The notes under the pieces are model-generated. The model did no database searches. It was not told the DNA's origin and was given only the letters and a program-made list of their open reading frames with translations. A DNA stretch of 64,000 nt from Eunapius fragilis. Lineage: Eukaryota; Porifera; Demospongiae; Spongillida; Spongillidae. The stretch lies in assembly GCA_963681505.1 (NCBI GenBank), contig OY811973.1:7744857-7808856 (forward strand), in the 5' to 3' direction. Position 1 is the first letter of the stretch, and each line of letters opens with the position of its first letter. The position numbers were made by a program, and so were the translations under genes. Positions 1 to 64,000 of the stretch are shown one piece after another.

Positions 1-911
1 GAACTAAGGGTATGGGGTGAGGGGATGAACTAAGGGTATGGGGTGAGGGGATGAACTAAGGGTATGGGGTGAGGGGATGAACTAAGGGTATGGGGTGAGG
101 GGATGAACTAAGGGTATGGGGTGAGGGGATGAACTAAGGGTATGGGGTGAAGGGATGAACTAAGGGTACAGGGTGATGGGATGAACTAAGGGTATGGGGT
201 GAGGGGATGAACTAAGGGTATGAGGTGAGGGGATGAACTAAGGGTATGGGGTGAGGGGATGAACTAAGGGTATGGGGTGAGGGGATGAACTAAGGGTATG
301 GGGTGAGGGGATGAACTAAGGGTATGGGGTGAGGGGATGAACTAAGGGTATGGGGTGAGGGGATGAACTAAGGGTATGGGGTGAGGGGATGAACTAAGGG
401 TATGGGGTGAGGGGATGAACTAAGGGTATGGGGTGAGGGGATGAACTAAGGGTATGGGGTGATGGGATGAACTAAGGGTATGGGGTGAGGGGATGAACTA
501 AGGGTATGGGGTGATGGGATGAACTAAGGGTATGGGGTGAGGGGATGAACTAAGGGTATGGGGTGAGGGATGAACTAAGGGTATGGGGTGAGGGGATGAA
601 CTAAGGGTATGGGGTGAGGGGATGAACTAAGGGTATGGGGTGAGGGGATGAACTAAGGGTATGGGGTGAGGGGATGAACTAAGGGTATGGGGTGAGGGGA
701 TGAACTAAGGGTATGGGGTGATGGGATGAACTAAGGGTATGGGGTGCGGGGATGAACTAAGGGTATGGGGTGAGGGGATGAACTAAGGGTATGGGGTGAG
801 GGGATGAACTAAGGGTATGGGGTGAGGGGATGAACTAAGGGTATGGGGTTGAGGGGATGAACTAAGGGTATGGGGTGAGGGGATGAACTAAGGATATGGG
901 GTGAGGGGATG
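1..911. repeat. 26-bp minisatellite, about 35 tandem units
   Basis: A head-to-tail array of a 26-bp G-rich unit (gaactaagggtatggggtga plus ggggat). Most units are identical, with a few point variants and one-base length variants. It ends just before a transglutaminase-like exon, so it probably lies in an intron of that gene. The left edge runs off the window. Confidence 0.97.
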
Positions 912-937
912 TACTAATCTGACCCTCCTTTCCACAG

Positions 938-1641
938 TCCTGCGCTCCATAGGTATCCCCACCCACTCAGTTACCAAATATGGCTCTGCCTGCTCATCCA
1001 TTGGGAAAAACATCGTTTACTGAAGATGGTAGAGGTCCCCAGTCCTACTTCTGTCTGGTTAGTTACTAATGTCTATGTGATCTACTAACTCCTCCACTGA
1101 CCCCTCCACTATCTCCTATCTCCTCCACTGTCCCCTCCACTATCTCCTCCACTGTCCCCTCCACTATCTCCTCCACTGTCCCCTCCACTATCTCCTCCAC
1201 TGACCCTCCACTATCTCCTCCACTGTCCCCTCCACTATCTCCTTCACTGTCCCCTCCACTATCTCCTCCACAGTCCCCTCCACGATCACTTATGTGATCT
1301 ATCCTCCTCTAATCCATATGTGGCTGTCATGTGACCTACCATGTGGATGTCATGTGACCTACCAGGCAGTATGATGTTTTGAATGAGGTCTACCTAGTGC
1401 GCCCAGACCTACCCAACTGGCAGTTGCTAGATGCCTCACCTCACCCCAGTGGGAGGAGCCAGGAGCAAGGGGCGTGCCCCTGGATCCCGCCCCACAGCTG
1501 GCCGTGAACAGGGGTCTTGGATTGATGTACAACGTGGAGAGGGTGGCCGGTGTGCTGGGAGGTTCAGTGCACTCCTACTTGCTCCACGGGGACAAGAGGT
1601 TGAGCCTTGCTGACATAGACCCATCTCTCGTTGGCAGGAAG
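938..1641 (+). pseudogene. Transglutaminase-like core-domain exons, partial and broken
   Basis: At least two exons resemble the transglutaminase catalytic core. The first starts at 938 after a clear AG and encodes VLRSIGIPTHSVTKYGSA, which fits the stretch just after the catalytic cysteine in this family (VLRxLGIPTRxVTNFxSAH). The cysteine exon would lie left of the window. The second starts at 1370 and encodes NEVYLVRPDLP-NWQLLDASP, matching the family's NExWMxRPDLP...WQxxDATPQ block. It then needs a one-base frame change near 1435-1470 to continue as GVPLDPAPQLAVNRG and end in VGRK at 1641 before GTGTGT. The first exon also appears to need a one-base change to read on to 1057. The position of the catalytic histidine (normally FHVWNE) reads YDVLNE, so His is replaced by Asp. 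The two C-terminal barrel domains were not found before FAF2-like exons begin at 1822. A decayed gene or a low-quality consensus would both explain this. Confidence 0.65.
1086..1285. repeat. 24-bp pyrimidine-rich tandem repeat
   Basis: Tandem units of ctcctccactgtcccctcca with short variants. It sits in the intron between the two transglutaminase-like exons. Confidence 0.85.
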
Positions 1642-1821
1642 GTGTGTACCAAGGCTGTGGGAGGGGGTGTGGCATCACTGCCCCCATCACTGCTGGCATC
1701 GTCACTAGCACAACACCCACCCTCACCATCACCTGTCACACAGTAGAACATTAGCTAGTGACTAATTAGTATTGTCCATGTTTGAAGTTAAAAAAATTTC
1801 CGTTTGGGTTTCATCACACAG

Positions 1822-1946
1822 AATCAACCGGAGAGCTGTTGAGAACAGTACATGGGAATGGCTTCTGAATATAGCCTTCTTTCCCGTCAGGTTCATTGTC
1901 ACCACAGCAGCTGACATCCTCCATTTTATTTGTATGTCTGTCAGCA

Positions 1947-1985
<39 letters not shown>

Positions 1986-4900
1986 GTGGTGTATGTACAT
2001 GACTATGTGATCATGCATGTACTTGCACACATGTGATGAGGTATATGTGTACCTATGCATGTACTTACACACATGTGATGAGGTATATGTGTACCTATGC
2101 ATGTACTTACACACATGTGATGAGGTATATCTACCTATGCATGTACTTACACACATGTGATGAGGTATATGTACCTATGGATGTACTTACACACATGTGA
2201 TGAGGTATATGTACCTATGCATGTACTTACGTACATGTGATGAGGTATATGTACCTATGCATGTACTTACACACATGTGATGAGGTATATGTACCTATGC
2301 ATGTACTTACACACATGTGATGAGGTATATTTACCTATGCATGTACTTACACACATGTGATGAGGTATATGTACCTATGCATGTACTTACACACATGTGA
2401 TGAGGTGTATGTACTTATGCACACTCGTTTCAGTTTTGTCCTCCCCAGTCCACTTAGTATTTGGCTACCAGCCGGCTCCTGCCCAAAACCCTACAGGGGA
2501 CGTGAAGCAGTTTGTAACAGAGTTTGAGAGGGAGTTTGGCCCCGCCCACCCTCCCATCCTGACCTGCAACTACAGCCAGTTGCGGGGGCGGGGCATGAGG
2601 GTAGCTGGGATGGGGGCGTGGTGGGGAGGTCAGCTGGGAGGGGGTGGGGAAAGATTAAGTTGAGAGGGGCGGGGCAGGAATAACAGCCTGCTCACTCATT
2701 GTCCTTACCTCTTCCATAGGCTCTGGACCAAGCTAAACAGGACCTCAGGTTTTTGTTGGTATACCTTCACTCACCTGGTCACCAGGACACAGCCCAGTTC
2801 TGCACGTGAGTCAGTCGTGTGTCACATGATTGGTCCGTTGTTATGTGATTAGTGTGAGCTGTGGGTGACATGATTTGGCAGTAGCTGATGACATGGCCTT
2901 TAGAGTGTCAGATGATCACGGTACATGGTCAGGTGGTCAAGTACATGGTCAGGTGATCAGGATACATGGTCAGGTGGTCAGGGTACATGGTCAGGTGGTC
3001 AAGGTACATGGTTAGGTGGTCAGTGTACATGCTCAGGTTGTCAGGGTACATGGTCAGGTGATCAGTGTACTGTTCTGATTTCGAATGGTCCTCTCCACTG
3101 CAGTAAGATTTTGGCCAACAAGAAATTTATTGACTTTGTAGCGGCAAACTGCATAATGTGGTCTGTGGGCGTCAACACAGAGGAAGGAGTGAGGGTCTCC
3201 TACATCCTGAGGGAGAACACATACCCTTTCCTGGCACTGATCGTCTTGAGGCAGTCCCGCATGGTGGTGGTGGAGAGGGTGGAGGGGCTCCTCCCCCTGA
3301 GAGAGCTGACAGCCAGACTGGCAGTGGCCGTGCGAATGAACGAGGCAGAGCTGGTGGTGGAGAGGAACGAGAGGTGAGGTCTGGGGAGGAGGTGGTACCT
3401 GGGAGGATGGGGAGGAGGTAAAGCCTGCGGTGGTGAAGGCATGAAGGAGGTAAGGCCTGGGGAAGAGATGGGCGAAGCCTGGAAGAAGATGAAGTGGGGC
3501 CTGGGGAGGGGGAAGCCATGTAGGGGAGGCAGCCTGGGGAGGGGAAGCCATGTAGGGTGGCGGCCTGGGGAGGAGGATATTGGCAGCCTTTCATGTTTAC
3601 GCTCTATTTGGTACTTTCTACCAAGTAAGGAGTATTTAAAACTGTAGTGTGTCTCCAGCTGGAGACAGTTGGAGATGGTGCAAGCACCCCCCCCCCCCTT
3701 CAATTTAAAGTGCATCTGTTTTGAAAGGCTGACCTACAAAGGCCTTGAGTACAAACAATGGTTACTTCCTTTGAATGGTATCAATGGTAACTTGGTACCT
3801 TGTGTCCTTCATGTATTGTACACTGAAAGTGAAAACTACTCCTGTTCTATTGCCCCCATAGTCTGTGGGGGTGGTGGTGGGGGGGTGATAGTTCTATTGC
3901 CCCTATAGTCGGGGGGCGTGTCTGACTGATGACACTGATGTTAAGAGACATTGTGTATTTTACAGTCAAACAATAGATGTGTGCATATGTGCTCAGATAT
4001 TAATTCTTCTGTGTCGTTATGTAATGTAAGGTTGTTTAGCCTTTTAAAGAGATGTGTGAACACCTTCTGTTCCCATCGTTATTTCTCATTCGTGCCTGCG
4101 GTCCCTGATAGGCAATAATTATTTCTTGACAGATCAACAGAAGGTGGTGATGTATCCATTGTAGAAGGGTGGTGATGTAATCCATTGTAGAGGAGTGGTG
4201 ATGTAATCCATTGTAGAACAGTGGTGAAGGGTGGTGATGTAATCCATTGTAGAAGGGTGGTGATGTAATGTCATGTCAGGCATTCCACTCTCAGTATTGG
4301 TCTGAACTGATGCCAATGCACCTGACAGTGTTACAATATCTCAATGCTCCTGGTCCCCACTGTAGTTATGGACAGCTACATTGAATGCACAGATAAAATC
4401 ATGAATGGTGAGTTATCTTACATGTAACCTTTTTTCTGAAGGTCCCGTCGCTCCATAGACCAAAGCATTCGTGACGAACATGATCGTGCATACGAGGCAT
4501 CTTTGAACGCTGACAGGGAAAAGGAGAAGAAGAGAATGGAGGAACTGAGGAGGGAGGAGGAGAGGAGAGGGGAGGAGGAGGAGAAGAAGAGGAGAGAGGA
4601 GGTTTGGAGATGTGGGGAGAGTTGGGAGGAGGGAGAGGGAACCTTATGTGTGTTCCTCATGACTTGCACAACCATATATTCCTCACTACTACTGCAAACG
4701 GAGGTCTATCGTTTACCTTCTTATCCCCATGGCAACTTACAACTCCCCCCCCCCCCCATTGGCAAATACCCTATGGCTGGGCACACACTCTGGCAATACT
4801 GCAGGTGGTAATGCCTTGCAGCTTTGTGGTTTGTTTAAAGTAGGGAGGTCTACTTTGGCAGGAATTGCCTTGGTGTGTATGGATCCAGCAGTAGTAGGCT

Positions 4901-5070
4901 AATGGCCTGGGGGTAGGGCCTTTATTGTTTATCTTTGTCTCCACGACAACTCAGCCACATGCCCTGGTATTTTGTGTCTTTGTTTGTAGGAATCAGCGTC
5001 CAGACGTTCCCATAGGGCCAGCCTGATACCCCCTGAGCCACTCCCATCTGATGCCGATGTGATCCATGTG
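1822..5070 (+). CDS. FAF2: FAF2/UBXD8-like protein, six exons, lacking the N-terminus and an in-place UBX domain
   Basis: FAF2 (UBXD8/ETEA) is an ER and lipid-droplet anchored p97/VCP adaptor in ER-associated degradation. Exons read here: 1822-1931, 2449-2579, 2720-2805, 3104-3373, 4442-4601 and 4990-5070. The first covers the hairpin membrane anchor (WEWLLNIAFFPVRFIVTTAA). The second gives GDVKQFVTEFEREFGPAHP. The third and fourth form the thioredoxin-like UAS domain (QAKQDLRFLLVYLHSPGHQD; LRENTYPFLALIVLRQSRM). The fifth is the charged coiled coil (AYEASLNADREKEKKRMEEL) and the sixth the linker LIPPEPLPSDADVIHVV leading into UBX. Phases agree at most joins. After the second exon the 5' splice site is off by one: CAG is followed by TTGCGG, and one extra G would make it canonical. 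The UBA domain is absent, transglutaminase-like exons lie directly upstream, and the second half of UBX is on the other strand at 5251-5418. The family assignment is strong. Whether the gene works is doubtful. Confidence 0.85.
1953..2410. repeat. TG microsatellite and 40-bp minisatellite in a FAF2 intron
   Basis: A (TG)n run at about 1953-1983 is followed by roughly ten 40-bp units (core acacatgtgatgaggtatat). The array ends about 40 bp before the exon at 2449. Confidence 0.93.
2895..3070. repeat. Short tandem repeat in a FAF2 intron
   Basis: Degenerate units of about 18-21 bp built on tacatggtcaggtggtcag, just before the exon at 3104. Confidence 0.8.
4130..4270. repeat. Tandem repeat in a FAF2 intron
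   Basis: Repeats of ggtggtgatgtaatccattg with short spacers, in the intron between 3374 and 4441. The rest of that intron holds a purine-rich tract (3380-3560) and nothing else recognisable. Confidence 0.75.
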
Positions 5071-5250
5071 GTGATCTGTTAATGGAGGGTACATAATGCT
5101 GGTAGGGTGTTAATGGAGGGGTACATAGTGCTGGTGGAGTGTTAATGGAGGGGTACATAGTGCTGGTGGGGTGTTGCTAACACAACAGTAACATTTCACT
5201 CAGTGATTGGTAAAATGAAGGCCTTGTTACAACACTTGTGTCCAACACAA

Positions 5251-5418
5251 CTATGCACTTTCATCTTTTATATACAGTGCACACTTGGTCCCCAGACCTA
5301 GCTCAGAGAGGAGTGGACCTCCATCAGGTTTGCAGCAAAGCTCCTTACGAGGAAAGTTTGACATCAGCGTTAAGTCGTAAGACACATCTGGACAACTGTG
5401 AGCAAAGTTATATACTCC
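5251..5418 (-). CDS. Inverted exon encoding the C-terminal half of a FAF2-type UBX domain
   Basis: Read on the minus strand, a 3' splice site at about 5419-5420 opens a 55-codon stretch ending in TAG at 5251. It begins GVYNFAHSCPDVSYDLTLMS and continues NFPRKELCCKPDGGPLLSEL, then GLGTKCALYIKD. This fits the end of FAF2 UBX domains: the F-x-L-x-x-NFPRR segment, then the P-T-L-x-E-x-GL turn and the final beta strand (A-L-x-V-x-D). The length matches and no residues are missing at the C-terminus. The plus-strand FAF2 exons 180 bp away stop exactly where this half-domain should follow, but about 20 residues of the UBX N-terminal half are missing between them. A local inversion of the last exon is the simplest explanation. 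A tail-to-tail second copy reduced to one exon is possible; no further minus-strand exons were found up to 8 kb. Confidence 0.8.
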   Translation of the reverse strand, partial: GVYNFAHSCPDVSYDLTLMSNFPRKELCCKPDGGPLLSELGLGTKCALYIKDESA

Positions 5419-5829
5419 CTGATGAACAGAAGGAAAGAAGGAGGAGCAAGAGGGGGAGGGGGAGGAGGGAGACGGGGAGGAGGGAGAGAAGGATGGAGAA
5501 GGAAAAGGAAACGTAGGAAAGCCCGTAATCAGCATTCCATGAAGTAATTCATATTAAATGTTAATCAATGAGCTTGATTTTGTTATTAACCAAACAGTTT
5601 GTATGCTAAATAGCGAAGCGATTTTTACACTTTGTGGTAATCTTATGCCAGAGATAATCAGAACATTACAGCAAACACACCAAATGTTAGCGCCCTAACG
5701 AAAAGGTATTTACAGCTTTTAAATGGAAGCTATGGCTACAAGTATTGAATAGAATGAAAGTTCATTCAGGTCACATACATGTACACAGAACAAAAAAAAA
5801 GATTGGCCAATTCGATTAGATAAGACATG

Positions 5830-6125
5830 CACAACTGCCCACCCACTTATCACCTCACCTCCCACCTATCACCACACCTCCCACCTATCACCTCACCTCC
5901 CACCTATCACCACACCTCCACCTAGCACCACACTCCCACCTATCACCACACCTATCACCACACACCCCATATCACCACACCTCCCACCTATCACCACACT
6001 CCCACCTATCACCACACACCCCATATCACCACACCTCCCACCTATCACCACACTCCCACCTATCACCTCACCTCCACACCTATCACCACACCTCCCACCT
6101 ATCACCACACACCACTTATCACAAC
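5830..6125. repeat. Tandem repeat of a 20-bp CA-rich unit
   Basis: Imperfect units of cacctcccacctatcaccac. The open minus-strand frame through it (V-I-G-G rich) is a by-product of the repeat. Confidence 0.88.
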
Positions 6126-6347
6126 AAGTTGACAATTCAAGGTTATAAATCTAGTGTGTGTGTGTGTGTTATATACTGGAAACAACAGGTGCTGAGGGGG
6201 CGGGGCATGTACAGCACTTTTGTGATATACCTTGAACAACAGATGCCCCCATTACCTCTCCCTCCCTCTCTCCCTTTGACCCCTCCCTTGGTCACACCTC
6301 CAGCTTATCGGACCCTCTGACACTACCCTTAATGTTTAAATGGTCAC

Positions 6348-6387
6348 GCGTTACCCTTGGGGAACGAATGTTCCCCAAGGGTAACGC
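6348..6387. repeat. Perfect 18-bp stem palindrome
   Basis: The arms gcgttacccttggggaac and gttccccaagggtaacgc are exact inverse complements with a 4-base loop. A related half (ttacccctggggaacg) occurs near 6876, so this may be an end of a small transposon spanning about 6345-6890. Nothing else is recognisable between 6390 and 7330. Confidence 0.8.
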
Positions 6388-7343
6388 ACATTGATGGCTT
6401 GTATTTTTCATTGTGCTATAAGTAGAAGATCGATTAACAGGCACGTGATGAACACAACTCTTGACTTTCCCACCTGCGCTCTTTCTTGATTTTTGACGTT
6501 CCATTCGTCACCGCTTGTCACCGTTATTTAAGCTATGCACTGTTGAAATCGATGGCGCGATTATTTGCCAGTAGTATGATTCAAAGCATGCAGTGTTGAG
6601 TAGGAGGAAGTATGTGTCCATATTTTCAAGGAAAAGAACAATGGACACTACTACTGTGTGACATGCAGTCGACCAACAGATGGCTTTGTTGTGACTGTAG
6701 TTTGCTGTCAGAAAGTCTAGAGGATCCAGGTATGCAGCCACAAGGAGGATCCCAATATATGGTCTGATATCAGGAACATGAAATTCAACACTCTGAATAA
6801 GACACCTTCAGTTTTAATCATTACAATGTGTATTCCAAACAATTTTCAAAACTTGATTATTGGGACCATGGTTACATTACCCCTGGGGAACGTGATGCTT
6901 GCGCAGATATACATTAAATATTTATTATGCAATGAATAATGAACATTTTAATTTTAAAAGGTAAGTTAGTAGACATGTTAAAGACAGAACAGTGGTGTAG
7001 GGACTGCTTGGAGGTTTGTACTCTAACATATCACTAGGTAGTGAGTTCCAAATAGGAGCCACAGGCTAGCAAAGGTTGGTGGGAGTAGTACCATTCCAGT
7101 TTTGTGTTTTTCTGTACTTCATAGAATTGAGATCATTCGTTTTAGATCTGATTCAATGACAAGACTTGTAGACTATTCTGCCTTTGTTAAAAGTTTTGTA
7201 CTTTTTTAACATAGATAATATATTGTTTTATGGTAACGTTCTTCGCCATATTTAGCTACCACGTATAGGTATTACATTAGATAGTTTACTACAAAAAACA
7301 TTATTGAATGAACCAATCAAAGCAGCATTAGACAAGTGTGCCT

Positions 7344-7503
7344 AGCAACCAGTAGGGAGGGGAGGGGAACTTACCATACAATGTGGGAGGCTCCTGTCTC
7401 CATGCTCATACAAGATGACCACAATGACAACATTTAACATTGGTGTTTGGTAGGAGCCTCCCACATTATGTGGTAAGTTCCCCTCCCCTCCCTACTGGTT
7501 GCT
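7344..7503. repeat. Inverted repeat with a second copy of one arm
   Basis: Arms of about 52 bp (around ccagtagggaggggaggggaa and its complement) face each other across 7396-7451. The left arm plus loop is repeated directly at about 7613-7732. This looks like a foldback element with a partial duplicate. Confidence 0.75.
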
Positions 7504-7974
7504 ACAATGACAACGTTTAAAGTTCATTGCCATATTTAGCTACCATGTATAGGTATAACAGTAGGTAGTTGAGTACTGCAAAAATCATTTATGAATGAAC
7601 CAATCAAAGCAGCTTTAGACAAGTGTGCCTACCAACCTGTAGGGAGGGGAACTTACCATACAATGTGGGAGGCTCCTGCCTCCATGCTCATACAAGATGA
7701 CCACAATGACAACATTTAACATTGGTGTTTGTTGACTGTGCACAACACAAAACACATCCATCACAACTAGCTTATACATCACATCTAGACACAACAACAA
7801 TGACTGCATGGATATGTGGTGTGTGCATGGGTACCAGTCTGTGGCAGGGGCCAAATGGGTGCTATTTAGAGGAGGTAGGCCACACCTTCCTCAGGGGAAA
7901 AAACTCCCGACCTCATTGAGGAAAAGACCCAATTAAGTCCAGCGACTGCACATTAGCTATCTGCATAGCCTTGG

Positions 7975-8445
7975 CACCATGTGACCTGACCCTCATGACC
8001 CTGGCTTCACCATGTGGCCTGACCCTCATGACCCTGGCTTAACCATGCGGCCTGACCCTCATGACCCTGGCTTCACCCTGCGACCTGACCCTCATGACCC
8101 TGGCTTCACCATGCGACCTGACCCTCATGACCCTGGCTTCACCATGCGGCCTGACCCTCATGACCCTGGCTTCACCATGCAGCCTGACCCTCATGACCCT
8201 GGCTTCCCCATGCCACCTGACCCTCATGACCCTGGCTTCACCATGTGGTCTGACCGTCATTACCCTGGCTTCACCATGCGGCCTGACCCTCATGACCCTG
8301 GCTTCACCATGTGACCTGACCCTCATGACCCTGGCTTCACCATGCGACCTGACCCTCATGACCCTGGCTTCACCATGCGGCCTGACCCTCATGACTCTGG
8401 CTTCACCATGCGGCCTGACCCTCATAACCCTGGCTTCACCACAAT
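7975..8445. repeat. 33-bp minisatellite, about 14 units
   Basis: Units built on ggcctgaccctcatgaccct plus a 13-bp remainder. Because the unit is a multiple of three, several frames on both strands stay open (11-residue peptide repeats). No splice or start context supports coding. Confidence 0.93.
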
Positions 8446-8788
8446 GTTCATACCGTTGGAATGCTAGTAATATTTCAGGGTATTATTTTGAAATTGATAT
8501 CACCTTCACTCCCATAATCATGTTGAGGGATTGACAGGGGGGAGGGGGTGGTGTGCTAGGGGTATACTCCACCTCCCACTCTACACTGACTGACATCAGT
8601 TTATAATTTGTACCTAAACCAAAGTGTGTGTATCCGAAACGATCGCTTGCTTGGAGCTGAGACTCAGTTATCAATTCAGGGTGTGCCTATGAAGAAATCT
8701 GTATTTCAGCTTAACAGCGTATAAATTGTAAGCATGATCCAACGAAAGACACACAATTCCGTTGGCAGCTTTCATTTCCATCCGTGAT

Positions 8789-8822
8789 TATCAGGACCTA
8801 CGATTGTAGGTCCTATGTAGGA
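8789..8822. repeat. Terminal hairpin of a short DNA element (family Y)
   Basis: The segment tatcaggacctacgattgta followed by ggtcctatgtagga can pair with itself. It matches both ends of the 46645-48070 element. No partner end was found nearby. The stretch 8830-9410 shows nothing else. Confidence 0.6.
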
Positions 8823-9415
8823 TTGGCTCCGTAGGCGTGGTTTTCGATCGAGCGTTTCTAATGCGACGTCATGTGTGCTCTTGCGGAAAAACTATTTCAA
8901 TTGTGAATAATATCGAATCATAAGTGTTAGAGCTCTACTAAAGGGAGCATCAGTGTAACATATCAGTTCTTTCGTGCCCTAGTGCTACTTGCACATTGTT
9001 GCCGGGCATAATAAAAAGCATCCTAGTTTAGCATAGCTATAACCATTAAATCGAAATGTTTCTTCACTTGGAACTATTTTCTACATGGAATGTACGTGAA
9101 ACCGCATACTAAAATAATCAGTGGTACAAGCCGACGATTCTCGAGGACTGTTACAGCGAAAAGGAGAGGGGGGGGGGAGGAGGGGAGGGGGAGAAATAAC
9201 TAGCGCAATCCAGAGGTCGACTTTGGGATCGACAGGACCATGCATACAAACAATAAATTAATGATAATAAAGTACCTAGGTATACGGCGAGTTAGTTATA
9301 ACTAAAGCAATTCAGAGATGGACTTTGCAACTCAACTCATATGTTAGTATATGAGGATCCAACCAAAGTGTGCGACAGCTATATGGCCCATAACCGTAGA
9401 CAACTTTCAAAGTTT

Positions 9416-9545
9416 GGGGGGGGGGGGGGGGGGGGGATTATTGACCAAGGGGGAGGGGCGTTCCCCCTCCCACAAGGAGGGGTTTTGGGGAAGCGTTGTA
9501 TGCTCACCCAATGGGGTCTGGGGCGAAGCCGAAGCCCCAGCCGCT
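9416..9545. repeat. 21-base G run followed by a decayed double-hairpin repeat
   Basis: Twenty-one consecutive G residues (9416-9436) are followed by a sequence related to the subterminal double-hairpin of the hAT-like elements at 29511 and 45235 (gggtctggggcgaagcc). Confidence 0.6.
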
Positions 9546-10100
9546 TTAACTTTTCCGTATTTGTTGCTAGCAAAAACCTCCACCAGTGCATGCTGATACA
9601 AATAAGTGCTGATATAAATAGAGAATCATTTATGGAACGCATATGTTGATGACGTGTAACGGTAATATTAATGCATTTCTATGTGCGTTAATTAATATTC
9701 ATCATGCATTCATATGAATATACGCATGTAAACTGACTCAGTACCGGATCTAGTGTGGGGAGGGGGGGGAGTATTAAACCTCCCCTCTTCCCAGCCCTTC
9801 GATATCAGCAGGAAATTGGGCAATTTGCATTGATAATTGTGAATAAATCATTTTAAAAACCCTCTTCAGTTACATGCTGCCACGCCTCTTCGTATGTTCG
9901 CCCCCCTGTGCACTGGTATACATGTCTACACTAAATAATTTGCATCGCGCAGATTACATAAATCGCGGCATTAATGCGTATCCGTATGCAGTTCAATCAC
10001 AAATTGCATGGACAAATAACACCTGGTCGTCATATGAATTAAATCAAATGAAAACTCCAAACATATATAATATGTGACGGCTGGCATTACGGTTCATAAA

Positions 10101-10250
10101 TGTACGAAACCAAAAAAATCTGCCGGTCCCTCAGAGCGACGTTCTACGAGAGCGCGCGTGCCTTCCGATTCCTTAAAATGTATATTAATAATCAAATACA
10201 ATAACAGATCACGTGAGCAAAATCACCTAACGTCATCAATGTTCCATACA
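10101..10250 (-). repeat. 3' LTR of the BEL/Pao element
   Basis: A 150-bp terminal repeat, TG...CA type, starting tgtacgaaacc and ending gttccataca on the plus strand. Compared with the other LTR it has one substitution and a 5-bp gap. Confidence 0.9.
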
Positions 10251-10284
10251 CTCCCCCCGTTGACTAGGTAGTAGTCAACTGTGT

Positions 10285-12213
10285 CTAAATGGGATTGTTC
10301 AGATCTCTAGCCCATGATTCTAACTTCTGCTTTGCCCGCATTGCTGCTGCTCTCGGAGGACGGATCCTTGCCTCTTGCTCAGCTGTGGCTTGGTTAGAAA
10401 CAGGCAACTGATGGTGTTCTGTTCCTTCTGTGTCCTTGACGTCACTGACTTCAACAGGATAAAGCCGTTGAACTGGGCGCTTCACAAAGGCGTGGCTGTT
10501 CCCTGCACGAATACGAACTAATGCTCCTCGAATAGCATCATCATTCCCCGAAATTAATTTTTCCACTCTGCCAAGCTTCCAAAATGTTCTGGGGTGATCA
10601 TCATCGTGAATTAACACCACATCTCCAGCGCTTATGTGATGTGTCCCATTCGACCGTGTTTGAAATCGGTGAGCATCCCTCAATTCAGCCAAATACTCTC
10701 TTCTCCACCTTTTCCAGAAGTGGTCCAATACTTGGCTGAGGTGCTTCATCCTCTTAGAGAGTACCGGTGCTGAATTTTGTGGTACATACTCTGGATCATC
10801 ATGACAAATCCAATGGTCTGGAAGGTTCTTTAATCTGTGCCCTACAAGTAAATGAGATGGGGTCAGGGGTTCATCCAGATCCTCCAATGAGACATATGTA
10901 AGAGGCCTTGAATTCAATGTTGCTTCTACTTCTGTGAGAACCGTTGACAACTCATCATAGGAGAGCTTCATTTTGCCAATAACCTTCTTCAGACAGGCCT
11001 TCATTGATCTTACCATCCTTTCAAAGAATCCCCCCCACCAAGGGGCTTTCTCCAAGTTAAATGACCATGTGACATGCATACCCGCAACCCAACATTTCAC
11101 TCCTGGGTCCTGCAAAACTGCTGAAATAACCTTGCTTGCTGCTTTGAAGGTCTTGCCATTGTCAGAGATCATTTTCTTGGGAACACCTCTCCTTGCAATG
11201 AACCGCCTCAGACAACGTATAAAGGAATCTGTCGTCATGTCAGGCACCAACTCCAAGTGCACTGCTCGGGTAACACAACATGAGAAGAGTGCTATCCATA
11301 CCTTTGTTTCTACACCTTTCAGATATAGAGGTCCAGCAAAGTCCACTCCTGAGGTGGAAAATGGAACTGATTCTTGTACACGAAACTCCGGCAATGGTGG
11401 TACTGGCGGAGCACAATACATTTTCCCACTAAACCTTCTACACAATGTGCAACTATGCAGCAACCTTTTCACAACTGCTCTTCCCTTGATAATCCAGTAG
11501 TGTGATCTAAATTCAGCAAGAGTTTCTTTGACACCTCCATGCATTATTCTCTTGTGACAGTCCCTTAACACAAGGGTTGTAAAGTGATGATTGTGATGCA
11601 ATAATGCTGGATGCCTTGCAGATTCAGCAAGATCAGAATTACTCAATCTACCACCACATCTCCACAATCCCACACTATCCATATACAATCCAAATTGCAG
11701 TTTCCATGTACCAAACTTTGGATCTTGTTTCAGCATATCTTGGGACAATTTCGCCCAATACAGCTCTGCCCTGGCTATGTCTTCAGTAGATAAGTGTATG
11801 CTCACATCACCACTTTTCTTCACCGTCGCCTTCAATACTTCTGCAAACTTCCAGACGTATGCTGTGACCCTTAATAGCCGAGTTAAGCTGCTGTAGTTTT
11901 CACAGTGGAATACCATATCCAACTTGGGGACAAACAGGATGAGTGTAGTTGCTTCATCTGCACTGGCTATGGTGTTTTTCATTTCCATCAGACACTCCTG
12001 TGACATGGTAGTTTCCAGGACACCATTTTCCAAACCCTCCACAAGCCAAGCAGGACCATTTAACCACAATGGTGTCTTCATTAGTTCCACTAAACTCATG
12101 CCTCTGGAAGGGATGTCCGCTGGGTTAGTGAGTTCGCCCAATTTCACTGTTCCAGGGTTCCTCAACAATTTCAACAATGCCATTGTTGATTTGTTCTCTA
12201 ATGACTTTGTCAT
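10285..12213 (-). CDS. BEL/Pao integrase with connection region, N-terminally truncated
   Basis: The frame begins at the deletion junction (the upstream part overlaps the gag frame and is not homologous). From NPADIPSRG it carries the region that normally follows RNase H. Next is the zinc-binding HHCC-like domain (around HKRIMHGG and CTLCRR). The DDE core follows, with GVDFAGPL, MISDNGKTF and WWGGFFERMVRS holding the three acidic positions. A DUF-type C-terminal module (GDVVLIHDDDHPRTFWKLG) closes it. It would insert cDNA into the genome, but there is no start codon in its natural context because RT is deleted. Confidence 0.9.
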   Translation of the reverse strand: MTKSLENKSTMALLKLLRNPGTVKLGELTNPADIPSRGMSLVELMKTPLWLNGPAWLVEGLENGVLETTMSQECLMEMKNTIASADEATTLILFVPKLDMVFHCENYSSLTRLLRVTAYVWKFAEVLKATVKKSGDVSIHLSTEDIARAELYWAKLSQDMLKQDPKFGTWKLQFGLYMDSVGLWRCGGRLSNSDLAESARHPALLHHNHHFTTLVLRDCHKRIMHGGVKETLAEFRSHYWIIKGRAVVKRLLHSCTLCRRFSGKMYCAPPVPPLPEFRVQESVPFSTSGVDFAGPLYLKGVETKVWIALFSCCVTRAVHLELVPDMTTDSFIRCLRRFIARRGVPKKMISDNGKTFKAASKVISAVLQDPGVKCWVAGMHVTWSFNLEKAPWWGGFFERMVRSMKACLKKVIGKMKLSYDELSTVLTEVEATLNSRPLTYVSLEDLDEPLTPSHLLVGHRLKNLPDHWICHDDPEYVPQNSAPVLSKRMKHLSQVLDHFWKRWRREYLAELRDAHRFQTRSNGTHHISAGDVVLIHDDDHPRTFWKLGRVEKLISGNDDAIRGALVRIRAGNSHAFVKRPVQRLYPVEVSDVKDTEGTEHHQLPVSNQATAEQEARIRPPRAAAMRAKQKLESWARDLNNPI

Positions 12214-14515
12214 ATTCTTTGAGGACTTGTGGATCTTGCTTGAGACGCCTCAGTAGGCCTCGCAATCTTGTTTCACTGAGCTCATAATTGTCAGGGAGGA
12301 TTGTGTGTTCATCCTTCCAAGGTAGACGCACCTCATACCGCGTATTGTTGAAGATAATTCCTTCCATAAATTTCTCATACACAGAAGGTTCGTCTGAGAC
12401 AATACCCAAAGACTCAAGATCCCAGAATCTTTTCAATACGCTGTCTAGATTGGTATCATTGCACTGGTTGGAAGACACATTCAGATGAAGCACGTGAGAT
12501 GACTGAACAAGATTTATGGTAGTGCTATCATTGACGATTCCTTCTGCAGGTCCAGACAAAACCCACCCAAATCTTGTTTCGATAGCAGTTGGACCGCTAA
12601 CTCCACGCAGGATAGTTCCGGTCACCACTTGCCAATACTGATCGGATCCTATCAGGACGTTAATCTCCATATTATCACTACTGTGATGAACAGGATCCGC
12701 CAGTTCCAGGTTTGACAGGTGTGGATAACGCTCGACTGCATATGAAATTGGTTGCCCTGATAGAGGCTCACAAATTAGAGGAACTGTCAAAAACTGTAAC
12801 TCCAGCAGGCCTTTGTCCTTTGTTCTCACAACTACCCTAAAAACATCGCAGGAACGCCGACATTCAACTGCAGAACCAAATGTTTTGATTAACATGTTTT
12901 CAGTGCATTGAGAATCCAAAGACAGAGCTTCCTTCACTGATAGTGCCAGGTAGGACCGTTGGCTGCCGGTGTCAAGAATCATCCTAACTGGAACAGAGCG
13001 TGATGGTACTTGAGGGTGATGCATTACAGTTCGTGCAGTTTGCAGTAGCACCGAAGTCTGGCCATCTACAAACATTGACACCACTGATGGTCGAGTATTC
13101 TTTGAACCACCATCAGAACCACCTTGCACTCCACTTGTACTATTTTCACGCCCAGACGCAGACAAAGGTGCAGGAGTGGTACCTTGACAAGGGATCGAAG
13201 GATTCTTATTGCATACGCTACTGTGATGTCTGCCCTGGCATGTGGAGCATTTGGCACCAGATCGACAGTCTCTGCTCTTATGGAATTTCTTTAAACACAA
13301 GAAGCATCTTCCTGCTTTCATAAGTATCTGTCGCCTAGTATCAACACTGGTCACTGTTCGACATGAATTTGCTGAATGGGACTGGCCACAATACACACAT
13401 GCCATGCTGAGCTCACTGGACAATAGCGCCGCCGCAGTGTGAAGTTCCTTAGGTGCCTTCTTGGGTGCTCCTGATGAGGGCAGCGTAATTCCAGCACTAA
13501 CACCTGCTCTTTCTCTGGCACCGATTTCATGCTCAATGACTTCCATGACTTCTTCCAAGTCCCACTTGTCATCCTTAATTTTGCGACTGACAACAAGCCT
13601 GAGATCCTGTGGGAGCTTGCTCATCATGATGGATGACAATAAGCAGCCATATGATGAAGATGAGACCCCTAAAGACTTCAAACTTCGCACATTGGATTCA
13701 ACTTGGTCACATAACCCTCGCAAACTCTTGATACTGTATGATGTGACAGGTTCAAGGTTCAGGAGTTGATCCATGTGCTTGTTTATTATTTGCTGTGGAT
13801 TTCCAAATCTTTTCTTCAGCAAAGCCACTGCCTCTTCATAGTTCATCGAGGTCATGGATAATCCTGCAATGGTTTCTGCTGCAGTCTTCTCAACAAGAGA
13901 TGGTAAGTAATTAAACTTGTCGACAGCACTGAGCTCTGGATTGAGGTGGATAGTAGACTCATAGGAGTCCCAAAACGTTGTCCAATTCGTTATGTCCCCA
14001 TTGAATTTCTTAAGCGTCAACTTTGGTGATTTGATTTTTGGTCGAGTGTTGTGTCCATAGTTGCTCTGAGACTCACAAGCTTCAATAGATAGGTTCGTTG
14101 GAGAGGCAATCATTTCACGATTTACTTGCGAGTATCCTGCTACTTGTCCGAACAATCCTGATTGACGGCTTTCTGATTGACGCACACCCGGAGACGAAGG
14201 ACGGCTTTTCGACTCTTTCAGCACTCTTTCAAGGTCTATCAACGCCAGCTGTAACCTTTCTGCATATTCGTCAGCCTTTTGAATCTCCTCCACTACGTCG
14301 TCCTCTGCAACAGTCGGTTCCAGAATTTCACTGTCCAACGTACGGAGTACTTGTAATTTCTCCTTTAGCGCGTTGTCTTGTTGCCTTGCCTTGGATAGTT
14401 TGCATTCCGTGTCGTCTGAACCCTCCAAGTTCTCATACACTTGGGAAATAATACGACTTACCGACGCTCAGTGGCCTGCACGCACTCGTCGTTTTCGCGA
14501 GAGCTGCTCCTCCAT
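12125..14515 (-). CDS. BEL/Pao gag-protease (one nonsense codon)
   Basis: The best start is ATG at 14515, about 20 bases past the primer site, giving MEEQLSRKRRVRAGH. A TGA at 14470-14468 then interrupts the frame where related proteins normally have a charged residue. Reading continues open to 12125. Features in order: a Gag coiled-coil region, the Pao-type Gag block (LKKFNGDITNWTTFWDSYES), a zinc-knuckle-like Cys/His region (CVYCGQSHSANSC; CFLCLKKFHKSRDC), and an aspartic protease with MILDTGSQRSY. Past it comes the conserved IETRFGWVLSGP stretch before RT. The RT motifs never appear; the frame ends soon after the GIVEIVEE segment. It encodes the particle shell protein and the protease that matures it. 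Confidence 0.9.
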
Positions 14516-14536
14516 TTCCGCTCGACCCTGAAGTTC

Positions 14537-14552
14537 CCGGCTCGAAGGACCA
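14537..14552 (-). promoter_or_regulatory. Primer-binding site, tRNA-Tyr type
   Basis: One base inside the 5' LTR, the plus strand reads ccggctcgaaggacca, the 3' end of animal tRNA-Tyr including CCA. The minus strand is its complement, as expected for a reverse-transcription primer site. Confidence 0.8.
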
Positions 14553-14553
14553 A

Positions 14554-14708
14554 TGTACGAAACCAAACAAATCTGCCGGTCCCTCAGAGCGACGTTCTAC
14601 GAGAGCGCGCGTGCCTTCCGATTCCTTTCCCAAAAATGTATATTAATAATCAAATACAATAACAGATCACGTGAGCAAAATCACCTAACGTCATCAATGT
14701 TCCATACA
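14554..14708 (-). repeat. 5' LTR of the BEL/Pao element
   Basis: A 155-bp copy of the terminal repeat. It precedes the primer-binding site on the minus strand. Confidence 0.9.
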
Positions 14709-14772
14709 ATAAATTCGTTGGCTACACTTTGAATAATCACAGTTCAGCCAGATTCACAGAGGCGGTGTGGTT

Positions 14773-15345
14773 GGGGGGGGGGGGGGGGGGGGGGGGGTAA
14801 ACCAGTATTTCTCCGCACAATCACCAGTAAACTGACAAGTATATGAACGTAGGGTAGCGTCAGGTATATTCGCCAGGGGGGAGTAGTCGCCACCCGCACT
14901 TTTAATAGCGTATACAAACCAAAATAATAAGTTTGGATCTTTCTATATGAGTTTAAAACAACCCTAATAGGCTCCTTTGTGAGCAGCATACACAGTTTTA
15001 CGCAAGTAACGTTGCTCTGCTGAATAAACAGGGGGGTGGCGAACACTAGTACTCCTGACGTTATCGCAGGTGGCGATCACTACCTACGCTACCCTATATG
15101 AATGTACGTGGGTTTGCCACCTCAGCGACACCACCACTGCCGATTCATACCGTTTCTAAGCATGCAAATGCTAAGGGTTCAAATGACGTGATGGATCGTT
15201 TTTTCAATGCGCTACTGAGACCACAGATAGTATAGGAGACAGTACGTACGCGATTTCCACTCACGTGATAATTTTTAATATGGAAAAATTTGGGGGGCTT
15301 AAAAGCCCCCCCCCCCCCCCCCCCCCCTCCCCCTTGTCCACGGCC
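14773..15345. other. Gene-free stretch with long G and C runs
   Basis: A 26-base G run (14773-14798) and a 22-base C run (15306-15327), the latter preceded by a palindrome (ggggggcttaaaagcccccc). Between them, related inverted pieces around tagggtagcg (about 14850 and 15095) suggest an old small transposon. No exon was identified here or in 15346-16048. Confidence 0.6.
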
Positions 15346-15729
15346 TTGTAGCCTATAACTTCGACAGAAGCGCACGTGTATTCATTGATACTCACGCGAC
15401 AACGCGTGGGGAGCAGATGCTGAGTATAACACGACGAACTTGACCGGGATAACAAAGTGAATGTCCGCTGTACAGGTATGTATTAGGTTTCTCGACAAAA
15501 TATCAAGCGTTGGCTTATTGTGGGAGATACACGTGACCGTAGAACGTTTAGAAGCTGAATTGATCGCAATTGCATGCAGTGAAAGCAAGGGGCTAATATA
15601 ACCTTCCAGCAGCCACGCAAAGTTATAATTTAGATTAGTTAATTTCAAGGCATATTTGGACTACCCAATAAAATACGCCAAAGATTCTTACTCCCTGAAG
15701 AACTTCATGACCTTAGTAGTACTGGCTTA

Positions 15730-15771
15730 GTTAGGCGTAGCCCGACCTCGCAAAGGTCAGGCTACGCCCAA
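15730..15771. repeat. Short hairpin
   Basis: The arms ttaggcgtagcc and ggctacgcccaa pair with one mismatch around a smaller internal pair (gacct/aggtc). This could be the footprint of a foldback element or a structured RNA. No function is assigned. Confidence 0.6.
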
Positions 15772-16048
15772 CTATAGTATTTACTAACTAGCTGGCCTGA
15801 ACACGTGATATATTAATTGTACAATTATGTTGCATCGATAATGGTACCTCTTCCCCAGCCTTTCTACTACTGTCGGTTCATTAATTGTATAAATTCTTCA
15901 TTATTAGATTATAATCTAACTAAGTTAGTAGATGTCAAGTGCAGGGCTGATAAGATGTGACCATCAATTACATTAATGCTCAAATGATTATGGTTAGGAT
16001 ATGTGTTATAGTACTTCTTTTTCAAATGTGTACGTTTGTCCACTACAG

Positions 16049-16135
16049 CTAGTTGAAGCATGCAGGACTGGAGATGTGAGAGCTGTCCAACAGCTCCTGT
16101 CACGTGATGTTGGTGTGAATGTGGTGTATGACGGG
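16049..16135 (+). CDS. Ankyrin exon 1 of the ankyrin-coiled coil-TKL kinase gene
   Basis: After a pyrimidine-containing 3' splice site (tttgtccactacag) an 87-bp exon encodes LVEACRTGDVRAVQQLLSRD then VGVNVVYDG. This is a typical first ankyrin repeat (L-x-x-A-x-x-G-D-x-x-x-V-x-x-L-L). It ends in GGG followed by GTACGT. The exon is phase 0 at both ends and joins naturally to any of the cassette exons downstream (YDG + YTPL). The start codon and any upstream exon were not found. Confidence 0.8.
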
Positions 16136-16630
16136 GTACGTACATGTGTATGTTGAGTATGGGGAGGTATGTACATGTGTATGTAGAGTATGAGGAGGTA
16201 TGTACATGTGTATGTTGAGTATGGGGAGGTATGTACATGTGTATGTTGAGTATGGGGAGGTATGTACATGTGTATGTTGAGTATGGGGAGGTATGTACAT
16301 GTGTATGTTGAGTATGAGGAGGTATGTACATGTGTATGTTGAGTATGGGGAGGTATGTACATGTGTATGTTGAGTATGGGGAGGTATGTACGTGTGTATG
16401 TTGAGTATGGGGAGGTATGTACATGTGTATGTTGGGTATGGGGAGGTATGTACATGTGTATGTTGAGTATGGGGAGGTATGTACATGTGTATGTTGGGTA
16501 TGGGGAGGTATGTACATGTGTATGTTGAGTATGGGGAGGTATGTACATGTGTATGTTGGGTATGGGGAGGTATGTACATGTGTATGTTGGGTATGGGGAG
16601 GTATGTACATGTGTATGTTGAATATGGGGA
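16136..16630. repeat. 31-bp minisatellite that begins at a 5' splice site
   Basis: About 16 units of gtatgtacatgtgtatgttg plus agtatggggag. The array starts at the splice donor of the ankyrin exon ending at 16135, and every unit contains GAG followed by GTATGT, a good 5' splice-site match. Confidence 0.95.
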
Positions 16631-17571
16631 GGTCTATACATTTTGATGGCTGTGTAGTTTTATACATGTAACCTTTTATACTACTGTAGGGCAGTTAGTA
16701 ATACCATACATTTAATGCTATCATAATCATGTCAATGTTGGTCATTTTATTTTATAACTGAACTTGTTTTCTTCAAAACAAACATGGAGCTTATTACTGC
16801 AACCAGATCTTTGTTCATTGAACATATAATTGTCAATTAATTGATGCATCATAAGGATAGGAGAGTGCTAAATAACCCTGAGGGGGAACATACCCTGGGC
16901 AAAGCCTCACTTCCATTCAACCTTCAGTCAAACACACAGTTTTGCGTTTAGTTCTGTGTCATAACAGAGAACAAAAATACTTGTGCCCACATCTCCCACT
17001 CCGTCACAACTGTTATTTGCCACCATTTTTCTTCTTCTTCTCCTTCTCCTTCCTTCCACCACGAAGAACTCTAGCTAGAAACGTTTTCCAAGAACCTTAA
17101 CAGCACCAATCGCTTCAGCATATATCCGGATTTTACTATACATGACCCATTGGGTGTAATCAAAAAGCGATTAGTAACTAATTTGGCATACACAGCTTGA
17201 TAAACAAAGCAATCTTGTACCCAGACCATACATCTACTACGTTATTCACCTACATATGGTAACCCACACCTACCCTTTACGTTGGTTATTAATAGCCATC
17301 TGTTTGAAGAAATCAACAAGGCTTAAGCCCACAAGCAAAGCGAATCCCATAAAGATGGTGTCAGCTACGAGGCTGATCCAGGATAGAAGGACTATGAGCG
17401 TGACAGTTATGAGGCTGATCTGCTTCATCAGCTATGTACATGTAAAAGTTAAAACTGTCTGATTTGCTAATACAAGACCCAGATGTCCAGTCCCAAAAGA
17501 TGACACACTGCCGTAGGGGTCTTATTTCAAAATTGTGTAGATGCTATCTCATCTCATGATGAAATTAGAAC

Positions 17572-17740
17572 AAGTAATTAAAAAATTCTCTCTGAGAAAG
17601 TTGGTGTATAGGATTGGAAGGCAATAGGGTCTAAAAGGGAGGAAACAAGGGTCAAATTAAAAGGGAAAATGTAATAGTCCTATATCTCACCCATTTACAG
17701 GACATTATGTTTGTGTGCAGAATAAGTCTTACCTATTTGT
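17572..17740. mobile_element. Half copy of palindromic MITE-A
   Basis: It matches the left arm of the MITE-A family (aagttggtgtataggattgg; agggaaaatgtaatagtcct). The right arm is missing. It lies in the intron before the first cassette exon. Confidence 0.65.
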
Positions 17741-17984
17741 GATAACACATTTTTGTGAAATAGTAGTTGCTATCGTTAGGATATGATAGTCTGGCAGTAC
17801 TAAAGAGACTAAAGAATTGGTTTTGTCCTCATGCTTGTAGTTTCCATGCTCATTGCCACTAGATTTTGTTCCATCTGATGTGAATGTGAACAACAATCAG
17901 TGCATTGTTTAATTCCACATGATGTCACCTCATTGATGCATGTGTATTGCACTGCTTTTCTTTACCCTCACCTCCCATGTGTAG

Positions 17985-18068
17985 TACACACCACTGTATT
18001 GGGCAGCTGGAAATGGTCATACAGCTGTGGTGGAGATCCTTGTAAAGGCAGGAGCTGATGTGAACAAA
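17985..18068 (+). CDS. Ankyrin cassette exon C1
   Basis: An 84-bp, 28-codon exon, phase 0 on both sides, between GTAG and GTGAGT. It encodes YTPLYWAAGNGHTAVVEILV then KAGADVNK, one ankyrin unit from TPLH-like turn to GADVN. It has three close paralogs downstream (19519, 23492, 37071) with conserved flanking introns. Joined directly to 16049-16135 and to 39631-39735 it gives ankyrin spacing close to the usual 33 residues. Two cassettes in series would give 28-residue spacing. Confidence 0.82.
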
Positions 18069-18970
18069 GTGAGTGAAGTAGGGTGTGGTGAGGTACGAAC
18101 AAGCAGAAGAAGGGTTGATCCGAATACATTGTATTCATTGTCTTGCATCAATCCAAGGTGTTAACTATATAAATAATTTTTATGTAGAGTGGTTTAGTGG
18201 TCTAAAGGTAGCAATGGGGAGGTGGTGACTGCATATCGTTGTATATCAGGTTTTTAACTACTTTATTATGTATAACTAGGTACATGTACATGTACTGGGC
18301 TTATATGCTATGTATATAAGGCCATAACAACACTTCTACCCTGGAGGGGCTTTTCTGCCTTTTCTGCCTTCTGCCATGCGTATTTGTCTGCTCCTCACAC
18401 ATGAGTATTTGACTTCCTCACATCACCATCTGTATGAATATTGTTTCTTTACTGTATCTGTGTTCTGCCATTTGTTGCAATAGGTAGGCAATCTCCTGAG
18501 TGCTACACTACCATTGACTTCCAATCCTCTAGGTCATCTAATATTCTTGTTGAAAACGTGCTTGTTCAATGAGCTAATTTTGTGTGAGGTCTACGTCTGG
18601 CCTGAATGGTTGTGATAAGCAGTGCAATATGGGATAGTTTGAGACCTCCATGGGGCACTTGCTAGATTTCCATCAGTTAACCATTTGGGGAGGGGGGCTT
18701 CACATGGGTGACTTCTACCCTGACCTAACAACAACTTTTATTACCTTGAACGACATCTAAGGGAGAGTACAACACTAGTTCATGTCTTGACAATTTCTCT
18801 TTCTTTTCATTATGTGAATCCCACTCAGCCATGTACATTTAAAAGTTAAAACTGTCCGATTTGCTAATACAAGACCCAGATGTCCAGTTCCAAAAGATGA
18901 CGCACTGCCGTAGGGGTCTTATTTCAAAATTGTGTACATGCTATCTTATCTCATAATGAAATCATGAAAC

Positions 18971-19242
18971 GAGTAGTAATAAAATTCTCTGTGGAAAGTT
19001 GGTGTATAGGATTGGAAGGCAATAGTGGTTTAACAAGGGAGGTAACAAGGGTCAAATTAAAAGGGAAAATGTAATAGTCCTATATCATACCTCGTTGTAG
19101 GACATTATGTTTGTGTGCAAAATATAAGACTATTATATCTTCCCTTATTATTAGACCCTTGTTTCCTCTCCCTTTTAACACCACTATTGGCTTCTCCTAT
19201 ATGTCACCAACTTTCTCACAGAGAATGTTTTTATTACCTGTG
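18971..19242. mobile_element. Palindromic MITE-A copy
   Basis: Both arms are present but diverged (gaaagttggtgtataggatt ... caccaactttctcacagaga). Confidence 0.7.
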
Positions 19243-19518
19243 CTACAAGATTATTGTTTACATACAGGATTGCAAATGAATAGACTCTTGGAACATGCAT
19301 AATGGAAGAGTCCAATACGATAGTCTGGCAGTATTAATGAGACCAAAGAATTGGTTTTGTCCTAATGCTTGTAGTTTCCATGCTCATTGCCACTAGATTT
19401 TGTTCCATCTCATGTGAATGTGAACAACAATCAGTGCATTGTTTAATTCCACATATTGTCACCTCATTGATGCATGTGTATTGCACTGCTTTTCTTTACC
19501 CTCACCTCCCATATGTAG

Positions 19519-19602
19519 TACACACCACTGTATGTGGCAGCTGGAAATGGTCATACAGCTGTGGTGGAGATCCTTGTAAAGGCAGGAGCTGATGTGAACA
19601 AA
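19519..19602 (+). CDS. Ankyrin cassette exon C2
   Basis: An 84-bp phase-0 exon between ATATGTAG and GTGAGTG. It encodes YTPLYVAAGNGHTAVVEILV then KAGADVNK, differing from C1 by V for W after TPLY. About 200 bp of upstream intron is shared with the other cassettes, which shows tandem segmental duplication. Confidence 0.82.
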
Positions 19603-21960
19603 GTGAGTGATGTATGATGTGGTGAAGTACTAACAAGCAGAAGGGTTGATCCAAATACATTGTATTCATTGTCTTGCATCAATGCAGGGTGTTAACTAAA
19701 TATTTCTTCCATATTGTCTAGTCCATGCCATGTACATGTACATGCTGGGGGTATACAACACTAATTGTATTTGTAATGAGGGGAGTAGTTTGTATGTAGA
19801 GGGATCTAAAAGTAGTCATGGGGAGGTGGTGACTACAGGTTCATTAATAACAGGCTGCATAATTACATCAATCCTATATTTGTTCATGCAATACATGTAC
19901 ATGTATGTGAGTAGTGAAATTATTATATTTATATTAATGGACTTAGTGTTAAATTATACCCGAGTGTCAATGTATACTTGTAAATAGCCTTTGTTTCTTT
20001 CCTGCATATGACATCTGTGAATTTCACTCATACATCATCAGCGGGTAAGTTATGCATGTGGACAGGATTTGTAGTGATGATTGAGTAGCTTTCATTTAGA
20101 GTGTATGTAAAAACCAAGAAACCAGTAAAAGAATTTGCATATTGATAACGTTCGTATGTACATGTACTGTTTGGACCTGATTATAACCATCACTAAGCTG
20201 ATAGAACAGACATGTGTAATCGTCATGTCAATAATTTCTTTGTTGGACTGTCCCGTGCTCAGCCCTTTTCAGCTGGACATTAGGGTCCATAATTAGACTA
20301 TACCATAAACCAATGAAATCCATAGTGCCTTGATGCACCACCACCTCATTATAATGGTGCTTTTTGAAGGAGCTGTATCACGTTCATTTTATCATCAAAT
20401 GCCTGTTACACCATCTAATGGAGTATTGTCGTAGTAGTTACTGTACCATATGCACACATCATATTGCTATTCATGTTTTTATGCTTAAGAACATTGATCT
20501 ACACATTGACAATTTCACTTTCTTTTCATTATGTGAATCCCAATCATCCATCATCAGGAGGTAAGTTATGCATGTGGACAGGATTTGTATTGATGATTGA
20601 GTAACTTTCGTTTAGAGTGCTCATACAGTATGTTGAAACAAAGAAACCAGTAAATAAATAAATTTGCTTATGGGAATGTACTACTTTGACCATCACCAAG
20701 CCTGCAGATGATGACAGAACAGACATGTCTAATCGTCATGTATTAATGTGTTAATAATTTCTTTGTTCTACTATCCTGTGCACAGCCCTTTTCAGCTTGG
20801 ACATTAGGGTCCATAATTAGACTATACCATAAACCAACAAAATCGATTGTGCCTTGATGCACCACCACCTCATTATGGGGAGCTGATACTATTCCATGTG
20901 TGCACTCATCATATTGCAATCCATGTTTTTATGCTAGAGAACATTGGTCTACACATTAACAATTTCTTTTTCTTTTCATTATGTGAATCCCACTCATCCA
21001 TCATCAGGTGGTAAGTTATGTACGTGAATAGGATTTGTACTGATGATTGAGTAGCTTTCATTTGCAATGCTCAAAAAGTATGTTAGAACAAAGAAATCAG
21101 TTTAAATAAATTTGCTTACGGTAATGTCCATAATTAGACTATACCATAAACCAACAAAATCCATTGTGCCTTGATGCACCACCACCTCATTATAATGGTG
21201 CTTTTTGAAGGAGCTGTATCACGTTCATTTTATCATCAAATGCCTCTTACACCATCACATTTAAATGGAGTATCATCGTAGTAGTTACTATACCATATGT
21301 GCACTCATCATATTGCAATCCAAGTTTTTATGCTAGAGAACATTGGTCAACACATTAACAATTTCTCTTTCTTTTCATTATGTGAATCTCACTCATCTAT
21401 CATCAGGTGGTAAGTTATGCATGTCGACAGTATTTGAATTGATGATTGAGTAGTTTGTATGTAGAGTGGTCTAAAAGTAATCAATCATAATGCTTTTATC
21501 TGTAAAAATTCATTTGGATAACGGCCAGTCCAGATCTATGTTTATAGATACATGACAGCAGTAAGGTTGTGCTATGAACACCATGTAAGGTGTGGTGAAG
21601 TATTAAAAGTGTGGGTTATCCAAGTAGAATGTATCAAGGCAAAATTAAATGTTTACTAGTAGTGCTTAAGTATTTCTTCCATATTGTCTAGTCCATACCA
21701 TGTACATGTACATGCTGGGGGTATATAACTTTAGTGGTCAACATATTAACAATTTCTCTTTCTTGTCATTATGTGAATCCCACTCATCCATCATCAGGGG
21801 GTAAGTTATGCATGTGGACAGTATTTGTATTGATGATTGAGTATCTTTCATTTGGAGTGCTCAAAAAGTATGTTGAACCCAAGAAACCAGTAAACACGTT
21901 TGCTAAGATATGTACTGCTTTGACTTGCATATAACCATCACCAAGCCTGCAGATATAACT

Positions 21961-22659
21961 AAAGTCTGCGACAGCATCGAGGAAGTATATTGCGATTTGA
22001 CGGTCAAATTAAGTGGCAATATCGCGGTCCATGCACTAATAGAGAGCTTTTTATCTGCAATGTTGAAGTGAAGTTATCCCCTGATTTTATTACTTTTTAG
22101 GGCTTCAATTTTTCAAGTTAAGAAAGGGTTAATTATTTAAATTCAATATTAAGGACTTAATTTGGTACCGTGTTGATTTTTTTTCACTGAAATCGGTTTC
22201 TATGGGATATGAGACATCCAACACAACTTTTCCCATAATTTTTCTATGTTCCGTTCTTAAACTACACTGTATCTTAAGTTGTTTCACTATTCTACATGGA
22301 TAAGTGAGTTTAATGTATTCATAGTTAGTTTAGCAACCGCAGTTTAGGAACGTGTATCTTAAGATCGCAACGCAGAAAAAATATACTAAAAGTTGTTTTG
22401 GATGTCTCGTATCCCACAGAAACCGATTCCAGTGGGAAAAAATCAACGCAGTACGAAATTAAGTCCTAAAAATGGAATTTAAATATTTATACCTTTTTTA
22501 ACTTGAAAATTTAAAGCCGTAAAAAGTTATAAAATCAGGGAAAAACTTCACTTCATCATTGCAGATAAAAAAGCTCTCTACTAGTGCGTGGACTGCGATA
22601 TTGCCGCTTAATTTCACCGCCAAATCGTAATATACTTCCTCGATGCTGTCGCGGACTTT
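21961..22659. mobile_element. 699-bp foldback element
   Basis: Long inverted arms start aaagtctgcgacagcatcga and end in the complement (tcgatgctgtcgcggacttt). Pairing extends inward for over 200 bp per side with substitutions. No open frame lies inside. It interrupts the series of intron blocks holding the candidate microexons. Confidence 0.8.
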
Positions 22660-23491
22660 AATATGTGTATGTTTCTTTGTGGGACTGTAGCCCTTTTCAG
22701 CTGGACATTAGGGTCCATATTTACAACTATACCATAAACCAAAAAAATCCATTGTCCTTGATACACCACCACCTCATTATAATGGTGCTTGTTTTAAGGA
22801 GCTGATACTATACCATACATGTATGTGCACTCATCGTATTGCAATCTATGCTAGAGAACATTGGTCTACACATTAACAATTTCTTTTTCTTTTCATTATG
22901 TGAATCTCACTCATCCATTATCAGGAGGTAAGTTATGCATGTGGACAGGATTTGTATTGATGATTGAGTAGCTTTCATTTGGAGTGCTCATAGAACAAAG
23001 ACATCAGTAAAAAAAATTTGCTTAAGGATTACATACGTATGTACTGCTTTGACCTTCACCAAGCCTGCAGATGATGATAGAACAGACATGTGTAATTGTC
23101 ATGTATTAATGTGTTAATAATTTTTTTGTTGGACTGTCCTGTGCTCAGCCCTTTCAGTTAGACATTAATAGAGGATAATGAGGACACCAGTGGCTATACA
23201 CATGCTGCATGCATCGGGCTTGGCCTCCATACATGACTGTCCCAGTGAGATTTTGGTGATAACAAAATAATAGTTGCTATCGTAAGGATATGATAGTCTG
23301 GCAGTATTAATGAGACCAAAGAATTAGTTTTGTCCTCATGCTTGTACTTTCCATGCTTATTGCTACTAGGTTTTGTTCCATCTGATGGGAATGTGAACAA
23401 CAATCAGTGCATTGTTTAATTCCACATGTTGTCACCTCATTGATGCATGTGTATTGCACTGCTTTTCTTTACCCTCACCTCCCATATGTAG

Positions 23492-23575
23492 AGGACACCA
23501 CTGTATGTGGCAGCTGAAAATGGTCATACAGCTGTAGTGGAGATCCTTGTAAAGGCAGGAGCTGATTTGAACAAA
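23492..23575 (+). CDS. Ankyrin cassette exon C3
   Basis: An 84-bp phase-0 exon encoding RTPLYVAAENGHTAVVEILV then KAGADLNK, between TGTAG and GTGAGTG. It differs from C1/C2 at the first residue (R), in AEN for AGN, and in DLN for DVN. The unit 23.17-24.26 kb, including the downstream element X sequence, is repeated around C4. Confidence 0.82.
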
Positions 23576-24089
23576 GTGAGTGATGTATGATGTGGTGAAG
23601 TACTAACAAGCAGAAGAAGGGTGGATACATTGTATTGATTGTCTTGCATCAATCCAAGGTGTTAACTAAATATTTTTTCCATATTGTCAGGGTCGATGCC
23701 ATGTATATGTGCATGCTGGGGATATACAACACTAGTGGTATTTGTAATTAGGAGAGTAGAGTGGTCTAAAAGTAGTAATGGTGAGGTGGTGACTGCACAT
23801 CAACTGCTGCTATGGGAAGAACGGACATGTTTATTCATGTGTTAATAACATTTTTATGGGAATGTCATGTGCAAGAAAGAATATTACATGAATTAGTTCA
23901 TGTTTGTGGACAGTCATGATTGTGTGCTTTCTAGAATGGTCTAAAAGTAGCAATGTGGAGGTGGTGACTATCATCAGGTTCAGAAAGAACAGGCTACTTA
24001 ATTATGATTATGAATGTGATTGTATTTACTTTTTTAATCAACTCATTGAATATGGCGTCGAGTAGGAGCTACTGTATATTATAAAATAT

Positions 24090-24260
24090 GGGTCAGTTCA
24101 TGAGAAAATGAGCCTTCGCTATATTTTATAAAAGTTATAAAAATGACTCACGTTTGAATCGCTATAACTTCGGAACGGTACATGCTATTGACTTCCTATT
24201 TTCAACACTTCATACTACACCATTTCTATAAGGTAAAATAGATTTTGGGGTCTTGCATCC
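24090..24260. repeat. Element X end, inverted partner at 27950-28130
   Basis: About 170 bp (with ttcaacacttcatactacac and agattttggggtcttg). It is found inverted at 27950-28130 and, more diverged, in plus orientation at about 31310-31500, 37690-37990 and 40330-40560, and in minus orientation at 48470-48800. It probably marks ends of a DNA transposon family. No transposase was found between the 24.1 and 28.1 kb copies. Confidence 0.7.
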
Positions 24261-24861
24261 CATGGTCTTCTCTGCATGGTCATGTCCAAAGTCTTCCATG
24301 TCACTGATGTGGATGTGTTTTTCACACATGTAACTGGACTGTGTGTTGCATGCATTGGACTGGCCCCTGTGAGGCTCCACTATACATGTCCCGTATACTA
24401 TTCACTGTACTCAAATTCAGAGTGTGCTTCATTGGGAGGGTTTTAAGGACTCCTCTATTTCAGCTGATAGTGGTCATGAAAGAGTTGGAATGATGTGGGG
24501 GGGGGGGGGGGGGGCTCAAATCTCATGTCCCCGTCAATGGTACTCTTTTTTATTGGCAGTGCTTACTAAGTTACATGCTGGTGGTGCTCTTGTATATATA
24601 CCTACATACTAGTCCTGAAGCTTCATATCTGTTGTGTAAGTAAATACCAGCTCAGTGCATGTATATCCATGGGTAAATAGAAGCCATGTCAGTGAATGCT
24701 CTCTGTTCTACAGAGGCCCAGTCTTTCCAAATCTCAAATCTTTCAGATAGGCTAGCAATAATACATGTATTCACTGCCACTATATGCAAGGCTTCCATCT
24801 GTCTACAAGTAGCTTGCCTACACATAAAATCCTCCAAGAGAGGTACCAATGCTACAAGCAC

Positions 24862-24885
24862 ACACACACACACACGCACACACGC

Positions 24886-24955
<70 letters not shown>

Positions 24956-25704
24956 CGGTGGTCTTGACAAAGCTTAGCAAGCTGTGTCCGGACCTCCACC
25001 AGTGGACACCTTGCTAGCTCCATCACATCCCCTTCATGTTGGGACACCCACACCACTACAAGGCCACCAATGGATGCTTGCTACTTGCTCCACCACATCA
25101 GGGCTTCCATCTCCACCAGTAGGGATTCCCCACCCTCTTCACAGCAAGTGCCCTTGTCCTCCACATCAGGGCACCCCCTCTTCCATAGATGTCACACTTC
25201 TATGTAGGGATCTCCTTCCCCCCTTTTTACCATTCCATCCAGGAGACACCCCCCCCCCCTCCTCCACACAGTATACCCTCCTAAACTGTGTAACACCACT
25301 AATGGTCTTAGTTCAAAATACTCTTGATTAAATATAGTTACCGGTATGTTCTATCTCATGACGAAAAAAAAACTGATGGAACAAGTAATAAAAAACATTA
25401 TTTGTGAGAAAGTTGGTATATAGGATTGAAAGGCAATAGTGGTGTAAAAAGGAAATAATATGGGAATAGTCCTACATTTGTAGGACATTATGTTGTTCAA
25501 CTGTGTGCGTATTACATTACCCCTTATTAGTAGATCCTTGTTTCCTTCCTTTTTGCCATCCAATATGCCATCAACTTTCTCATAGAGAATGTCTTTATTA
25601 CTTGTATGCAAGGCTTCCATCTCTAGGTGAGCAGATCTAGAAGTAGCTTGTCAACACATCACAAAAATAAATTGCAAATCCTCCAAGAAAGAAAGGTTCC
25701 AATG

Positions 25705-25792
<88 letters not shown>

Positions 25793-26161
25793 ATTCCAAT
25801 GCTACTTAGGATTAGTGGTTCTGGTGAGGATGGCTGTCAGGTTTGCTACACATATGACCAAATGCAAAAGGCTATGGAAGTCACCTGTAACGTGTTTGGA
25901 AGCGGCACGTACTGCCCCAGATCCAAAAACATACATAAAAAAGACACCAAGTGCTCTGATCCTCAGGTGGGTATGTGACCATATGTCTCATTGATTGCAG
26001 AGTCTTAAACACAAAGGCATTAGCCAATCTATTTGCCACCATCTCATGTAAATCAACATTCCATGGGTGACTTTCATGGGTGGCTTTGCATCTGGTCATA
26101 GCAAGCAGACAGTCATACCCACCAGAACCACTAATTCTAAACTTGTAGCACTGGTTTGTGT

Positions 26162-26207
<46 letters not shown>

Positions 26208-26238
26208 ATAGCTATACATGGGCCCCTTCTAAGTGTGT

Positions 26239-26290
<52 letters not shown>
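24862..26290. repeat. Cluster of CA/TG microsatellites
   Basis: (CA)n at about 24862-24953 and 25707-25788, and (TG)n at about 26157-26202 and 26236-26287. G runs of 18 bases lie at 24497-24514 and 26744-26761. Apart from a MITE-A copy (25383-25605), the stretch 24.26-27.49 kb shows no exon. Confidence 0.9.
25383..25605. mobile_element. Palindromic MITE-A copy, diverged
   Basis: Arms begin with the aacaagtaataaaaaacatt type of end and the matching gaatgtctttattacttgt. The interior is shortened relative to the 34392 copy. Confidence 0.65.
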
Positions 26291-27490
26291 ATAGCAGTAT
26301 ACATGGGCACCTTCTAGGAATCTGTGCTATTTATCCTTTGTGATATTACTTGTAAATCCACCACTCTGTAAGAGGGACTTTAGTAGACCTACTTTTACCT
26401 GGTATATAAGCCCGGCAGGAATATTATACCTGCTGTATCCCAAAAGATAAAGATCAGGGCCCTGGGAATTTTATATAACAAAGGAAGGTAATAAATAGTA
26501 AGTCCTAAGTCTTTTTAAACCTCTCAATGGTACACACCCAGAGCTTCAGCGTATATAGTGATTGGCATGGGATAGTTGTGAGTGTTGTGTGTATGAGTGT
26601 GTGAGTGTGTAAATGGATGCATGTAAAGGAATATGGGACATGAGGCATGGTATGTCATGATGTGGCAGGTACTGTGAGACAGGAACAAATTGTCCAGTAC
26701 ATACAACACATTAATCCAGTACATGCAACCATTGGGGATAGTAGGGGGGGGGGGGGGGGGGTGGGATGCCCTTCCTCTGAAAAAAGTGTTGGGGCATTTG
26801 CCCCCATGCTCTTATACCACTATGTATACAACACACAATCCAGTTACACATCAGTCTGAATATAAATTGTTGGGAAAGAGGGTTGTATAGTAGGCCAGTG
26901 TAACCGAAAGACATAGAAAAAAAAGTTCAAATGGACAAATCTTATGAGTGAATCCATGTAGCACACAACATAACAATTTACAGGGTGTACAGCAAGGGGA
27001 AAAGAATAGTGTCTTATGGTGGAAAGAGTGTGTATATGATCTCTGGTATAGGCCGGACATGAGACGTGTGTTCATGGGTGTGTATGAGTGTGCCAGCCAT
27101 GCAGATTAATTGAAAAACGGTGGGCGTTTAAAATATATGTGCCAGCAGAACGCAAATCTCGACAATAAGGAAGGGTTACATGTGTTCCAGCCTAGCTGCG
27201 CTGCATGTGTCTTTAACTCGACCACGCCTCTCCCATAGCCTAGCTGATACACCGTGCACTATATATCATGGCTCTGACGTACTGTTATAGGTTGTGCGCC
27301 TATAAATGGCCACGCAATGAGTGGCACCCAAAGAGTATACGACAGGGGCACGATTTCTACATAATGTTGTGCGCGCGTATCGGTACTGGTGGTACGTACC
27401 GTGTTTTGTATGGTGATGGTAGCTGAATCCCACGCATTTCTATCGCTTAACGAATCTTGATCGCTATAGAAGAGAACCACTGACGTTTGT

Positions 27491-27662
27491 CACAGGAAAA
27501 AAAATCGTGTTCCGGACCTTGGGTTTTACCCTATCGACCTTGGGATCTGTTCCATCAAATGTATTCACTGTTGTCTTAGGCACTTTGAATACGTTTGATG
27601 GAACAGATCCCAAGGTCGATAGGGTAAAACCCAAGGTCCGGAACACGATTTTTTCCCCTGTG
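27491..27662. mobile_element. Near-perfect palindromic element, about 172 bp
   Basis: Arms of about 77 bp (cacaggaaaaaaaatcgtgt ... and ...acacgattttttcccctgtg) are almost identical inverse complements with a 16-base centre. There is no coding content; the open frames on both strands reflect the symmetry. Confidence 0.85.
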
Positions 27663-29187
27663 CGTAAGAAGCTGGTACATCAGTACATAGTGGCATGGGC
27701 ACGGGAGGTTGTTGTATATATTCATGTGCTCGGAACCAGGTTAATGGCGCGAAATGAACGAGAAATGTGCAATTACTTTGCACAGCTGTATCTCCGTAAC
27801 GGATCAAGTAAAAGTTAACGAACAGGGCAAATCGATAAGCACAGGACCCCTCTGCGTATAAACCGAGTTTGAAGTTAATTGAGATGTCCTTCCGAAAGTT
27901 ATGGCTAGTTTGAACCCAAAGGGGTATCGGACGTTGCAACACTGGCACGAAGCTAATGCAAGACCCCAAAATCTATTTTACCTTATAGAAATGGTGTAGT
28001 ATGAAGTGTTGAAAATAGGAAGTCAATCGCGTTTATAGTTCCGAAGTTATAGCGATTCAAACGTGAGTCATTTTTATAACTTTTATAAAATATAGCGAAG
28101 GCTCATTTTCTCGTGAACTGACCGATTTCATCATGTGACCAAGTTACATTAAAAATGATGTCATTTACGTAAGCCGCCATCTTGGTGCACAGCTGGCGTA
28201 AGACCTTGTTGAGCATGCGATGATGTCTAATTCCGCTTCAGTTTTCTTTCAAAACTTGGACCCTGATGCTAAGGCACGATATATCAGCACTATTGCCATG
28301 CATCATTAACGGTTGATTTTGATTTGATTTTGATTTTGGGTTCCGAAGAGAAGTGCAAATAAGTTACAACCCCTGACCCTACTCGAGCGGAGAATGATCC
28401 ATAAGGACCGTAGTATATACCCATAGTGGTATATACCCTCAAATTACCCATGCATTGTGGTAATAAATGGCCTCATTCAGAGGTTGAAATTAAGCTATTA
28501 AGCTTACGATAAACGAGCGTTTGGCCTGTATAGGCGGGTGCTGTCAAAACGCATAATAATATGACGAATGCAAAACCCCTGATGAGTAGCGAGGCACATG
28601 GCCCCACGAAACGCGTAGGGTTTGATGTAATGGCTATTAAGTCAGAGCATTTACAAATTTGCGTTGTCCACATCCATTAAATTAAAGTTGATGCAGTCTC
28701 AAACAAGCTGGGCATGTAAGACAATGAAGGTAAAGGGCTATATCAAGCTCTGAAGAAACAATCAGCCCTCAAATCGGTAAGACAACTACTAAAATCAATC
28801 AAATCACTGATTGTCCCATCTCTCAGTATATCCATGATGACATGGTTAAAGCAAAGAACGTTGAACGGGAACTGGCAAGAAGCTTCTCCCCTACTCCAGG
28901 CCAAATCCCAAAGCCCCTATGAAGATGACTAAAAGGAGACTATGGCATGGGCCCTCCATTGCCGCGAGTAATTTTACTCGGTTGAGCCGCTCCCCCATTC
29001 TCGTTGCCAGGGTGCCGTTCAAGAGCTCTTTTCCTCCTTAATGGAGGAAACTAATAAAAGAGAACGGTAACCAACCTGGGTTAACTCGTCATACTGGGCA
29101 GCGGACTTTCCCGATACAAAGTGCATGGAACATACAGTCTACCCTCGATATAGTCCAGGCTACGGGAACCCCCAAAATATAGCGGAC

Positions 29188-29484
29188 CAGTAGCGTATCC
29201 AGGATTTCAGCGAGGGGGGCGCTTAAAGTCAGGCCCGATACGAGAAGGGTGGGGGGGGGGGGTGCTGTCGGTTTCTGGCCCGATACGAAAAATGGGGGGT
29301 TTGATCGCGTATCAGGAGGCCCAGGATATAGTACAGTTCATGCGTACGGGTATCAATAGGCAGCGCAAGCGTACAGCTATTATTATAAAACGCGGCCCGA
29401 AAAGTTATGAATTTATATATGGAAGGACCTATGGCCGAGGGGGGTGCTCAAGCACCCGGAGCACCCTCTCTGGATACGCCACTG
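29188..29484. mobile_element. Short hAT-like nonautonomous element
   Basis: Ends cagtagcgtatccagg and ctctggatacgccactg are inverted repeats of the CAGTGGCGTA type seen in hAT-like elements. It is 297 bp with no transposase. No clean target duplication was seen. Confidence 0.6.
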
Positions 29485-29510
29485 GCAGACTGTAGGACAA
29501 ACGGATATAG

Positions 29511-30388
29511 CAGTGGCGTAGGGAGGGAATAAAAAGTGCAGTGGCCAAAGTTCAGTGGCGGAGTCCCCCGGGGAGGTTGCGGGAGGGGGGCGCCCCTCCC
29601 ACCCAGCCAGGGGGTATGGGGGAGCGCTGTAAGCTCCCCCATGGGGGTCTGGGGCGGAGCCCCAGAAGCCAACGCTTCTTGCGTTGAAAAACACCCCCCA
29701 AAACGCAAAAACTGCACTTGTTTTTAAGTGAAAACATTATTCACTTTCGACGAGACTGGCATATCAAAACACTTTCGACGATCAAATCTTTATTTTTGCG
29801 TTTGGGACGACAAGGCTTCCGCTATATTGGGTGTAGAAGATGGCAATGCTAGCATTTTAAACACAGATTCCGTGTGGCACTTGCTAGATTCGTGTTGTGC
29901 AAACTTTCTTGTTGCATCTTTCCAATTCGAATAACCAGTTGAGAGAAACGCTAAATCCATATTAAGTGACCAGTTTAGTTTGTTGTGAGATCTTGCCTGC
30001 GCGCATGTAATACACAAAACAGCATCGCTACTTTCCAGATAGTGCAGCCAAGGCCTGATGGTTGAAAACTACGTTGCGCGGGTACCTGATTACCGAAGCT
30101 TCTTTTCGGAAAGGGATACAATCTTGGTTGGTGCGCCTGTTCAGGAAAGCTAGCTGAAGTCGCATGTAATTCACTAGCAGCAGCTGCTCAGCTGATTTGA
30201 ATTACATCAATACATGCTTGTATAATGAATAATTCACTAGCAGCAGCTGCTCAGCTGATTGAATTACATGCATCAATGCTGCCCGTATCATGAAAATTAT
30301 AAGTTAACCTATATTTTAATTTATTTTTCTCATATGAAATAGTGCAGCGGCCATGGCCGCTGCTGCCGCTGCAGCTCCTACGCCACTG
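29511..30388. mobile_element. hAT-like nonautonomous element, 878 bp
   Basis: Inverted ends cagtggcgtagg and cctacgccactg; flanks share tatag. Near its left end are three consecutive hairpins: 29618-29640 (gggggagc / gctccccc), 29649-29665 (ctggggc / gccccag) and a smaller one (caacgc / gcgttg) directly after. The same block occurs inverted in the element at 45235-46471. Confidence 0.65.
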
Positions 30389-30431
30389 TATAGTAGCGAT
30401 GCGAAGTTTAGCTTACGAACGGTTGGTTGGC

Positions 30432-30953
30432 TAGCCTCGTCCCCAGGCCGTCAATATTAAAAGTTAGGAAAAAAGACTGCCTGGTACCTATTGCCACTAT
30501 GTTAGTGCGCATGCGCTGGCCATTACCTGAAAAACACGTAATCGTATACTTACCTTGTAAACCGTTCCGTAAACTAACTCATATCAGTTCTGCCTCGTAA
30601 GGTTTTGTTTATTAAAAACATCGCACACGTGACGAAATTCATACACGCTACGCGTATACGTATACGATGTCAAAGTCTTGTAGGATTTGTGACAGTGTTT
30701 TGTCTCGTACACATTATGTCGCACTTTTTTCAAGGGAATCTTTGGCATCAGATCTTGCAAACAGGCTCAGCAAGGTTGCTGATGTCCCAGTGGCTTCCGA
30801 AGATGGTTTGCCATTGCTTCGCGCATAACGATTTACGGAATGGTTTACAAGGTAAGGATACGATCACGTGTTTTTCAGGTAATGGCCAGCGCATGCGCAC
30901 TAACATAGTGGCAATACGTCTTTTTTCATATTGACGGCCTGGGGACGAGGCAA
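30432..30953. mobile_element. 522-bp TIR element with 9-bp target duplication, carrying a small ORF
   Basis: Ends read TAGCCTCGTCCCCAGGCC on the left and the complement of TTGCCTCGTCCCCAGGCC on the right, with inverted repeats of about 140 bp. An exact 9-bp duplication TTGGTTGGC flanks it (30423-30431 and 30954-30962). Nine-base duplications suggest a Mutator/MULE-like mechanism (inference). Confidence 0.82.
30667..30828 (+). CDS. Small ORF with an N-terminal CxxC zinc-finger-like motif, inside a TIR element
   Basis: A 53-residue frame (MSKSCRICDSVLSRTHYVAL...) starts with CRIC and ends LPLLRA before TAA. The pattern resembles the first half of a Cys-pair zinc-binding domain, the second Cys pair being absent, so it is probably a truncated gene piece captured by the 522-bp element. 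Family recall only; a profile search would decide. Confidence 0.4.
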   Translation: MSKSCRICDSVLSRTHYVALFSRESLASDLANRLSKVADVPVASEDGLPLLRA

Positions 30954-32364
30954 TTGGTTGGCAAGAGAAAAATAACGAACATTATCGCGGATGGACTGTA
31001 TCGAAGCGGACACTATCGAGGGTAGATATTTGCTAGCGTCGTCTTTATAATGTCTTGCCTTCAAAGAGCAGCAAGGAAGCCGCCTCTTTGTCGTTCACTA
31101 AGCTCCCTTTCAGGCTCACCTCCAATGTGGTTGATAACAGCAGGTATTCGATAGAATGAGACATCTTTGTCACGGTCGGAACCCTTGTAAAACCCAATTA
31201 CTGCACACAATACTATAGTTACCGGTACAATCACTTCCTATGCACCAAGATGGCCGCCACCGGTATTACACGTGATCTAGTTAATTATCTTGTGACACAT
31301 GAAAAAGGTCTATTGTTATAAAAACGTATCATGTTTAAATAGCCACAATCTCCTAACGGTTATACTATACACTTCCTATTTTCAACACTTCATACTACAC
31401 CATTTCTGCATGTATGGTAAAAAAGATTTTGGGGTCTTGAATTTGTATCCATTGATCTATCCTGTTCGTTAAATTTTCCTTAATCCGTTACTGAGATATA
31501 GCTATCGTCTAGGGCACTTTCACATTGCGGGTCGCCCCTTTTCAAATCTTCTGTATCCGCCCCTGCCGTATGATGCATGTATGTTATTGTAAGGTCGTAA
31601 CCGTCATGTATTAATGGTTAATAATTTCTTTGTTGGACTGTACTGTGCTCAGCCCCTTTCAGCTGGACATTAGGGTCCATAATTAGACTATACCATAACC
31701 CAACAAAATCCATTGTGCCTTGATGCACCACCACCTCATTATAATGGTGCTTTTTGAAGGAGCTGTATCACGTTCATTTTATCATCAAATGCCTGTTACA
31801 TCACATTTAAATGGAGTATCGTCGTAGTAGTTACTATACCATATGTGCACTCATCATATTGCAATGCATGTTTTTATGTTAGAGAACATTGGTCTACACA
31901 TTGACAATTTATCTTTCTTTTCATTATGTGAATCCCACTCATCCATCATCAGGGGGTAAGTTGTGCATGTGGGCAGTTTTTGTATTGATGATTGAGTAGT
32001 TTGTATATAGAGTTGTCTATAACAGTAGCAATGGGGAGGTGGTGACTGCATATAAATCAATCATCAGGTTCATTAATAACAGGCTGCAAATCGCATATTT
32101 GTTCATGCAATACATGAATGTGAGTAGTAATTATTATATTTATATCCAAATGTACTTATACCCGAGTGTCTTGTATACTTGTTAATAGCCTTTGTTTCTT
32201 TCCTGCATATGACATCTGTGAATCCCACTCATCCATCATCAGTGGGTAAGTTATGCATGTGAACAGGATTTGTATTGATGATTGAGTAGCTTTCATTTAA
32301 GAGTGCTCAAAACGTATGTTAAAACAAAGAAACCGGTAAAAAAAAATTGCTTAATGTTTAATTT

Positions 32365-33405
32365 CCCGCAATCCTTATTTAATTAAGGATGGCCATTCTT
32401 AAATAAGGATGATGACCACTTTCTAAAAGAATGATGTAAACTTGGTGCTTTGTTTTATATTTGTGATTCACTAGATTCAAGATAGTGATACTACCACGAT
32501 TAAAACAGGTTTTGCTTGTTCAAAAACTGGTATTACAGTGTAAATACGGCAAAACCGCCATTTGCAACATAGTAGTGAGTTGAATTAACTCAAAGCAACG
32601 TATGGCAAGGGAGGATAGGCTTCTGGTAGCTCTAGGAGTAGAATGAACACTGTCAGATGGATATGTGGAACAATATCCACGGCGTCGACAATCTACACTC
32701 ATCGTCCAGCGAAGCGATTGCATACACTCGAAAGCGTCAAGCTAAGCAACCCTGCTTAGATATCGAGGGGAGCCACAGAAAGCGACGGATGTAGTTCCTG
32801 ACTATGGATGGATGACATACATGTAGGCCTATAGGTGACCAAAGCGGCAGCACTGTACGATTCGTCAAATGACAGTGACAGCGACAGCAAAAGTAGGCTT
32901 AGGCAATGTCTCCTCGAGTCTGATTAATTGGAGCTAAGCTCCACTAAGCTATAACACATATCGTATGCCAATTGGCAACGCTCCCTAGATTCTCTCGTAC
33001 CCCTACCCGTGCACCATTCTATATGGTACTCAATTATAGAACTAGAAAGCACACTGTTCAATGGAGCGGCGGCAGAACAACCGCATTCAGTGCACATGGT
33101 TTCAGTGAGGCTAGGGTACGTCCATGCTGGCGTTTGAGCAGAAGTGAGCATCTACATCAGCACACGTCATTATACAAATGCTTGATATTAATTTTGAAGT
33201 GTTATGGTGTAAATAAACATAACTATTTAACCACAAGTTATTTCTTCAACGAATCAGGTTGTGAGTATAGCTGGATCAACTGGCTATCAGAAAAAAAGAA
33301 AAAATCAAGGGTTTTAAAACCATTATGGTTTTTATGGTCAATAATCTCTACTGTTGTGATTCTTATTTAAGGATGGTGTCAATCCTTAAATAAGGATGTG
33401 CCACT
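32365..33405. mobile_element. TIR element with TTAAATAAGGA-type ends (Z1)
   Basis: Terminal pieces with paired atccttatttaa / ttaaataaggat motifs at about 32372-32415 and, inverted, 33360-33402. The interior has no recognisable transposase. Confidence 0.5.
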
Positions 33406-33547
33406 TCCTTCCTGTTTTACCACATGGACATTGATCACATTGACATCATTTAAAGTTTGTTATGGAGGCTAATCAGTATACAATTGACCATAATCTTTTT
33501 AAAAATCTTGCTTACTTGGTTAGCAAAAATATGCAATATAAAAGATG

Positions 33548-34345
33548 ATCCTTATTTAATCTTTATTCTCCAATCGTCCTTATTTAAGTCCATTGTCCTT
33601 AAAAAAGGACGAAATTCAAGTTTCATAAAAATCAGGTAAGATTGGTGGTTTAAATTATAGTACATTTAAACTGCATGCAGAATCTAGTTATTAATAGGTA
33701 TTTATTAGTAAATCTGGCCAAACAAGGGTGACTTTTAAATGGCGAAGCAGTCAATAAAGGCGGGTTTGCGTGTAGTAGGTAGGCTCAAAATGACAATGGG
33801 AAAGAAAGGAACGGTATTCAGGTACGTGGAAGTGTGCATGAGAAGAGATATGTTTCATAAAGTTAAACTGTTCTGTAAAATGTTGCTAAACACGGATGTC
33901 TAATTGAGGAGAGCAAGAATAAAAGCAAATAAATTGCAATATTATTAAAGTTTATTGCAAATATTTATATATTTTCTAAATGTAAATTGCTTCAGGTTTC
34001 TGAAAATTAATACATCCCAAATAGGAGACAACTAGATTTTAAATTATAGATAACTGAATCTAAACCGCTTGATTTTCGATGTCAAACTTATGAGTCTGCC
34101 ATCAAACCTATTACACTTTCAACTGCACTACTCAGCTACGTAATAGGTAGGTACACAAAAATTGTGTTTTAATGTAATGAAGGATAAACACAGCATGAAA
34201 AAACGTCTTTACTTTGCTAAAATACAGATCAGTCATTTCAAAAACATAGTGAAAACAGTTGTCCTTATTTAAGGACAAAAGGCGGTCTTAAATAAGGACG
34301 ATTAGCGGGAGAATAAAGGTTAAGGATAATGACATCCTTAAATAG
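33548..34345. mobile_element. Second TTAAATAAGGA-type element (Z2)
   Basis: The ends at 33548-33615 and 34255-34345 share tttattctcc, tcgtccttatttaag and gtccttaaa blocks in inverted order. There is no coding content. Confidence 0.5.
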
Positions 34346-34391
34346 GATTTTTCCCTGGATATTAAACAATAATGATAACATAAGTACATAC

Positions 34392-34676
34392 ACAAGTAAA
34401 TAAAAACATTCTCTACGAGAAAGTTGGTGGGATATAGGATTTGATTATGACATTGGTGGTGTAAAAAGCAAGGAAACAAGGTCTTATCAGAAGGGAAAAT
34501 GTCATAGTCCTATATTTAGCACATTTCTAGGACATGTGTTGTTTGTGTGCTAAATATAGGACTATGACATTTTCCCTTCTGATAAGACCTTGTTTCCTTG
34601 CTTTTTACACCACCAATGTCATAATCAAATCCTATATCCCACCAACTTTCTCGTAGAGAATGTTTTTATTTACTTG
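34392..34676. mobile_element. Palindromic MITE-A, best copy
   Basis: Arms of about 131 nt that look identical as inverse complements enclose a 22-nt loop (34524-34545). Ends read acaagtaaataaaaacattc and gaatgtttttatttacttgt. Other copies: 17572 (half), 18971, 25383, 35614 (half), about 40555 (decayed), 42254 (half), 47270 and 59013. The tight arm identity suggests recent activity or arm homogenisation. Confidence 0.9.
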
Positions 34677-34719
34677 TTTTCTTTATTTTTTTTCATACCC
34701 ATTTAATTATACAAGACAT

Positions 34720-34852
34720 TAGTCTCGTACCCAGACCGTCTATGACGTAAGCGATTATCGCTGTAAACAGTATAATCACTACGTCCATACGTATGGACGT
34801 AGTGTTTACAGCGATAATCGCTTACGTCATAGACGGTCTGGGTACGAGACTA
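34720..34852. mobile_element. 133-bp palindromic element with exact 9-bp target duplication
   Basis: Left end TAGTCTCGTACCCAGACCG and right end its exact complement. The centre holds a second palindrome (actacgtccat / atggacgtagt). ACAAGACAT is duplicated exactly at 34711-34719 and 34853-34861. Ends and duplication length match the 30432-30953 element, so both belong to one family. It sits 43 bp right of a MITE-A. Confidence 0.88.
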
Positions 34853-35512
34853 ACAAGACATAGGAGGCTGATAGTCGATTGTTTATCAAAGTATTATATT
34901 ATATAAAAGCGAGTCCTCCAGCCGATTCTGAAGCTATTGGTGAAATTTTCATCGCTTAGAAATGTTCCTGTCCTGAGTTATGCGTGGGCAAGAAGGAGAA
35001 GACGACCGCCCCTTGTTCCGAGACTGGGTACGAGGACGGGCAGTACACTCTTGTTCTCAACAACCACGCGGTTCAGCGACATGAAACAAAAACGAAACTA
35101 CTCATTTTTGACTTCTAGATCGATTGCTAAAACAAGCTACACGACCCGATCGTCGGGAGTGTTGTTACAGACGGGTCGCGTTTTTTAAAATGACATTCAT
35201 AGTCGGGGTCAAATCCTATATGGAAGTTTCTAACGAAACTTCCGATACTGCTTTGACCATCACAAACCTGCAGATGATGATAGAACAGACATGTGTAATC
35301 GTCATGTATTAATGTGTAAATCATTTCTTTGTTGGACTGTCCTGTGCTCAGCCCTTTTCAGCTGGACATTAGGGTCCATAATTAGACTATACCATAAACC
35401 AACAAAATCCATTGTGCCTTGATGCACCACCACCTCATTATAATGGTGCTTTTTGAAGGAGCTGTATCACGTTCATGTTATCATCAAATGCCTGTTACAC
35501 CATCACATCTGA

Positions 35513-35712
35513 ACCTGCGGCAGCAGGTTCAATATAGGATTGATTGAGGATTGATGAATGTCATTAATAAAAATACGTTCACTGAGTAATGGGCCTATTT
35601 TAATTTTCCAGTAAAATTTCTGTCACTCTTGTTTCTGTGCTTTTTACACCACCATTGGTCAATCCTATATACCAACAACTCTCTCGTTAGAGAATGTTTT
35701 TATTTACTTGTT
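35513..35712. mobile_element. gaacctgc hairpin element next to a half MITE-A
   Basis: The hairpin gaacctgcggcagcaggttc is followed by aatataggattgattgagga and, from 35614, a MITE-A right arm. The same hairpin type and the same MITE-A subtype occur side by side in the Gypsy element at 59013-59806, suggesting they move or recombine as a composite. Confidence 0.55.
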
Positions 35713-37070
35713 TAAATGGAGTATCATCGTAGTAGTTACTATACCATATGTGCACTCATCATATTGCAATCCAAGTTACGTTTGTATGCTAGGGAAAAAT
35801 ATAAAATACTTGTCTACACATCAACAATTTCTCTTTCCTTTCATTATGTGAATCGTACTTATCCATCATCAGTTGGTAAGTTATGCATGTGGATTGACGA
35901 TTAAATACCTTTTATGTAAAGTGGTTTAGTGGCCTAAAAGTAGCAATGGGGAGGTGGTGACTGCATGTCACTGAATATCACGTTATTAATTATTACAAAC
36001 TACTTTATTATGTATAACTATGTACATGTACTTACATGCAATTATGTTATGCATATAAGCCCATAACAGACATCCTCTCAGTACTACCCTGGAGGGGCTT
36101 ATCTCCTAGCACTCACCCTCCCACCACACTCCCTGTGCCTTGCATAGTTATCTGCCACACTTGCGTATTTGTCTGTTCCACACACTTGTGTATTTGGCTT
36201 CGTCACTAAACTGCCTGTACGAACTTGTACTCATCTGCGTATGCCATTTGCCGCTCTTTATCTCATTAAGAAATAAGTAGGCTGTTCTGCTCCCATGCTT
36301 ATTACACTCCCAATCCTCTAGGTCATGTAATATTCTTGTTGTACATACTTGTTCAATGAATGAGGTCTACATGTAAGTCTGGCCTGTATGGGAGTGCAAT
36401 ATGTGACAGTTTGAGACCATTAACAAACAGTATTATAAAACAATCCATTTGGAGGGTTCACATTGGTGGCTTCTACCCTGACCTAATAATGTTTATTTCT
36501 TTGATCATAATAAAAGTCACTTTGTTAGTGCTATGATAAAGGATGGTAGGGTGGGCTGCAATCACTTAGTCTATAGCCTTATGTGCCTCACATGTGAGGT
36601 ACTCCACCTCAAATTAATGGAGGCTTACGTCGTCACCATGGGCAACAGAGCCGACCTCGTGGAACAACTCCTCCAGCATGTCGCAGGGCCCGTCTGGTCT
36701 TTCTGCAATGTCTGGAGGCTGCACCAAGCTCCTAACCTCCTCTGACCCAGATGACACAGATATTGAGGACACCAGTCGCTATACACTTGCTGCATCCGGC
36801 TTGGCCTCCATATGTGACTGTCCCAGCGAGATTTGGGGATAACATATTATAGTTGCTATCGTACGGATATGATAGTCTGGCAGTATTAATGAAACCAAAG
36901 AATTGGTTTTGTCCTCATGCTTGTAGTTTCCATGCTCATTGCCATTAGATTTTGTTCCATCTGATGTGAAAGTGAACAACAATCAGTGCATTGTTTAATT
37001 TCACATGTTGTGACCTCATTGATGCATGTGTATTGCTCTGCTTTTCTTTACCCTCACCTCCCATATGTAG

Positions 37071-37154
37071 GTGACACCACTGCATGTGGCAGCTCTAAAT
37101 GGTCATACAGCTGTGGTGGAGATCCTTGTAAAGGCAGAAGCTGATGTGAACAAA
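37071..37154 (+). CDS. Ankyrin cassette exon C4
   Basis: An 84-bp phase-0 exon encoding VTPLHVAALNGHTAVVEILV then KAEADVNK, between TATGTAG and GTGAGTG. It is the only cassette with the textbook TPLHVAA. Its surrounding unit (about 36.76-37.85 kb) is the closest relative of the C3 unit. Confidence 0.83.
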
Positions 37155-38685
37155 GTGAGTGATGTAGGGTGTGGTGAAGTACTATCAAGCAGAAGAAGGA
37201 GGGTTGATCCAAATACATTGTATTCATTGTCTTGCATCAATGCAAGGTGTTAACTAAATATTTCTTCCGTATTGTCTAGTCCATGCCATGTACATGTACA
37301 TGTACATGCAGGGGGTATACAACACTAGTGATATTTGTAACGAGGAGAGTAGTTTGTATGTAAAGTGGTCTAAAAGTAGTAATGGGGAGGTGGTGACTGC
37401 ATATCAACTGCTGCTATGGGAAGAACGGACATGTTTATTTATGTCATTTTTATGGGAATAACATGTGCAAGAATGAATATTACCTAATTGTACATATGTT
37501 GAATTAGTTCATGTTTGTGGACAGTCATGATTGTGTGCTTTGTAGAATGGTCTAAAAGTAGTAGTGGGGAGGTGGTGACTATCATCAGGTTCAGAAAGAA
37601 CAGGCTACTTAATTATGTTAATGAATGTGCATGTACTTACTTTTGTATTCAACTCATTGAACATGGGGTCGAGTAGGACCTGCCGCATATTATAAAATAT
37701 TGTTACAATGTACCATGTTTAAATCGCTACAACCTCCCAACGGTAATACTATACACTTCCTATTTTCAACACTTCATACTACACCATTTCTATATGGTAA
37801 AATAGATTTTGGGGTCTTGAATTAGTTTTGTGCCATTGTTGCAACGTCCAATATCCCTTCTCAAACATGTCATATCTTCCTGCAGGAAAGTTAAATTTGG
37901 TTTATACATAGAGGGATCCTGTATCCATTGATGTATCCTGTTCGTTAAATTTTCCTTGATCCGTTAGGAGACATAGGTGTGCAAGCTAAGTACATCTTTC
38001 ACGCTCAATTAGCACCATTGTATGTGCATGAATATTCAAGCTACGTTGATAACCCACACCCAATAGCATCGCATAAGTGTATTTGCATTAGTACACTACA
38101 ACAATGCCACGTGAATTAAGTGTAAACATGGTGTGAATAATTCAAGCTTGACAACCACGCAATGTCACGTGGTCATGCTAGAGCTCTATTCTAATTGAAC
38201 AACTTATTTATGTCGACTAGTTCAATTTGCATGTGGGTACGCAGGGGGGGGGGGGGGGGGGGGAGTCGATCATTTCTCTCCCTCCCCAAATTGAGGTCAC
38301 CTTCACCATACCGTACAGGACCTGGCCTGAAGTATACAGCACCCCACCACCACCACCACCTCCCACCGCTTTTCGTCTAGGGCACTTTCACATCGCCGGT
38401 CGGGATCAACCCCTATTGCCGGCCCCAATGAATATTAATGAGCGGTATTTCATTGACTTCATTAACAACCATTTAACACAGTTCGCACATATTTAACTTC
38501 ACGGGATACTTTTAAAATTCTGATCTCTCAAACCTGGTCATATAAGAGTACATATACAGTATATATACTGTTTGCTGTTTATATTATACCCCTTTCTTGA
38601 CCGTTACTCGTATGTGTTCTATGGCCTTTATGGACATCTTTGGGATACTTTTAAAATTACACAACGTATTGCAAACTGATATCAA

Positions 38686-39211
38686 CTAGAATAGAGTCAA
38701 ATGTGTTTGTTCTCTTGTTGCCCCATACCTCTCCTTCCACATAAACTCATCGAGGTAACTTGGAAGCTGGTGGCTGTGAACTCCCTTCATGGTCTTGAAC
38801 CGTTTCTTTACCCGGTTCCAATAACTCTCAATGTTCTGGGTGTGAACCCCTGTTGCACTGTTGACAAACTCAACACTGTGGTTGACTGTCTGATGCTGTA
38901 GGTGAGGGATATCCCTTGTAATACGTGCATAGGCTGCCCACTCATCTGAGTGGACGATAGTTCCTGGTGCTGTGTGGGCTTGAATTATTGGCAGTAGTGT
39001 GGCAGCATCACGTGTATCCACCATCTGCATGTAGCCCAGAGATGGTGTTTTGGAAGTGTCGACCATCCCAAAGACCCACTGTTCATAGTCGACACGACTT
39101 CCCCTGTGATACTGAATAAGAATGTACATGTGTTTACAAAAGGGTCAGGCCAGTATGTGTGTTTGTGTGGTGTGTACCTTTGGCTTATGTTTAAAAAGAG
39201 ATTCATCAATT
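38686..39211 (-). CDS. Merlin (IS1595/ISXO2-type) DDE transposase, two-exon fragment
   Basis: Exon 38686-39111 encodes YHRGSRVDYEQWVFGMVDTS, then IVHSDEWAAYARI, VNHSVEFVN, HTQNIESYWNRVK, and ends after LPSYLDEFMWKERYG. An upstream piece ending at 39178 encodes IDESLFKHKPK before GTACAC, and joins through AG at 39112-39113. The three catalytic acidic residues (IDES, HSDE, NIESYW) are present. This is the DDE domain of the ISXO2-like family, used in animals by Merlin transposons. A TGA lies immediately before IDES and no N-terminal zinc region was found, so the copy is probably dead. It lies antisense in an intron of the ankyrin-kinase gene. Confidence 0.85.
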
Positions 39212-39630
39212 CATGGCCTCCACAAAGCTGAAAGATGTCTGCAGCTTCTGCAATGTCACAACACATAGCATGGCTCTTCTAAATATTCTGCATTCTAACT
39301 AGCAACATAGTGGTTAGAGGCAGTACACCGCATTTGGGGTTATCAGAGAGCTGTTGTAGAACAGGACAAAATGTTCTTTGTGTAGATATCTGCTATGATG
39401 CTGAGAAGTAAACAGTGATGTTACCAACAGAGAAACTCTCCAGGACTCATATGCATCCCTTGTTTAATAAAGTTGGAATGTTTGATGAGGCAATGGTGGA
39501 ACAATTATACATGTAGCCCAACCTGGAAGAGCAAATATCCATTCCCAATTGTTGCTGAATGCAATCTATCATCAGTGTAACTATAACTGTATTTTATTTT
39601 GAGATATATTATTGTATTATCTCTTCCTAG

Positions 39631-39735
39631 GCCTGTTATGGGTCCACTCCACTGCACATGGCTGCTGAGAAGGGTCACCATGAAGTGGTGGCAGTCCTGG
39701 TGGCATATAATGCTGACACTACCATAGAGAATAAG
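39631..39735 (+). CDS. Constant ankyrin exon
   Basis: A 105-bp, 35-codon phase-0 exon after TTCCTAG encodes ACYGSTPLHMAAEKGHHEVV then AVLVAYNADTTIENK, followed by GTACTC. It completes the loop begun by the cassette (ADVNK + ACYGSTPL) and contains a full canonical repeat. Confidence 0.88.
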
Positions 39736-40121
39736 GTACTCTACATGTGTCATGCATGATGTATGACATTCACAAGTATGCACAAGTGTGATGTAACCAG
39801 GCACTTCATGATGGATGGAATAGCAAATTATCTTTCACAATGTGTGCCATAACTTCATCACCATGGATGTACCTAATTTCTCCACTGCCGATTTCTTACC
39901 TTTATTGATCTTAAATAATATGCATTACCACATTGATCACATGGATCAAAAGCACACAATGTGGAAATGGACACAAATAGCATTATTCCATACATACCAG
40001 GTTGACATGCACAATGCATACATGGCACCACTGAGTACTACAGAAGTCATGGTCCTAACATGTACCATCACAAGTGAATGTTCATGTGCTACATATTAGG
40101 ATCAACTTGTACTTCATGTAG

Positions 40122-40190
40122 GAAAAAAAGACGGCCTTTGATTTGATAGTAAATAAATATGAACAAGAGCTTTCTCTATTATTTTCAAAG
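40122..40190 (+). CDS. Ankyrin end-cap exon
   Basis: A 69-bp phase-0 exon after CATGTAG encodes EKKTAFDLIVNKYEQELSLL then FSK, with a strong donor GTAAGTAAGC. K-T-A-x-D-L is typical for a terminal ankyrin repeat. It joins IENK of the preceding exon smoothly. The next exon of the gene is about 9 kb downstream. Confidence 0.8.
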
Positions 40191-40819
40191 GTAAGTAAGC
40201 ATTCCTGTATTTTTTATTATTCATTATAAGAAGTACATGTACATGTATTTGAAATACTGTAGTTATCAAATGTAGATTGTCTGCATGAATGGCATGTCCT
40301 CTGCTTATAAAACTGATAGTTATATATTTAAATTAGAGACATTTCACGAAAAAAATAACTTTCATGTTTATTAGGATAAAAATGATTCACTTTAAAATCG
40401 CTGCATCTCCCATACGGTAAACGCCACTGACTTTTTCAACACTTCATACTACATTGGAAAATACATATTGGGGTATAGCATTAGCTGTTGTGCCAGTGTT
40501 GTAATGTCCGATGCACCATGGGGTTCATACCCACCATAGAAGTGTAAAATGCAAGGAGAAATGACTGTCTGTAATAGTAAGGGAAAATGTCATAGTCTTA
40601 TACGGACATTGTATAGGCTATAAACGGGCTAAATATAGGACTATGACATTTTCACCCTTTATTTCCTTCTTTTAAATCCCATATATCATCAGCTTCTCAT
40701 AGATAATGTTTTTAGTACCTGTATAATGCACCTATTGATTTTTATGAAGGGGTCATGTATACCTATTGATTTGCTCTGTTCGTTAATTTTTATGCCACCC
40801 AAAACAAAGATCCCCTCCC

Positions 40820-42220
40820 CCCTCCCATGATGATGGCTGTACCACTTATCCTATGGACCCCTCCCTCCCCCCTTGGTGATGGCTGTACCACTCACCCTAT
40901 GGACCCCTCCCTCCCTCATGGTGATGGCTATACCACTCACCATATGGACCCCTCCCTCCCCCCATGGTGATGGCTGTACCACTCACCCTATGGACCCCTC
41001 CCTCCCTCATGGTGATGGCGATACCACTCATACTATGGACCCCTCCCTCCATCATGGTGATGGCTGTACCACTGACCCTATGGACCCCTCCCTCCCCCCA
41101 TGGTGATGGCTATACCATTCACCCTATGGACCCCTCCCTCCCCCCATGGTGATGGCTATACCACTCACCCTATGACCCCTCCCTCCCCCCATGGTGATGG
41201 CTATACCACTCACCCTATGGACCCCTCCCTCCCCCCATGGTGATGGCTGGCTGTACCACTTACCCTATGGACCCCTCCCTCCCCCCATGGTGTGGGCTGT
41301 ACCACTCACCTATGGACCCCTCCCCCATAGTGATGGCTGTACCACTCACTCTATGGACCCCTCCCTCCCCCGATGGTGATGGTTGTATCACTCACCCTAT
41401 GGCCCTATGGACCCCTCCCTCCCCCCATGTACCACTTACCCTATGGACCCCTCCTTTCCCCATGGTGATGATTGTACCACTCACCCTATGGACCCCTCCC
41501 TCCCCCATGGTGATGGCTGTACCACTCACCCTATGGACCCCTCCCTCCCCCATGGTGATGGCTGTACCACTCACCCTATGGACCCCTCCCTCCCCCATGG
41601 TGATGGCTGTACCACTCACCCTGTGGACCCCTCCCTCCCCCATGGTGATGGCTGTACCACTCACCCTATGGACCCCTCTCTCCCCCATGGTGATGGCTGT
41701 ACCACTCACCCTATGGACCCCTCCCTCCCCTCATGGTGATGGCTGAACCACTCACCCTATGGACCCCTCCCTCCCCTATGGTGATGGCTGTACCACTCAC
41801 CCTATGGACCCCTCCCTCCCCCCATGGTGATGGTTGTACCACTCACCCTATGGACCCCTCCCTCCCCCATGATGATGGTTGTATCACTCACCCTATGGAC
41901 CCCTCCCTCCCCTCATGGTGATGGCTGAACCAATCACCCTATGGACCCCTCCCCCATAGTGATGGCTGTACCACTCACTCTATGGATCCCTCCCTCCCCC
42001 CATGGTGATGGTTGTACCACTCACTCTATGGACCCCTCCCTCCCCCCATGTACCACTTACCCTATGGACCCCTCCTTTCCCCATGGTGATGGTTGTACCA
42101 CTCACCCTATGGACCCCTCCCTCCCCCATGGTGATGGTTATACCACTCACCCTATGGACCCCTCCCTCCCCCATGGTGATGGCTGTATCACTCAACCTAT
42201 GGACCCCTCCCTCCCCCACT
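40820..42220. repeat. About 45-bp minisatellite, roughly 30 units
   Basis: Units combine ggtgatggctgtaccactca and ccctatggacccctccctcc with C-run length variants. Open frames on both strands come from the repetition. It lies in the last intron of the ankyrin-kinase gene. Confidence 0.95.
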
Positions 42221-42253
42221 ACATGTTTGCAACCACTACATGCTTGTGTTTTT

Positions 42254-42325
42254 ACAAGTAAATAAAAAGCATTCTCTATGAGAAAGTTGGTAGCATATAG
42301 GATTTGAAGGCAATGGTGGTGAAGT
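42254..42325. mobile_element. Half copy of MITE-A
   Basis: Left-arm sequence only (acaagtaaataaaaagcatt; gagaaagttggtagcatata), directly after the minisatellite. Confidence 0.65.
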
Positions 42326-42679
42326 ATATATGCATATTGAGGTATGTATTGGGCAACCTTAGAATCATACTCTATAGTAGCACAAGAGACCGTTGATCTG
42401 CTCACATGCAATCGAACAGTGGGCAAGGGTGGGGTGCAATGGGCGGAGCAGGGCATGCCTACTCCCAGCTACATGTAAGCCGGGATCCGCCTCTGGTAAT
42501 AAGTATATCAGAGATACATGTATTGAATAATCGTGCCACTGTGCCGTGTCATGCAAGATTACTTAGCATGGCGAGGAAGTAATTCATCCCGGCGCAATCA
42601 CATGTATGCACTTAATTAAACTGTCTTAACTTGGTCGGAAGATCGGTACGGTGCAAACGGTAGCCCTGCTATATAGCAT

Positions 42680-43438
42680 TCAAAAACAATTAGTTGTAAT
42701 TTTAATAAATATACGTATTCTTTGATGTAAGGTGAAGTCCACCCTCCCCCTTCCTCGTCGCCTTCTATAAGGATGAGCTCCGGGAGGCCCCCAGTATGGA
42801 TGAGGAGGCCATATTCCCCATAGGGCTGGGGCCAGGGGTGGCGCAGGTGGAAGCAGCGGAGCTGGGGGCAGTGGCGGAGCTGGGGCCAGCGGAGCAGGGC
42901 CCAGCAGTGGCGCAGCTGGGAGCAGCAGAGCTGGGGTGAGTATAGCTGGGGGCAGTGGTGGAGCTGGGGCCAGCGGAGCAGGGGCCAGCGGAGCAGGGGC
43001 CAGCGGAGCAGGGGCCAGCGGAGCAGGGGCCAGCGGAGCAGGATGCAGCGGCAGAGCTGGGGCAAACAGAGCTGGGGCCAGCAGTGGCGCATGTGGGAGC
43101 AGCGGTGGGGCAAATAGAGCTGGGGCCAGCAGAGCAGGGGCCAGCAGTGGCACAGGTGGGAGCAGCGGAGCTGGGGGCAGTGGCGGAGCTGGGGCCAGCG
43201 ACGGAGCTGGGGCAAACAGAGCTGGTGCAAGCAGAGCTGGGGCCAGCAGTGGCGCAGGTGGGAGCAGCGGAGCTGGGGCGAGTATAGCTGGGGGCAGTGG
43301 CGGAGCTGGGGCCAGCGGAGCAGGGGCCAGCAGGACCGGACCAGGGACCAGGACCGGTACTGGTGGATAGGGAGGGCCCTCCTCACCCGAGTCATCCAGG
43401 GTGACAGCAAACAGATTTGCCGCTTTTTCTTCCGTGAC
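42680..43438 (-). CDS. Pro/Ala/Leu-rich repetitive exon
   Basis: After a 3' splice site (cttgtag, about 43439) the frame encodes VTEEKAANLFAVTLDDSGEE, then about 190 residues of P-A-P-L repeats. It ends in a basic tail (YRRRRGRGRVDF) with a stop at 42680. The DNA is a GC-rich minisatellite (gctggggccagcggagcagg). The acidic lead-in and the splice site argue for real coding in this frame, but the exon at 44920-45227 ends in phase 2 and would enter a different frame here. No function is assigned. Confidence 0.45.
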   Translation of the reverse strand, partial: VTEEKAANLFAVTLDDSGEEGPPYPPVPVLVPGPVLLAPAPLAPAPPLPPAILAPAPLLPPAPLLAPALLAPALFAPAPSLAPAPPLPPAPLLPPVPLLAPALLAPALFAPPLLPHAPLLAPALFAPALPLHPAPLAPAPLAPAPLAPAPLAPAPLAPAPPLPPAILTPALLLPAAPLLGPAPLAPAPPLPPAPLLPPAPPLAPALWGIWPPHPYWGPPGAHPYRRRRGRGRVDFTLHQRIRIFIKITTNCF

Positions 43439-44919
43439 CTACAAGGGTAATAATATATATAAACATAATGCCATGCATGCAAATCCTATGTACACATGCA
43501 TACCTATTCCATATATTAAAGAAATAGAAATATTGTAAAGAGTGAGTGAGAACAGTTTATATTAACCAAAACTGATCTAATACGAGGGAAGGATTAAATT
43601 ATTGGAACGGCCTCCCATGTGTTGAACAAACCAACAATATTGCGGTGGTGGGGGTGGGGCTAAATTAAGACAGCCTGCATTTCTTAATGGCTAGTATTTG
43701 CTGATATACGTGCATGAAACTGCACACAATCACGTGTAGAGAGAGGCCTAGGGTTGCTGCCACTTTAAATCGACTTATGCATGGGTAAAAATATTTTAAA
43801 AATATTGTACTAATTGTAATATATATAACTATTCCTCTATCTCACACAATATTGATTTCTCTCTTGTACCAGACGACATCAGGGAAGGATTGCTCTATGT
43901 GCATGTTTTCTCATAGCACCCCATAGTACATGTAAGACCACATGCTGGGCTATACCATACAGTATGTGTTATGCATGCACACAGGAAGGAGGCAGGCTTG
44001 CTGTGGTTTTATCACAGCTGCAAGTTGTATAAAAAGTTGACACAGAGGAACCATTTCACATGCCTTGCAGCTTTAGACAGCTAGACATTACATTACATGT
44101 AAACACATGCATGGGAAGGAGGCAGGCCTATTTTGAAAAGCACATTGGACCTGTAGAGAACTGATATAAGGATTGGATTGTGGGTTAAGTATAACATATG
44201 ATTGTGTGAACTCATATGCCTCTTTTCGGGGTGAGGGCCTATATAGACAGAGCCATTAATTTACATGGTACCCCAAGGTCACAGCTGCAACCCTAATTGG
44301 CCATTTGATAAATCTTGTAAAGCATAAATTACAATGATGTACTTGAGAACACAGAGATGTTCAGGTTTGCAGCCATAGAGATGTTAAGACCACATGCTGG
44401 GACACCATACATGGAATCATGGTTAGTCCTGCAATGTATGTATACACTAGGACTAGGCTCAAACAGAGAGTATCTAAAGGGAGAAGAATAGAAAAACAGA
44501 AGTTAAATATGAATATTTTATGTTTTAGATATTATATGTGCACCCTCGTTAAATTTAGGTTTGTTATTCTGAGTGAGGTATGATTCTATTACCAAAGTTT
44601 AAAGCATGAATTATTCACGCACAAGGTATGGAGTATATGGGGCAGTGCAATAGAAATTTGGGCTTATGTAGGACAACTAAAAGAAAGTAATGCTTGCCAT
44701 TGATACGTATGGCTATGAGAGCGCTATCCTGTATCCAAAAACTGTTAAATTTGAAAAGCAAAAGCCCGATTTTCTCTTGCACTGCCCCATATTTATTGTG
44801 GGCGTTATTCGTTTTCCTATCTACCGCATGTAACTCACAGACGACTCGCAAGAACACACGCACACGATACAATATATCGGTCCCTTGCGTGTACACCCAA
44901 ACATTGCAAACACTCCTAC

Positions 44920-46567
44920 CTCATAGGATTTCTTTTCCTGCGGCTGTTTATCCTTGAGATATCTCTCTTGGCCTTTGGATTTGCCTGATATTGATCTTGT
45001 TTGTAGGCTAAAATTAGTTCTCTATTTTGATCATAGTAGGCCTTCATGCTATCCTTCTTACTTTCCGGATCAAGCCAGTATTGGGCCTTCGCGCTCTCCT
45101 TCTTACTTTCCGGATCAAGCCAGTATTGGGCCTTCATGCTATCCTTCTTACTCTCAGGATCGGCTTTGTGGCGCTTCCTGTCGCAAGTCTTCTTTTTTTC
45201 ATGCGCTTCTTGAAAACTGTCACGCTCCTCAATACAGTGGCGTAGCTACGGTAGGGCCTGGTAGGGCCTAGGCCCTACCAACCGAGTACATGTACGTGCT
45301 TAACAATAATACTCACCCGTGAAGTAATAAATAAACATGCACCACTTGCCAATCCGCAAACTCAAGACCACTCAGGCCGGCTATAGCTATGTGCGCTAGC
45401 CGTGCTCATATTAAGCGTGCTATTCAGATGTCGTACCGATCACATTGGAAAGATGGCTTCTGGGTATCAGACTCAACGTACTTTGTTTCAGTGTGCGAAC
45501 TTTCAGATTTCTACAAATTCCAGTATAAGAAAAGAAATCAACACAAGAAGACGTCAATAAAAGCAGCTGTAGTATAGCGATGGAGAAATTAGCAGTTGTG
45601 CTTTGCACCCCGAAACAAAGGAGAAATCATCACAGCGGTCGGAGCAGTGCTGATCGGACACAACGGACTCAGTGTTTGGAAAATGAAACATCACCCTGCT
45701 CTGTTCTAACAAAGAATCCTCCTCAGTACGACCCAACAACCCTACTAATACACACTGAGCTCCCTATCTAGTACCCCAAGAGTTCTATCAGGTTGCTCTA
45801 AAGTACCAGATGATATTGCATCAACTACTGCATTCCCTCCTATACAGCCTATCAACATCACGTTCCAAGTTACTGCATGTATACATGTATTCTGGAAAAT
45901 CTATAAGTCATTTAACCCTGCATGGTACAGCATTTATCCACGGCTAGAATACTCCAAGCAAATTTGCCTGTTACTGTTACAGAAGTCGTTTGCTTGGTTC
46001 TGGACCTGGTTCCAAATGTGAAAAAAAAAAACCTTCACATTAGTGGGATTTAAGGACTGGAAGCACGCTACAGATAAAGGTGATACCAGCTGTGTTCACA
46101 GAAAATCAGTTAGAAATCAATTCAGCTAGATCTCGCAATCCTATGAATTTAGAAAGAACTTAGAACTTTCACTAAGTCTTTCTCTAGACAATGTAGATAA
46201 CAACTTTGCTTCCCAGGAGATAAACAGAAGAATTATGTTTGTGTAAATTCAAGCGCATGTATTATATACAGTATTAAAAAATGAGATTGTATGCAATTAA
46301 AAAAGCGTTGGCTCTTGGGGCTGAGCCCCAGACCCCGATGGGGGAGCTTACAGCGCTCTCCCGTACCCCCTCACTGGGCGGGAGGGGAACACCCTTCCCC
46401 GGGGCTTCTTCAACTTCATAAAACCCGCCACTGTGTGCCCTACCAGACTTATTATCCTGGCTACGCCACTGCTCAATATCTTTCGACTCGCCAACACAAC
46501 AGTCGTCATTTAACTTTGCGATCTTCTTTGCACGATTCTTTTCTCTTCGCGATCGACGTGACGGCAT
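44920..46567 (-). CDS. Protein with 15-residue repeats, exon split by a transposon
   Basis: The frame starts at ATG 46567 (MPSRRSRREKNRAKKIAKLN) and runs to 46472. It is interrupted by a 1237-bp hAT-like element with a 7-bp duplication, and resumes in frame at 45227 (ERDSFQEAHEKKK). It then holds units of the type SKKDSMKAQYWLDPE and ends RRKRNPM at 44920 before GTAGGAG. Highly basic, with repeated K-A-Q-Y-W-L-D-P-E-S-K-K blocks. Similar K/R-rich short-repeat proteins occur in sponges and cnidarians (recall, not checked), sometimes within transposons. It lies antisense in the last intron of the kinase gene. Confidence 0.6.
45235..46471. mobile_element. hAT-like nonautonomous element inside a coding exon
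   Basis: Inverted ends cagtggcgtagc and gctacgccactg; CTCAATA duplicated at 45228-45234 and 46472-46478. The right subterminal region carries the same double hairpin as the element at 29511 (in opposite orientation, about 46313-46363). No transposase frame is present. Removing the element and one duplication copy restores an uninterrupted frame in the host exon. Confidence 0.85.
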
Positions 46568-46644
46568 TTTGAAGAAAACAAACCAGACACGTCAAGCTTT
46601 TGGTACAACCGTGACAACAATTGAATAGTATAACTGTAGCGCAC

Positions 46645-48070
46645 TATCAGGAACTACGATAGTAGTTCCTATATAGGAATTGACCCGGGTCGTGAAATCA
46701 TTAAAAAAAACCGCAACCCGCGTATAACTCGCGTACCGAGAAATGGACAGTGTTGCTCTGTGTTGCTATCGAACCAGAAGGCAAAGACCGTCATTTTAAT
46801 GTTTTATTCCAGTCTTCGAACTGTTTGCTTTAATAGAACAAAAAAAGTTCGTGTTTTACCTCGTCCCCAGGCCAAATCTTCTCCGTCGTCGTCGTCGTCT
46901 TCTCGGGTGAGTATAACTCCGGATAGGAATGGTTTTAAAGAGCGCCAATTATACCAATCGCTTTAGAATCTCCTGGAAGGTCATCTTCATTAGATATATC
47001 ATAAAACTGACATACGTAATCATTACGTAATGCGTAGTGTTAAATAGAAGCGTTCCCATGGCGACATTTACGTATATTTAGAATTGTGCAAACAAAGAGG
47101 AAAGCTAAACTACGAAACGACGAGTTAGAATTTTCCCGCGTTCTTTACAGTGATCCCAAACAAAAGCGGGCGTCTGCTCGTGACGGTAATTGAAGCGGAG
47201 GGGGGGGGGGGGGGGGGGGGGGGGCACTTGCCAGTCTTAATAATCGATAAAAATGATAATAGAGGAAGCAAGTAAAGAAAAACATTCTCTAGCGAGAAAG
47301 TTGGTGGGATATAGAAATTGGAGGCAATGGTGGTGTAAAAAAGGAAGGGAACAAGGTTTTGAGAAAAGGGTAATGAGACAAAAATCCTATATTTAGCACG
47401 TAACAGAAGCAAAAGAAGTGCTAAATATAGGATTTTGTCTCATTACCCTTTTCTCAAAATCTTGTTCCCTTCCTTGTTACACCACCATTGCCTCCAATGC
47501 AATTCCTATATCCCACCAACTTTCTCGCTAGAGAATGTTTTTCTTTACTTTATGAAATATAGAACGTGTTCAACCACACGTTCCCGCCCAGTTTTATGTC
47601 TTCCAAAGGCCGATAAAATCTGTTGTGGGCTATACTAACAAAACTAAGTTTGCTAGAGATTGAAATTTGTGTCAAGCATAACTCTCGTTACTAACATAAT
47701 AAAACAAATCCAACTTGACAATAAGTTTCTAACTTGTTGGTTCTAGTGCTTCCGCATAACAGCTAACATTATACTTCAATCGTGACAAAGATGCAATGCA
47801 ATAAACTTCTTATCCGAGCTTATCAGATCCGGAAGAAGAAGATGGAGAAACGTTTTCTCAGGTTCGAGTGTGGGAACGAGAGAGCGTTATCTCTGTTGTC
47901 TGAGCTTTCTAAGCGTCGGCAGTTTTATTAATTGTTGGCTGTATCCAAATACGCACGCTAAAAGCCAACTGATTCTACAGTGGAACGGCAATAGTGGAAT
48001 CTGGTGTTTTGCTAATCGTATTCATCACACTTCAGATCCTACATAGGACGTACTAACGTAGGTCCTGATA
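46645..48070. mobile_element. TIR element of family Y with a nested MITE-A
   Basis: About 33-nt inverted ends, each internally self-complementary: atcaggaactacgatagtag at 46645 and, inverted, tactaacgtaggtcctgata at 48070. A MITE-A copy lies inside at 47270-47550 next to a 25-base G run (47200-47224). No transposase was recognised. A single end of the family is at 8789. Confidence 0.65.
47270..47550. mobile_element. Palindromic MITE-A copy
   Basis: Both arms are almost identical inverse complements (gagaaagttggtgggatata ... tatcccaccaactttctcgc). Confidence 0.88.
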
Positions 48071-49199
48071 TAGCGTTGTGCGCCAATCAATGGCTGTGCA
48101 AGGAGTGGTACGCAAAGAGTTTCACTGAACTGACGGGCAGACAATTATGATACACGATGTTGCTTGTGTGCTTAACTGCTAGTACGTACCGTGTTGAGTA
48201 CGTAAGGCGATGGCAGCTGAGCTCCATTTAGATTGCATACAATTGCTACTGTTCGAATAGTAGTTGGTCGACAAATAATGCGACTTGAAGTGACACGTCC
48301 CATTTGTTAAATGGTTCACTATATGGGCGTCATAAGGTATGACACGTGAAGTTCTTGCATATTCAATGAGAGACATGATTCATGTATAGGAGTATTAACG
48401 GGAACCAGGTCGTAATAGGTGAATGATGCTAAATGATCGAGAAATTTGCAATTACTTTTCGCAGCTGTATTTCCGTAACGGATAAAGTAAAAATTAACGA
48501 CCAGGACAAATCAATAGGTACAGGATCATACACATACGACATGTGTACGTACATACGTATACACATACATACTTGTACATGTCTCTAGATATAAACCACA
48601 TCAGTAAAATGGATTTTCCTGCAGAAAGATATGCCGGGTTTGAACCCCTAGGGGTATCGAACATTGCAACACTGGCATGACGCAAATGCAAGACACCAAC
48701 ATCTTTTTTACCATACGAAATAGTGTAGTATATGATGTGTGGAAAATAGGAAGTCAGTAAAGTTTACGGTTCGGGAGATGTAGTGATTTTAAAGTGGACC
48801 AATTTTATAACTTTATATATGGGATGGTGTCTAGCAAAATCACCCTTGTGGATAGTTTTTCAAGTTTTCAAGGATTTTCATTTTCCATGGACTCTAAAGA
48901 GCTTCTTATCAAATAGTCCTTACGCATCCTACATTGGACTCAGTATCCATCATAACTATATTAGGTACTGAATTTATAACTAGCCATACATTTCAATGCG
49001 AGCGTTTCTTTTTTTTGCTTGTCCTGGAAAGTTTGATAGAAAGCATGATAAGGGTGATTTTGGTGGACACTGTTCCATATATTCATAGCCGTACAATACA
49101 TTATGTAAAGGAACTGTCCCATTCTGCCATCCTGAGGTTATGCATATTTTGACGCATTTGTATGGAACATTAATAGCTGATTAATATTTCATTCTCCAG

Positions 49200-50864
49200 A
49201 CAAGTACTGGTGCACAAGTTCAGGGCACCAAAATCTGCACTGTAGCTGAGTTGAAATTGCTTACCACTCAAAAAAGAGTATCTGTTGCTGAAGAACGAGC
49301 AATGACTGCTGAAAGAAGAGCCATTATTGCAGAAGAGAGAGCTGCCACTGCTGAGGAAACTGCATCTGTCCTTGAGAAGACAGCTGCTAGTGCTGAAGAG
49401 AGAGCCATTGGAGCAGAAAGGAGAGCTACTAGTTGTGAAGAAAGTAAAAGAATTGCAGAAAGCAGAGCCACCATGTATGAAGAGAGAGCCATTTCAGCTG
49501 AGGCAAGAGCTGCATCAGCTGAACAGAGAGCCACTAAAGCTGTACAAAAAACCATTGCAGCTATGGCCAAAGCAACATCAGCTGAACAGAGAGCCACAAT
49601 AGCTGAAAAGGAGTGTGCTATCACAAAAGAACAATTGTCTGATGCTTTTAAACAAGTCACTGTGGCTGAAGAGAATGCCACAACAGCACAGAGGAGGGCC
49701 AGTATTGCAGAGGACAGAGCTACTGTTTCCAATAAGAAAGCCATTACAGATGAGAAGAGAGCAAATGTAGCAGAAGAACGAGCTACTGCAGCAGAGAAGA
49801 GGGCCTCTGTAGCAGAGGAGAGGGCCAAAGTAGCAGAAATGGAGGTTACTGCTGCTGTCATGAAGACAGCAGCTGCTGATACCAGAGCAAAAGGTTTGGA
49901 AGAGAGAACCAATCAAGCTGAAGATGCAGTGAAAACGTTGCAAGAAAGTGCATGCATATCTGATATCAGAATGGCAGAGCTTGTGCAAACAAATAGAGCT
50001 CTGGAGGACAGGGCCACAAGAGCAGAGCAGCAGATCCAGGACCTGACCATGCAGTGCAGACAGCTACAAGAGCAGCTAGACAAAGCCACTACACCATCGT
50101 GGCTTGTAAAGAAAGATGATATTGTTCTGACGGATAAAGAGCTAGGCAGAGGAGGATGGGGTGTGGTGAAGGTAGCAAGGTACTGTGGACTTGAAGTGGC
50201 TGCTAAGCTCCTTCATGGTGCAATCCTATCTCCTCACAATGTGCAGCTGTTCAAGAGAGAAATGAATATATCGGCACTGGTACGTCATCCAAACATACTA
50301 CTATTGATCGGAGCCACTTTGGATCAGCCATGTGTCATCCTCACAGAGCTGATGCACACCTCTCTAAGGGTAGTCATAGAGGATAAGGTGCTGAAAAAGG
50401 TAACCCTCTCCCATCAGCAAGTATCCACTATAGCCATTGATGTGGGTAGGGCCCTGAATTATCTGCATTTAATGAAACCAGATGCCATCATCCACAGAGA
50501 TGTAAGCAGCAGCAATGTGCTCCTTGATCCACTGGGAGGAGACATGTGGAAGGCCAAGTTGTCAGACTTTGGGTCATCCAACTTTGCACGTCAGGTGACC
50601 ACTGTGGGCCCTGGAAATTACAGCTATGCAGCTCCCGAGAGCTCAGATCCTTTCCTTCAATCTCCCCAAATGGATGTGTTTAGCTATGGCATTCTTCTGT
50701 TGGAAATGGCAAGTGGTCTGTTTCCAGAAGTGCAAAAGAGGCAAGATGTAATGAAAAGGCTCCAGTGGTCAGCAATGAAGACATTGATTGAGCAGTGCAC
50801 AGCAAGGAGTCCAAGTTATCGTCCTAACATTGCTGATGTACTTATGAAACTTCCTATAGCTTAG
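49200..50864 (+). CDS. Terminal exon: heptad coiled coil plus TKL-type protein kinase
   Basis: A single exon from AG at 49198-49199 (phase 0, matching 40190) to TAG ending at 50864. About 17 linker residues precede roughly 31 uninterrupted seven-residue units of the type AEERATA (about 217 residues), predicted to form one long coiled coil. A kinase domain of about 240 residues follows: glycine loop LGRGGWGVV, VAAK lysine, HRDVSSSNVLL catalytic loop, LSDFGSSNF, and YAAPES for APE. The SSSNVLL loop and DFGSSNF are typical of the ankyrin-linked TKL kinases expanded in sponges (family recall). All catalytic residues are present, so activity is expected. Likely Ser/Thr signalling kinase, with the ankyrin part binding a partner and the coiled coil promoting self-association (inference). 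Confidence 0.93.
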   Translation, partial: TSTGAQVQGTKICTVAELKLLTTQKRVSVAEERAMTAERRAIIAEERAATAEETASVLEKTAASAEERAIGAERRATSCEESKRIAESRATMYEERAISAEARAASAEQRATKAVQKTIAAMAKATSAEQRATIAEKECAITKEQLSDAFKQVTVAEENATTAQRRASIAEDRATVSNKKAITDEKRANVAEERATAAEKRASVAEERAKVAEMEVTAAVMKTAAADTRAKGLEERTNQAEDAVKTLQESACISDIRMAELVQTNRALEDRATRAEQQIQDLTMQCRQLQEQLDKATTPSWLVKKDDIVLTDKELGRGGWGVVKVARYCGLEVAAKLLHGAILSPHNVQLFKREMNISALVRHPNILLLIGATLDQPCVILTELMHTSLRVVIEDKVLKKVTLSHQQVSTIAIDVGRALNYLHLMKPDAIIHRDVSSSNVLLDPLGGDMWKAKLSDFGSSNFARQVTTVGPGNYSYAAPESSDPFLQSPQMDVFSYGILLLEMASGLFPEVQKRQDVMKRLQWSAMKTLIEQCTARSPSYRPNIADVLMKLPIA

Positions 50865-50892
50865 TAGCATTCTTTTCTACGTTATGGACTGT

Positions 50893-50898
50893 AATAAA
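50893..50898 (+). terminator. Polyadenylation signal AATAAA
   Basis: A canonical AATAAA lies 29 bases after the kinase stop codon. Confidence 0.7.
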
Positions 50899-50899
50899 A

Positions 50900-53268
50900 C
50901 TGAGAGTGGTATTTCATTTGTTTTATATACTACATGTATAATATTAATTTTGAACTGAAATTTACAACAGAGATAAGAATATAAAAATATAAGTTTTATT
51001 TTAGTTCATTGTAGCTAGTTGCCACAGACTGCCTGTACCATTCCTATTTGTACTGCACATAGATATTGAATCAATGCATGCAAGGGTGCTATTCTTTCAA
51101 GGATGAATGAAGCCATGTTGGTCTTGGTATGCAGCAGCTCAGATCAGCCAGCCAGGAGGCCAGTTGGAAGATGTATACTGCCTTGTGGCCCATACATGTA
51201 GGTCTCTTTTAGTGGTAGACAATTAATCTCACTACCTGACATCATTGCACTGTATGTTCTGGTCTGCTGCTACTCCTGCAGTCGTATTCACTGCCGGGTC
51301 AATTTAGTGATTAGTGTAAGATGAAGGTCAAATGAAATTATAATTAATCAAAGCCACACCCACTTGGACTGCACCAGTAGGAGATCCCCTCGCTCTATCC
51401 ATTCCCCCTTTTTCGACTGGTGCTGAAAATTTTTACATCCAATTGAACCCTTTTTACATAGCAAATGTTGATATGACCCCCCCACCATAGCTCCCCGCCT
51501 TCCCCTCTAGACTTTGATGGACAAGCAACGAGGTTATGCATTGGTAGGCCATTTTTATTTGTAAATGTTTCATGTGAGCACTAATGAAATTAAAACGCTA
51601 AACGCGTGTGGGTGGAGCAACAGGCTATACGTTCGAGGGGGAGGGGTTAATGGAGGGATTAATATAAAAGCTAGCCTAGTAAAGAATATTACAGGAGTGC
51701 GAGTATTGGTAGGGATGGATGGAAGAGGAGAGGGGCGCCGGCAGAGGAGTTTGATGATGGTGCTGGTGGAGAATTAGATGTATCTATAGATCCAGAAGGA
51801 ACTTCCGTAAGTCCACGTTTAGGCGTTTATACATTGTGCTTACGACGCATTATGTAATAATGTCTGCAAACGCACCATAGATTATAGATGATTGCACGCT
51901 GGACATGTACATAGTTATGCACATCAACGTCGGTGCAGTGTAGAGTTTACATTTTAAAAAAACACCGACACAAAGATCAATTCAAACTATTTGGTACATG
52001 GTTTCATATACCTGTAATGATTGATGTGGCATTAGCAAGGTACGTTCAATGTAACCAGGTAAGGGAGCAGAGGGTTCCCAAATTGTTGCCATGGTTCAAG
52101 ATTGACCTTGCAATGGCAGACTAGCTTATATTCGAAAGATATGCTGTGATTGCTGGCATTGCTTCATCGCCTTGGTAAGGAGGTGCTCACAGAAGCCTGC
52201 ACTTCCTGTGTTCATTTTCCTATATGACCTTTCCATCTAATTGATTTTTAATTTCAATCTCCTCGCATGTTCTGACACAACAATGGCTGACTTCCCTGGT
52301 CGGTGGTAGAAGGAACAAGTGGAGAATTTTTTGATGTGATCGCTGTGTTTTTCACTTCCTCGACCAACCAATACATCAGGAGATGGCTTTGAATTGCTGG
52401 AATATTGTTAGCGGTCAATAGAGGATGAACTTTTTACAATAACACTGCTGGTACCTCGGCTATGCATATATGAACCATCTGTTTTCTGTTTTTCACCCTC
52501 TTCCTCCTCCTCCCTCTCCTACTTCCAGTGCACTGGTTGGTCACTCTGTTTTACAATGACACTGCTGGTACTTCAACTATGCCTAGATGATCCATCAGTT
52601 TTCAGAATCTCACCCTCTTTCTCACAAGTGTTCTTGCTGACTCACTCTGTTTTTCAAACGAGCTAGCTGAATATGAAGAAATGGGCTGTGCCGCTTGCAG
52701 ACATGGTGCCATCTTTGCTCGTTCTCCAAGTGTGTCTCCCTCAGGACATGGTAGGTCTTGTGTCTTTTGCTCCTCATATGGTGTGTTTTGTGGCTAATGG
52801 TTTAGTTGTATAAGGATGAAACGAGTGGTTGGTGGTCTGGAGGTCTGTTATATGTCTAAGAGGGTACCTTTTTATTTTTCATGTCTCTTATTCTGTGTTT
52901 CTATGCATGTACATGTATGCATTTGTATGTACATGTGTGCCCATATAATGTATAAGTGTGCGTTTGTGTGTTTGGATGTTATGTTGGATCAGAGATAATA
53001 TATAGAGGGATTGGAAACACAGCCAATCAACACCAATCAACGCGCGCACTGCTGGAAAGAATCCGTACAAGTTGCTGTGACCAGAGCTATGACACACATG
53101 TGCACAACTCATAATACAAGACAACTGACAAATATATGCAAGCTTAAAAATTAAGTGTTTTTCTAAATCCTTTGGACTTTTGGGTAGTTTGTTGCTGAGC
53201 AACCTTTATTTTATCAACCCACGCACTAGCATATGAAAACCCCCTAATCGTTGACCACATCTTGGCAA
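50900..53268. other. Mostly gene-free interval with one weak exon candidate
   Basis: The only coding hint is at about 51697-51789: an open frame after TTACAG encoding an acidic stretch (AEEFDDGAGGELDVSIDPEG) that ends at a perfect GTAAGT. Without partner exons it remains a candidate. The rest shows no recognisable element. Confidence 0.4.
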
Positions 53269-56200
53269 TCATGTCCAGCAGGGCTGTGCTGCAGTCATCG
53301 TCCCATGATGTGCTGATGATGCACCAACAAAATAGAACATCTTCACTTGCAGTGATTCTTCTGACAGCTTCCTTCCCCAGGTAATAGGATTGTATTCAAG
53401 CTGAGTATGAAGTACACATTCCATGGTAAAGAAAAGCTCAAAGGTCATGTTATTTACACCACGGTTTATGCTGTTCACCCAGTCTGAAGAGCAATGTTGC
53501 TGTTCATTGTCATCATCATTGGAGATGAGACTTTCTAAACACAAGATATAGTCTTGAGTTGTTTTGTTTGCTGTTGGCCTCTGTTTGAGCTTCTTTAGAA
53601 GGCTCTTTTTAAGTGCTCTAGGAACAAAGCCAGCAGCATATCTAACAGCATTGAGCTCTTGATAGGTCAGTTCATTGTGTACACCTGCCCTATCTACATA
53701 TATGTGCTCAACTGGGAATTGGTTTTTTAGTGCTTCTTTGAATCCATGATGCCCAACATATTGAATAAATATAGGGGATAGATCCACACCTATGCTGGTT
53801 TGGATGAACCTGCGCCACAAAGATATATAAGTATCTGAAGTGCGTAACATATGATACTTTTGCCAGATGGAACCTTTAAATCCCTTTTTTGCACGTTGCT
53901 TAGGAAAACAGCTTGAAAATAAATGAGCCATATCCTTATCAAAGCATTCGATTTCCAATATGTGGCTAGGTGCCCATTCAAGTAATAATTTAGCCGTCTT
54001 CAGAACTAATTGAGCTGGCCTTGTTGGAAGCAAGAAAGATTTATCTTCAAGCAAAGCATAAATCCCTTTCAGAAGATTCCCATTAACATGAACTGAAGTT
54101 GAGAAGAACATAATGATATGAATGCTTATAGAAATGAATCTAGATTTTACCTGATGGCTGGATCTGTATTGCTTCCAAAACTGTCTGTTGTTTTTTGCTA
54201 GAGCTTCGGCGACGCTTAGGCAATGGCTGATCATTGGGCAGTTCTTCAGTACCACCTCGACAGTTACCTCTTTTTGTTCCACGACAAAAAGATGTTACAA
54301 CCCTTATTGCTTGAGTATTCTGCCACATTAGGATTATCATGTACACCACCTCTCTGTCTCTGGGTGCCAAAAAAGCGTTCTAGTGGATCTTGGCACAAAC
54401 GTTGGCTCAAAAAGCTATCAACACCAGGAATTGTAAACAGATGCCTTACTAGTTCAACAAATGACTTGCCTGAAGTAAAATAAAGTTCCATTGCTTTACA
54501 ATATTACCAGAGTGCATTAACTTACATGTCATTCGAAGCCCATACAAGGTTTCTGCACTTAGTAGCATGTTGCTCTTTTCAGCTGTAGAAAATCCACTCC
54601 TATTCATTACAGAGTTCTCCCATTCCTGCAAATATCCCAAAAATGTTGTTTCCAACCACTAAGCCGGCAAAATAAATACAAAAAATGAAATGGAATACAC
54701 TTTTAATTGTATTACATGGGTAGTACTGTAGGCTGTTTACCTTCAGGCGCATATCTGCACTGGAGGTATATGGGAGTTGGAATGGTTTCAGGCTCCTTAC
54801 ACCATGTGAGTAATTATGCACATTCAAAGCATCAAAAAATCTGTCAGCCATGCTAACAAAACGGGCTGTCTCTGAAGCTTCTTCTCCACATACTAAAAGC
54901 AGACCTTTCGAAACAGAGTCACTTAGAACCTGTGTAGACAAAAACATAGTGAGAGGATTGCATAACGTGAGAATGAATAATGCATTAAACATTACTTGAG
55001 CTGCTAAATCAACTCTCATTTTAGAGAACGGTGTCAGTTTTATGTGTTCATACTTCAGCTTTCGTATCATGCGAACACCTTGTCCTGGAGCTACGTCTGT
55101 TTCATAAAGATGCTTCAGTTGGTCCCAATGGATAGGTTTTCCATTGCACTAATCAAACCATTATGAAACAGTTTATTTGAAATTAATAAATTAGCATTCT
55201 TTTTAATGCTCACCCAAAGTCTCCTCTTGTTCCAACAGTTCCGCATTGTTTTAACAAGGTGAGGGGGATCCGACATGAAGTAAAGGTTTCGCTTGTCTTC
55301 AGCAAATGGATTAGCCACCTTGTAGACAACCTCAGTTGCATCTGATGCACCCTTGTGTGGTTTAATCAACTTCCGGTTTGAAGAAGCACCATCCATAGTC
55401 ACTCCCATGACCTATACATTGATTTTTGTAAGATGAGAAGATGCAAGAGTAATTAAGAAGATAAAACTGAAATACTTATATAACCTTTAGCTCCATGGTC
55501 TCCAAACGTCCAACAGCTTCCCAAAAAGAGTCATACATTTGCACACCAGTTAGTGAAGTGCACGAAAACTGAACATATGGAAACTGTAGCTTTGAAAAGA
55601 GGCCTCGTACCATGAATACAAGCATTGTCTTAGCAAGGTGCGGCAGGGTTGTACCATCATCTTGAAGAGTTTGCTCGAATTCAGAGAGGTGATCAGAAAT
55701 GTCTCCTAAAATTGTGAAGCCAATAAGATTGCCAGTGTGCTTGTCAAACACAAGATCCTGTCTTATATGCATTTCGTCGAGAAGTAGGATGACATACTTC
55801 TCCCTCTCCGGGCACCGGTCTAGTTCAGCTGCATCTCTCAACATCTGGTCTCCTTCTGAAGAGAACCCCAGTGAAGCCTTGGTGTAGTGAGTGTAGTCTC
55901 TCAGCGTTCTTTGTGATGGTAACTTGATACATCCAGACTCTCGCAAGGCCTCATATGCACCACTTGATCTATTAAATGCAGGTATTAAAAATATATAACT
56001 CAATATAATAACTTGAGAATACTTACTTGTATCGTAAATAAAGACACCATCGAATCAATAATGGGTGCCAGCGCATGTTTCGCAATTAGGTTTTGATGAT
56101 GCCTCTATCTGCTGCTGCCAAAACACATGTTGAAATGACTCGCGTGGTAGATCTTTGAAGTGCTCTATGACAACATTTGATGTTATGGTGTCTCTAATCA

Positions 56201-57281
56201 AATGATCAGACTCTTCATCTAGTACTATCCCTGTGTTCTCTGCTGCTAGCGCAATCTTCTCTTTCAACCTGCTCACTTGCCTCATCAGATTGCGATGGCT
56301 TTGGTTGAGAACATCTAGCCTGTTCACTATCTCCGTAAAAGACATGAATCTGTGCAAGATGCAAGATTATGCACATTCAGTTGTTATATGCACTGGCGTA
56401 CCTATAGTTAGTATGGACCATGGTATCAGCAGATCTCCTTCGTAGTTTCCATCGTCGACACTGTAAAGTGGATCGATAGCTAGAACATGGCGGAGGGCAT
56501 CTAACTGCAGAATTACTGCTGCTAAGTAGGACATAGCAGTCGTTGTGCCGAATAGTTGGTGTGCTGCTGGAAATTAGTGACTGGTCTAAATATCCTGGGA
56601 GTGTACCTATGTAAAAAAAAGGTTATGTCTGATTTAACAATGAGCATTTACTTGATGGTTCACAATTACCTGAACAGCCATGTAGAGAAAGCATTTGCTG
56701 GTACCAAACAGCTACTAAATCCTTATCAGGATTACCAGCACAGAATTTGGTGTTGTCCAAGAAATTAAGAATTGTGAAGACACTGTCAACTGAGTTTAGC
56801 AAGATTGGCATGCCACTAAGAAGTGAACACATTGGAACATGCAGCTGCCTATGCAAGGTGTGAATACACCACTGCATGTCCATGTCAACAATCACTGACA
56901 TGGCAATTGTTGTTGCCTTGCCACTGCCTTGTGACACTAACTTTGATATGGACATAGATGATCCATCTGAATTGAAAACCACCCATGATGTAGGAAGTGT
57001 CACTCTAGCTATCCTGTTATATAAAAATACAAAGATTCTACCAAACCAGCTGTTAAAATAGACATGGGTAAACAGACAGGGAGTGATTCCACAGGACATA
57101 GGGACTCTGGAACAACCTCAGACAACACATCCACAGGGCTTAAGGATTTTGGAACAAGCTGAGATAAAGCTAAGCCTTTTGAAACTGCAACATTAATACG
57201 ATTGCGAGGAATAGCCACAATCAGCTTCAAAGATGCACTCTTCTTTCTTTCCGCGTTCTTAATGTTCCGGCGTTTAAATTT

Positions 57282-57472
57282 TGTAACGACCTGTGAGATC
57301 ATCGTCACCTTAGTCAGCTGGTCAATCAACACTCCAGTGCAAGTTTAAGCCTGCCTGTTCGAGAACATTCTTAGCTATATAATGATGTATATATATAGGA
57401 TGTGCATGAGATACAGAGTTAGAGTGTTTCTGTATGCTGGGTTCTCTGCCTATTAATATTGGTTTCGTTACA
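57282..57472 (+). repeat. 5' LTR of the Gypsy element
   Basis: TGTAAC...GTTACA, 191 bp, with a TATA-like run (tatataatgatgtatatata) in the middle that could act as promoter. Confidence 0.93.
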
Positions 57473-57473
57473 T

Positions 57474-57491
57474 TGGTGGCAGCGGTGGGAT
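57474..57491 (+). promoter_or_regulatory. Primer-binding site, tRNA-Leu type
   Basis: tggtggcagcggtgggat is complementary to the 3' end of animal tRNA-Leu (atcccaccgctgccacca). It ends directly at the gag start codon. Confidence 0.82.
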
Positions 57492-59024
57492 ATGGCTACG
57501 GCAATCCACGGTTTAGCGCTTCCCGAGATATGTGTGGAAAACTTTGAGTACTCCTGGACTAGGTTTGAGTTTACTGCCGCGGCAAACAAGTGGGATAATG
57601 GCCGAGACCTGGTGATACTGCCTGCACTGCTTAGGGGAAAACTCCAGGACTTCTACACCACACTGAACGATGACGAGAGGAAGGACCTAGCGACACTGAA
57701 GAGAGCACTAAGTGATCGAGCCGGTCTCACGAAAGATCCATTAGCGTCAGCGAAGAAGTTTACGGAAAAGAAGCAGGATGCGAAAGAGTCTGTAAGGTAC
57801 TTTGAAGCAGACCTTAGAAAGCTGTTTACTGAAGCCTACCCGGGAGAGGATGCCAACGAATCTAGCGTGTTGTTAGGACGTTTTGTCACTGGATTACTCC
57901 CTGAAATAACGAGGCAGATGCTGCTGGGTGGTAGCCCGACCACGATGGAAGGCGCAGTAAAAAGTGCGATAGAAATTGAGCGCGCCCTTGGTTTCCAGAC
58001 CGTCGAAACACAGCAAGTACAGGCATTGCGAGCGGAGGAGACACCAGTGAAGGGTCATGGTCAAAAGAGCGAGCTCGAACTGCAGGAGAAGTTGGACCAA
58101 GTACTGCGTCGTATGGAATCATTGGAGCTGCGATTCGGATCTGGACGCCGAGCGACGGCAAACTATCGCTGCTATAGCTGCAACAGAGAAGGTCACCTGA
58201 TTCGACGTCACTGTCCCTTTGCATCTGCTAGTCAAGTGCAAGGGCGGGGTCAACGGCGAACAGGAAATGACACGGAAATTGATGAATCAGTCCGCGAGGA
58301 CGGCGAATGGAATAAGGCACCATTTCAGGTATGTGGTTGTAATCTTAGTTACACCACGATGTGTGCACGCGGGCTGCTCGGGGGTCGACCGGTTCACTTT
58401 TTGATAGATTCGGGTGCTGCTGTATCAGTCGTCAGTCATGATATTTTATCCACCAGCGCCCGCGCGAACATCACTAAGGCGGCTCCTCTCACGGTGGGAG
58501 CAAACGGTCTCCCATTAGATGTGCTGGGTAGCGTGAAGCTTCAGGTTAACGTGAACAATGTCTGTACTTCACATGTATTCATTGTAGCTAGGAAGCTTAC
58601 TGTGGACTGCTTACTAGGAATTGATTTTTTGTCTTGTCATGGAGCGGTGCTTGATTGCGCAAGAAATACGTTGTCTTTCGCCAGCAAACCTAGCCTAGGG
58701 AGCGCGGGGGTGGTACAACCAATGCATGAAGGTATATTCACGATTAGCATTGCAGAAACTATCCAAATACCGGCAAGATCTGGGATGTTGGTAAAGGGAA
58801 GGGTAGAGCACTCTAGCTTGTTAACAGGAAAGGAGGGATTGGTAGAGCCCAACCATAGGAACTCGAGTGGGTTGCTGATTGCTAGGAGCCTGGACACTGT
58901 TGGCGGTAGTAATGAAGTGAATGTCCAAATCACCAACATTACACCCAAAGAAGTGACACTGTACCGAGGCATGCGAGTTGCGGACTTCAGCTTGGGCCAA
59001 TGCATAATGAGTACAAGTAAATAA
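57492..59024 (+). CDS. Gypsy gag-protease
   Basis: Start ATG at 57492, immediately after the primer site; the open frame reaches into the LTR but that ATG fits best. Gag region with FEYSWTRFEF and LLRGKLQDFYTTL, then a zinc knuckle CYSCNREGHLIRRHC, one residue longer than the usual CX2CX4HX4C. A retropepsin-like protease follows with FLIDSGAAVSVVS and CLLGIDFL. The frame ends within the inserted MITE: the last residues (STSK, stop) are encoded by MITE-A sequence, so the natural junction to RT is lost. Confidence 0.92.
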   Translation: MATAIHGLALPEICVENFEYSWTRFEFTAAANKWDNGRDLVILPALLRGKLQDFYTTLNDDERKDLATLKRALSDRAGLTKDPLASAKKFTEKKQDAKESVRYFEADLRKLFTEAYPGEDANESSVLLGRFVTGLLPEITRQMLLGGSPTTMEGAVKSAIEIERALGFQTVETQQVQALRAEETPVKGHGQKSELELQEKLDQVLRRMESLELRFGSGRRATANYRCYSCNREGHLIRRHCPFASASQVQGRGQRRTGNDTEIDESVREDGEWNKAPFQVCGCNLSYTTMCARGLLGGRPVHFLIDSGAAVSVVSHDILSTSARANITKAAPLTVGANGLPLDVLGSVKLQVNVNNVCTSHVFIVARKLTVDCLLGIDFLSCHGAVLDCARNTLSFASKPSLGSAGVVQPMHEGIFTISIAETIQIPARSGMLVKGRVEHSSLLTGKEGLVEPNHRNSSGLLIARSLDTVGGSNEVNVQITNITPKEVTLYRGMRVADFSLGQCIMSTSK

Positions 59025-59806
59025 AAACATTCTCTAACGAGAAAGTTGGTGGGCATATAGGATTGACAATGTTGGTGTAAAAAGCACGGAAACAAGTGTG
59101 ACAGAAATGTTACTGGAAAATTGAAATAGGCCTATATTTAGCCCAGTCATATTAAGGCAGCGCACGCCTGAGAAAATGGGCTAAATATAGGCCTATTTCA
59201 ATTTTCCAGTAACATTTCTGTCACACTTGTTTCCGTGCTTTTTACACCAACATTGTCAATCCTATATGCCCACCAACTTTCTCGTTAGAGAATGTTTTTA
59301 TTTACTTGTTTCATAAGTTTTTTTTTTCTTTTTTTTTACTCCCTAAAATTATACATTTTATTAAGAACTTGCTAGAACTTGCTAGATGGCCATAGAACTT
59401 GCAACAAAATAGGGTATTTCTCGCTGTAGTTTCTTTCTAGATGTGATATGTGTCCAAATGACATGCTAGGATAACGTGCCGGTAAATTCTGAAGAGATTG
59501 GTACTATTGTCGTTCTTTTAAACCGTTCGTAGCTCGAGTTATACCTTCCTAAGGAAGACGACGACGACGACGACGAACAATTTTTTTGGGAATGGGCACG
59601 AGAAGCAGGTTCTTTGTTTGTCTGGAAGCGCATAGTTTAATGACATGAAACTAGCATGAAAACGTAGATCTTGGTGTTGTCGTTCGATTGCTGCAACGAG
59701 ATAAGTGATCCGTTTCTCCATTGTCCCTCCCGACGCGATTTAAAAATTTTAATGACTTCATCATTCCTCAATCAATCCTATATTGAACCTGCTGACGCAG
59801 GTTCAG
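59013..59806. mobile_element. Composite insertion in Gypsy: MITE-A plus gaacctgc hairpin element
   Basis: MITE-A at 59013-59309 has near-identical arms. The following 59310-59806 ends in a hairpin gaacctgctgacgcaggttc and contains (gac)n and T runs. RT-coding sequence resumes right after. The pair also occurs together near 35513-35712. Confidence 0.82.
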
Positions 59807-61648
59807 ATTGACAAACATTCCTGTGAATCACAGAGCACTGAGATGCCCAAAGTCGATTTGACAGGGGCAGATCTTACCCACTCCCAGAAACGAGACTTGA
59901 AGAAATTGATAGGAGAGTTTCGGAGACTCTTTGTCACTGAGGGCTGTCCAACTGGTCGGACATCAAAGGTCAAGCATACTATTGTAACAAATGGCCCACC
60001 AGTTCGGGAACCATTGAGAAGGATACCTCATATGCTTCAAGATACAGTGTAGGCAGAAGTTGAGAAGATGCTCCAACACGGTGTGATAAGGGAAAGCAGT
60101 AGTCCATGGTCATCCCCAATTGTGATGATCAAGAAAAAAGACGGATCGTGGCGTTTTTGTGTGGACTTCAGAAAAGTTAATAGCATGACCCAGAGAGATG
60201 CTTACCCTTTACCTCGCATCGATGAAACATTGGAGGCCCTGGCCGGATCACAGTTTTTCACAACTTTAGATTTGGCTTCGGGATATTGGCAGGTAGAGAT
60301 GGAAGAGGCTGACCGAGCAAAGACAGCATTTTTCACTCGTGAGGGGCATTTTGAATTTAATGTAATGCCGTTTGGACTGACTAATGCCCCAGCCACATTT
60401 CAAAGGCTTATGGAATGTGTGTTGGCAGGTTTGACATATGAACAGTGTTTAATTTACCTTGATGATATTGTGGTATTTAGTGTAACCTTTGATCAAAATT
60501 TAGAGCGTCTGAGAGCTGTTTTTCAACACCTTGACAATGCAGGACTAAAACTGAAACCCAATAAGTGCCATTTTGCTAAAGGTGAAATTCGATATCTTGG
60601 CCATGTAGTATCTAGACAAGGGATACAAGCTGACCCTGAAAAAACCAGTGCCATGACTTCATTTCCAGTTCCAAGTGACATCAAGGAATTGAGGCAGTTT
60701 CTCGGACTGAAAAACTACTACCGCCGTTTTATCAAGGGTTACTCCAGCATAGCAGAACCTTTGCATAAGCTGACACGGAAAACGGCAGGTGGCTACAGGT
60801 GGAACACAGAATGCCAGAATGCATTTGAACACCTGAAGCAGCTTCTAGTCAGACCCCCAATATTAGCATACCCACAATTCCATTTACCATTTATAGTTGC
60901 CACTGATGCATCTGGTTGTGCAATAGGTGCAGTGTTGAGCCAGGAACAGCAAGGAGAGGAAAAAGTAATAGCCTATTAGAGTCGCCAGTTGAGTAAAGCC
61001 AAACGAAACTACTCAACGATAGAAAGGGAGGCACTGGCTGTGGTAGCAGCAATCAAAGAGTTTTCCCCATACTTGTATGGGAAAGCATTCACTTTGCTCA
61101 CAGACCACAATCCCCTTACCTCACTTCGTGGGTTGAAGGATACTGGAGGAAGATTGACACGTTGGCTGCTGTTTCTCCAGCAATTTGACATCACCATTAA
61201 ATACCGATCTGGGAAAAGCAATGCCAATGCTGATGGAATGTCACGACGAAGGCCAGCAGCAGAGAAGGTGGAGGTGCCTGTGTTAAATAATGAAGCAGTT
61301 GTGAATAGCATTACACACCTGGGAGATCAGCTAATGTTGAAGCGAGAACAGGCCACAGATGAGTTTACATCAAAAATAATACAGGCCATTCAAAAGGGAA
61401 CACCGCTCTCTATGCGGGATGCGAAATGGAGTACATTCTTTCTTAGAGATGGCATTTTATGTCGCCATGCCAGGGATGTCAGCAATCCCAAAACACAGAC
61501 AGTGGTACCAAAATCCTTGAGGCCACTTGTGTTTGAAATGATGCACAGCAGGTCGGGCCATCTTGGCATACACAAAACCTTGAAAAAAGTAAAGGAGCGT
61601 TTCTTCTGGCCAGGTTACGAGCAACTGAGAAATACGGGATGTTGTTAG
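59807..61648 (+). CDS. Gypsy reverse transcriptase-RNase H, two in-frame TAG codons
   Basis: RT motifs: WRFCVDFRKVN, FTTLDLASGYWQV, FGLTNAPATFQ, LIYLDDIVVFS (active-site YLDD), GHVVSRQGI. RNase H: ATDASGCAIGAVLSQ, ERE-containing NYSTIEREALAVV, LLTDHNPL. The integrase zinc domain begins (HSRSGHLGIHKT, FFWPGYE). TAG codons stand at 60050-60052, before the first RT helix, and 60977-60979, in the A-Y-x-S-R segment where Gypsy proteins often have Trp. A one-base frame change follows at about 61625-61645. Confidence 0.92.
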
Positions 61649-62909
61649 AAGTTGTGATTCCTGTCAGCGTCGCAATTCACCAGTACCAGCACCCCAAGCA
61701 CCATTAGGCACCATTAAGAGTCAACATCCCTTTCAAAGGCTCTCATGGGATATTATGGGCCCACTGCCTACTACACCTCGTGGTCACAAGTATATCTTAG
61801 TTGTGACAGACTTATTCAGTAAATGGGTGGAAGCATTCCCACTTGCTGCAACTGACAGTGTCACATTGGCAAAGATCTTAACAGATGAAGTTATTTGTCG
61901 GTATGGTGTTCCTGAGTCACTTCACAGTGACCAAGGTGCAAATTTTGTGAGTGAAGTAATTCGATCACTGTGCACTAACCTAGGCATTAATCGTACACAA
62001 ACATCCGCCTATCATCCGGAAGGTAATGGCCAGGTAGAACGTTTCGATCGCACTCTAGAAGCAATGCTGTCAAAGGAAATTGAGGAACATCAGAAGGACT
62101 GGGATGATCACCTGCAGAAAGTCTTATTTGCGTATAGAACTGCTGCTGTCCATGATACAACTGGGTACACCCCATATTTCATCGTATCTGGTCGTTCTCC
62201 TAACCTGCCAATAGACATACTACTTGGACGAGCCCAGACTCAAGGTCAGGAGCTACCTGATTATGTCAAAAGGACACAGTCGTCTCTCAAATCAGCATTT
62301 TCTGTGGTTCGACAACGCTCACATGAGGCTCACCAAAGACAAAAACAAGTGAAGGATCGGACCATCAGTGGAGAGGCTTTTCAAGTTGGCGATCGTGTAT
62401 AGCTTTTTGTTCCGGCAATCAAAAAGGGACAAACCAAGAAATTTGCCTCTTTGTGGAGGGGTCCATACACAATTATTGACAAAGTGGGCCCAGTAAATTA
62501 CCATGTGCAACTGATTGGTGGTACCCAAAAGCGGATTGTTCATTGCAACAGACTGAAACTCTGCCTTAGTGACCCAAATCCTGGCCATCTACCGGAAACA
62601 ACAGCACATGCGACCATCTCAGAGGATGATGGTTCGAGTGGTACTGATGTGGGGACCATGCAAGATGTAGCATATCAAGAAAAAGAGGTTGTACCAGATG
62701 CCACTGAAGATGACATTATCCCAGTTGAGGGTGCGACTAGTGAAAATGAAGATCAGGTGCTAGAAGCCGAAAATCCGCCTTTGGATGTAAGACGAAATCC
62801 CCCGAGAAATCGTCATCCACCTCTACGTTATGGAGACTACGTATCTGTTGTTTACTTATCTTGCGAGGACGCAAGAAGCTGGAGGGAGGAATTATGTAAC
62901 GACCTGTGA
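61649..62909 (+). CDS. Gypsy integrase, one in-frame TAG codon
   Basis: In the shifted frame CDSCQRRNSPVPAP completes the zinc-binding domain. The DDE core has WDIMGPLPTTPRG, LHSDQGANFVS and NGQVERFDRTLEAML. The GPY/F-like C-terminal part follows (VGDRV-TAG-LFVPAIKKGQ; LWRGPYTIIDKVGPVNYHVQ). TAG at 62400-62402 stands where related proteins have Trp. An acidic tail ends at 62909, overlapping the 3' LTR by 15 bp. Confidence 0.9.
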
Positions 62910-63085
62910 GATCATCGTCACCTTAGTCAGCTGGTCAATCAACACTCCAGTGCAAGTTTAAGCCTGCCTGTTCGAGAACATTCTTAGCTATATAATGATG
63001 TATATATATAGGATGTGCATGAGATACAGAGTTAGAGTGTTTCTGTATGCTGGGTTCTCTGCCTATTAATATTGGTCTCGTTACA
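62895..63085 (+). repeat. 3' LTR of the Gypsy element
   Basis: 191 bp, one base different from the 5' LTR (ggtctcgtt against ggtttcgtt near the end). Confidence 0.93.
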
Positions 63086-63158
63086 ATTTTCTTCCTCCCA
63101 TCATCACCTTTGTAGCAATTCACTAAACAAATGGGACACGTTTGGCCTTTAAAAACAT

Positions 63159-63700
63159 GCGATGGGCACACAATCAACAGTGCACTGTCAAACTAATGTA
63201 CCAAAACCAGTCAGTTCCGTATCACAACCGCGTGGCTACCCCACAAACTAAGGGTATAGGAAATGTGATTGTGAGGGTTACAAGGACGCTATGCGCCAAA
63301 ACGAAAGCGATGGGCACACAATAGCCTATATGAAGTATATATACCAAACAAGACGATAACAGCTCGTCTAGATCAGCGGATTCTCCCCCACAAGTAAAAA
63401 AAATGGCTAATTTTCGTTCTCCGTATATAATTCATTTTTTTACACCAAATCTAGCAGTACCTAATGAATCTATGGTGGATTATCTATACGCTGCCCGTAT
63501 TAAAATCGAAAAAGGGTAGTTAGTTACCTTGTGGCATTCAAGACTTGTATCACATGGGCGTCGGAAGGTATAAAACATTGGTCCGGCAAATGAATAATAA
63601 TGAGTGTGGGCGGAGCAATGTGGGTGGGTGTGAAGCTAATTACTTCCAGCGAGGGGGTCTGGGGGAGCGCTGTAAGCTCCCCCAGAAGCTTTCAACTATA
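63159..63700. repeat. Short direct repeat and partial double-hairpin repeat
   Basis: gcgatgggcacacaat occurs at 63159-63174 and again at 63307-63322. At about 63661-63686 the hairpin gggggagc/gctccccc of the hAT-like family recurs alone. Nothing else is recognised to the window end. Confidence 0.5.
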
Positions 63701-64000
63701 TCATGCTATTTGAAGTCATGAAAAAAGCCGTCTTTTTCTGGCGCGCGCATCAAACCGGTTAATCAATAAATTCTTATGCTTCAGCTTGCCAAAAACATGT
63801 AAATGTAAACCTTTCGCCGTAGGCCGGCCACCAGTACATGCAGTTCATTGAAAATACATGGCAATTAATTCTTAACATACGGCGATTACACTTTTCCAGT
63901 CCTAACTCCGAAATAAAAACAAAATCAAGCTATAAAATGACCAAACTGACTAAGTCTGTGTTCGTTACCTCGAACAAACTCTTCCGCAATAACATCAATG

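Follow-up and report, generated by a model that had tools for sequence, protein, structure and literature searches.

Candidate one-codon exons in tandem arrays within an ankyrin kinase gene family of the sponge Eunapius fragilis

Among microexons, taken here as exons of 30 nt or less, single representatives of only 3 nt were reported in Drosophila troponin T and mouse Ncam (PMC8042270), and in honey bee elavl2, whose exon 4d reads TAG (PMC8553928). In Dscam-type clusters of mutually exclusive exons, tandem homologous exons have been duplicated with their introns, and exactly one of them is included (PMC6071210). A further system of interest is that of the Podospora het-d/het-e receptors, in which hypervariable sites of WD40 repeats are under diversifying selection (PMC12222747).

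The intronic blocks of the sponge described here resemble the troponin T, Ncam and elavl2 4d cases in that a three-base exon flanked by standard splice sites would contribute one residue. However, each of those cases is one exon, whereas the sponge blocks form an array of candidates; the TAG of the bee exon never occurs in them, and the fast codon change found in the blocks is not described for the three known exons in the cited passages. As in the Dscam-type clusters, the candidate exons are homologous and arranged in tandem within one gene, although each is one codon long, and the choice of a single one per transcript is only presumed. The Podospora genes, as far as the cited text describes them, share with the sponge near-identical repeat modules containing few fast-changing recognition sites, but their variation is found in the coding repeats of one exon, whereas in the sponge it involves interspersed cassettes and one-codon exons. 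No array of one-codon exons of this kind was found in the literature searched.

The window, a stretch of 64,000 nt, contained a member of a gene family whose products combine ankyrin repeats, a coiled coil and a protein kinase (Table 1), and the named proteins closest to those of the host sponge in a protein search were from Ephydatia. The introns that lie between the ankyrin cassettes and the terminal exon of the ankyrin region harboured the blocks, each of which consisted of the acceptor CATCATCAG, followed by NNG in phase 0 and the donor GTAAGT. Nine such blocks had been claimed in the original prediction, and nine matches to CATCATCAGNNNGTAAGT were indeed recovered when up to two mismatches were allowed (seven exact and two with one mismatch), all on the + strand, against a chance expectation of 0.17 and with 0/100 shuffles reaching nine; their triplets were, in the predicted order, cgg, gag, gtg, gtg, ggg, gag, ggg, tgg and ttg. 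Phase 0, which had been ascribed to the exons of this gene, was found in all exons modelled, namely exon 1, the four cassettes of 28 codons each, the terminal ankyrin exon and its successor. Inclusion of a triplet between such exons would keep the frame, and no TAG, TAA or TGA was found among 197 triplets.

Table 1. Exons and candidate one-codon exons of the ankyrin kinase gene, in window positions.
Feature	Positions	Strand	Remarks
Exon 1 of ankyrin region	16049..16135	+	LVEACRTGDVRAVQQLLSRDVGVNVVYDG; donor GTACGT; phase 0
Ankyrin cassette 1	17985..18068	+	28 codons; phase 0
Truncated block	18767..18832	+	upstream half only; ends before splice sites, no splice core
Ankyrin cassette 2	19519..19602	+	28 codons
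Candidate exon CGG (R)	20042..20044	+	CATCATCAGNNNGTAAGT match from 20033
Candidate exon GAG (E)	20558..20560	+	CATCATCAGNNNGTAAGT match from 20549
Candidate exon GTG (V)	21008..21010	+	CATCATCAGNNNGTAAGT match from 20999
Candidate exon GTG (V)	21407..21409	+	CATCATCAGNNNGTAAGT match from 21398; acceptor TATCATCAG
Candidate exon GGG (G)	21798..21800	+	CATCATCAGNNNGTAAGT match from 21789
Candidate exon GAG (E)	22925..22927	+	CATCATCAGNNNGTAAGT match from 22916; acceptor CATTATCAG
Ankyrin cassette 3	23492..23575	+	28 codons
Candidate exon GGG (G)	31953..31955	+	CATCATCAGNNNGTAAGT match from 31944
Candidate exon TGG (W)	32243..32245	+	CATCATCAGNNNGTAAGT match from 32234
Candidate exon TTG (L)	35873..35875	+	CATCATCAGNNNGTAAGT match from 35864
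Ankyrin cassette 4	37071..37154	+	28 codons
Terminal ankyrin exon	39631..39735	+	ACYGSTPLH..IENK; phase 0
Exon after terminal ankyrin exon	40122..40190	+	EKKTAFDLIVNKYEQELSLLFSK; phase 0
Exon with coiled coil and protein kinase domain	49200..50864	+	Pkinase PF00069

The exact block pattern was present in 188 copies, not independent of one another, in the 219-Mb genome (130 on the + and 58 on the - strand), and its backwards control gave 0 matches. Among the matches listed, 187 of 187 exact copies fell on contig C3 (the listed places behind this figure being 100 of 101 in one listing and 87 of 87 in a second), and all 187 shared the strand of the nearest kinase, with 34 kinase-domain matches inside the block cluster. 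A second cassette cluster was observed on contig C14.

The stretch between acceptor and donor was within the microexon range: of the 198 cores that could be recognised, 197 had 3 nt there and one had 2 nt. A genome search of the pattern with spacers of 0-2 nt gave one match, and all 25 matches obtained in 200 kb, where spacers of 0-40 nt were allowed, had 3 nt, by which the block as a remnant of a longer exon was rejected. In sequence picked independently of the core, 35 of 42 cores were perfect, and core mismatches amounted to 9/630, compared with 7.3% in the near flank; the GT had been lost in two of these 42, which counts against translated exons. Pairing of CATCATCAG with a TGATGAT further downstream in a local hairpin was also considered and rejected, as the folding of 60 of the 195 blocks revealed no stability above shuffles (mean z +0.70).

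Nearly adjoining acceptors and donors, together with a block number that differs between genes, would also suit recursive or decoy splice sites, in which case the blocks would aid the removal of long introns or delay splicing, and NNG would be incidental, being removed or seldom included. Recursive splice sites and RS-exons likewise have an acceptor near a donor that is re-created after the first splice; however, in the recursive exon definition, as given in the cited portion of PMC6224609, the acceptor abuts the donor and leaves a 0-nt exon, whereas the sponge spacer holds three bases that change like a selected codon.

The evidence from substitution bears directly on this choice. In the test set beforehand, that of an equal rate at the two variable bases (NN) and in their flanks, the rates were far from equal, with 18/90 differences at NN against 116/7029 (45 pairs, 12x, P=3e-14). 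In 42 disjoint pairs of close copies, NN differed in 14/84 base comparisons and distant intron in 336/18052 (~9x, P=7e-10), and change above the neutral yardstick, as diversifying selection produces, was also found in cassette codons 1, 9 and 28, which were hypervariable in 10 non-disjoint close pairs. Parsimony assigned 49 and 61 changes to NN, while 155 flank columns had a mean of 10 and a largest value of 34. The third base of the triplet was near neutral (2/42 differ). It counts against translated exons that the 27 least divergent pairs (far p<=0.02) presented no significant excess at NN (2/54, P=0.12). TAG was absent from 195 triplets, although simulations gave a mean of 11.7 and 0/1500 runs without it; NN pairs AA (4, 3.5 expected), CA (1, 1.2 expected) and GA (35, 22.2 expected) were not depleted.

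The near flanks of the blocks are themselves partly conserved, which, like the non-independence of the copies, tempers the case for translated exons. Their slower change up to 45 nt relative to the far intron (27/2939 vs 336/18052) would agree with recursive or decoy sites, but a neutral NN should then equal the distant intron rather than exceed it ninefold, and the absence of TAG also stands against them. The NN excess and the lack of TAG thus speak for codons that are translated rather than for bare recursive sites, the two possibilities left side by side in the original prediction, and the recursive or decoy explanation is regarded as unlikely.

NN also corresponds to donor positions -3/-2 and acceptor positions +1/+2, and selection might diversify the frequency of use of each site rather than the residue. 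Such tuning of splice strength would be consistent with a third base that is mostly G (175/196), the preferred -1 base. The donor consensus is CAG or AAG; however, these triplets, from which the strongest effect is expected, were rare (1/197 and 3/197), GAG was common, and TAG alone was missing while AA and CA occurred at expected frequency, so that this explanation appears very unlikely. It is most improbable that the blocks are inert repeats, spread by gene duplication and unspliced, with NN as a mutation hotspot. Although all listed copies lie within one duplicated cluster, in which long segments are nearly identical (e.g., 7.26-7.30 and 8.13-8.17 Mb), inert repeats hardly explain a two-base hotspot beside a near-neutral third base, held splice sites and a TAG that never appears.

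It had also been proposed that one inserted residue would restore the ankyrin spacing from 32 to 33 residues, and this claim was sustained in part. The distance from the cassette TPL to the terminal TPL was 32 residues, and 33 with one codon added, and, among the 18 domain alignments displayed for Ankyrin-1 and a DARPin, 15 scored higher with the added residue. However, whole-chain totals were mixed, being higher without the residue for some DARPins (e.g., 5le2_A and 6mok_A), and Pfam was neutral: with 0, 1, 2, 3 and 6 added residues, PF00023 was nearly flat (75.4, 75.8, 75.9, 77.2 and 77.0 bits), and PF12796 fell from 73.7 to 71.2 bits over the 0 to 6 series. Pfam scores were therefore rejected as support for the 33-residue spacing, since they displayed no preference for one residue over 0, 2 or 3.

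The tolerance of Pfam scores to two, three or six extra residues, and the donor that every block re-creates and that is joinable to the next block, would be compatible with several translated one-codon exons strung together per transcript by successive splicing, the loop varying in length too. This arrangement is rather unlikely, because phmmer matches were fewer with two added residues (453) than with one (481), and because intervals between cassettes held 0 to 6 blocks, a range in which constitutive inclusion fits no spacing rule and by which the constant inclusion of every block was rejected.

Altogether, the blocks are probably translated one-codon exons that diversifying selection has shaped as part of a recognition surface, with usually one codon per transcript. 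The first block came after the first cassette in 4/4 genes with exon 1 located. Two observations on gene structure count against translated one-codon exons: no block lies between the last cassette of the window and the terminal exon, and no extra codon is present in P0155, an Ephydatia-type gene model with the sequence ADVNK-SGYTTPLH, although 3-nt exons are seldom called by gene finders. Protein searches retrieved generic ankyrin proteins, one-exon kinase pieces and a few Ephydatia-type models, none of them with the added codon and none a transcript-based protein from the sponge itself.

If the blocks are used one at a time, as we infer, the cassette end ..AACAAA would be joined first to a block acceptor, adding NNG and re-creating the donor NNG|GTAAGT, which would then be spliced to the terminal exon GCCTGT... 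The codon would be added in two successive steps because binding to both sides of a 3-nt exon simultaneously is hardly feasible. The chosen codon would fill a variable ankyrin loop position, and cassettes and one-codon exons would jointly vary a positively selected binding surface, whose role may be, for instance, self/non-self or microbe recognition. More tentatively, and at somewhat less than even confidence, the sequences may encode a receptor-like ankyrin kinase repertoire, in which exchangeable cassettes would be combined with arrays of equally exchangeable one-codon exons and splicing would pick one hypervariable contact residue, a variable segment that could not be smaller.

Such one-codon exons would escape ordinary gene annotation, and the smallest microexons are frequently overlooked, according to the part of PMC8831610 cited here. 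If this interpretation is true, the unit of alternative splicing would be a single amino acid, available in arrays and under strong positive selection, and 3-nt exons would constitute a substrate for diversification. The ~200 copies would provide a natural test bed for how the spliceosome handles tiny exons, and an early-branching animal would possess a large, diversified recognition family.

The original prediction of nine copies of an intron block, in which an acceptor is followed by three bases (NNG, a candidate one-codon exon) and the donor GTAAGT, was borne out in the window, where CATCATCAGNNNGTAAGT was matched nine times, always on the + strand, vs 0.17 matches expected by chance (up to two mismatches allowed). 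Genome-wide (219 Mb, 24 contigs), 188 exact copies were found, 130 on the + and 58 on the - strand, and the backwards control gave 0. All 187 listed exact copies (100 of 101 in one set, 87 of 87 in the other) lay on the window's contig, C3, at 4.64-8.17 Mb. The nearest kinase match shared the strand of the block in all 187; 157 blocks were placed within 60 kb and 177 within 100 kb upstream of a same-strand kinase match, the largest block-to-kinase distance being 393 kb. The first cassette, an 84-nt (28-codon) ankyrin exon, preceded the first block in all four genes with a located exon 1.

The predicted gene model in the window runs from exon 1 through four 84-nt cassettes to a terminal ankyrin exon, followed by a 69-nt exon and a coiled-coil/kinase exon, with Pfam matches for the ankyrin and kinase domains; with their joins predicted, these exons would make up a single gene. 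Phase 0, which had been claimed for the gene's exons, holds at the boundaries of the first seven.

Exons of the gene model and neighbouring elements in the window
Feature	Position	Strand	Remark
Exon 1	16049-16135		Phase 0 boundary checked
Terminal ankyrin exon	39631-39735		Phase 0 boundary checked
69-nt exon	40122-40190		Phase 0 boundary checked
Coiled-coil/kinase exon	49200-50864		Kinase domain by Pfam
LTR-retroelement-like element	10285-14467	-	Two long frames, integrase parts and DUF1759/DUF5641; presumably BEL/Pao-like type
31-bp tandem repeat	16114-16641		17 copies; starts within exon 1 end, continues past its donor
ISXO2-like transposase domain	38686-39144	-	Intron immediately upstream of terminal ankyrin exon
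Frame	53269-54294		No Pfam match
Transposase TNP-like RNase H domain	55476-56054	-	
LTR retroelement	57423-62909	+	Aspartyl protease, reverse transcriptase and integrase core frames; downstream of kinase

At least 34 kinase-domain matches (83-100% identity; best 150 of 244 candidates scored) were found on C3 at 4.71-8.76 Mb; three of the 34 contain internal stops, and in two pairs both members share a reading frame. Among the best 150 of 901 cassette candidates scored in the genome, 123 were on C3, and a second group of at least 14 cassette-like exons, 74-81% identical, was observed on another contig (C14, 3.19-3.36 Mb). The closest protein matches (ENA) showed 93-95% identity across the kinase part, the closest named proteins being from Ephydatia muelleri (e.g., P0202), together with models prefixed Em, which we take to denote Ephydatia, a freshwater sponge. 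Two related proteins, P0133 and P0155, combine ankyrin, coiled coil and kinase.

Block copies were sampled from 200 kb beside the window region and from short stretches around the remaining copies. A profile search gave 245 places once overlaps were removed, 198 with a recognisable core (splice sites plus triplet), the other 47 being half-block fragments or damaged or diverged cores. The triplet measured three bases in 197 cores and two in one. These 197 triplets (GGG 51, TGG 34, GAG 27, TTG 20, GTG 17, AGG 9, TTT 7, GAT 5, ATG 5, CGG 5, AAG 3, GAA 3, GGT 2, TCT 2, GCG 2, and AAT, TCG, CAG, GGA and GGC once each, the GGC copy with a broken donor) encode 14 amino acids and zero stops. Since the short stretches had been picked by exact core, core conservation was judged on the window and the 200 kb only: 35 of 42 full-core blocks were perfect, two had lost GT, and core mismatches amounted to 9/630 vs 7.3% in near flanks.

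Pairwise diversity at the three triplet bases was 0.58, 0.63 and 0.20, and mostly 0.05-0.15 at intron +7 to +40, with a few higher columns, reaching at least 0.5 further out (196 copies). Because unrelated far flanks would spoil the comparison, disjoint close pairs were used. The prediction had proposed comparing substitution rates at NN with those of the flanks, and NN proved higher: 18/90 vs 116/7029 (-100 to +77) in 45 pairs up to 5% apart (P=3e-14). Against far intron (45-300 nt away), 42 disjoint pairs gave 14/84 vs 336/18052 (P=7e-10), with 27/2939 in the near flank and 2/42 at the third base; the 10% class (60 pairs) gave 33/120 vs 833/24562, and the closest class (2%, 27 pairs) showed no significant difference (2/54 vs 136/12400, P=0.12). 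On a flank-derived tree, NN required 49 and 61 changes and the third base 16, vs a mean of 10 and a maximum of 34 over 155 flank columns, which themselves shaped the tree, so that the comparison somewhat favours the flanks.

T never preceded A in the triplet (0/195 copies vs 13.1 expected if bases were independent), and simulating the two bases separately along the flank tree, a simple model ignoring gene conversion, gave a mean of 11.7 TAG copies and no TAG-free run in 1500. TAG might be shunned as a competing acceptor; however, AAG and CAG, which also resemble acceptors, show no depletion (a middle A follows A in 4 copies, C in 1 and G in 35, vs 3.5, 1.2 and 22.2 expected). This speaks for TAG being avoided as a stop codon, although just six copies are C-first.

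A sequence expression found 20 cassettes, 19 of 84 nt and one of 87 nt, the latter (G000, the genome, C3:8153822, locus L022) ending in VNFK instead of VNK, with one extra codon inside the cassette. In the 84-nt cassettes, codons 1, 9 and 28 encode 8, 5 and 5 amino acids, and the others at most three; 31% of bases differ at these codons vs 1.7% in the rest of the exon and 2.4% in flanking intron (10 close, non-disjoint pairs). Judged by substitution patterns, the putative one-codon exons thus resemble the variable codons of the cassettes in behaviour.

It had also been claimed that one residue added after the cassette would bring the distance to the next TPLH from 32 to 33 residues, the canonical spacing. 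A residue E was placed between cassette and terminal exon and compared with none and two against PDB sequences. With E, the displayed alignments to Ankyrin-1 and DARPin 6mol_A crossed the junction without their otherwise present one-residue gap, and, among the 18 domain alignments listed both with and without E, 15 scored higher with it (one tie, two lower). With 0, 1 and 2 residues, 457, 481 and 453 distinct PDB sequences were matched, and whole-chain totals were mixed (Ankyrin-1: 299.8, 327, 293.4; 5le2_A: 292.4, 282.4, 253.5; 6mok_A: 228.8, 201.0, 185.4); the Pfam models preferred none of these spacings. Therefore, the 33-residue spacing is plausible, short of proof. In the 6mol_A alignment, the added residue sits in a column made up of S, Q, V, V, T, S and Y, presumably one of the randomised DARPin positions. 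Surface positions are randomised in DARPin libraries (PMC8683736).

Single 3-nt exons (PMC8042270, PMC8553928) and mutually exclusive exon clusters (PMC6071210) are already known, and no description of arrays of 3-nt exons was found in the literature searched, whose coverage leaves out most subscription papers. In the simplest account, one codon would be picked out of the block array, brought into the transcript by two successive splices, and then translated as a one-codon exon.
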